37,669 nucleotides of DNA. Source: an uncultured Clostridium sp. (GTDB lineage: Bacteria > Bacillota > Clostridia > Clostridiales > Clostridiaceae). The notes beneath the pieces were generated by a model that was not told where the DNA came from, searched no databases, and was given only the letters and a program-made list of their open reading frames with translations. Location: positions 1 to 37,669 of the forward strand of contig CACZYK010000048.1 in the NCBI GenBank assembly GCA_902785295.1. Reading direction: 5' to 3'. Shown one piece after another: positions 1 to 37,669 of the stretch (positions are counted from its first letter, which is position 1; every line of letters begins with the position of its first letter). The position numbers and the translations under genes are program-made.

Positions 1-1
1 A

Positions 2-931
2 GTTCCTTTTAATGTTGATATGAGTCTTTCAGAAGAAGGAATAGAAGGTATGCTTAAAGAGTATAAAAATGATAAAAATTTAAATTTTGATACTTCAAAA
101 ATAGCAGAGTTTATTTATTTTTATACAAGTGGTTATCCATTTTTAGTAAGTAGAATATGTCAAATAATAGATGAAGATTTAGGAGCTTCTTGGAATGAAG
201 AAAATATGATTAGGGCAATAAAACTTTTATTAGATGAGAATAATACTCTATTTGATGATTTGGTAAAAAATATAGAAAATAATAATAAACTTCAAAATCT
301 TATTGAGAGTATAGTTATTGATGGAAAGATTATAAGCTTTAATTTAAGTAATCCTATAATAAATTTAGGTGTAATATTTGGAATTCTATCTAAGAAGGAT
401 AATAAGGTATCTATAAGCAATAGAATATATGAGCAATATATATATGATTATCTATCATCTAAAATAGAAGTATCAAATAACATTTTAGAAAAGTATAATT
501 TTAAAAGTGACTTTATTGAAGGAAATGGATTAAATGTAGAAAAGATATTACTAAGATTTCAACAATTTATGAAAGAAAACTATAGTAAAAAAGATGAAGT
601 ATTTTTAGAAAGGGAAGGAAGATTACTCTTTTTAGCATTTATAAAGCCAATAATAAATGGAGTAGGCTTTGATTTTAAAGAAGTACAAATATCAGAGGAA
701 AAAAGATTAGATGTAGTTATAATATATAATTCCAACAAATATATAATAGAGCTAAAAATATGGCGTGGTGAGAAATATCACCAAAGAGGTTTAAAGCAAC
801 TTTCAGATTATATTGATATTAATGAACAAAATAAAGGATACTTATTAATTTTTAACTTTAACAAAGATAAAGAGTACAAGAAAGAAGTAATCAATAATGA
901 TGGAAAAGAAATAATAGCAGTATTTGTTTAG
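2..931 (+). CDS. AAA-ATPase-like / PD-(D/E)XK nuclease-superfamily protein (5' end outside window)
   Basis: The reading frame is open from base 2, and the residues before the first ATG (VPFNVD, then MSLSEEGIEGML) continue a family-typical sequence. The gene therefore starts upstream of the window and the ATG at 20 is internal. The visible part matches the C-terminal half of the AAA-ATPase-like/PDDEXK_9 family: a helical region with a TSGYPFLVSR segment (about residues 36-45 after the ATG), then a PD-(D/E)XK fold at the C-terminus with RLDVVI (the Asp) and YIIELKIW (the E-x-K), so the nuclease motif looks intact. The P-loop would lie outside the window. These proteins are common in gut anaerobes and their biological role is unsettled. 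It is followed by a gap and a new promoter, so it is probably not in the next operon. The family call is from memory of the motif pattern. Confidence 0.75.
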   Translation, partial: VPFNVDMSLSEEGIEGMLKEYKNDKNLNFDTSKIAEFIYFYTSGYPFLVSRICQIIDEDLGASWNEENMIRAIKLLLDENNTLFDDLVKNIENNNKLQNLIESIVIDGKIISFNLSNPIINLGVIFGILSKKDNKVSISNRIYEQYIYDYLSSKIEVSNNILEKYNFKSDFIEGNGLNVEKILLRFQQFMKENYSKKDEVFLEREGRLLFLAFIKPIINGVGFDFKEVQISEEKRLDVVIIYNSNKYIIELKIWRGEKYHQRGLKQLSDYIDINEQNKGYLLIFNFNKDKEYKKEVINNDGKEIIAVFV

Positions 932-1015
932 AAATACACAATTTAAGCTGGTTTGGTGTTAATAGCATTACTCTGAGTACCTAGATTAATATATTATCAG
1001 AATATTCAAAAAATA

Positions 1016-1044
1016 TTTACTAAGAATTAATATTATTATATAAT
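1016..1044 (+). promoter_or_regulatory. Candidate sigma-A promoter of the SipW cluster
   Basis: TTTACT at 1016-1021 and a perfect TATAAT at 1039-1044 are separated by 17 bases. The start codon at 1096 and its SD (aggggtg, 1082-1088) lie about 50 bases downstream. The -10 box lies inside a 32-bp perfect palindrome, so control by a DNA-binding protein or by DNA shape is possible. In such AT-rich DNA a -10 match alone is weak evidence. Confidence 0.5.
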
Positions 1045-1055
1045 AATATTAATTC
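1024..1055. repeat. 32-bp perfect palindrome over the -10 region
   Basis: Bases 1024-1055 are their own reverse complement: the half gaattaatattattat is followed by its exact complement with no loop. It has no T-run after it and sits between the -35 box and the start codon of the first SipW-cluster gene. An operator or cruciform-prone site is more likely than a terminator. Long AT palindromes arise more easily in AT-rich DNA, but 16 bp per arm exceeds chance expectation. Confidence 0.75.
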
Positions 1056-1095
1056 AATTTTAGAAACAAATTATTAAAAGTAGGGGTGATACTTA

Positions 1096-2310
1096 ATGAA
1101 TAAAAAAAGTAATAAAAAAATTATGGCAGGGCTTATAGTTTTAATTATTTTTATTATTATAGGTATCACATATTCTGATTTTTTGGATAATTTTAAGGAA
1201 GGAATGAAGTTTTTAGTAATATCTTTTTTAATATCAGCAGGATTAGTACTATTTTTATTTGTATTGAAGTATATTGTAAAGGTTATGAATAAATTTCTGG
1301 GAACAGGAAGTACATTTAATAAAAGAGCAATTATAGTTTTTTCAATTCTTATTTTAATGAGTTTAACCTGTGGAGGTTTTTTGTATAATCTTAAGCTTGG
1401 AATGTTATTTTTAATAGCAGCTATTTTATTTTCAAGTTTAATTTTAATAAGTATTATTAGTATAAAAGCTAGAGTGAATATATTTAAGGTAAGAGCTAGA
1501 TTAGAGAACTTGGATAAAAAAGAGGCTATCAGGATTTTTGGAATGGTATTTGTTTGTATACTTGTAGGAATATCTTTAAGTGGAACTTGGGCTTATTTTA
1601 CTAATGGCAAGGAAATTTGTTTGGATATTGTTCCACTAAAGGTAAATTATTATGGTAGTTCAAGTGGAAAGCCATCTGGAGGAACTACTACTGATGATAC
1701 TAGTGAATATAATCATAATGTTGTAAATAGTCTTTATGAAGCACAGCTAGGAGATATAGTAATTCATTTTTTAAATAAGTATGATGGAGTGAATTCTCCA
1801 TTTCAAGCACCTTATATATACGTATGGTATGAAGATTCTTCTGGAAATAAAATAGAACCAGCAGGACCTTGGAGTGTAGACTATGATGAAAAAGATGAAA
1901 CTAAAACAGGAAATCAAGGAACAAAGATGGTAAGAGAGGATAATAGATATTGTTGGTATAGTTATATAATAAGAAGTCCTAAATCAAAGGATAATACAGT
2001 TTCTTGTATAATAAAATGTCCAACATATGCTTCACCTAAGTTTAATATAGAACAATTAGAGGATGAAAGTTATGTTAATGACTTTATTTATGGAAATAAA
2101 ACAAATATAGAAAGAGTAGATAAAACAGAGAATATTACTAATTTAAAATATTCTGAAGATGAAATTACACATTATTATATAATATGTAAAAATATAAAGA
2201 GTACACAAGGAATATATAATGATTATGGAAGTTTTAAATATGTTACAGCTATATATGGAATAGAAGCGAGCAATAGTAATTCTTCATATGATGCAATTTT
2301 TAAAAAGTAA
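1096..2310 (+). CDS. Polytopic membrane protein with an internal SipW-type site and an extracellular C-terminal domain
   Basis: 404 aa, family not recognised. The lysine-rich N-terminus (MNKKSNKK) is followed by five hydrophobic segments at about residues 8-27, 36-60, 78-94, 101-122 and 145-163, then a hydrophilic domain (170-404) that should lie outside the cell. The first four TMs form two hairpins with similar turns, DFLDNFKEGMKFL and GFLYNLKLGMLFL, and the same turn recurs in the membrane protein encoded at 5184-6590. The fifth TM ends in GTWAYFTNG, like the end of SipW-dependent signal peptides (TasA type, TWAAF). SipW, encoded at 6783, might therefore cut here and release the outer domain, which contains a Gly/Ser/Thr linker (187-203) and many aromatic residues but no domain I can name. 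SD aggggtg precedes the ATG. It is the first gene of the cluster; the SipW relation is inferred. Confidence 0.7.
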   Translation: MNKKSNKKIMAGLIVLIIFIIIGITYSDFLDNFKEGMKFLVISFLISAGLVLFLFVLKYIVKVMNKFLGTGSTFNKRAIIVFSILILMSLTCGGFLYNLKLGMLFLIAAILFSSLILISIISIKARVNIFKVRARLENLDKKEAIRIFGMVFVCILVGISLSGTWAYFTNGKEICLDIVPLKVNYYGSSSGKPSGGTTTDDTSEYNHNVVNSLYEAQLGDIVIHFLNKYDGVNSPFQAPYIYVWYEDSSGNKIEPAGPWSVDYDEKDETKTGNQGTKMVREDNRYCWYSYIIRSPKSKDNTVSCIIKCPTYASPKFNIEQLEDESYVNDFIYGNKTNIERVDKTENITNLKYSEDEITHYYIICKNIKSTQGIYNDYGSFKYVTAIYGIEASNSNSSYDAIFKK

Positions 2311-2418
2311 AATTAAGTATATATCTTAGCTAATTGCATAACTAAATAATTAATTCTGTGGATAAATACTTTATATGTAAGTAAAAAAGTCAATATATCT
2401 AATAAGGGGTGAGAAAAA

Positions 2419-5097
2419 TTGATAAAGAGAAAAAAAGTATTAACTCTATTAAGTTGTATATTAATATCTTCAGTAGCTTTTTCTTCTACACAAGCTTATT
2501 TTAATAGTAAATTTAATTTAAATGATATAATGTCTAAAGAAGTAACTAAAGAATTAAGTATAAAAAATGGAGAAATAAATTTAAGCTTTGGAGATAAGCC
2601 TTCTAGTTGGAATATTGATGGTAAAGATATAAATGCAGTAAATGATGTAGTTGAAGTTTCAGGAGAAAAAGATAATTCAATAACGACAAATTATAAATAT
2701 GTTTATTTAGATAATACAAAAACAAATTTAACTACAAAAATTAACTTAGCAGTTTTATATGGTTTAAATAGTAATATACCATCATATACAAATAAAGTAA
2801 CTGTAAATAATCCTACAGAACCTTTTGAAGTTATGGTAGGAGATATAGACAATTGCAATTTAACTCAATTAGGAAAGGGATATTATCAAGGCTTTGAGCA
2901 AACAGTAAGTCCTTTTAGTGGAAAAAAATATGACCATTCAGCTTCAGTAGATATATATCCTTATGATAATAAAGAACTTGCATATAAGGATTATCCAGAA
3001 AAGGATAAGTTTAAAGCAAGTACAGGTCTTGACAAAATAGATGCTTCAGGAACAGATAGAAAAATGGCATCAACAGGATTTTATAACACATTAATGGCTG
3101 TGTCAGGAGCTAAAGATTCAAAGGATGCTTTGAAAGCTTTAACAGATACAAAAAAAGCAAGTTATAATCCTTATAATAGAACAAAATATCGTTTATTAAA
3201 ATTAGAATCAGATTATAGTGGTGATGGTGTAGATTTATACTCAGGGCATCAATTATGGTGTGATTATTATACTGATAGATCCATGACAGGAACTTTTGGT
3301 AATGATTATACAACAGATGATGATTACAAAATAGGAGACAAAAAGTGGAAGTATATACAACCAGTTGAGGAGTTAACTTTTAAATATGATAAAATTGAAG
3401 ATAATGAGGATATAACATCTGCACAAATTTATTTATATATAGATGATATACAAAGTGGACAAGCTTTAGAAACTGCTAGTGATGAGTTTTCAGCAGTAAG
3501 TCAAAATAAATATAAAGTCACATTATCTGTTAAGGATGGCTCAACATGGAAAGATTTTGAAGTGCCTGAATGGGCATCAACAGTTAATGATGTAGTTTTA
3601 GATGGACCTTCAGGATATAGTATGACTTTTAATTTACCAAATCGTTTATTAAATATTATTAAAAAAGCAAGTGGCTTAGAAAATGGATTGAAGTTTAAAA
3701 TAGATGATAATAGTTTTGGAACAACTGGAGATAGTTATGCAATAGATTTTGCAAAATTAACAGTTAATAAAAATCCAGGTTCATTATCAGAAGAAAATGG
3801 AGCTAAGATTACAGGAAAAATTACAAGTGATGGTGCTTCTTTAACTAGTAGTGACTTAAAAGAAATAAGAATAACAGGAGCAGATGGAAGAAGTGCAACA
3901 ATAAATCCAGATGGAAGTTATACTCTTATTACATCACCAGGGGTTATATCAGTTACAGTTTCAAGTCAAAGTGGAAAATATTCTTCACAAACTAAGACAT
4001 TTAATAAAGTTGTTTCAGAAGGTGAAAGTATTTCTTGGGATTTTGATCTAGAGAAACAACCATTAATAATAGATGATTCAGAAAAATTTAATGTTAATTT
4101 GAAATTAGAACAATATATAAAAAGTACAGATACTTGGGAAGAGGTTCCTTTAGAAAATCCTAAAAATGAAGATGGTAAAGAAATAAGCAATGCTAAGAGC
4201 TTAGTTGTAAATGGAACAGAAGTAACATATGTAAGTAAATTTATTCAGTTAGGTGGAAATAACAAGTATAGAATTTCTTATAATGTAAAAGTAAATTCTA
4301 AAAATGGAATTTATCCTAATGCATCAGAAGATTTTTATACACAATTTTGGAGTAAACTTATAGCAAGGTCTACTCAAGAAAATAATCCAGGCTGGAGTGA
4401 AGATGGAGGTAGCATTGAAGATTATATTTCTAAATATTATAATCCCTCAATAAATCCAGAAGAACAAAAAGCAAAGATATATAAGGGAACTGTAACAAAT
4501 GCAAAAAATATTCCAGCTGATGGTGCAACAGTATTATTAAGAGAAAAAAATAGTGAAAAAATTAAAGGAATTTATGGAATTCAAAAAGAAAGTAGTGACT
4601 TTGAAATAAAAGCTTTATTAACAGAAGGAAAAGAGTATGAATTTGTATTGAAGTCATCTATTCATGAGGAAAGTATTACAAAAATAGATGATATTAATAA
4701 AACTACTGGATATTCTTTGACTTTAGGAAATGAAAAAACTTCTCAGGTTTATATAGAGAAACCATCAAATACAAGTGGCAATTTAATAAATTTTGATGAA
4801 AATTTTAAACTTTATAAAGAAACCAGTGTTCCAGATGTTAATAATGGTAATGGAAGTTCCCATTATAATAGTAATTATGATATGCCTTCTGAACATGAAG
4901 CTCTATATTTATCTAAAGGAGTTTTAGATATTAATAGTAATTGGTACAGATGGATTCTTGAAGATAGAAATGATACAGAAAATATGGCTTTACAAATTAG
5001 AAATGATATTAATCAAGATGATCCAATGACATATACTTTTGATACAAAACCTATGTATTGGTTCACTACAAATAAAATATTTATTTGTACACAATAG
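2419..5097 (+). CDS. Exported 892-aa protein with SipW-type signal peptide and CarboxypepD_reg-like domains
   Basis: Starts with TTG at 2419, eight bases after the SD aaggggt. The signal is MIKRKKVLTLLSC followed by a hydrophobic stretch and STQAYFNS (residues 23-30), which fits the SipW-dependent class. No C-terminal TM, LPXTG motif or other anchor is visible, so the product is probably released or polymerised. Residues about 457-540 and 685-780 look like carboxypeptidase-regulatory/transthyretin-like beta-sandwich modules, recognised by patterns such as KITGKITSDGASL and KIYKGTVTNAKNIPADGATV. The rest is beta-rich, Asn/Ser/Lys-rich and unassigned. It lies between two multi-TM proteins and upstream of sipW, so it is the leading candidate SipW substrate, perhaps a surface matrix or adhesion protein. 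It is much larger than TasA/CalY-type fibre subunits and shows no clear likeness to them beyond the signal peptide. Confidence 0.75.
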   Translation: MIKRKKVLTLLSCILISSVAFSSTQAYFNSKFNLNDIMSKEVTKELSIKNGEINLSFGDKPSSWNIDGKDINAVNDVVEVSGEKDNSITTNYKYVYLDNTKTNLTTKINLAVLYGLNSNIPSYTNKVTVNNPTEPFEVMVGDIDNCNLTQLGKGYYQGFEQTVSPFSGKKYDHSASVDIYPYDNKELAYKDYPEKDKFKASTGLDKIDASGTDRKMASTGFYNTLMAVSGAKDSKDALKALTDTKKASYNPYNRTKYRLLKLESDYSGDGVDLYSGHQLWCDYYTDRSMTGTFGNDYTTDDDYKIGDKKWKYIQPVEELTFKYDKIEDNEDITSAQIYLYIDDIQSGQALETASDEFSAVSQNKYKVTLSVKDGSTWKDFEVPEWASTVNDVVLDGPSGYSMTFNLPNRLLNIIKKASGLENGLKFKIDDNSFGTTGDSYAIDFAKLTVNKNPGSLSEENGAKITGKITSDGASLTSSDLKEIRITGADGRSATINPDGSYTLITSPGVISVTVSSQSGKYSSQTKTFNKVVSEGESISWDFDLEKQPLIIDDSEKFNVNLKLEQYIKSTDTWEEVPLENPKNEDGKEISNAKSLVVNGTEVTYVSKFIQLGGNNKYRISYNVKVNSKNGIYPNASEDFYTQFWSKLIARSTQENNPGWSEDGGSIEDYISKYYNPSINPEEQKAKIYKGTVTNAKNIPADGATVLLREKNSEKIKGIYGIQKESSDFEIKALLTEGKEYEFVLKSSIHEESITKIDDINKTTGYSLTLGNEKTSQVYIEKPSNTSGNLINFDENFKLYKETSVPDVNNGNGSSHYNSNYDMPSEHEALYLSKGVLDINSNWYRWILEDRNDTENMALQIRNDINQDDPMTYTFDTKPMYWFTTNKIFICTQ

Positions 5098-5108
5098 TAA
5101 GTGATAAA

Positions 5109-5142
5109 GGTACTAGTGAAAAATCTAGTGTCATTTTAATTA
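5109..5142 (+). terminator. Weak hairpin after the 892-aa gene
   Basis: ggtactag (5109-5116) pairs with ctagtgtc (5125-5132) using two G-U pairs around an 8-base loop, followed by attttaatt. The stem is short and the T-run is broken, so this is at best a partial terminator or a processing/attenuation hairpin between cluster genes. Confidence 0.3.
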
Positions 5143-5183
5143 GAAAAATTTAGAAGTATTTTACTTAACAAAAGGGGATTTTT

Positions 5184-6590
5184 ATGGTATTTCAAGTGAT
5201 TTTATTATTGATTATGTTTCTAATTATGAGTGGAGCAGCAGGGTTTGGCTTTTATGTGTTTAAGGATGGGGTTAATTATTTTTCTATAGCTTTTTTGGTT
5301 TTATCAGTAATTTGTATAGCGTTTTTATTAATTAAGCATTTTGTTATTGGAAAAAACATGAGGCATAGAAAGCTTAATATTGTAGATATGCTTAGGTTTA
5401 TGATTACTTTTATAATGATAAGTATTACTATGTCAAGCTTTTTATATGACACCAAGCTTGATATGTTAAATTTAGAAATAGCGTACATAATTTCAGCGGC
5501 AACTCTTGCTATAGTTATTATATTGAGAATTTATGATAGAGTAGCTATAAATAATATGAATAGAAGAAAAAAGATTACTCTTAATACTATTACAGTATTG
5601 CCAGGTCTTGTTATGATGAGTATTACTTATTTATCTTTTTTTGAAAGATTAAAAACTGGATTGATGTTTTTAGGAATATCTTTAATTTTTATGCTTATTT
5701 CTGTTGTAGTAATGATAAATTCTTATCCTAAAGAGGTGTTTAAAACATATAAAAATGATCCAATAGAAAAAACAGGGAAGGTATTTTCTATAATAAATTT
5801 TGTTGTAATAATGGGAATTCTTTTAGGATTAGGAGCTTTTGTTTATGATAAATTTATAAAAGATGAAAATTTTTTAGGAAATAAAGTAGCAATTTCAACT
5901 GAAACTTTAACTGAGGTTCAAAGTACTGAAGAAAGTAATTTAGAACCTGAATCTAGTACAATAGATGATGATAAAAATCAAGAGAATGAAAAAGAGAAGA
6001 GCGAAAAAGAAGATGAAGGCGTACAAGAGGATAAACAAATTTATGAAGGAATTCTTTTTAATTCATGGACTGATTCTAGTAAGATAGAGTGTATTGAAGG
6101 AAATAATTTTGCTTTTGTTCAAGAGGGAGTTATGATTAATCAGAATCATTCAAATGTTTTAAAGGTATATTTAAAAAATTCTTATAATAATAAACCAGAG
6201 GATTTTAGAACAAAAATAATGTATGATGGTGAAAATTTAAATTTATCTTCTTATGAAAATAAGTATTTAATTTTTGATATATTTAATGAAACAGAAGGGT
6301 CAAAGGGTTCACCTTTTGTTGCATTAAGAGATTCTGAAGGAAGACAAATAGCTGGTTGGTGTGAAAATTTCACAGCAGATTCTTCTAAATATGATAATGA
6401 AATAAGTAGTGGACAATGGAAAACTATTTGTGTGGATTTATTAAGTCTTCAAAAGAATACAAATAAAGAAAATGGAATATGGAAGCCTGAAAGTTTTGAT
6501 TTTAATTCTATAACTTGTATATGGATAGGTTATTGGGCAAAGGGTATTATGTATATTGACAATGTTACTTTTAGTGATGTGATGCCATAA
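5184..6590 (+). CDS. Seven-TM protein with TM-hairpin repeats and a sugar-binding-like outer domain
   Basis: 468 aa, ATG after SD aaagggga. Seven hydrophobic segments occupy about residues 1-220. Three hairpins carry related turns: FGFYVFKDGVNYFSI, SFLYDTKLDMLNLEI and SFFERLKTGLMFLGI. These resemble the hairpins of the protein encoded at 1096-2310, so the two share a duplicated membrane module. TM7 (about 200-220) is followed by a Glu/Asp/Lys-rich linker (245-282) and a C-terminal beta domain (283-468) containing SSGQWKTICVDL, FDFNSITCIWIGYW and IMYIDNVTFSD. That ending is typical of jelly-roll galactose-binding/CBM-like modules. The domain should face outward. There is no SipW-type cleavage motif after TM7, so it probably stays membrane-bound as an anchor that binds polysaccharide or the neighbouring exported protein. 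The function is inferred. Confidence 0.65.
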   Translation: MVFQVILLLIMFLIMSGAAGFGFYVFKDGVNYFSIAFLVLSVICIAFLLIKHFVIGKNMRHRKLNIVDMLRFMITFIMISITMSSFLYDTKLDMLNLEIAYIISAATLAIVIILRIYDRVAINNMNRRKKITLNTITVLPGLVMMSITYLSFFERLKTGLMFLGISLIFMLISVVVMINSYPKEVFKTYKNDPIEKTGKVFSIINFVVIMGILLGLGAFVYDKFIKDENFLGNKVAISTETLTEVQSTEESNLEPESSTIDDDKNQENEKEKSEKEDEGVQEDKQIYEGILFNSWTDSSKIECIEGNNFAFVQEGVMINQNHSNVLKVYLKNSYNNKPEDFRTKIMYDGENLNLSSYENKYLIFDIFNETEGSKGSPFVALRDSEGRQIAGWCENFTADSSKYDNEISSGQWKTICVDLLSLQKNTNKENGIWKPESFDFNSITCIWIGYWAKGIMYIDNVTFSDVMP

Positions 6591-6721
6591 TAGTTAAATT
6601 TTGAGTAAAAAAAGAATGATTATAAGTGTAATCTTATGTAGAATAAATATTGCTAAATAGCATAAAACAAAGAAAAGAAACAAATTTCTTAAAAATTTTT
6701 TTGAAAAAAAGTCGAAACGTA

Positions 6722-6750
6722 TTCAATCCCATGTAAATATGTGGTATAAT
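6722..6750 (+). promoter_or_regulatory. Candidate promoter of sipW (extended -10)
   Basis: TGG directly precedes TATAAT (6745-6750), giving an extended -10 element. The possible -35 is TTCAAT (6722-6727) at 17 bases, a poor match that an extended -10 can compensate for. The SD (aggggggaaag) and ATG at 6783 follow. sipW can thus be transcribed separately from the three genes before it. Confidence 0.55.
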
Positions 6751-6782
6751 GAGGACAGATTATAAAAGGGGGGAAAGAAAAC

Positions 6783-9020
6783 ATGGCAATAGCACAGGGT
6801 AAAAATTCTAAAAATGCAATGGCTATAGTAAAAAACATTGGGTTTGTTTTAATTTGTATAGTTTTAGGCTATGTTTTGATAGGTAATCTTTCAGCGAATA
6901 ATTCAACTATTTATAGTATATCTCATTATATGAATGAAGTAGTATTAACTGGATCAATGGAGCCAGAGATTAAGCCTGGAGATTATATTACAGTAATCAA
7001 AAAGAACAAAGATAGTTATAAGGTTGGAGATGTTGTTACTTATGTTCGTACAACAGATTCAGGAGACAAGGAAAGAGTTACTCACCAAATTATAAGTATT
7101 GATGGAGACCAAGTTATTACACAAGGTATTTCTGCAAGTAACACTAATGCTGATGATCCTATAACAAAGGATGATATTTTGGGTAAGCATATTCTTACAA
7201 TACCTAAGTTAGGTTATGTAATGAAGTTCTTGTCATCAACAACAGGTATTATATTAATAGTTGGTCTTATATTAGCAGTTATATTCTGGGAGATAACTGA
7301 ACCTAAGAGGGATGAAAATGAAGAGAAAGAGGAGGAAGTACAGCAAGCAAAGCCAGCTGTAGAAGAAGCTCCTAAAAAGAAAAAGCTTCCTTTTAATTTA
7401 CCTAAGAAGGTACAAAAAGAGCCTGTAGAAGAAGAAATAGAAACAATTCCTCAAAGTGTTGTAAGGAATGAAGCAGAAATTCCTAAAGAAAAAGCTGTTA
7501 TTCATGAAGAGAAAAAGCCTGTAAAGGCAGAGCCTATAGTAGATGATAATGATGACAGAGTAGACTTAATAGCAGAACTTACTAAGCTTAGAGAAGAAAA
7601 GAAGAGAATTTTAGATGCTCAAAAGCTTTTAGATGAAGCAAGAAAGAAAGAAATTGAGGATATGAATAAGAAGCTTGAAGATGCTTTAGAAGAAAATAAA
7701 AATATTACAAAAGCATCAAAAGTAACTGAAAATGCAGTAAATCTTCAAAACAATATGCAAGCAGGACAAGGAATGCAAAATGGATTTGTTCCAAATGGAT
7801 ATATGCAGCAGAATGGATATGTACAACAACCAAATATTTATGCTGGACAAGATGTTAATTCTCAACAAAATGGGTATATACAGAATGTTGGACAAGATAT
7901 TAATTCTCAACAAAATGCATATGTACAACAGCCAAATGGATATATGTATCAAAACAATAATCCATATGGACAACAAAATCCTTTTATGCAACAGCAACAA
8001 GAGCCAAATCAATTAAATCAACAAGCTCAAATTGAACAGCAAGGAACTTCTAATCAAGGTTTAAATCCTTTTGAGGTACCAAAGAAGATAGAAGTGGAAG
8101 AAAAGAAACATCCAAAGCCTAAAAATGATAGAACTTTAAAGCTTATAAGAACATTAGCTGGAATAAATATCACCTCAGAGGATATTGTAAAGGCTACTGG
8201 AATTGCATTAGAAAAAGTAAATAGACTTAAGGATGCAGATAGAGTTGTTACTATAGCAAAGAATTTATTAGATATGAATATGGCAATGGATGAGGTTGTA
8301 CTTGCAACTGGATTAAGTGAAGAAAGATTAAAGGAAATAATCTCTGAAGAAAAGCCAGTTCAATTTGATGAAAATTGGGAAGATGAGAGAATATTAAATA
8401 TAGCTAGAAAACTTATAGATGCCAATATGTCATTAGAAAAAATAGCTCAAGCTACTGGATTAAAGGTAACAAGAGTTGAAAGGATAAAAGAACAATATAG
8501 AGTTATTTCAATAGCTAAAAATCTTTATTCTATGGGAATGTCTTATGAAGACATAGCTCATGCAACTGCATTAACAGTTGGAGAAGTTAAAGCTTATGTT
8601 TTAGAAGAACCAGTAAATTATGAAGACTATGAAGAAAATACAGTAGCAGATGTAGTTAGAAACTTATTAACTATGCAAATGCCTATGGCAAATATAATAA
8701 AAGCAACTGGTCTTACATTAGAAGAGATTAGAACAGTTAAAGAAGATATAGAAATGGAAGCTATAGCAAAGAATTTAATAGAGATGAAGATATCTTCTAA
8801 GTATATTGCAGAAGCAACTGGTTTAGCTATAAGTAGAATCATGAAGCTTAAGGGTAATGATGATATAGTTGAAATAGCAAAGAATTTATTGCAAATGGGC
8901 TTGGCACAAGAAGAAGTTTCAGAAATTGTAAATCTACCAATAGATGTTGTATCTGTTATAGAAGTAGAAACATTGAAAAAGACAGATGTTATATCTATAG
9001 ATTTTGGAACTGTTAAATAG
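6783..9020 (+). CDS. sipW: SipW-type signal peptidase I with a giant cytoplasmic repeat tail
   Basis: 745 aa; bacterial SipW proteins are usually around 190 aa. Residues 1-175 form a complete S26B (ER/archaeal-type) signal peptidase: TM 17-36, catalytic Ser58 in LTGSMEPEIKPGDY, His101 in ERVTHQI in place of the Lys of ordinary LepB, acidic NADDPITKDDILGK at 122-135, and a second TM at 153-170. After ITEPKRDENEEKEEE the chain enters the cytoplasm: a charged Pro-rich linker (175-255), a probable coiled coil (260-310), a Gln/Asn/Tyr-rich region with tandem repeats (322-426), and seven ~37-residue helical repeats (450-733) with consensus IAKNLLxMxMxxExIAxATGLxxxxVxxIK, which resemble HTH modules. 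Likely role: cutting SipW-type signals of the exported proteins encoded upstream and, through its tail, docking or clustering with partners such as the repeat protein at 9954-10736. The catalytic part is confident; the tail's job is unknown. Confidence 0.88.
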   Translation: MAIAQGKNSKNAMAIVKNIGFVLICIVLGYVLIGNLSANNSTIYSISHYMNEVVLTGSMEPEIKPGDYITVIKKNKDSYKVGDVVTYVRTTDSGDKERVTHQIISIDGDQVITQGISASNTNADDPITKDDILGKHILTIPKLGYVMKFLSSTTGIILIVGLILAVIFWEITEPKRDENEEKEEEVQQAKPAVEEAPKKKKLPFNLPKKVQKEPVEEEIETIPQSVVRNEAEIPKEKAVIHEEKKPVKAEPIVDDNDDRVDLIAELTKLREEKKRILDAQKLLDEARKKEIEDMNKKLEDALEENKNITKASKVTENAVNLQNNMQAGQGMQNGFVPNGYMQQNGYVQQPNIYAGQDVNSQQNGYIQNVGQDINSQQNAYVQQPNGYMYQNNNPYGQQNPFMQQQQEPNQLNQQAQIEQQGTSNQGLNPFEVPKKIEVEEKKHPKPKNDRTLKLIRTLAGINITSEDIVKATGIALEKVNRLKDADRVVTIAKNLLDMNMAMDEVVLATGLSEERLKEIISEEKPVQFDENWEDERILNIARKLIDANMSLEKIAQATGLKVTRVERIKEQYRVISIAKNLYSMGMSYEDIAHATALTVGEVKAYVLEEPVNYEDYEENTVADVVRNLLTMQMPMANIIKATGLTLEEIRTVKEDIEMEAIAKNLIEMKISSKYIAEATGLAISRIMKLKGNDDIVEIAKNLLQMGLAQEEVSEIVNLPIDVVSVIEVETLKKTDVISIDFGTVK
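7845..7917 (+). repeat. 45-bp-period direct repeat in the Q/N-rich part of sipW
   Basis: A 28-base unit beginning ggacaagatgttaattctca at 7845 recurs at 7890 with one change, giving a 45-bp (15-codon) period that encodes GQDVNSQQNGY and GQDINSQQNAY. Flanking copies of tatgtacaaca(a/g)ccaaat occur near 7818 and 7920. Because the period is a multiple of three, copy number can change without a frameshift, so length variation between strains is expected. Confidence 0.8.
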
Positions 9021-9024
9021 TTAT

Positions 9025-9060
9025 AAAAAATGTGCAGACATAATGTTTGCACATTTTTTT
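9025..9060 (+). terminator. Rho-independent terminator after sipW
   Basis: aaaaatgtgcagaca pairs with tgtttgcacattttt through about 15 pairs (one G-U) around a three-base loop and ends in a T-run at 9054-9060. It closes the sipW transcription unit. Confidence 0.85.
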
Positions 9061-9136
9061 AGATTATAAAGAAGTTTTATTAATTAATAAATTGTTAGAA
9101 TTAATAATAAGGTTTATAAAAAAGTAAGTCATATGT

Positions 9137-9142
9137 TATAAT
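9137..9142 (+). promoter_or_regulatory. Candidate -10 box of the gene at 9175
   Basis: TATAAT at 9137-9142 lies between the sipW terminator and the next gene. The base run 17 upstream (ttataa, 9114-9119) is a weak -35. A promoter is expected here because a strong terminator separates this gene from sipW. Confidence 0.4.
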
Positions 9143-9174
9143 AAAGAATATTAATGGGTGATGGAGGAAGTTTT

Positions 9175-9897
9175 ATGAAGAAAGTAAGATATATAGGAAT
9201 GGTTTTTTTTCTATGTTTTGCATTAATAAGTTCTCTTATATGTATTCCTTATATAAATATTATGGCTGATGAAGACCAAGACCTTGGAGGAGAAGAGTTT
9301 TGGTGTCCTGTAAATGGAAAGGATTATGAGTTTACAGTAAATAATACATGGAATGAGGAAGGATATATAGATTATATTGAGTTTGATGATAGCTACATAA
9401 AAAATACAAGCTTAGGAGAAAATTATACCTTAGAAGAAGCCATAGAGAAGGGTATTGTTAGCAATTACAATGTAAAAATAATTATGGATGATAAAAAATA
9501 TGGAAAGGCAGATATTTTTTCTGGAAAGCTAAGTGAGGTAAAGGGGTTAAAGCTTAGAGTTACTAATGTTTATTTAAGATTAAATACTTATGTAAGCTTT
9601 AAAATGAGTATTTCAATAGAAGGAGGAGAAACTCCTAATGATAATGGCATAGTTGAAAGATATACATATATATTTAATCCAAGAGTATATAAGTCATCTT
9701 TAAGCAAAGAAGAATATGAAAAAGAAAAAGAAAATACAAATACAAATATAACAAATAAAGAGTCATCACAAAATAAGGAAATAATAAAAACAGAAGATCC
9801 AATATATATACAGGCAGTAGTTTTAGCAGTAGTAATGGTTATATCTATGGAAGCAATGGTTATATTAGTTAAAAAATATTATATAAAGAGAGGGTAA
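9175..9897 (+). CDS. Secreted protein with signal peptide and C-terminal membrane anchor
   Basis: The ATG at 9175 is preferred over the in-frame ATG at 9154 because the SD ggagg (9163-9167) sits at correct distance from it. 240 aa: N-terminal MKKVRYIGMVFFLCF is a classical signal peptide with probable cleavage near NIMA-DED. A beta-rich ectodomain of about 150 residues (GEEFWCPVNGKDYEF, with a pattern of short strands) is followed by a Lys/Glu/Asn/Thr-rich linker and a C-terminal TM (AVVLAVVMVISMEAMVILV) with a KKYYIKRG tail inside. Topology is type I: outer domain anchored at the membrane. The family was not recognised. It has no SipW-type signal, so ordinary LepB should process it. It sits between sipW and the small repeat protein with a 56-base gap to the latter, so it likely belongs to the same functional cluster. 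Confidence 0.7.
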   Translation: MKKVRYIGMVFFLCFALISSLICIPYINIMADEDQDLGGEEFWCPVNGKDYEFTVNNTWNEEGYIDYIEFDDSYIKNTSLGENYTLEEAIEKGIVSNYNVKIIMDDKKYGKADIFSGKLSEVKGLKLRVTNVYLRLNTYVSFKMSISIEGGETPNDNGIVERYTYIFNPRVYKSSLSKEEYEKEKENTNTNITNKESSQNKEIIKTEDPIYIQAVVLAVVMVISMEAMVILVKKYYIKRG

Positions 9898-9953
9898 AAT
9901 AGCCATATAACCAAAGAAAAATTTCTATTGTAGTTTAGGGGGGAATATATATT

Positions 9954-10736
9954 GTGAAGAAGAGACAACTTAATAAAAAAGTATTAAAGTTAAAAGACAA
10001 AATTTTAAATCCTTTTATGAAAAATAAAAAAAGTAGCCAAAAAACAATAGTAATTAATAAGGCTTTAGAGAAGAATGATATTAAGCAAGAAGAAGTAGTG
10101 AAAGAGCAAGAAAATATTTCAAATGAAGAATTAATTGTTGATGAAGAAACAAAAGAAGAAGTTAAAAAAAATAAATTTCAAGTCATAAAAAATGAAAAAA
10201 TTTCACAAAACAAAGAAATTAAATTTGAGCCTATACCTGAGCAACACAAGATTACTCCAAAATATAAAAAAGTAGTAAGTGAATTAATAAGCACCAATAT
10301 GGAAATAGAAGATATATCAAAAGCAGTGGATATGCCCATTAATGCTTTAATACGTATTAGAGAAAATGAAATTTTTTCATCTATAGTAAAGAAAATGTGG
10401 GAGCTTGATTTTCCTATTGAAAGCATTGTTCAGGTTACAGGATTAAAACTTAAAAAAGTTGCAGACATTATAATAAATTCTGAAAAACTTGATGAGCTAG
10501 AGATTGAGCAAGGAAAAATTGGAGAGATAATAAGAAATCTTTTAAAAATGAATGTTTCTATAGAACTAATATCAGAAGCTTCTGGTCTTTCTATAGAAGA
10601 AATAGGAAGATTTATAGATAACAGTGGAGTTAACATAATAGTAAGGAATTTATTACATATGAATATACCAATAGAGATAATTATAAAAGGAACAGGTTTA
10701 AGCCTTGAAAGCATAGATGCATTAAGAGCATATTAA
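9954..10736 (+). CDS. Cytoplasmic protein with four helical repeats shared with the SipW tail
   Basis: 260 aa; GTG start at 9954 after a strong SD (aggggggaata). The first 100 residues are Lys/Glu-rich and low complexity, with no TM or signal, so it is cytoplasmic. Residues about 101-260 contain four repeats of about 35-40 residues, for example VVSELISTNMEIEDISKAV, IIRNLLKMNVSIELISEASG and IVRNLLHMNIPIEIIIKGTG, each followed by L(S/K)(I/L)(E/K)xIxxxI. They match the seven repeats at the end of SipW (IAKNLLDMNM, ATGLS, LEEI) in phase and length. A simple idea is that this is a soluble partner or competitor of the SipW tail; DNA binding through the HTH-like repeats is the alternative. It is the last gene of the cluster. 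Confidence 0.65.
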   Translation: MKKRQLNKKVLKLKDKILNPFMKNKKSSQKTIVINKALEKNDIKQEEVVKEQENISNEELIVDEETKEEVKKNKFQVIKNEKISQNKEIKFEPIPEQHKITPKYKKVVSELISTNMEIEDISKAVDMPINALIRIRENEIFSSIVKKMWELDFPIESIVQVTGLKLKKVADIIINSEKLDELEIEQGKIGEIIRNLLKMNVSIELISEASGLSIEEIGRFIDNSGVNIIVRNLLHMNIPIEIIIKGTGLSLESIDALRAY

Positions 10737-10810
10737 AATTTAGAAATTTTCACAAAAAACTAAAGTATTCTTTGTAATCTTTATCAATGGCTGTAAACCA
10801 TACCAGAGGT

Positions 10811-10816
10811 TATAAT
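10811..10816 (+). promoter_or_regulatory. Candidate -10 box of the ABC ATPase gene
   Basis: TATAAT lies 65 bases before the ATG at 10881, with no convincing -35 at 16-18 bases. It marks a probable new transcription unit after the SipW cluster, although no clear terminator is visible between 10737 and 10810. Confidence 0.35.
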
Positions 10817-10880
10817 AGTCTTATAAAAAGATTCAAAGAAAAATAAATATTTAAAGTGAAAATTAAGGAGGAAATTAAAT

Positions 10881-11990
10881 ATGGCAAGTCTTTCATTGAG
10901 AGGAATTTACAAAATATATCCAGGGGATGTATGTGCAGTTAAGGATTTTAATCTAGAAATAGCAGATAAGGAATTTATCGTATTCGTAGGACCATCAGGA
11001 TGTGGTAAGTCAACTACATTAAGAATGATAGCAGGATTAGAAACAATTTCAAAAGGTGAATTATATATAGGGGACAAACTAGTAAATGATGTAGAACCAA
11101 AGAACAGAGATATAGCAATGGTTTTCCAAAGCTATGCGTTATACCCACATATGTCAGTTTTTGATAACATGGCATTTGCATTAAAGTTAAGAAAAGTTCC
11201 AAAAGCAGAAATAGAAAAGAAGGTTACAGAAGCTGCTAGAGCACTTGAAATAGAACATTTATTAGAAAGAAAGCCAAAAGCTTTATCAGGAGGACAAAGA
11301 CAAAGAGTTGCGTTAGGAAGAGCTATAGTAAGAGATGCTAAGGTATTCTTAATGGACGAACCTTTATCAAACTTAGATGCTAAGTTAAGAGTTCAAATGA
11401 GAACTGAAATTTCTAAGTTACATCACAAATTACAAACTACTTTCATATATGTAACACATGACCAAACAGAAGCTATGACAATGGGTACAAGAATAGTTGT
11501 TATGAAGGCTGGTATTGTACAACAAGTTGATACTCCACAAAACATCTACAATTACCCAACTAATAAGTTCGTTGCAAGCTTTATAGGAAGCCCTCAAATG
11601 AACTTTATAGATGGTAAGTTAGCTTTTGAAGGTGGTAAAGTTTATGCTACTTTTGATGGAGAAAAGATTCTTTTACCAGAAGAAAAAGCAACTAAGTTAA
11701 ATGAAGCTTTATTAAGAGATAAGGTTGTAACATTTGGTATTAGACCAGAAAACTTAAGTGATGACGAAGAATTAATAGACGAAAAGCCAGATGAAGTAAT
11801 TGAAGTAAGAGTAGAAGTTGTTGAATTAATGGGTGCTGAAAGTTATATTTATACTAAAAATGCAGGAAGCAACATAACTTTAAGAGTTAATGGAACAACT
11901 GCATTAAAGGTTGGAGATAAAGCAAGAGTTCATGTTGACCCAACTAAGATACATGTATTTGATAAGGAAACAGAAGTAAGATTAGCATAA
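10881..11990 (+). CDS. ugpC: Carbohydrate ABC transporter ATPase (MsmX/UgpC/MalK type)
   Basis: 369 aa, full length for this family. It energises sugar importers from the cytoplasmic side. Visible motifs: Walker A GPSGCGKST (about residues 38-46), Q-loop AMVFQSYALYPHM, signature LSGGQRQR, Walker B VFLMDEPLSNLD, H-loop YVTHDQTEA, and a C-terminal OB/TOBE regulatory domain (from about 240) as in MalK/MsmX. SD aaggagg precedes the ATG. It stands upstream of malEFG with a PucR-type gene between, so it most likely serves that transporter, and it may be shared among several sugar importers as MsmX is. The name MalK would be equally fair. Confidence 0.92.
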   Translation: MASLSLRGIYKIYPGDVCAVKDFNLEIADKEFIVFVGPSGCGKSTTLRMIAGLETISKGELYIGDKLVNDVEPKNRDIAMVFQSYALYPHMSVFDNMAFALKLRKVPKAEIEKKVTEAARALEIEHLLERKPKALSGGQRQRVALGRAIVRDAKVFLMDEPLSNLDAKLRVQMRTEISKLHHKLQTTFIYVTHDQTEAMTMGTRIVVMKAGIVQQVDTPQNIYNYPTNKFVASFIGSPQMNFIDGKLAFEGGKVYATFDGEKILLPEEKATKLNEALLRDKVVTFGIRPENLSDDEELIDEKPDEVIEVRVEVVELMGAESYIYTKNAGSNITLRVNGTTALKVGDKARVHVDPTKIHVFDKETEVRLA

Positions 11991-12019
11991 TTTTAAAAAT
12001 TTATTTGAGAGGTGTGTAT

Positions 12020-12970
12020 ATGAATATGCTGGTTAAACTTATGAAGGAGATTGAGGAAATAGCTAAGATTCCTTTTAAGTTAAAGAAATTAGTAGGAGAC
12101 ATTTATACATCTCCAAGTTTTTCTATAGAAAATGGATATGTGCAGACTACACTAAAATTATCTAATGAGGAATTTATATTACAAATAGCTAAGGAAGATG
12201 AAAGGGCTTTACCTCTTTTATCAAGTGCTATAGTGACAAATATTAAAACTTTTAATAATAGAAAGCTTAATATTATTTTAGAACTTATAAATGAAAAAAG
12301 TATTGAAGAGGATGAATTAAGAAGAGTTTATCCATTTCTTATGAATGAGTTTCAAATGCTTTATATCTATACAGAAAAAAGCTTTGAAGAGGTTTTTTCA
12401 ATTGTTCAAAGTGGTTATAGCCAGGAAGAAACTATTGTTATGGAATATGAAGGAAATATCCTTGTATTAGGAGTATTAGATGATATTTATGAACATGCAG
12501 AAAGTCTTTTAGAAACAATAACATCTGATATAAGTGGAAGAATTATTATAAGTTATTGGAATATAGAAAAATATACTGATTTAGGAAATGTCTTAAAAAA
12601 TTCTATGAAGAAAATAGAACTGGTTAAAAAATATAATATTTCCTCAAATATATTAGGTGAAAATGACCTTATATTTGAGGAAATGGTTGATAATATAAAT
12701 GAAAAGAAAAAGAAGGAACTTATAAATAAATTCTATGATGGCTTTATTAAACTTGATAATGAAATGATAAGGACAATAGAAGAGTTCTTTAATTGCGGTT
12801 TGAACCTGAGTGAAGGTGCAAAAGAGTTATATATTCACAGAAATACTCTTATATATAGATTAGATAAAGTAGAAAAATATACAGGTTTTGATATTAGAGA
12901 TTTTAATCAGGCAGCCTTGTTCAAAGTTATATTTGTACTTTTTAAGGAAGAAAAACTAAAAAAAATTTAA
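12020..12970 (+). CDS. PucR/CdaR-type transcriptional regulator
   Basis: The ATG at 12020 with SD agaggtg is preferred over the TTG at 12005. 316 aa. The C-terminus has the HTH of the PucR/CdaR family: FFNCGLNLSEGAKELYIHRN followed by TLIYRLDKVEKYTGFDIRD, a motif that usually binds DNA. The N-terminal ~240 residues have no clear ligand domain; they are mixed alpha/beta as in CdaR-like sensor regions. The gene begins 30 bases after the ABC ATPase gene and probably shares its transcript. Its place between the ATPase and malE suggests control of sugar uptake, possibly activating the malE promoter directly downstream. Confidence 0.8.
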   Translation: MNMLVKLMKEIEEIAKIPFKLKKLVGDIYTSPSFSIENGYVQTTLKLSNEEFILQIAKEDERALPLLSSAIVTNIKTFNNRKLNIILELINEKSIEEDELRRVYPFLMNEFQMLYIYTEKSFEEVFSIVQSGYSQEETIVMEYEGNILVLGVLDDIYEHAESLLETITSDISGRIIISYWNIEKYTDLGNVLKNSMKKIELVKKYNISSNILGENDLIFEEMVDNINEKKKKELINKFYDGFIKLDNEMIRTIEEFFNCGLNLSEGAKELYIHRNTLIYRLDKVEKYTGFDIRDFNQAALFKVIFVLFKEEKLKKI

Positions 12971-12987
12971 AAAAATTTAAAAAGTAC

Positions 12988-13016
12988 TTGAAAATGTTTG
13001 CACGAGGTAGTAAAAT
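12988..13016 (+). promoter_or_regulatory. Promoter of malEFG
   Basis: TTGAAA (12988-12993), 17 bases, TAAAAT (13011-13016). The transcript should start near 13023, giving a leader of about 140 bases before malE. The LacI-type operator at 13029-13040 follows directly. Confidence 0.7.
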
Positions 13017-13028
13017 AAAAATGAAGTT

Positions 13029-13040
13029 GGAAACGGTGCC
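13029..13040. promoter_or_regulatory. LacI-family operator upstream of malE
   Basis: GGAAACGGTGCC has the dyad GGnAnC-GnTnCC with a central CG, typical of LacI-family operators. The same dyad occurs as GGGAACGGTACC at 16368, before the LacI-type gene itself. Its position just after the predicted start site fits repression by blocking RNA polymerase. Confidence 0.65.
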
Positions 13041-13162
13041 GAATATTTAATAAAGAAGGACAAGATTCCATAAAGAAATTATATTGTTAAACTTAATTAG
13101 AATTGAATCTTAAAATTAAGATTTAATATATATTTAAGGACAGATATGAGGAGGAATTTAAT

Positions 13163-14425
13163 ATGATGAGTAAACGTACAAAAGTTTTAGCAGCTGCAAT
13201 GGCTACAATGATGATGGCTTCAGTATTTGTAGGCTGTGGAGACAATAATGAAGGAGGTTCTTCAAATTCTGGTTCTTCAAGTTCAGGAACAACAGAAAAG
13301 ACAGAATTTGCTAAGGAAATAGTAGTATGGAACCACTTAACAGAAGCTGAACATGAAGCTTTAAAGCCAATAGTAGAACAATGGGGAAAAGATAATGGAG
13401 TAACTATTACTTTCCAAAATGACCAAAACGATATGCAAGGTTATATGGATGCAGCTAAGAGTACTTCAGGACCAGCTTTATACTTCGGTATTTCAGCAGA
13501 TAACTTAGGAACTGGTCAAAAAGCAGGATACTTAGAAGAAGTTCCAAGCGGAGTAATCGATGAATCTAAGCTTTCAGAATCTTGTTTATCAGCTGGTAAG
13601 TGGGATGGAAAATACTATGCAGTTCCAATAGCTCAAGAATGTGTAGCTTTATTCTACAATACAGATAAGTGTCCAGAAGTTCCAGCAACTATGGAAGATT
13701 TAGTTAAGAAGGCTAAGGATGAAAAGTTAGGATTTGAATATGATATAACTAACTTCTACATGTCTTACTGCATGTTATCAGCTCAAGGTGGATATGTATT
13801 TAAGAGCACTGCTGATGGTCTTGATGTATCTGATGTCGGATTAGGAAATGATGGTGCTATTAAGGGTCTTACATTCATGAAGAGCTTAGTTGATGATGGA
13901 TTAATGACAGCTGATATAAGTGGAGATAAGGCAAGAGATGACTTTAAGGCTGGTAATAGTGCATTCTATATTTCAGGACCATGGGATGTTTCTACAATGA
14001 AAGAAGCAGGTGTTAACTTTAAGGTTGCTCCTATTCCAACAATAAATGGAAAGAACCCAAGCCCATTCTTAGGTGTACAAGCAGCATTTGTTAACTCTCA
14101 AGCAGGAGATAAGGAAAAGGCTACTGCATGGGAATTACTTAAGTACTTAACATCTAGCGAAGAAGTTGCTAACATATTATTAGAAAAAGGAAACAGAATT
14201 CCAGTTGCTAAGAGTGTTATAGAAAGCGATAGCTTCAAGGCTAATGAATTAATGGCAGGATTCGTTGAACAAGCAAAATTTGCTACTCCAACACCAAATG
14301 TAAAAGAAGTTTCATACATGTGGGATCCAGGTGCTAACGGAATTAAGTCTGTTCTTCAAGGAAAAGCAACTCCAGAAGAAGCAGGAGCTAAGATCGTTAA
14401 AGATATGAAGGATCAAATGGAATAA
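13163..14425 (+). CDS. malE: Maltodextrin-binding lipoprotein
   Basis: 420 aa, solute-binding protein of the MalE/family 1 type. It captures the sugar outside the membrane and delivers it to MalFG. The signal MMSKRTKVLAAAMATMMM ends in a lipobox ASVFVGC, with Cys25 as the lipid anchor, followed by a Gly/Ser linker. Family signs are KEIVVWNHLTEAEHEAL, FEYDITNFYMSYCMLSAQGG, GNSAFYISGPWDVS and FLGVQAAFVNS. SD gaggagg precedes the ATG; a second ATG directly after could also serve. A hairpin with a T-run follows the gene and should make malE RNA more abundant than malFG. Codon choice (many TTC, AAC, GAA) differs from the A/T-ending codons of the SipW cluster and suggests high expression. The sugar specificity is inferred from malQ and the operator context. 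Confidence 0.9.
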   Translation: MMSKRTKVLAAAMATMMMASVFVGCGDNNEGGSSNSGSSSSGTTEKTEFAKEIVVWNHLTEAEHEALKPIVEQWGKDNGVTITFQNDQNDMQGYMDAAKSTSGPALYFGISADNLGTGQKAGYLEEVPSGVIDESKLSESCLSAGKWDGKYYAVPIAQECVALFYNTDKCPEVPATMEDLVKKAKDEKLGFEYDITNFYMSYCMLSAQGGYVFKSTADGLDVSDVGLGNDGAIKGLTFMKSLVDDGLMTADISGDKARDDFKAGNSAFYISGPWDVSTMKEAGVNFKVAPIPTINGKNPSPFLGVQAAFVNSQAGDKEKATAWELLKYLTSSEEVANILLEKGNRIPVAKSVIESDSFKANELMAGFVEQAKFATPTPNVKEVSYMWDPGANGIKSVLQGKATPEEAGAKIVKDMKDQME

Positions 14426-14447
14426 GATTTTATAAAGTAAATTAAAA

Positions 14448-14475
14448 AAGGAGGAGAAAACTCCTCCTTATTTTT
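14448..14475 (+). terminator. Intra-operon attenuating terminator between malE and malF
   Basis: aaggagga (14448-14455) pairs perfectly with tcctcctt (14462-14469) around a 6-base loop, followed by attttt. Partial termination here is a common way to keep the binding protein in excess over the permeases. Confidence 0.75.
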
Positions 14476-14529
14476 CTGAAAAATGCTTATAATATGTTTA
14501 ATAATTTATTGAAAGGGGACTTTTTTACT

Positions 14530-15462
14530 ATGGCAGTAGAAAATAAGAAGAATACACAGATTGCAATACCTTATTTATTACCAGCAGCTATTGCAATATT
14601 TATATTTACAGTATTACCAATATTATATACTATATTCATCTCATTTACAGACTATTGTGGTGATAACAGATTAAATGGTACTTGGAAATTCATAGGAATA
14701 GATAATTTCTTACAAATATTTAATGGTAAATTTTCAGCATCATTATTCCCAGTATTTTTATGGACAGTAGTGTTTGCATTCTTATCAACTGCAGGTTCAT
14801 TCTTAGTTGGACTTATAGCAGCATTACTTTTAAACAATGAAAATGTTAAAGAAAGAGCAATTTATAAAGCTATTTTAATATTACCATGGGCACTTCCAGT
14901 AACAGTTGCTATACTTTCTTGGAAAGGTTTATTACATGGTTCAGAAGGTGCTATAAATAATATATTAGTTTCATTAGGAATAATGTCAGATAGTAATAGA
15001 ATTCTATGGTTAGAAGATCCTTTCTTTGCAAGAATGTGGTTAATATTAGTTAACATATGGCTTGGATTCCCTTACATGATGAATATTTGTCTTGGAGCTT
15101 TAGCATCAATTCCTAAAGATTATTATGAAGCAGCTGATGTTGATGGAGCTAACAAATTAATTCAATTTGTAAAGATTACATTACCATCATTAGCAAACAC
15201 AGCTTATCCATTATTAATATCATCATTCTCATTCAACTTTAATAACTTCGGTTCAGCATACTTGATTACAAATGGTAATCCAGCTGGAGAAAGCGTTTAC
15301 GCAGGTAAAACAGATATCTTGGCTTCAGTTATATATAAATTCGCTGTTAAAAAGGAATTATATGCAACAGGAGCAGCACTAGGAATCATAGTATTCGTAA
15401 TACTTGCAGCAATATCTTATGCACAAATGAAGTTATCTGGACAATTTGAGGAGGTAAAGTAA
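14530..15462 (+). CDS. malF: Maltodextrin ABC transporter permease MalF
   Basis: The ATG at 14530 is chosen over the in-frame ATG at 14494 because the SD aaagggga (14511-14518) falls between them at the right distance from the second. 310 aa, six TM segments expected: the first is around IPYLLPAAIAIFIFTVLPIL. The permease EAA loop is visible as YYEAADVDGANKLIQFVKI, followed by TLPSLANTAYPLL, the site that contacts the ATPase. It forms the membrane channel together with MalG, whose gene follows at once. It lacks the large periplasmic loop of E. coli MalF, as is usual in Gram-positive bacteria. Confidence 0.9.
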   Translation: MAVENKKNTQIAIPYLLPAAIAIFIFTVLPILYTIFISFTDYCGDNRLNGTWKFIGIDNFLQIFNGKFSASLFPVFLWTVVFAFLSTAGSFLVGLIAALLLNNENVKERAIYKAILILPWALPVTVAILSWKGLLHGSEGAINNILVSLGIMSDSNRILWLEDPFFARMWLILVNIWLGFPYMMNICLGALASIPKDYYEAADVDGANKLIQFVKITLPSLANTAYPLLISSFSFNFNNFGSAYLITNGNPAGESVYAGKTDILASVIYKFAVKKELYATGAALGIIVFVILAAISYAQMKLSGQFEEVK

Positions 15463-15463
15463 T

Positions 15464-16269
15464 ATGCAGATGTCTAAAAATAATGATATAAAATATGAAC
15501 CATATGTAGATAGATTAACACCAGCACAAAAAACAAGTGCTTGGTTATGCAGAATTGGCTTATGGATACTAATCTTAATTGTATTATTCCCAATATTACT
15601 TGTATTTACTACTTCAGTTATAAAGGGTAATTCATTTACTACAAGTCTTTTCCCAAAGACATTTACTTTAGATAACTATAAGATGGTTCTTACAGAAATG
15701 GGATTTACAACTTGGTTATGGAATTCACTTAAGGTTTGTACAACAATAGCAGTAGTTCAATTGTTATTAACAATTCCAGCAGGTTTTGCATTTTCTAAGA
15801 TAAGATTTAAGGGAAGAAGTAAAGGATTAATGTTCTTATTAATACTTCAAATGTTCCCAACTTCAATGGCTTTACCAGCTATGTTAAGTATAGTTTATAA
15901 ATTTAATGGTATGGATAGTTTAATATGGCTTGTATTAATTCAATGTGGTGGTAGTGCATATAATGTATGGCTTATGAAAGGTAATATGGATGGTATCCCA
16001 GATGACTTAGTAGAAGCAGCTTACGTTGATGGAGCAACTACTTTCCAAACATTCGTTCAAATAATTTTACCATTAATTAAGAACATGTTACTTGTAATAT
16101 TCTTATTTGCATTCATAAATGCATATAGTGAAATTATTTATACAACAGCAATCATTAAAGACCAAGCAAAATGGACGCTATCTTAGCATCATTACCAATA
16201 GTTATTATATTCATGTCATTACAAAAATTCATAGCTAGTGGATTAACAGCTGGTTCAGTAAAGGGTTAA
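15464..16269 (+). pseudogene. malG: malG permease gene, broken by an internal deletion with frameshift
   Basis: Frame one (15464-16186, 240 aa) is a normal MalG start and core: TM segments, and the EAA loop VEAAYVDGATTFQTFVQI. It ends abruptly after [11 protein letters not shown] at a TAG. The missing C-terminus, [18 protein letters not shown] and on to the family-typical ending LTAGSVKG, reads in another frame from 16171 to the TAA at 16267-16269. Against MalG of E. coli (from memory), about 20-23 residues between KWT and AILASLPI are absent, so some 60-70 bases were lost with a frame change. The junction lies in atggac, a plausible short repeat for slippage. A one-base sequencing error cannot explain the missing residues. 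Import through MalEFG is probably impaired. SD gaggaggt precedes the ATG, one base after the malF stop. Confidence 0.8.
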
Positions 16270-16325
16270 TAGTTAATACTTAAAATCTCATTTGATAAAT
16301 ATTAGCACATTATAAGTAAAAATAT

Positions 16326-16352
16326 AAAAATTCCTATTTAATAGGAATTTTT
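16326..16352 (+). terminator. Terminator of malEFG
   Basis: aaaaattcctat pairs perfectly with ataggaattttt around a 3-base loop. The flanking A and T runs make it able to work in both directions. Confidence 0.8.
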
Positions 16353-16367
16353 ATATGATATGTTTAT

Positions 16368-16379
16368 GGGAACGGTACC
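16368..16379. promoter_or_regulatory. LacI-family operator upstream of the regulator gene
   Basis: GGGAACGGTACC shares the dyad GGnAnC-GnTnCC with the site at 13029-13040 before malE. It lies 42 bases before the start codon of the LacI-type gene, consistent with autoregulation. No good promoter was found directly around it. Confidence 0.65.
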
Positions 16380-16420
16380 AAGGGTGTTTTAAAAAGGGAT
16401 GCTTTTAGGAGGCTTAATAA

Positions 16421-17473
16421 ATGAATATTAAGGACGTTGCAAGGTTAGCTGGAGTTGGTGTTAGTACAGTATCTAGGGTAATTAATAATCATCCTGATGT
16501 TAAGGAAAGCACTAGGGAAAAGGTTAACAGGATAATTAAAGAAAGCAATTATATCCCTAATAATAGTGCCAGAATTTTAAAACAAAATAATTCTATGAAT
16601 ATAGGAGTATTAGTAAAAGGTGTATTTAATCCATTTTTCTCTGAAATGTTAAATGTTATAGGTAATATCATAGATGCTTCAAAGTATACTATGATATTAC
16701 AACAAAATGATTATACCTTTAATGATGATTTTGATACATTAAGGTCATTTATAAAGGAAAAAAGACTTCAAGGGGTAATATGTCTTGGAGGTAACTTTGA
16801 AAATGTTACACCAGAGGAAATGGAAGCTTTAGATGTGCCAGTAATATTAACTTCTGTTAATACTACAGTTGCTAAAGGAAAGGGGCTTTATTCAACAGTA
16901 GGTATAGATAATGAAGAAGCGGCATATAAAGCTACAAAGTATTTAATAAGCTTAGGTCATAGAGATATAGCGGTAATGATTGGTGAAGGGAATGACTTAG
17001 GAATGAGTTATTCAAGATTGAAGGGGTATAAAAAGGCTATAGATAAAGCTGGAATACAGTTTGATACACAAAAGCTTCTTGTTGGAGGATATTCATCAAG
17101 AATAGCATATGAAATGATGAAAAAATACTTAAGGGAAAAGAGAAATTCTATATCAGCAATATTTGTAACAGCAGATACAATGGCTATAGGAGTAGCAAAA
17201 GCTATTGTGGATTCAGGATTAATAATTGGAAAAGACATTTCGCTAGTTGGTTTTGATGGGTTAGATATAAGTGAATATTATAATCCTGGAATTACTACTA
17301 TAAGACAACCTAAAAAAGCTATTGCTGAAGAAAGTGTAAATCTATTGTTAGATATTTTGAGTAAAAAGGGGGCTCATAAAAATCTAATATTGGAAACAGA
17401 ACTTGTAAAAAGAGAATCTACTGTTGAGCATAAGGTCTTAACAGATTTAACTTATGACAAAAATATAATTTAG
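16421..17473 (+). CDS. LacI-family repressor, probable maltodextrin regulator (MalR-like)
   Basis: 350 aa. The N-terminal LacI HTH and hinge are clear: MNIKDVARLAGVGVSTVSRV, INNHPDVKESTREKV and the hinge region ARILKQ. The remainder is a periplasmic-binding-protein-like effector domain with GLYSTVGIDNEEAAYKATKY, FVTADTMAIGVAKAI and SLVGFDGLDISEYYNPGITT, where the sugar should bind. SD aggagg precedes the ATG. It sits between malEFG and malQ, and both matching operators in this window lie before malE and before this gene, so it most likely represses malEFG and itself, with release by a maltodextrin-derived ligand. Which sugar is not visible from sequence. Confidence 0.88.
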   Translation: MNIKDVARLAGVGVSTVSRVINNHPDVKESTREKVNRIIKESNYIPNNSARILKQNNSMNIGVLVKGVFNPFFSEMLNVIGNIIDASKYTMILQQNDYTFNDDFDTLRSFIKEKRLQGVICLGGNFENVTPEEMEALDVPVILTSVNTTVAKGKGLYSTVGIDNEEAAYKATKYLISLGHRDIAVMIGEGNDLGMSYSRLKGYKKAIDKAGIQFDTQKLLVGGYSSRIAYEMMKKYLREKRNSISAIFVTADTMAIGVAKAIVDSGLIIGKDISLVGFDGLDISEYYNPGITTIRQPKKAIAEESVNLLLDILSKKGAHKNLILETELVKRESTVEHKVLTDLTYDKNII

Positions 17474-17487
17474 TTAGGAGGAGAATA

Positions 17488-18984
17488 ATGAGCAGAGGAG
17501 CAGGAATTTTAATGCACATAGCTTCATTACCTGGTGAGTATGGTATAGGGACATTAGGAAAAGAAGCATTTAAGTTTGCAGAGTTTTTGGAAACAGCTGG
17601 TTTAAAGTATTGGCAAATATTGCCTCTAGGACACACTAGTTATGGTGATTCACCATATCAATGTTTTTCAGCTTTTGCAGGAAATCCATACTTTATCGAC
17701 TATGATATATTAAGAGAAGAGGGAATTTTAAGAGAAGAGGATTATAAAAATGAAAATTATGGTGATAATCCAGAAAAAATAGACTATGGAGTAATTTTTG
17801 AGTCTAAAAATAAGGTCTTAAAAAGAGCTTATGAAAATTTCAAAAAGGGTAATTTGAAAGAGTTAGCTCAAAAGGTAGAAAAATTTAAAGAAGAAAATAG
17901 TTTTTGGTTAGAGGATTATTCATTATACATGGCCTTAAAAAATCATTTTAATTTAGTTTCATGGGAAAAATGGCCAGATGATATTAAAAAGAGAGAACCA
18001 GAAGCAATTAAAAAATATAAAGAATCATTAAAAGATGAGATAGAATTTTGGTCATTTGTTCAATATTTATTTTTTGAACAATGGACTGCATTAAAAGATT
18101 ATACAAATTCTTTAGGAATTGAAATAATAGGGGATATTCCTATATATGTAGCAGAAGATAGTGTTGATGCTTGGAGTGCCCCAGAAAACTTTAAAATGGA
18201 TTTAAAGGAAATGAAACCATTATTTGTAGCAGGTTGTCCTCCAGATATGTTCTCTGAAACAGGACAATTATGGGGAAATCCTATTTATGATTGGGATGCT
18301 ATGAAGAAAAATAATTATAAATGGTGGATTTCAAGAATAAGAGAAAGCTTAAAATTATATGATATAGTTAGAATAGACCATTTTAGAGGCTTTGAATCTT
18401 ACTGGCAAATTCCTTATGGTGAGCCAACAGCAGTTAATGGAAAATGGGTTAAGGGACCTGGAATGTCATTATTTAATGCTATTAAAAAGGAACTTGGAGA
18501 AATTAATGTCATAGCAGAAGACCTTGGTTTCTTAACAGATGAGGTTAAAGAGTTCTTAGCTGAAACTGGATATCCTGGAATGAAGATATTAGAATTTGCT
18601 TTTGGTGGTGGAGATAGTGAATATTTACCACACAATTATATTAAAAATTGCATAGCTTATACAGGAACTCATGATAATGATACTTTCTTAGGATGGTTTG
18701 AGAAAACTGGAAGTAAGAAAGAGGTAAGAAATGCAATAAAATATTTAGGCTTAAATGAAGAAGAAGGCTATAATTGGGGATTTATTAGAGGTATTTGGAG
18801 CAGTGTTGCAGATACAGCTGTAGCTCCAATGCAAGATTTCTTAAACTTAGGAAATGAAGCAAGAGTTAATTTACCATCTACACTAGGTACAAACTGGCAA
18901 TGGAGAGCAAAAAAAGAAGATATTAATGAAAATCTTGCAAATAAGATATATAAATTTACTAAATTATATGGAAGATGTGAATAA
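17488..18984 (+). CDS. malQ: 4-alpha-glucanotransferase (amylomaltase, GH77)
   Basis: 498 aa, full length for a bacterial GH77 enzyme. It transfers alpha-1,4-glucan segments between maltodextrins in the cytoplasm. Motifs: ILMHIASLPGEYGIGTLG at the N-terminus, GDIPIYVAEDSVDAW, RIDHFRGFESYW with the Asp nucleophile, VIAEDLGFL with the Glu acid/base, and YTGTHDNDTFLGWF with the stabilising Asp. The SD aggagg follows the LacI-type gene by 14 bases, so both are probably on one transcript and malQ falls under the same repressor. A glycogen/maltodextrin phosphorylase gene often lies next, but here the unit ends in a terminator. Confidence 0.95.
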   Translation: MSRGAGILMHIASLPGEYGIGTLGKEAFKFAEFLETAGLKYWQILPLGHTSYGDSPYQCFSAFAGNPYFIDYDILREEGILREEDYKNENYGDNPEKIDYGVIFESKNKVLKRAYENFKKGNLKELAQKVEKFKEENSFWLEDYSLYMALKNHFNLVSWEKWPDDIKKREPEAIKKYKESLKDEIEFWSFVQYLFFEQWTALKDYTNSLGIEIIGDIPIYVAEDSVDAWSAPENFKMDLKEMKPLFVAGCPPDMFSETGQLWGNPIYDWDAMKKNNYKWWISRIRESLKLYDIVRIDHFRGFESYWQIPYGEPTAVNGKWVKGPGMSLFNAIKKELGEINVIAEDLGFLTDEVKEFLAETGYPGMKILEFAFGGGDSEYLPHNYIKNCIAYTGTHDNDTFLGWFEKTGSKKEVRNAIKYLGLNEEEGYNWGFIRGIWSSVADTAVAPMQDFLNLGNEARVNLPSTLGTNWQWRAKKEDINENLANKIYKFTKLYGRCE

Positions 18985-19011
18985 TATATTTTTTTATATA
19001 AGGTAGTAATT

Positions 19012-19058
19012 AAAAAGGACTGCTATACAGTAAGAAAATTATTGTATGCAGTCTTTTT
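19012..19058 (+). terminator. Terminator after malQ
   Basis: aaaaaggactgctatacagtaa pairs with ttattgtatgcagtctttttg in a long stem with one bulge and a G-U pair, then a T-run. It ends the regulator-malQ transcript. Confidence 0.75.
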
Positions 19059-19080
19059 GTTTTGTAAAATTATAAAAAAT

Positions 19081-19251
19081 TTATTGTAAAATACATTCTA
19101 ATTGGTCTAATTGTTCTAAGCTAGTTTTTAATTTGCTATTTAAGTTTTTTACTTCAGCATCAAGAGTTAGTAACAAAACCTCTTCAGTTTCACAAAGACA
19201 GCCAGAATTACAAAGACTTTGTGCTAAAAAAAATTTATGATGTAAAATCAT
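19081..19251 (-). CDS. Possible small 56-aa protein, unknown function
   Basis: A 57-codon minus-strand frame from ATG at 19251 to TAA at 19083-19081, in the otherwise empty space between malQ and the FMN riboswitch. It starts MILHHKFFLAQSLCNSGC, and the second half is an amphipathic Leu/Lys/Glu helix (LDAEVKNLNSKLKTSLEQL). The heptad-like leucine spacing and protein-like codon use argue for coding, and the coiled-coil end invites comparison with small sporulation regulators, though I see no Spo0E signature. Against it: no good SD before the ATG, and a length that can occur by chance. It may also be a remnant. Confidence 0.35.
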   Translation of the reverse strand: MILHHKFFLAQSLCNSGCLCETEEVLLLTLDAEVKNLNSKLKTSLEQLDQLECILQ

Positions 19252-19302
19252 ATAGTTTATAATATGAAGGAAATACTTAAGAAGTTAAAGAAATTTTTTC
19301 CA

Positions 19303-19331
19303 TTGACATATTAACAATTAGGGTATATCAT
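19303..19331 (+). promoter_or_regulatory. Promoter of the FMN-riboswitch transcript
   Basis: A perfect TTGACA (19303-19308), 17 bases, TATCAT (19326-19331). The transcript would begin about 10 bases before the riboswitch. Confidence 0.75.
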
Positions 19332-19348
19332 AAATTTAGAATTTAATA

Positions 19349-19460
19349 AATCTTCGGGGCAGGGTGAAATTCCCTATCGGTGGTTATAGCCCACGAGCTA
19401 ATTTAGCATGATTTGGTGAAATTCCAAAGCCGACAGTATAGTCTGGATGAAAGAAGAAAA
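19349..19460 (+). promoter_or_regulatory. FMN riboswitch (RFN element)
   Basis: The conserved RFN blocks are present in order: atcttcggggcagggtgaaa, then ttccctatcggtggt, a variable arm with agcccacgagc, a second ggtgaaattcc, and aagccgacagtatagtctgg followed by atgaaagaaga. FMN binding folds this RNA and, in Gram-positive bacteria, usually terminates transcription of the downstream rib genes. The first terminator follows about 45 bases later at 19503. The bases between (AT-rich, ttataagtctatatttattta) would hold the anti-terminator. Confidence 0.95.
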
Positions 19461-19502
19461 AAAATATATATAGTTATAAGTCTATATTTATTTAGTATAT
19501 TT

Positions 19503-19536
19503 GCTCTGAAATACTTTTATTTCAGAGCTTTTTTAA
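19503..19536 (+). terminator. Riboswitch-controlled terminator
   Basis: gctctgaaat pairs perfectly with atttcagagc around a 6-base loop, followed by a T-run. It is placed as the expression platform of the FMN riboswitch. Confidence 0.85.
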
Positions 19537-19581
19537 TAAATTATGTAGTTTTATAATTAAATATTTTGATAAGTATTTATG

Positions 19582-19613
19582 CCCTGAGCTTCTAAAGTTC
19601 AGGGATTTTTTTT
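19582..19613 (+). terminator. Second terminator before ribD
   Basis: ccctgagctt pairs with aagttcaggg (one G-U) around a 3-base loop, then a run of nine T. It is separate from the riboswitch terminator 50 bases before. A double terminator here makes escape from the riboswitch transcript less likely. Confidence 0.8.
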
Positions 19614-19621
19614 ATTCTTTT

Positions 19622-19649
19622 TTGTCAAATGTCACAATAAAATTATACT
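19622..19649 (+). promoter_or_regulatory. Candidate second promoter directly before ribD
   Basis: TTGTCA (19622-19627), 16 bases, TATACT (19644-19649), just after the second terminator and about 80 bases before the ribD ATG. If active, it would let ribDEBAH be transcribed without passing the FMN riboswitch. Confidence 0.5.
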
Positions 19650-19728
19650 ATCAGGAAATTATCTTAATTGAATAATTGTGGATAACTTATAAATATACAT
19701 ATTTAATTAGTAATAAAAGGGGCGATAT

Positions 19729-20841
19729 ATGTTGAAAGAAGAATATATGGCATTAGCCTTAGAACTTGCAAAGAAAGGAATGGGAAGAGTTCATCCTAAT
19801 CCTATGGTTGGAGCTATTATTGTTAAAGATGGCAAAATATTAGGGCAAGGCTATCATCAAAAATGTGGAGAAGGTCATGCAGAAGTAAATGCTTTTAAAG
19901 ATGCAGAGCAAAGAAATGAAAATGTAGAGGGAGCAGAAATGTATGTTACCTTAGAGCCTTGTTCACACTTTGGAAAAACTCCACCTTGTGCAGATAAAAT
20001 TATAGAAAAGAAAATTTCTAAAGTATTTATTGGAACATTAGACCCTAATCCATTAGTTGCAGGAAGAGGAGTAAAAAAACTTGAAGATGCAGGAATTGAA
20101 GTTGAGTATGGAATATTAGAAAGTGAATGTTATAAGCTTAATGAAGTTTTTATGAAGTACATAGTAGAAAAAGTTCCTTTTGTTGTTATGAAAACAGGAA
20201 TGTCACTAGATGGGAAAATTGCTACTTATTCTGGAGAATCTAAATGGATTACTGGAGAAAAATCTAGAGAGGATGTTCATAAGCTTAGAAATGAACTTAC
20301 AGGAATAATGGTTGGAATAAATACTGTTTTAAAGGATAATCCTGAACTTACTTGTAGAATTGAGGGAGGAAGAAATCCTATAAGAATAGTTGTAGATAGC
20401 AATTTAAGAATTCCTATGGATTGTAAGATTGTAAATACAGCAAAAGAAGTTGAAACTATTGTTGCAACAACTGATAAATCTAACTTAGAGAAGAAAAAGA
20501 ACCTTGAAAGTAAAGGTGTTAAGGTTATAGTAGTTCAATCAAAAAATGAAAAGGTTGATTTAAAAGAGTTAATGATAATTCTTGGAAGTTTAAAAATAGA
20601 CAGCATACTTCTTGAGGGAGGAGGAACATTAAACTTTTCTGCCTTAGAAGAAAAAATAGTAGATAAAGTTAAGATTTATATTGCTCCTAAGATAATAGGG
20701 GGAGAAGCTTCTAAAACTCCAATTGAAGGAACAGGAATTAAAAATTTAAAAGAGGCATTTAAAATAAATAATTTGGCAGTTTCTAAAATAGGAGAAGATA
20801 TCTTAATTGAAGGATATGTAGAAAAAGGAGATGAAGCCTAG
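19729..20841 (+). CDS. ribD: Bifunctional diaminohydroxyphosphoribosylaminopyrimidine deaminase / reductase
   Basis: 370 aa, full length. It carries out the deamination and then the NADPH-dependent side-chain reduction of riboflavin synthesis. The N-terminal deaminase domain (1-145) has the zinc site HAEVNAF with the catalytic Glu and PCSHFGKTPPCADKI with the two Cys. The reductase domain (146-370) has KTGMSLDGKIATYSGESKWI and LLEGGGTLNFSAL. SD aaggggcga before the ATG. First gene of the rib operon behind the FMN riboswitch; its stop overlaps the GTG of ribE by one base. Confidence 0.96.
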   Translation: MLKEEYMALALELAKKGMGRVHPNPMVGAIIVKDGKILGQGYHQKCGEGHAEVNAFKDAEQRNENVEGAEMYVTLEPCSHFGKTPPCADKIIEKKISKVFIGTLDPNPLVAGRGVKKLEDAGIEVEYGILESECYKLNEVFMKYIVEKVPFVVMKTGMSLDGKIATYSGESKWITGEKSREDVHKLRNELTGIMVGINTVLKDNPELTCRIEGGRNPIRIVVDSNLRIPMDCKIVNTAKEVETIVATTDKSNLEKKKNLESKGVKVIVVQSKNEKVDLKELMIILGSLKIDSILLEGGGTLNFSALEEKIVDKVKIYIAPKIIGGEASKTPIEGTGIKNLKEAFKINNLAVSKIGEDILIEGYVEKGDEA

Positions 20842-21494
20842 TGTTTACAGGAATTATTGAAGAAGTTGGAGAGGTAAAATCATTAAAAATTGGTAGTGAA
20901 TCCTCAAAACTTACAATTAAGGCTCATAAGGTTTTAGAAAAAACATTGATAGGTGATAGCATAGCTACTAATGGGGTATGTCTTACAGTTACAAATATAA
21001 ATGGCAATACTTTTGAAGCTGATGTTATGGAAGAAACCTTTAGAAGAAGTAATTTAGGAAATCTTAAAGTTGGAAGTAAGGTAAATTTAGAGAGGGCATT
21101 AACACTAGAAAAAAGACTTGGTGGTCATATTGTGAGTGGACACATTGATGGTTGTGGAAAAGTTCTTTCATTAATAAAAGAAAAAAATGCAGTATGGGTT
21201 ACCATAGGTGCAGATAAAAAAATTCTTAAATATATCATAGAAAAAGGTTCAATAGCAATTGATGGGATAAGCCTTACAGTAGCTTATGTAGATGAAGAGG
21301 TATTTAAAGTTTCAATAATACCCCACACAGGAGAGGAAACTACCTTATTGACAAAAACGGTAGGAGAAAGTGTAAATCTTGAATGTGACATGATTGGAAA
21401 GTATGTTGAAAAACTTTTAGGTTTTAATAATAAAGAAGAAAAGAAAGAATCTAGCATAACAAAAGAATTTTTAAGAAAGAATGGATTTATGTAA
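20841..21494 (+). CDS. ribE: Riboflavin synthase alpha chain
   Basis: 217 aa, GTG start overlapping the last base of the ribD stop, so the two are translationally coupled. It joins two lumazine molecules to give riboflavin. The duplicated barrel is visible: MFTGIIEEVG and GDSIATNGVCLTV in the first half, LGGHIVSGHIDG at the junction, and GSIAIDGISLTVAY in the second. The C-terminus (NNKEEKKESSITKEFLRKNGFM) is the usual variable tail. The final step of the operon's pathway. Confidence 0.96.
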   Translation: MFTGIIEEVGEVKSLKIGSESSKLTIKAHKVLEKTLIGDSIATNGVCLTVTNINGNTFEADVMEETFRRSNLGNLKVGSKVNLERALTLEKRLGGHIVSGHIDGCGKVLSLIKEKNAVWVTIGADKKILKYIIEKGSIAIDGISLTVAYVDEEVFKVSIIPHTGEETTLLTKTVGESVNLECDMIGKYVEKLLGFNNKEEKKESSITKEFLRKNGFM

Positions 21495-21521
21495 AGATAA
21501 CAAGAAAGGAGTTTTTAGAAT

Positions 21522-22724
21522 ATGAACACTATTGAAGAAGCAATTGAAGACATAAGAAATGGAAAAATAGTTTTAGTAATTGACGATCCAGATAGAGAAA
21601 ATGAAGGGGATTGTATATGTGCTGCAGAGTTTGCTACTACTGCAAATATAAATTTTATGGCAACCTATGCAAAAGGATTAATATGTATGCCTATGAGTGA
21701 AGAATTAACTGAAAAGCTAGGATTAAACCAAATGGTTGAAAAAAACACAGATAATCATGAAACAGCTTTTACAGTATCAATAGACCATGTGGATACAACT
21801 ACTGGAATATCAGCTGCAGAGCGTTCTATAACTGCTATTAAGGCTGTTTGTGACAATGCAAAGCCGGAAGATTTTAGAAGACCAGGTCATATGTTTCCTT
21901 TAAAGGCTAAAAGAGGTGGAGTTTTAGAAAGAACAGGTCATACAGAAGCAACTGTGGATTTAGTAAAGCTTGCAGGATTAAAAGAATGTGGACTTTGTTG
22001 TGAAATAATGAGAGAAGATGGAGAAATGATGCGTACAACAGAGTTAAAGAAGTTTGCTAAGTTACATGATTTAAAAATCATAACAATAGCAGATTTAGTT
22101 GAATATAGAAAATCAAAAGAAGAGGCTTTAAATAAGGAAAAGTTAGTAGAGAAAGTTGTAGAAACAAAGCTTCCAACAAGATATGGAGAGTTTAGAATTT
22201 ATGGCTTCATTGATAAGAAAACAGGAGAACATCATGTAGCTTTGGTTAAGGGAGACATTTCTAAAGAAAAAAGTGTGTTAACAAGAGTACATTCAGAATG
22301 TTTAACAGGAGATGCCTTGGGTTCTAAAAGATGTGATTGTGGAGAACAATATGATGCAGCAATGAAGAAGATAGCAGAAAATGGTTCTGGGATTTTACTT
22401 TATATGAGACAAGAAGGAAGAGGAATAGGACTTATAAATAAGTTAAAAGCTTATAGTCTTCAAGATAAAGGCTTAGATACAGTAGAAGCAAACTTAAAAT
22501 TAGGATTTCCAGCAGATGCAAGAAAATATGATATAGCTGCTGCTATTTTAAAGGAATTAGGAGTAGAAAATATAGATATTATGACAAATAACCCAGATAA
22601 GATAGAGAAATTAAAATCTTTGGGGATAAATATATGTAATAGAGTGCCATTAAAAATGAAGGCAAACGAGATAGATGCATTTTATTTAAAAACTAAAAAA
22701 GAGAAAATGGCTCATATGCTATAA
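21522..22724 (+). CDS. ribBA: Bifunctional 3,4-dihydroxy-2-butanone-4-phosphate synthase / GTP cyclohydrolase II
   Basis: 400 aa. The N-terminal RibB half (1-205) makes the four-carbon unit from ribulose 5-phosphate and shows [12 protein letters not shown], the metal-binding acidic loop, and [20 protein letters not shown] with HTEATVDL. The C-terminal RibA half opens GTP: the zinc Cys set [28 protein letters not shown], and [11 protein letters not shown] aaggag precedes the ATG, 27 bases after ribE. Both halves keep their key residues, so both activities should be present. Confidence 0.96.
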
Positions 22725-22739
22725 ACTTGGCTTGGTTCA

Positions 22740-22824
22740 AAAATATCAGTTTTCTTATGTTATTCGGTCGTTCCGTCGACAGGCTCCAAGTCACGCCCTC
22801 ATAAAATAAGAAAACTGATATTTT
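22740..22824. repeat. Hairpin element with GC-rich loop inserted between ribBA and ribH
   Basis: aaaatatcagttttctta (22740-22757) and its exact reverse complement (22807-22824) enclose a 49-base centre. The stem extends to about 24 bp with one mismatch (tta-t and ataa at 22758-22763/22801-22806). The remaining loop, 22764-22800 (tcggtcgttccgtcgacagg and on), is distinctly GC-rich in an AT-rich region and contains a small inner hairpin (gtcg, cgac). It separates ribH from ribBA without a T-run after it, so it is not a standard terminator. It looks like a MITE/REP-type element or a structured RNA; origin unknown. Confidence 0.75.
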
Positions 22825-22897
22825 AATTAACAAGATTAAGTTTATAAAGCATTAATAAATAAAAAATAAAGAATGAAAATAAAAGGAGATTTTAAAA

Positions 22898-23359
22898 ATG
22901 AAGGTTTTAGAAGGTAAGTTAGTAGCAGAGGGGATTAGAGTTGGTATAGTTGCTGGGAGGTTTAATGAGTTTATAGTTTCTAAGCTTGTTTCTGGTGCTT
23001 TGGATGGTTTGAAGAGGCATGGGGTTAATGATGATGATATAAGTATTGCTTGGGTTCCTGGGGCTTTTGAAATTCCATTGGTTGCAAAGAAGATGGCAGA
23101 AAGTCCAGAGTATGATGTTGTTATATGTTTAGGGGCTGTTATAAAGGGGTCAACTCCACATTTTGATTATGTATGTGCAGAGGCTTCTAAGGGAGTAGCA
23201 ACAGTATCATTAAATTCAGAAAAGCCTGTTGCTTTTGGAATTTTAACAACTAATTCAATTGAAGAAGCAATAGAGAGAGCAGGTACTAAAGCTGGCAATA
23301 AGGGGTATGATGCTGCTGTAACTGCAATTGAAATGGCTAATTTAATGAAGATGTTCTAA
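22898..23359 (+). CDS. ribH: 6,7-dimethyl-8-ribityllumazine synthase
   Basis: 153 aa, standard length. It condenses the pyrimidine and four-carbon units to lumazine and forms icosahedral or pentameric shells. Motifs: [52 protein letters not shown] with the active-site His, [20 protein letters not shown] and [16 protein letters not shown] aaggaga before the ATG. It is separated from ribBA by 173 bases holding the hairpin element. Early codons (GGT, GTT, TTG) are less A-rich than those of its neighbours. Confidence 0.97.
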
Positions 23360-23389
23360 TTATAAAATTAAATATTAGTTATAGAGATT

Positions 23390-23414
23390 GGCACTTCTTA
23401 TGAGGTGTCTTTCT
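23390..23414 (+). terminator. Terminator of the rib operon
   Basis: ggcacttc pairs with gaggtgtc (two G-U) around the loop ttat, followed by tttcttt. Confidence 0.65.
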
Positions 23415-23536
23415 TTATATATTAAAAAATTAAAAAAAATTAACAAAATTTAAGCTTTTATTCATTATTTAGTAAGAAAATTTGTAAATTTAGTATTATA
23501 ATTAATTTAAAGAAATATTTTGGTGAGGTAATTGGG

Positions 23537-24340
23537 ATGAGGAATAAAAAAAAAGTAAGAAAAAGGGTAAGAAAAAGACCCAATTATAAAAGACGAAGAA
23601 TAATATGTTTTTTTATAGCATTAGGTGTGCTTTTGTCAATTCCAATAGGTATATATAATATAATTAAAAGTTTTATAATTGAGAAACCTAAAATTAGTGA
23701 AATTAGTACAAGCGTAGCAACAGAAAAAGATTATACATACATAGATTTTCTTTATAAAAATAGTGAAGAGCAATATAAATATAAATTAAGTAGTTTTGAA
23801 AATATAAGGGAAGATTATGAGAAGGAACTAAACATACAAGAGGTTGATTACACATGGAAGGGGGAGCTTGAGTATAATAATAAACCTAGAAGGCTTATTA
23901 TTCACCATACATCAGATACTGGGAAAACACCAGAAAGGATGAATGAGGTTCATATTGAAAATGGATGGGTTGGAATAGGCTATCATTTTTACATAAGATC
24001 AGATGGGACAATTTATAGAGGAAGACCAGAAGCGGCAATAGGTGCACATGCTAAAAAAAATAATAATGATAGTATAGGAATTGCATTAGAAGGAGATTTT
24101 AATAAGACAAGCCCTACTGAAGCACAGATGGAATCTTTAGTAAAATTGTCTGTTGATATGATTATTAAATATAATTTAAGTGAGATAGAGGGACATAGAG
24201 ATGTATATGATACATTATGCCCTGGTGACAATCTATCCTTAGATGATTTGGATAAAAGAATTGTAAATGAATTTATACAAATCAATAAGGAAATAGAGGA
24301 AAATGAAAAAATAGAGGAAAATGAAAAAAGTAAGAAATAA
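23537..24340 (+). CDS. N-acetylmuramoyl-L-alanine amidase (Amidase_2/PGRP fold), membrane-anchored
   Basis: 267 aa. A strongly basic start (MRNKKKVRKRVRKRPNYKRR) precedes one TM (about 24-46), so the enzyme is anchored outside the membrane or exported. After a ~50-residue stalk the amidase domain (about 110-250) cuts the bond between muramic acid and L-Ala. Zinc ligands are visible: LIIHHTSDTG, GYHFYIRSDGTIYRGRPEAA, GAHAKKNNNDSIGIALEGDF, and EGHRDVYDTLCPGDNL. The C-terminus repeats IEENEK twice. SD gaggt is modest. Not a prophage endolysin: there are no phage genes nearby and the N-terminal TM is atypical for one. Confidence 0.85.
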   Translation: MRNKKKVRKRVRKRPNYKRRRIICFFIALGVLLSIPIGIYNIIKSFIIEKPKISEISTSVATEKDYTYIDFLYKNSEEQYKYKLSSFENIREDYEKELNIQEVDYTWKGELEYNNKPRRLIIHHTSDTGKTPERMNEVHIENGWVGIGYHFYIRSDGTIYRGRPEAAIGAHAKKNNNDSIGIALEGDFNKTSPTEAQMESLVKLSVDMIIKYNLSEIEGHRDVYDTLCPGDNLSLDDLDKRIVNEFIQINKEIEENEKIEENEKSKK

Positions 24341-24560
24341 AACAAATTTACTTAAATAAGGAATTTCACTTGATTTTTTTGTATTAATAAGTTAAATAAG
24401 GACTAATAAATAGAATTTAAAGTACTATTACGTTATTACTATAAAATGTAAGATGCACTTATATCTATTAAAAGTATAAAATATACCTCATTTTAGTGAG
24501 TTGTTAAGGATTTTTTAACAGAATATAATATTACTAAAGAGATTTAATGAGGTGAAAAAA

Positions 24561-25463
24561 ATGAAAAGTGAAAAAAATACGCTAATGTTATCAGCATCAG
24601 GAGCTTTATTCTTTGCTGTTTTAGGAGTAGTGTGGGGAATAGTAATTGATTCTAGTATGATAGTATTTGATGGTTTATATTCTTTAATCAGTTTATTTTT
24701 ATCAATATTAGCTATTTTTATTACAGGATATATAAGTAAAAACGATTTCGAAAAGTTTCCCTTTGGAAAAAGAGTTTTAGAGCCAATTACAGTTGCCTTT
24801 AACTCAATAGTTTTAACAGTTATGTGTAGTATTACTTTTATAAATTCAGCAAAAGAAATATTAACAGGTGGAAAGGCTGTTGATGCTGAACTTGCTTTAG
24901 GGTATTCAATAATTTCTATATTAGGATGTCTAATCGTTTATAGAACTTTAGCAAGAAATAATAAAAAAATATGTTCAGATATTATAAAGGCTGAAAGTAA
25001 CCAATGGCTTATGGATACATTAGTAAGTGTTGCTGTACTTGTAGGATTTTTAATTTGTACTATATTAAATAAAACATCTTTAGCATATTTATCAAAGTAT
25101 ATAGACCCTCTTATGGTTGTAATTACATCAGCTATATTTATAAGAGTTCCAATAACTACTTTAATTAAGAGCTTTAAAGAAATATTAAACAGAAATGCAG
25201 ATAAAGATATTAATGATGAAATTTATACAATAGTTAAGGATGTTGAAAAAGAATATAATTTTGAAGATTCTATAACAAGAGTAAGTAAAATAGGAAAAGA
25301 ACTTAGAATAGAGATAGATTTTGTATTTAATGAACAATCAAAGCTTAATAAGCTAGAAGAAATGGATAAAGTAAGAGAATATGTATATAGAAGTATGAGC
25401 AATATACAATTAGATAAGTGGTTAAATGTTAACTTTACAGGAGATAAAAAGTGGGCTATATAG
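24561..25463 (+). CDS. Cation diffusion facilitator (CDF) family transporter
   Basis: The ATG at 24561 with SD gaggtg six bases before is preferred over the GTG at 24552, which overlaps the SD. 300 aa. Six TMs are expected; TM2 begins VFDGLYSLISLFLSILAIF, where the usual HALSD/DxxxD metal site appears as FDGLYSL, and TM5 contains WLMDTLVSVAVLVGF (also Asp-bearing). The segment FEKFPFGKRVLEPI is the family loop HPFGH in altered form (His changed to Phe/Lys), so metal preference may differ from ordinary Zn/Fe exporters. The C-terminal cytoplasmic domain is present. Likely exports a divalent metal in exchange for protons. Confidence 0.85.
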   Translation: MKSEKNTLMLSASGALFFAVLGVVWGIVIDSSMIVFDGLYSLISLFLSILAIFITGYISKNDFEKFPFGKRVLEPITVAFNSIVLTVMCSITFINSAKEILTGGKAVDAELALGYSIISILGCLIVYRTLARNNKKICSDIIKAESNQWLMDTLVSVAVLVGFLICTILNKTSLAYLSKYIDPLMVVITSAIFIRVPITTLIKSFKEILNRNADKDINDEIYTIVKDVEKEYNFEDSITRVSKIGKELRIEIDFVFNEQSKLNKLEEMDKVREYVYRSMSNIQLDKWLNVNFTGDKKWAI

Positions 25464-25480
25464 TCTACTTTTTTTTTTTT
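25446..25480 (+). terminator. Terminator overlapping the CDF gene stop
   Basis: aaaaagtgggc pairs with g-tctacttttt (two G-U pairs) around the loop tatata, then a long T-run. The left arm lies within the last codons of the gene. Confidence 0.7.
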
Positions 25481-25571
25481 TACAAAATTATAATAAAGAT
25501 TTTATTTGAATTTAATAATTGTAGGGTAAACTAAAGTTGTATTGATGATACCCCTCATATTTTTTATTTAG

Positions 25572-25645
25572 AAGTCTGGTTAGTTAAAATAACTTTAAAA
25601 TTATTTTTAAGGTTATTTTAATTAATCAGGCTTATTATTTTTTTG
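25572..25645 (+). terminator. Long RNA hairpin in the 25464-25819 gap
   Basis: A 29-bp stem (25572-25600 with 25605-25633) closes over a 4-base loop. It has no mismatch: the four positions that are not Watson-Crick are all G-U in the plus-strand RNA (they would be A-C in the opposite RNA), so selection on a plus-strand transcript is likely. It is followed by attattttttt. The rest of this gap (25481-25571 and 25646-25738) is AT-rich and shows nothing else. Confidence 0.7.
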
Positions 25646-25738
25646 AGGAAGTTAAAAGTAAGCCAAGTTAATAATTATGTAAAAAAATACAGATTGTTTA
25701 AAAGAATACTGTTCTATTAGATAAATTTGTAAATTATA

Positions 25739-25767
25739 TTGTAGTAACAAATTCACTATGATATATT
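25739..25767 (+). promoter_or_regulatory. Candidate promoter of the TIM-barrel gene
   Basis: TTGTAG (25739-25744), 17 bases, TATATT (25762-25767), about 50 bases before the ATG at 25820. Moderate match in AT-rich DNA. Confidence 0.4.
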
Positions 25768-25819
25768 AATATAAATGAATTTTTATAAAGAAGGTTTTTT
25801 AGAAGGAGTTGGTATATTT

Positions 25820-26491
25820 ATGGCAAAAGAAAGTAAATTTTTACCTGAAATAAAAGGTACTTTAAGAAACCATGTAGTTGAAGTTCCACCAATTATAAGA
25901 CAATGTGGAGGAATAAAGATATTTGGAAAGAGAATAAAATCCTTATTATTTACAACAGATGTAGCAATTATAAGAAATACAAATGCAGATGCTATAATAG
26001 CAGTTTACCCATTTACTCCTCAGCCACTTATAACACAAGCACTTATTATGGCAGCTGATGTACCAGTATTTTGTGGAGTTGGTGGAGGAATAACTCAAGG
26101 GAAAAGAGTAATAAATCTTGCATTAGATGCAGAGTTTAAAGGAGCTATGGGAGTTGTCTTAAATTCGCCAACTAAAGATGATATTATAAAAAAAGTAAGG
26201 TCTACAATAGATATACCTGTAGTAGTAACTGTAGTTTCAGAAAAAGATGATATAGCTAAAAGAATAGAGGCTGGAGCTACTATTATAAATGTTTCAGGAG
26301 GGGCAGACACTCCTAAAATTGTAAAAAAAATAAGAGAAGAATTTCCTGAGTTTCCTATCATAGCAACAGGTGGACCAAATGATGATACAATAAAAGAAAC
26401 CATAGAAGCAGGTGCTAATGCAATAACATATACTCCTCCTACTTCTGGAAAAGCAATGAGTGAATTAATGGACAAATACAGAAATTTATAA
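25820..26491 (+). CDS. TIM-barrel protein, putative hydrolase-like (function unknown)
   Basis: The start at 25820 is favoured because the SD aaggag lies upstream of it, while the in-frame ATG at 25775 has none. 223 aa. The order of strands and loops matches a (beta/alpha)8 barrel of the phosphate-binding group: VPVFCGVGGGITQG, GAMGVVLNSPTKDDII, IPVVVTVVSEKDDIAKRIEAG, ATIINVSGGADTPKIV, and the C-terminal phosphate loop PIIATGGPNDDTIKETIEAG. This resembles ThiE/TrpC-like barrels, yet it fits none of the named enzymes; clostridial homologues are usually annotated only as hydrolase. Substrate unknown. It stands alone between two gaps. Confidence 0.7.
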   Translation: MAKESKFLPEIKGTLRNHVVEVPPIIRQCGGIKIFGKRIKSLLFTTDVAIIRNTNADAIIAVYPFTPQPLITQALIMAADVPVFCGVGGGITQGKRVINLALDAEFKGAMGVVLNSPTKDDIIKKVRSTIDIPVVVTVVSEKDDIAKRIEAGATIINVSGGADTPKIVKKIREEFPEFPIIATGGPNDDTIKETIEAGANAITYTPPTSGKAMSELMDKYRNL

Positions 26492-26592
26492 AATTTTAAT
26501 GAAAATTTATGCTTTTTTAAATTGTAATTTATGATATACTTAATTCATGCTATTTTTTATTGCTTTAAAACAGGTAATAAAGGGGTGGAAAA

Positions 26593-26808
26593 ATGTTTTA
26601 TATAGTGGACAGAATAGAAGAAAATATTATAGTTCTTCAAGATGAGAATGGACATATGATAAATCTTAATAAAAATAGTGTTGATGAAAATGTTAAAGAA
26701 GGCGATTGTTTAAAAAAAGAAAATAATAAATTTCTCTTTGATATGGAAGAAACTAAAAAAAGAAAAATGAGAATTGATAAATTAATGAAAGGAATGTGGG
26801 AAAATTAA
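26593..26808 (+). CDS. DUF3006 domain protein
   Basis: 71 aa. Small beta-barrel-like protein starting FYIVDRIEENIIVLQDENG and ending in the helix ETKKRKMRIDKLMKGMWEN, the pattern of the DUF3006 family of Firmicutes. Function unknown. SD aggggtgg before the ATG. The stop TAA is followed immediately by the ATG of lepB, so lepB is probably translated by coupling. Confidence 0.8.
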   Translation: MFYIVDRIEENIIVLQDENGHMINLNKNSVDENVKEGDCLKKENNKFLFDMEETKKRKMRIDKLMKGMWEN

Positions 26809-27330
26809 ATGAAAATTGAAGGTAAAAAGAAATCTTTTATTGTAGATTGGGTGCTTCCACTAGCAATAGCTCTTGTAATAGCATTACTTATAAAACATTT
26901 CTTAGTATTTCAAGTAAGAATTCCAAGTGGTTCAATGATACCAACCTTAAATATTGGTGACAGATTATTTGTAAGCAAAATATATGATTTAGATAAAATT
27001 GAAAGAGAAGATATTTTAGTATTCTATTCAGTAGAATTAAAAGATACCTTAATAAAAAGAGTTATTGGTTTACCAGGAGATACTGTTGAAATAACAGATG
27101 GAAAGGTATCTGTAAATGGAGAGGAGCTAAATCAGGATTATGTAAAAAATACAGACCATTCATCTGGAACTTATAAAGTCCCAGAAGGATGTTATTTCTT
27201 CTTAGGAGATAATCGTCCAATATCTAATGATTCAAGATTGTGGAATAATCCATATATTGATGGAAAATATATTGAAGCTAAAGCTCAACTAAAGGTATAT
27301 CCATTTAGTGATTTTGGATGGATAGAATAG
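26809..27330 (+). CDS. lepB: Signal peptidase I (Ser/Lys type)
   Basis: 173 aa, the short Gram-positive form. It removes signal peptides of Sec-exported proteins at the outer membrane face. One N-terminal TM (about 13-34) is followed by box B RIPSGSMIPTLNIGDRLFV with catalytic Ser42, box D LIKRVIGLPGD with catalytic Lys83, and box E FFLGDNRPISNDSR. This Ser/Lys dyad contrasts with the Ser/His SipW at 6783. The ATG touches the stop of the preceding DUF3006 gene and has no strong SD of its own. ftsH starts 28 bases downstream, so membrane protein processing and quality control genes are together. Confidence 0.95.
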   Translation: MKIEGKKKSFIVDWVLPLAIALVIALLIKHFLVFQVRIPSGSMIPTLNIGDRLFVSKIYDLDKIEREDILVFYSVELKDTLIKRVIGLPGDTVEITDGKVSVNGEELNQDYVKNTDHSSGTYKVPEGCYFFLGDNRPISNDSRLWNNPYIDGKYIEAKAQLKVYPFSDFGWIE

Positions 27331-27358
27331 ATTTATATACGAAAGAGGTGACACATAT

Positions 27359-29395
27359 ATGGAGCAGAAGCCAAACAATAGGAAAAAGTTTAATTTATTT
27401 TTTTATTTGACATTAATACTTAGTTTAGTATTGATTGTACAATTATTTTTACCTACAACTCCTCAGGAAGAAATAAGTTATAGTGAATTTAAACAACTAG
27501 TTAAGGAGCAAAAGATATCAAAAGCAATTATAACAGGAGAGAGGATTATAATCACCCCAAAGAGTAATACAGGCTTAGGTGGAAAAGAATTATATACTTT
27601 AAGAGTTAGTGATAATAATCTTGTTGAGGATTTAACAGATGCAGGAGTAGATTTTAAAGCAAAAAATGAAAAAACAACTCTAATAGTAGAAATACTTATA
27701 AATTGGGTGCCATTATTACTTTTAATGTTCTTCTTCTGGAAGTTTGTACTTTCTAAGGCGATGAATAAAATGGGTGGTGGAGTTGGAGGTATAGTTAAAA
27801 ACAAAGCCAAAGTTTATGATGAAAATGAAATAGAAGTTACTTTTAAAGATGTTGCAGGACAAGAAGAAGCTAAAGAATCATTAGAAGAAGTAATAGATTT
27901 TTTAAATTGTCCAAGTAAATATACAGAAATTGGAGCAAAATTACCTAAGGGTGTTCTTTTAGTTGGTCCTCCAGGTACAGGAAAAACCCTTTTAGCAAAA
28001 GCAGTAGCAGGGGAAGCAAAAGTTCCTTTCTTTTCTTTATCAGGTTCAAGCTTTGTTGAAATGTTTGTAGGTGTTGGTGCATCAAGGGTAAGAGAATTAT
28101 TTAGAGATGCTGAACAAAAGGCTCCTTGTATAATTTTTATAGATGAAATTGACGCAATAGGTAAGAGTAGAGACAATCAATACCAAAGTAATGATGAAAG
28201 AGAACAAACATTAAATCAATTATTATCTGAAATGGATGGTTTTGATTCTTCTAAGGGTATTGTAATACTAGGGGCAACAAACAGACCAGAAATATTAGAT
28301 AAAGCACTTTTAAGACCAGGAAGATTTGATAGAAGAGTTATTGTTGATAGACCTGACTTAATAGGAAGAGAAGCAATACTTAAAGTTCATGCTAAGGATG
28401 TATGTTTAAATGCAGATGTTGATTTAAAAGAAATAGCAAAAGGTACTCCTGGTGCTGTAGGAGCAGATTTGGCAAATATTGTTAATGAAGCTGCTTTAAG
28501 AGCTGTAAGAAATAAGAGAAATCAAGTTCTTCAAGAAGACTTAAGAGAAGCTGTTGAAGTAATAATAGCAGGAAAAGAAAAGAAAGATAGAATATTATCT
28601 CCAATGGAAAAGAAGATTGTAGCATTCCATGAGGTTGGACACGCATTAGTAGCAGCTTTATTAAAAGGTACCGACCCAGTACATAAAATAACAATAGTTC
28701 CAAGAACTATGGGAGCATTAGGTTATACAATGCAACTTCCAGAAGAGGAAAAATATTTAATATCTAAAGATGAGCTTATGAATCAAATTAAGGTTATGCT
28801 AGGAGGACGTTCTGCAGAGGAAGAAGTATTTAACATAGTTTCTACAGGTGCTTCTAACGATATAGAAAGAGCTACTCAAACAGCAAGAAATATGGTTACT
28901 ATTTATGGTATGACAGATAAGTTTGATATGGTTGGCTTAGAATCTATTCAAAATAGATATCTTGATGGAAGAGCAGTAATGAATTGTAGTGAAGAAACAT
29001 CTACAATGATTGATGCAGAAGTATTAAAGATAATAAGAGAATCTCATGAGGAAGCAAGAAAGATATTAAGAGAAAATAGAGATTTGTTAGATAAAATTGC
29101 AGGAATTCTTCTTGAAAAAGAAACTATTTTTGGTGATGAATTTATGGAAGTAGTTTGTGAAAAATATCCTGAACTTAAAAAAGAAGAAAAAAAAGAATCT
29201 GATGAAAAGCAAAAAGATATAAATCTTTCTAAAGAATCTGAAGAGAAAAATACTTCTAATGATGAAGTGTTAGATAAAAAAGATGGAGACTCAGCAGAGG
29301 CTCTGGCTGAAACTGCTAAGGATTTATGTGATGATGAATTTGTAGAGGTTGGAGAAAAAAAGTATATAGATTTTAACAAAGATTCAGAAGTATAA
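27359..29395 (+). CDS. ftsH: ATP-dependent zinc metalloprotease FtsH
   Basis: 678 aa. It degrades misfolded and regulatory membrane or cytoplasmic proteins. TM 12-31, an extracytoplasmic ~75-residue domain, TM 111-131, then the AAA domain: Walker A GPPGTGKT (203-210), Walker [13 protein letters not shown], pore [10 protein letters not shown], and the SRH ending LRPGRFDRR. The zinc protease motif is HEVGH (424-428). The C-terminus (about 610-678) is a long acidic tail. SD gaggtg before the ATG. The usual ftsH neighbours tilS/hpt are absent, and lepB lies upstream, so this may be a second FtsH copy of the genome. Confidence 0.95.
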
Positions 29396-29415
29396 TTTTT
29401 AAATATTAAAAAAAG

Positions 29416-29519
29416 AGGAGTTGTTGCATAAAGAATTCCAATCACGATATATAGTATATGTTTTGAAGAATAAAACATTATGTATAGTGTGAGGCTTTGC
29501 TGATTGCAACACCTCCTTT
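29416..29519. repeat. Short inverted-repeat element with IS6-like ends (ftsH-helD gap)
   Basis: aggagttgttgca (29418-29430) pairs with tgcaacacctcct (29504-29516) with one mismatch around a ~73-base centre. The ends (GTTGCA) recall terminal repeats of IS6-family elements, and the left half resembles the element at 35391-35490 (gttgcat-aagaa then atatatagt). No transposase remains. It may also act as the ftsH terminator: the right arm is followed by ttttaatttt. Confidence 0.5.
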
Positions 29520-29545
29520 TAATTTTCTTGGAGGTGTAAATTTTT

Positions 29546-31636
29546 TTGGAAAAGGATTTAGAATTTTTAATAGAAGAAAATAAATTAAAAGATGTATTAA
29601 AAATATTAAATGAGGAAATACTAAAATATATAGAGAAAAGAAAAGCTGTCACAGAGTATATTATAGATTATAGAAAAAAAGCTGTAGAAGAATATAAAGA
29701 TGATGAAGATAAAATAATAGATTACTTTGACCATGAAGCATATGTAAAAGAAGAAGCTTTTAAAACAATAGATAAAAGGTTAAGTGAGTTTTCAAAACTT
29801 AAGGAAGTACCTTACTTTGGAAAAATTACATTTACAGAAGATGAAGGAGCAGAAGAACTTTATATAGGAAGGTTTGGACTAACTCCAGAAGATACTTATG
29901 AACCAGTCATTGTAGACTGGAGAGCTCCAATATCAAGTTTATTTTATAAAGGAAGTCTTGGAGAAACTGAATATTCTTCACCAGTAGGGCAAATAAAAGC
30001 AAATATAATTGGAAGAAGACAAATTATAATTAAAAAAGGTGAACTTAAAGGGATATTTGATTCGGCAGTAGATGTAAAAGATGAAATATTACAAATGGTC
30101 TTAACTTCAAATTCAGGAGAAAAGCTTAAAGATATAGTAATGACCATACAAGAAGAACAAGATAATATAATAAGAGCACCTAAAGAAAAAGTAGTTGTTG
30201 TAAATGGTGTAGCAGGCTCAGGAAAAACAACAATAGCATTACATAGAGTTTCCTACCTTTTATATAATTATAGAAAACAGTTTGGAGATAAAGTTCTTAT
30301 ATTAGGACCTAATGATATATTTATCGATTATATAGCTCAAGTATTACCTTCATTAGGTGAAAGTGGAGGAATACAACAAACAACCTTTGAAAATTTTGCA
30401 ATAAATGAAATAGGTTTAGGAGAACCAGTAAAAGGCTTTTCAGAGTATATGGAAGAAGCAATGACAGGTCATGAAGAAGCTTTAAATGAATACAAATACA
30501 AAAGCTCAAAAGAATTTACAAGATTTTTAGATAGTGAGCTTGATAATATGAATAAAAACTATTTTAAAATAAAACCTATAAAATATTATGGAGAAGAAAT
30601 AGTATCTGTAGAAGAAATAAGAGAATTATTTGATAAATATTATAGCTATATGCCTTTATTTAGAAGAAGCGAAAAAATAAGAAGAATATTAACTTCTAAA
30701 ATAAAAGATAAAAGAGATGAAAAGGTTAGAAAATTAAATAAAGATATTCAAGATAAAATAGCAAATTTATCAGAAGAGGAACTTGTTATAGAAAGAAATA
30801 ACTTAGAGTTTCTTAGAAGAGTAAAAATAAGAGAAATAGTAAGAGAAGTTATGAATTCTAGAGCAGAACTTGATGAATGGATAAAGCATGAAAATATAGT
30901 AGAACTATATAAAAAGGTAACAAAAACTAATGAATTAGGCTATATGGACCTTGCAGGAATATTATATTTTATGGTTGTACTAGATGGCAAAAAGTGCAAA
31001 AAAGAAATAAAACATGTTGTTATAGATGAAGCTCAAGATTATAATTTAACTCAATTTAAGTTAATTAAGGAGCTTACAGGTTGTAAAAGCTTTACTATAG
31101 TTGGTGATACAAATCAAAGATTAATAACAACACAAGAAGAACCTGCTATGATTAATTTACAAGAACTTTTTGGAGATAATATAGAACTGTTTAAATTAGA
31201 AAAGAGCTACCGTTCAACACAAGAAATAATGGAATATGCAAATAAATTTTTAAATGAAAATAAAGTTGTACCTTTAGTTAGAAATGGAGAACCTGTTATT
31301 GAAGAAAAATCTGAATCAGAAGAAGATATGATAGAAACTATAATTTCAATAATAGAAGATTATGAAGAAGAAGGACTTGAAAGTATAGCTATTATAACTA
31401 AAGATAAAGAATGTTTAAGAAAGATATCTCCACTATTAAAAGAAAAAGTTAAAATATTAACTTTTGATAGAGAGGATATTTTTTATAAAGGAGGAAAAGT
31501 TCTTATTCCAGCTTATTATGCAAAAGGATTAGAATTTGATGGAGTTATTTTGTTAGAAAATGGGAAAATAAACAACCTAGTTAAATATATAATGTGCACA
31601 AGAGCACTTCATAGATTATCTATTATTAAATATTAA
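29546..31636 (+). CDS. helD: HelD-type RNA polymerase-recycling ATPase (UvrD/Rep superfamily)
   Basis: 696 aa. TTG start at 29546, supported by a strong SD ggaggtg nine bases before. HelD binds stalled RNA polymerase and uses ATP to free it from nucleic acid. Family marks: an N-terminal long coiled arm (about 1-85), YIGRFGL and VDWRAPISSLFY (106-134), Walker A GVAGSGKTT (221-229) followed by IALHRVSYLLYNYR, Walker B VVIDEAQDYN, and KSYRSTQEI, FDREDIFYKGGKVLI and YYAKGLEFDGVIL in the second RecA-like part. Slightly shorter than the 774 aa of B. subtilis HelD. It is probably a single-gene unit between a repeat element and a two-way terminator. Confidence 0.92.
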   Translation: MEKDLEFLIEENKLKDVLKILNEEILKYIEKRKAVTEYIIDYRKKAVEEYKDDEDKIIDYFDHEAYVKEEAFKTIDKRLSEFSKLKEVPYFGKITFTEDEGAEELYIGRFGLTPEDTYEPVIVDWRAPISSLFYKGSLGETEYSSPVGQIKANIIGRRQIIIKKGELKGIFDSAVDVKDEILQMVLTSNSGEKLKDIVMTIQEEQDNIIRAPKEKVVVVNGVAGSGKTTIALHRVSYLLYNYRKQFGDKVLILGPNDIFIDYIAQVLPSLGESGGIQQTTFENFAINEIGLGEPVKGFSEYMEEAMTGHEEALNEYKYKSSKEFTRFLDSELDNMNKNYFKIKPIKYYGEEIVSVEEIRELFDKYYSYMPLFRRSEKIRRILTSKIKDKRDEKVRKLNKDIQDKIANLSEEELVIERNNLEFLRRVKIREIVREVMNSRAELDEWIKHENIVELYKKVTKTNELGYMDLAGILYFMVVLDGKKCKKEIKHVVIDEAQDYNLTQFKLIKELTGCKSFTIVGDTNQRLITTQEEPAMINLQELFGDNIELFKLEKSYRSTQEIMEYANKFLNENKVVPLVRNGEPVIEEKSESEEDMIETIISIIEDYEEEGLESIAIITKDKECLRKISPLLKEKVKILTFDREDIFYKGGKVLIPAYYAKGLEFDGVILLENGKINNLVKYIMCTRALHRLSIIKY

Positions 31637-31686
31637 TAATTCATGTTATTAGGAAATTATATAATTTAATAAGTCGTAAATAACTT

Positions 31687-31727
31687 GTTAAGCTAATAAT
31701 GAAGTTTAATAAAAGAAATAAGTTTAG
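31687..31727. repeat. Left copy of an intergenic inverted repeat pair
   Basis: ttgttaagcta (from about 31685) and, a little further, a 22-base block at 31706-31727 (starting ttaataaaagaaataag) recur as reverse complement at 35554-35575 and 35599-35609. The pair flanks the 3.9 kb that holds the P-loop ATPase and the amino-acid transporter genes. Confidence 0.6.
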
Positions 31728-31747
31728 AAATTTCATTTAGTTGTAGA

Positions 31748-31822
31748 GTGTGAATTATTACTTTGCGTTGAATTGGATCTATCAACTTAAAAGCAAAGTA
31801 ATAATTCATACTTTTCTATTGA
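31748..31822. terminator. Two-way terminator between helD and the minus-strand ATPase gene
   Basis: A 19-base arm at 31748-31766 (gtgtgaattattactttgc) pairs with 31793-31811 with one G-U. An inner stem (gttga, tcaac) extends it, and ttttctatt follows. It sits between two converging genes, where a shared terminator is expected. The rest of 31637-31873 is AT-rich, with the repeat block described separately. Confidence 0.65.
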
Positions 31823-31873
31823 GAAACTATATCATTTAAATGATTTCCTGATAGTATAAAAATTTATTAAATA

Positions 31874-32962
31874 TTAAACATAAGCTTTTATTTTATTAAG
31901 TAAATCAATATATATTGAATTAACCATATCAAAGTTCATAGCAGATATATAATAGCTTTCTAATTCATCATGTAATGATTTTGCATTTTTTATGCAAGAT
32001 ATGCTTTTATCAACCAAATGGTCAAATTCTTGTTTATCCCATACAATATCATTTAATTTACAAGACATACTTTTTTTATAGCATAAATCCTTTAAATTAA
32101 AATCTGTTGTATCAAAATATGTTCTGCTTATTTCATTAGTAGTAAATATTCCAAAAGAAAGCTCTGGTACAATTAAATTTTCAATTCGTTCAGGAACAAG
32201 AGGGTCGTGTAAGTATTCAACAAAATATCCTTGTTTTTGTGCTTGAAGACCAAAAGCTTTTAAAATATTAGTTTTGCCTAATCCAGGACCACCTCTTAAA
32301 ATTTGTACAGTTTCTAATTGACTAGATAATCCTTTTATAAATGTAACAATCCCATTAGGAGTAAATGCTGTAGCAAATAAATGTCTTTCACCACCATAAC
32401 CAGACAATTTTGAAGTAAGATATTTGTTTTTTAGTTCATCAATAAATTCATTAAGCTTTATTGGATTTACAGATTCAGAATTTAGTGTACTCCAATCATC
32501 ATGAATATATTTAGCTGCTCCTAAAAATTTATAAGCTTTTTTAAATTGTTTTCCTATTTCTTTATTTAAATTCATTATTTCTTTTTTATTTTTAACTAAA
32601 ATACCTTTATCTAGAGCATCACCTAAGTTAAGTATTTCATCTACAGCACCAGGATTTAATGGGTCTACAATATGAGGAGAAGTACCATCAAGCATAGCAA
32701 CATTGATTTCTTTAATTAAGATTCCATCTAAAGAATTGTTATCAGAAGAACAATGATGATATTCAATAGAGTAGCCTAAATTGGCAAAATATAAACCTAT
32801 TTTTTTCATTAGTGATGACTTACCAGTACCAGGCCCTCCTTTAATACAGATTATTCTGTTTGCATTTTCTTGGGTTAGTATATATCTATAAAATGAATAA
32901 AATCCTTTAGATGTATTTCCACCAGGAAAAAGATGTCTTTCTTTGCAAACCATCATAACCAT
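31874..32962 (-). CDS. Duplicated P-loop ATPase, PRK06851-like, function unknown
   Basis: 362 aa, ATG at 32962 with SD aaggag. The chain has two halves of the same fold: RHLFPGGNTSKGFYSFYRYI, IICIKGGPGTGKSSLMKKIG and GYSIEYHHCSSDNNSLDGIL, then RHLFATAFTPNGIVTFIKGL, VQILRGGPGLGKTNILKAFG and GYFVEYLHDPLVPERIENLI. Both Walker A motifs are intact. This is the arrangement of the PRK06851 family of Firmicutes, whose role is not established. It is convergent to helD and divergent from the amino-acid transporter, so it forms its own unit. Cytoplasmic, with no TM or signal. Confidence 0.8.
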   Translation of the reverse strand: MVMMVCKERHLFPGGNTSKGFYSFYRYILTQENANRIICIKGGPGTGKSSLMKKIGLYFANLGYSIEYHHCSSDNNSLDGILIKEINVAMLDGTSPHIVDPLNPGAVDEILNLGDALDKGILVKNKKEIMNLNKEIGKQFKKAYKFLGAAKYIHDDWSTLNSESVNPIKLNEFIDELKNKYLTSKLSGYGGERHLFATAFTPNGIVTFIKGLSSQLETVQILRGGPGLGKTNILKAFGLQAQKQGYFVEYLHDPLVPERIENLIVPELSFGIFTTNEISRTYFDTTDFNLKDLCYKKSMSCKLNDIVWDKQEFDHLVDKSISCIKNAKSLHDELESYYISAMNFDMVNSIYIDLLNKIKAYV

Positions 32963-33124
32963 TAACCAGCTCCTTATAAATTTATAAATTCAGTTATTAT
33001 ATTATATGTTTAAAAATAGAATAATGATATAAGAGAGCAAATAAAAATTTAAAATAGGCTATGAATAAATATACTTTTTGATGTATAATTTATGTATTAT
33101 TTAAAAATAGGAGGAATAATAATT

Positions 33125-34609
33125 GTGAAGAAAAATTATTTTAAAAGCCTTATAACAATAGTTATGGTATTACTAACAACCATATCTATGGTAGCTTGTG
33201 GAAAGACTACACAAAATGAATCTGAAGAAACAACATCAAGCAGAGATAAGCTTATTGTAGGGCTTAGTGCAGATTATGCACCTTATGAATTTCATGCCAT
33301 GATAGATGGAAAAGATACAGTTGTTGGTTTTGATGTTGACCTTGCTAAAGAAATAGCAAAGGATATGAATTGTGACCTTGTTATTAAAGAAATGGAGTTT
33401 AATAATCTTATTACAGCTCTTAAAGCAGGGCAAATAGACCTTATAATATCAGGAATGAATCCAACTGAAGAAAGAAAGAAGGAGATTGATTTTTCAGATA
33501 TTTATTATCAATCACAACATTCAGTTTTAGTAAGAGCAGATGAAAAAGATAAATATAAAAATTTATCTGATTTAGATGGTAAAAAAATAGGTGTACAATT
33601 AGGTACAACTCAACAGGATTTTGTTGAGGAAAATGTTAAATATAGTGATATTCAAATACTTTCTAAGGTTACAAAGTTAGTATTAGAATTAAAAACTGAA
33701 AAAATAGATGCTTTAGTTACAGAAGCACCAGTTGTAAATTCAGCTATAAAAAATAATCCAGAATTAGTTTTATCTGATATAAAAGTAGAAAGTGATGATA
33801 CTGGTAATGCTGTTGGTATTAGAAAGGGAAATGATGAATTAAGAGAAAATGTAAACAAGACAATTGCAAGAGTAAAAGAAAGTGGAGAAATGGACCAGTT
33901 TGTAATAGATGCTAATGAATTGTCAGCTGAAAATCAAGACCAAAGCTTTTTAAGTAAATATGCAAGTGTATTTCTTAATGGATTAAAGATAACATTAGAA
34001 ATTTCTTTAATTACAGTATTTTTAGGAACAATACTTGGAGCAATTCTTTTCTTTATGAAAGCTTCTCAATTATCTATATTTGGAATAAAGCCTTTAAAGT
34101 GGATAGCTAATATTTATATAGAAATAATAAGAGGAACTCCAATGCTTTTACAGATAATGCTTGTTTATTCTGGCTCTAAGATGGTATTAGGTTTAGATAT
34201 AACAGCCTTTTTATCAGCAGTAATAGCAATATCACTAAATTCAGCTGCTTATGTATCAGAAATAGTAAGAGCAGGAATAGAGGCAGTAGATAAAGGACAA
34301 ATGGAGGCTGCAAGAAGTCTTGGTATGTCTAAAGCTTTAGCTATGAAAGAAATTATAATTCCTCAAGCTGTTAAAAATATTTTACCTGCTATAGGTAATG
34401 AATTTGTTGCTGTAATAAAGGAATCTTCAATGGCATCAGTTATAGGTGTTGGAGAGTTAATGTTTGCTGCAAACATAGTTACTGGAGCAACCTTTATGAG
34501 TATAGAACCTTTAGCAGTATCAGCAGTTCTTTATTTTGTGTTAACCTTCAGTTTAGGAAGACTTATGGGATATCTTGAAAGGAGGATGAAGGCTAGTGAT
34601 TCACGTTAA
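33125..34609 (+). CDS. Amino-acid ABC transporter: fused binding protein and permease
   Basis: The GTG at 33125 is the better start: SD taggagg lies ten bases upstream, whereas the ATG at 33092 would place it inside the gene. 494 aa. The N-terminus is a lipoprotein signal ending SMVACG with Cys25, then a family 3 solute-binding domain (about 45-270) with [29 protein letters not shown] and [18 protein letters not shown]. The permease domain follows (about 280-494) with [15 protein letters not shown] and the ATPase-contact loop [17 protein letters not shown]. Binding protein and channel are thus one polypeptide, tethering the receptor to its channel, as in known GlnH-GlnP fusions. The substrate is a polar amino acid, identity unknown. 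It overlaps the next gene by 14 bases. Confidence 0.9.
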
Positions 34610-35318
34610 AAATTTAAAAAAAAGTTATGGAAAAAATAATGTCTTAAATGGGATAGACCAGCATATTAAAAAAGGTGAGGTTGTTGTTATAATAGGACCT
34701 TCAGGTTCAGGAAAATCTACATTTTTAAGATGTCTTAACCTATTAGAAGAGCCAACCTCTGGAGAAATAACATTTGAAGGAAAAAACATTACTGATAAGA
34801 ATAATGATATAAATAAAACAAGAGAAAAGATGGGAATGGTTTTTCAACATTTTAACTTATTCCCACATAAAACTGTTTTAGAAAATATAACTTTAGCTCC
34901 TACAAAAGTAAAGGGATTAAATGTTGAAGAAGCAAATAAAAAAGCAATGGAACTTTTAAAACTTATTGGCTTATCAGATAAAAAGGATGCTTATCCAGCT
35001 TCATTATCAGGTGGACAAAAACAAAGAATAGCAATAGCTAGGTCTCTTGCAATGGAGCCAGATGTTTTATTATTTGACGAACCTACATCAGCTCTTGACC
35101 CAGAAATGGTTGGAGAAGTTTTAAATGTTATGAAGGACTTAGCTAAAAAAGGAATGACAATGGTTGTTGTAACTCATGAAATTGGTTTTGCTAGAGAAGT
35201 TGGGGATAGAATATTATTTATTGATGGAGGAAAAATTCTTGAAGAAGGTACTCCAAAAGAGGTTTTAAATAATCCTAAAAATGATAGAACAAAGGATTTC
35301 TTATCTAAGGTTCTTTAG
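34596..35318 (+). CDS. Amino-acid ABC transporter ATPase (GlnQ type)
   Basis: 240 aa, GTG start at 34596 inside the end of the preceding gene, with SD aaggagg at 34579-34585. Motifs: Walker [11 protein letters not shown]-loop [15 protein letters not shown], signature LSGGQKQR, Walker [13 protein letters not shown], and [20 protein letters not shown]. This is the family pattern of polar amino-acid importers. With the fused binding protein/permease it makes a complete two-gene transporter, and translational coupling should keep the two proteins in balance. Confidence 0.95.
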
Positions 35319-35363
35319 TATATTAAAATTTGAATTAATATTTAATAAATGTTAAAAATAAAA

Positions 35364-35515
35364 GTGAAGCTATTGCATTAACAAATATTCTGGGGATGTT
35401 GCATCAAGAAATATTAATACAATATATAGTGCTTTATCAAGTAACTATTTGATTTATATTATTATGAAATTTCTTTGTGCAACAGTCCCATTAGAAATCT
35501 TTATGCAACAGCTTT
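35364..35515. repeat. Nested inverted-repeat element with IS6-like ends
   Basis: An outer pair (aagctattgcattaa near 35366 with ttatgcaacagctt near 35500) encloses an inner pair (ggggatgttgcatcaagaa at 35392 with ttctttgtgcaacagtccc at 35470-35489). The ends read gttgca-aaagaaat, like IS6-family terminal repeats. No transposase frame is present. The inner element resembles the one at 29416-29519. It fills most of the 309-base gap after the GlnQ gene and may also work as its terminator. The rest of that gap holds the right copy of the 31.7-kb repeat. Confidence 0.5.
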
Positions 35516-35553
35516 ATTTTATAGTTTATAAAAGTAACTTAAAAGGGAAATTA

Positions 35554-35609
35554 CTAAACTTATTTCTTTTATTAAGTCTTTAGTTTGGTAAGTTATTCAT
35601 AGCTTAACA
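35554..35609. repeat. Right copy of the intergenic inverted repeat pair
   Basis: ctaaacttatttctttta... (22 bases, 35554-35575) and tagcttaacaa (35599-35609) are exact reverse complements of parts of 31685-31727, with a longer spacer here (24 versus 10 bases). Confidence 0.6.
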
Positions 35610-35627
35610 AATGATAGTATAAAAGAA

Positions 35628-36761
35628 TTATAAATAATCATTATCTATAGTTATGATGCAATTATATTTAGGATGAATTTCTTTTACTGCTTTATTTATA
35701 TCATTTATAAGAGTTTCATGTTTAGTCATAGTTTTAAACATTTTTTCAGAATCAATCACTACGTCAAATAAAAGATTCTTAACTTCCCCTTCTCCAACAA
35801 CTCTAAAATCATGAATGGATTTAATACGCTCATCCTTTTCTATTATGTCACAAACCATGTTAAAGTCTTTTTTAACTTCTTCATCTTCCATAGCTATTGG
35901 GTCCATGTGAATTACAAGATAAATTTTAAGCTTTTCAGAAATTTCTCTTTCAGCCCTATCTATTATTTCATGAATTTCCATTCAAGGACCATAGTTGTGT
36001 ATTATTAAATCATGAACACCTGTTATATTATCATAGCTTAAGACCATATCTTGAATTTTTTTGACAAGCTCTGGGTCTGGTGCTTCGCCAAGCAAAGGAT
36101 TTAATGTCTCTTTTGTTAAGCTAAATCCTGAATAAAGTATAAATAAAGCTACCAATGTACCTAAGTATCCATCAATAGGAAATGAAGTGAATTTTGCTGC
36201 TAAATATGATATAACAACACAAGAAGAAGTAAAAACATCTCCAAGAGCATCAACAGAAGCTGCTTTTAAAGCAGAAGAATCAATTTTATTTCCTACAAAT
36301 TTGTTAAAACTTGAAAGCCATACTTTTACAAAAATTGAGATTAAAAGAAGTACAAAAGGAATAATTTCAAACTTTATATATACAGGATTAAATATTCTTT
36401 CTAAAGATGACTTAACAAATTGAAAACCAACAAGCATTACCATAAATGAAACAATTAAAGCAGAAATATACTCAATTCTTCCATGTCCAAATGGATGCTC
36501 AGCATCAGCTGGTTTATCTGAAAGCTTAAAACCTACAATAGTTATTATTGAAGAGCTTGCATCAGATAAGTTATTAAAGGCATCTGCCATTATAGCTATA
36601 CTAGAAGTAATAAGTCCTACAGAAAGTTTAATAGTAAAAAGAAGAAGATTTGATATTATTCCTACAAGTCCTCCAAGAAATATGTATTTACCTCTTACTT
36701 TTTCATTAGAAATATCTTCATTATTTTTAATAAATGTATTTACAAGAAATTTTGAAAACAT
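35628..36761 (-). pseudogene. CDF-family cation transporter gene interrupted by an in-frame stop with deletion
   Basis: The start at 36761 (MFSKFLVNTF, SD agaggtg) is preferred over the upstream ATG at 36830. The first part (259 aa) is a normal CDF: MADAFNNLSDASSSI with the first metal site, AEHPFGHGRIEYISA, KAASVDALGDVFTS with the second site. It ends at LIIHNYGP-TGA (stop at 35984-35982). The same frame continues without a gap, ATG at 35981, MEIHEIIDRAEREI and on through YLVIHMDPIAM to 35628. In relatives about 17 residues (a beta strand with conserved HVE-like residues) lie between NYGP and the helix, so roughly 48 bases are missing and the junction makes the stop. The transport core is intact; the cytoplasmic C-terminal domain would be lost or made separately from TGAATG. 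Confidence 0.75.
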
Positions 36762-36900
36762 AATAACACCTCTTATATTTATTGATAAAAAGATAAAACT
36801 AATTTTATACCAATTATAAATATTAATCAAATATAAGTATAGTAAATTATTTGAAAAATATGAATAATTTTATGGTGGTTAATGATAGATAATATTATGT

Positions 36901-36906
36901 TATAAT
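36901..36906 (+). promoter_or_regulatory. Candidate -10 box of the M18 aminopeptidase gene
   Basis: TATAAT lies 33 bases before the ATG at 36939, followed by SD ttggagga. The -35 is poor (gttaat at 36878). Confidence 0.4.
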
Positions 36907-36938
36907 TAAAATAAGTAAAGTGTTGGAGGAAAAAATAA

Positions 36939-37669
36939 ATGAAAAATTTAGCTAATGAGTTATTAGAATTTATAAATGAAAGTCCTACAGCATATCATGC
37001 TGTAAGTACTGTAAAGAAAATGTTAGATGGAAATGGATTTAAAGAGTTAAAAGAAAGTGAAACATGGAATCTTAATAAAGGTGATAAATGCTATGTAATA
37101 AAAAATGATTCAGCAATAATAGCTTTTGAAATAGGAAATGGAGAGATAGAAGAGGAAGGCTTTAGATTAATAGGAGCTCATACTGATTCCCCTTGTTTTA
37201 AGGTAAAACCAGCTCCAGAAATGCTTGTTGAAAATAAATATGTAAAATTAAATACTGAGGTTTATGGAGGACCAATTTTAAACACTTGGTTTGATAGACC
37301 ATTATCTTTAGCAGGAAGAGTAACTTTAAAGGGAGATTCTCCTTTTAAGCCTGTAACAAAATTAATAAATATAAATAAACCTTTATTAGTTATTCCTAAT
37401 CTTGCTATACACATGAATAGAAATGTTAATGAAGGATATGCAATTAACAAACAAAAAGATACTTTACCACTATTAGGATTTATAAATGAAAAACTTGAAG
37501 ATAAAGAGGATGTAGTAGGAGTTTTAAGTATAATAAAGAATGAATTAAATGTAGAAAAAGAAGATATTTTAGATTTTGATTTATTTCTTTATGAACATGA
37601 AAAAGGAAGTCTTTTAGGTATAAATGAAGAGTTTATTTCATCATCAAGATTAGATGACTTATGGATGGT
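36939..37669 (+). CDS. M18-family aminopeptidase (3' end outside window)
   Basis: ATG at 36939 with SD tggagga; 243 codons are visible before the window ends, about 55% of the usual ~430 aa. The enzyme removes N-terminal residues, typically acidic ones, in the cytoplasm as a dodecamer with two metal ions. Family marks: LLEFINESPTAYHAV at the N-terminus, RLIGAHTDSPCFKVKP with the first metal His and Asp, EVYGGPILNTWFDRPLSLAG, PNLAIHMNRNVNEGYAINKQ, DLFLYEHEKGSLLGINEEFI and SSRLDDLWM, which begins the SxRxDNL segment. It runs divergently from the CDF pseudogene. Confidence 0.93.
   Translation, partial: MKNLANELLEFINESPTAYHAVSTVKKMLDGNGFKELKESETWNLNKGDKCYVIKNDSAIIAFEIGNGEIEEEGFRLIGAHTDSPCFKVKPAPEMLVENKYVKLNTEVYGGPILNTWFDRPLSLAGRVTLKGDSPFKPVTKLININKPLLVIPNLAIHMNRNVNEGYAINKQKDTLPLLGFINEKLEDKEDVVGVLSIIKNELNVEKEDILDFDLFLYEHEKGSLLGINEEFISSSRLDDLWM

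Follow-up and report, generated by a model that had tools for sequence, protein, structure and literature searches.

Type I signal peptidases are usually regarded as housekeeping cutters. The described systems closest to the locus considered here are the sipW-bsaABCRSD operon of Clostridium perfringens, for which the available parts of the source report that sipW and bsaA are required for pellicles and that bsaB and bsaC improve them (PMC7395162), and the TasA-TapA-SipW system of Bacillus, in which the TasA site, with Phe at P2' and Trp at P2, is described as a poor substrate for E. coli LepB (PMC10269814, available portion). A further precedent comes from the Rpn nucleases, whose C-terminal RpnS domain, in the portion of the source available, dimerizes through an interface on its long first helix, is sometimes encoded as a separate gene and, as this short form, binds to and blocks RpnL, the long one (PMC10327210).

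The locus lies in the window, that is, the whole stretch of 37,669 nucleotides that was analysed, which is the entire contig C48 of an uncultured Clostridium genome (151 contigs, 96% complete). The original prediction was of an undescribed surface-assembly system of six genes centred on a tailed SipW, and as a whole this interpretation is partly supported. Most of the cluster represents an enlarged form of the Clostridium sipW-bsaABC matrix-fibre locus, which is a known kind, and the new part is the SipW tail of seven units together with a repeat-only partner of 260 aa. In the open-licence literature, screened by titles and abstract openings, no paper on a repeat-tailed SipW or on SipW loci with starch-binding modules was found.

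The six-gene cluster and its relation to sipW-bsaABC loci

All six open reading frames are confirmed on the plus strand in the order predicted, with intergenic gaps of 56–192 bp and an RBS-like sequence ahead of each, which for gene 5 occurs solely at the ATG at 9175. Gene 1 (1096..2310, +; 404 aa) comprises a hairpin membrane region (aa 1–162), an internal SipW-type signal, GTWAYF, and an outer domain; hydropathy lists six N-terminal segments ahead of GTWAYF and, as some of them overlap, the transmembrane segments (TMs) probably number about five. Gene 2 (2419..5097, +; 892 aa, TTG start) encodes an exported protein of the family found in the BsaC position, with a CarboxypepD_reg-like domain and a single hydropathy signal that contains TQAYF. 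Gene 3 (5184..6590, +; 468 aa) has 7 or 8 TMs akin to the gene 1 hairpins followed by an outer domain, gene 4 (6783..9020, +; 745 aa) is SipW, and gene 5 (9154..9897, +; 247 aa, probable start 9175) is a type I membrane protein of an LPXTG-like family, with a signal and a C-terminal TM; a relationship of gene 5 to gene 2 was rejected on comparison. Gene 6 (9954..10736, +; 260 aa, GTG start) consists of a basic N-terminus, a linker and four repeat units (10272–10727) and shows no TM, its orthologue in the sister genome G203 having one marginal segment. The expectation of large substrates is borne out.

The membrane part of gene 3 is related to the gene 1 hairpins (BLAST to a gene 1 paralogue); identity to the G203 orthologues is 86–88% for gene 1 and 72% for gene 3. 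The repeated hairpin unit (~F..N.K.GM.FL) makes up proteins with about 5 to 12 hydrophobic segments (L071:1-1122 (-), L094:15-1736 (+), window 1096-2310 and 5184-6590), and no Pfam or NCBIfam family over cut-off was found for those of the window. The outer domain of gene 3 had been called CBM-like, a label dropped here since neither Pfam nor the PDB sequences gave a notable match to the domain. The interval between genes 2 and 3 contains a terminator-like hairpin, and gene 5 is preceded by a promoter-like site, neither kind being clearly more frequent than in shuffles, and no RNA family reached its gathering score in positions 1–12000.

The locus likely runs on upstream over two further contigs, C143 and C74, their contiguity with the window being inferred. 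The window begins with the C-terminal part of a gene (2..931, +) with a PDDEXK_3 domain, probably the remainder of the gene truncated at the end of C143, which we take to encode an ATPase; C143 terminates inside this ATPase-like gene, whose other part seems to start the window, and no overlap between the two contigs was found. In G203, a remnant of the ATPase-like gene stands directly ahead of gene 1, and a short end overlap of 26 bp links that remnant to the contig that carries the paralogues. The ends of C74 and C143 overlap exactly over 99 bp. C74 encodes a BsaA-like protein (401 aa), a paralogue of gene 5 (343 aa) and the first part of a multi-hairpin gene 1 paralogue, the rest of which lies on C143 with a gene 2 paralogue that is in two frames in this assembly and unbroken in G203 (1244 aa). 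The genome thus has a BsaA-like fibre subunit, on contigs that are very probably joined to the window upstream. A family 2 glycosyltransferase and a polysaccharide pyruvyl transferase, which lie between genes 2 and 3 in G203 (L076:5331-7441 (+)), are absent from that place in the window.

Relatives of these genes adjoin SipW elsewhere. Among 194 sampled genomes of the family, 46 have a SipW match at 1e-10 and 10, including the window's genome, a relative of gene 2 at 1e-5. Four genomes, G150 and G183 (L062, L064) and two from another genus (L063, L067), have a short SipW followed by a BsaA/TasA-like protein and then by homologues of gene 5 and gene 2. A closer SipW, of 314 aa in G177 and 189 aa in G175, comes after the gene 2 homologue, gene 5 homologues and a BsaA-like sequence lying further up, and G148 holds the same genes across two contigs, the gene 2 homologue being in two frames. 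The BsaA-like set and the gene 2 family have an N-terminal module in common (hhalign probability 97%). Gene 5 relatives end in LPQTG or KTGD-like motifs and 5 of 14 match EF0750_LPXTG at E up to 0.1, whereas gene 5 itself has a degenerate motif and no family match, EF0750_LPXTG included; sortase matches occur in all eight genomes checked, five of them in the window's genome.

As in the C. perfringens operon, SipW here stands beside a BsaA/TasA-like subunit and further putative secreted proteins, and the order in L062, L063, L064 and L067 is similar to that operon as far as the available source describes it (PMC7395162), the labels BsaB and BsaC being given by gene order. It differs from that description in the 745-aa SipW with its repeat tail, in the rearranged and duplicated genes, in the added hairpin-TM proteins and gene 6, and in that no two-component system was recognised next to the cluster (PMC7395162); the search for a bsaRS pair covered the cluster genes and the eight that follow, and the genes of C74 by eye. 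The system as a whole is not undescribed, the families of genes 2 and 5 adjoining short SipWs and BsaA/TasA-like subunits in other Clostridium genomes.

With the Bacillus TasA-TapA-SipW system the locus shares an ER-type signal peptidase, and the GTWA|YF of gene 1 is similar to the TasA site, where P2 is Trp and P2' is Phe, as given in the portion of the source available (PMC10269814); it differs by large modular substrates, LPXTG-like partners and a cytoplasmic repeat tail. Signals of the A|xF type are present in the cluster proteins and are putatively cut by the window's SipW. The SipW-signal profile matches gene 1 at 1543–1602 (E 0.03, under cut-off) and, at E up to 0.1, 6 of 9 members of the BsaA-like set. 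Over the whole genome at E up to 10, five matches were obtained, one over cut-off, all on C74, C143 and C48 and equal to four genes if C74 and C143 join; as the same loose search gives matches in 8 of 14 control genomes (2 over cut-off) and the profile misses gene 2 of the window, this genome-wide result is only supportive.

Starch adhesion by the locus is a reasonable inference. The gene 2 paralogue (L094:1758-5489 (+); L060:774-4467 (-)) carries CBM26 and MucBP domains: the G203 copy contains two starch-binding modules of the CBM26 type (1.2e-33) along with three MucBP domains and a single CarboxypepD_reg, and in the window's genome the larger piece of the paralogue has MucBP, PUD and a CBM26 barely over cut-off. 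The gene 2 homologue of G183 also has CBM26, which matches 3 of 11 members of the gene 2 family alignment; no carbohydrate-binding match was obtained for gene 2 of the window or for the outer domains of genes 1 and 3. A by-eye likeness of gene 1 to CBM26 was dropped, as the window's gene was absent from the matches of a CBM26 profile made from relatives, its G203 orthologue reached a domain E of only 0.63 and Pfam gave no match. Downstream (10881..18984, +) lie a MalK-type ABC gene, a PucR-type regulator, a solute-binding protein, two permeases, a LacI regulator and a GH77 4-alpha-glucanotransferase (MalQ), and the same ABC gene, judged from the start of its sequence, follows gene 6 in G186 and G203. 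The amylosome of Ruminococcus bromii likewise has CBM26-type starch-binding surface proteins, and the locus differs from it, as far as the available portions of the sources go, in SipW-dependent export (PMC5814915, PMC9112005).

The SipW tail and its repeat-only partner

The catalytic part of SipW (6783..7292, +; aa 1–170) has two TMs (aa 15–33 and 149–167 by hydropathy) and a Ser-His active site with a following Asp (Ser58, His101, Asp124/125), residues that we take to have these active-site roles. It is an ER-type signal peptidase I, but not a Bacillus-type SipW equivalog: it passes the NCBIfam archaeal/ER-type signal peptidase I model TIGR02228 (70.1 bits, cut-off 51.85) and fails the Bacillus SipW equivalog NF046067 (69.1 bits, cut-off 190). 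At E 0.01, no second SipW was found in the genome.

The tail comprises a charged linker (7293..7772, +; aa 171–330), a Q/N-rich linker (7773..8102, +; aa 331–440) and seven RpnS/HTH-like units of 30 aa (8142..8984, +) that start at aa 454, 491, 540, 577, 624, 661 and 698, with spacings of 37/49/37/47/37/37. The four units of gene 6, spaced by 37/48/37, form most of its 260 aa. The prediction that a cytoplasmic protein is built of the same repeats as the SipW tail was confirmed: BLAST of the whole SipW against the genome gives the 260-aa protein at E 8e-16, independently of any consensus, and against a consensus drawn by eye from the window's own units these score 47–86, compared with 40 or less in 200 shuffles of the region, so that the repeats common to both proteins exceed chance. 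An origin as trivial DNA tandem arrays was rejected, since only short, weak arrays were found. The repeats are acidic in both proteins (pI 5.0), the N-terminus of gene 6 is basic (net +12 in 40 aa) and, by Q+N per 80 residues, three tailed SipWs rank first to third among the 409 ORFs of the loci compared.

The units weakly resemble the RpnS (C-terminal) domain of Rpn nucleases, as judged by profile comparison. The Rpn nuclease model TIGR01784 gives 37.6 and 31.3 bits with the repeat proteins, below its cut-off of 52.1, and the best-matching stretch is the C-terminal end of the model; the repeat proteins are not members of that family. Several HTH models match the tail, HTH_26 over its Pfam cut-off. 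In the PDB, a profile of 18 units matches five units of 8vd6 ('CAP REPEAT') at E 1.3e-10 and gives a weak match to 7th0, an RpnA chain of 49 residues (17 bits, E 0.044). A profile of the whole tail matches 10 of 194 family genomes at 1e-4, at 2.9e-6 or weaker beyond this clade, and 2 of 391 genomes of the class at 1e-6, the one outside this genome being an Rpn protein (Transposase_31, 4.1e-31). Like Rpn nucleases with RpnS antitoxins, the window has a three-helix, HTH-like unit, C-terminal in Rpn, common to one long and one short protein; it differs in the lack of a nuclease domain, in 4–7 tandem units and in their joining to a membrane peptidase. Binding of gene 6 to the SipW tail would have a precedent in that of RpnS to RpnL, although the SipW units need not retain the long first helix of the RpnS interface.

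Distribution, selection and tails of other SipWs

A long SipW tail occurs in 3 of 68 genomes of the genus, all sister species, and gene 6 is present in all three, as the predicted co-occurrence would have it; two of these three assemblies break inside SipW, which limits the comparison. The six genes together were found solely in this sister-species group. As the tail is confined to three sister species, its co-occurrence with gene 6 counts as one evolutionary event. Among 113 stretches that matched the search pattern, two encoded relatives of the tailed SipW, both metagenome-assembled: JALFQD010000065.1 (Clostridium sp. SUG910; 88% over aa 129–745) and ONGV01000083.1 (uncultured Clostridiales RUG296, RUG presumably standing for rumen; 79% over aa 65–745). 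The tail was not found in viral contigs, nor SipW in plasmids.

The repeats are under purifying selection while most tethers drift. With the window compared to G203 and to G186, in that order, dN/dS is 0.05 and 0 for the SipW catalytic part (106 and 42 of 170 codons available), 0.12 and 0.22 for the SipW repeats, 0.28 and 0.29 for the charged linker, 0.41 and 0.27 for the Q/N linker, 0.16 and 0.23 for the gene 6 repeats, 0.33 and 0.43 for the N half of gene 6, and 0.16 and 0.27 for gene 5. Against G203 only, values are 0.32–0.37 for gene 1, 0.33 for gene 2, 0.29–0.34 for gene 3 (1.3 for its linker) and 0.05 for the MalK-type control, so that in this pair genes 1–3 are less constrained than the tail repeats.

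A SipW-core match occurs in 85 of 391 genomes of the class, the 755-aa frame of the window being the longest among the matches listed. Twelve SipW loci, a sample biased by being picked for long frames, were read, and nine of them have cytoplasmic coiled-coil-like tails by eye; fourteen further frames of 360–483 aa outside this set match mainly part of the SipW core. A small peptidase with no tail is thus not universal among SipW loci. In G253, a SipW with a 200-aa coiled-coil-like tail is followed by a 172-aa coiled-coil-like protein (L119:6361-8039 (+)) and, after this companion, by three exported proteins with AWF signals, the same plan as in the window built of other parts. G505 has a SipW fused to a C-terminal sortase domain (L115:1180-2475 (-) = L120:7680-8975 (-); Pfam Sortase 3.5e-8, Peptidase_S26 1.6e-5) that adjoins several exported proteins, and the SipW of G241 (L114:1738-3024 (-)) has about 230 extra N-terminal residues, in which a receiver-like domain was seen by eye only and no Pfam domain was found. 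A DUF4351 (labelled RpnS) perceived by eye in the 255-aa SipW of G148 was dropped, as Pfam did not find it. Beside SipW in G533 (L123:4242-7664 (-)) and G218 (L124:7048-10474 (+)) stand pairs of large neighbouring proteins (606/531 and 534/599 aa) whose ends look similar by eye.

Possible roles of the tail

The reading that we favour, at a probability of about 0.55, is that of an expanded SipW-dependent surface-fibre locus in which the tail clusters SipW, recruits gene 6 and concentrates processing. Sec would export the substrates and SipW would cut A|YF-type sites in the BsaA-like subunit, gene 2 and the starch-binding gene 2 paralogue, as well as inside gene 1 after its hairpins, freeing the outer domain; gene 5 and its paralogue, LPXTG-like type I proteins, would serve as wall or membrane anchors. 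The tail would act as an oligomerization module, with acidic three-helix RpnS-type units on a charged, Q/N-rich tether. Its units would bind one another and those of repeat-only gene 6, which would join or crosslink SipW and whose basic N-terminus may keep it near the membrane. Processing would in this way be brought together in patches at which the large surface proteins, some of them starch-binding, would be assembled; BsaA-like subunits would be released along with the large proteins, and both would be retained by the LPXTG-like partners.

The strongest alternative to clustering is regulation, which we consider unlikely: tail and gene 6 would let SipW report the state of the surface or of secretion, and the HTH-like arrays would bind DNA or a regulator, thereby fulfilling the role of a two-component system in the control of matrix genes. 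B. subtilis SipW reportedly has a role in matrix gene regulation besides cleavage (PMC9486643, citing Terra 2012; available portion), no two-component pair was recognised next to the cluster genes, the HTH_26 match over its cut-off would allow nucleic-acid binding, and the N-terminus of gene 6 is basic. However, the tail is membrane-tethered, its units match the protein-binding RpnS domain, and the acidity of the repeats in both proteins argues against DNA binding, though not against protein-mediated signalling.

Less probable again is a role of gene 6 in inhibiting or releasing SipW clusters, its amount timing the processing of surface proteins. Both proteins carry the same units, and RpnS and RpnL, of which the short form blocks the long one according to the available portion of the source, set a precedent (PMC10327210); the catalytic site of SipW, however, lies across the membrane, and separate promoter control is not seen beyond sites at chance level. 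A reading of the tail as an Rpn-type fragment, domesticated or inserted, with no organising role is very improbable, for despite its narrow distribution and the Rpn-like fragments noted near the G186 locus, seven regularly spaced units are kept in three species at dN/dS 0.12–0.22 while the linkers drift. The fragments in question were seen by eye upstream of the BsaA-like gene of G186 (L095:652-1731 (+)); one matches the repeat unit weakly (13.9 bits), and the two pieces scanned have no Pfam Rpn match.

A bolder form of the clustering reading is tentative and, on balance, doubtful. It holds that an interaction domain of the Rpn-nuclease antitoxin type was recruited in tandem copies, together with a partner acting in trans, so that a signal peptidase became a self-organising membrane hub by which starch-binding matrix fibres are built at a single site, and that hub modules of this kind were acquired repeatedly by SipWs across Clostridia (coiled-coil-like tails, one of them with a companion protein, and one sortase fusion). 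If the proposed organisation is correct, the cleavage of matrix proteins would be organised spatially from inside the cell, the Rpn/RpnS domain would gain a second job, and fibres of the TasA/BsaA type would be tied to starch adhesion, so that matrix and substrate capture would be one system.
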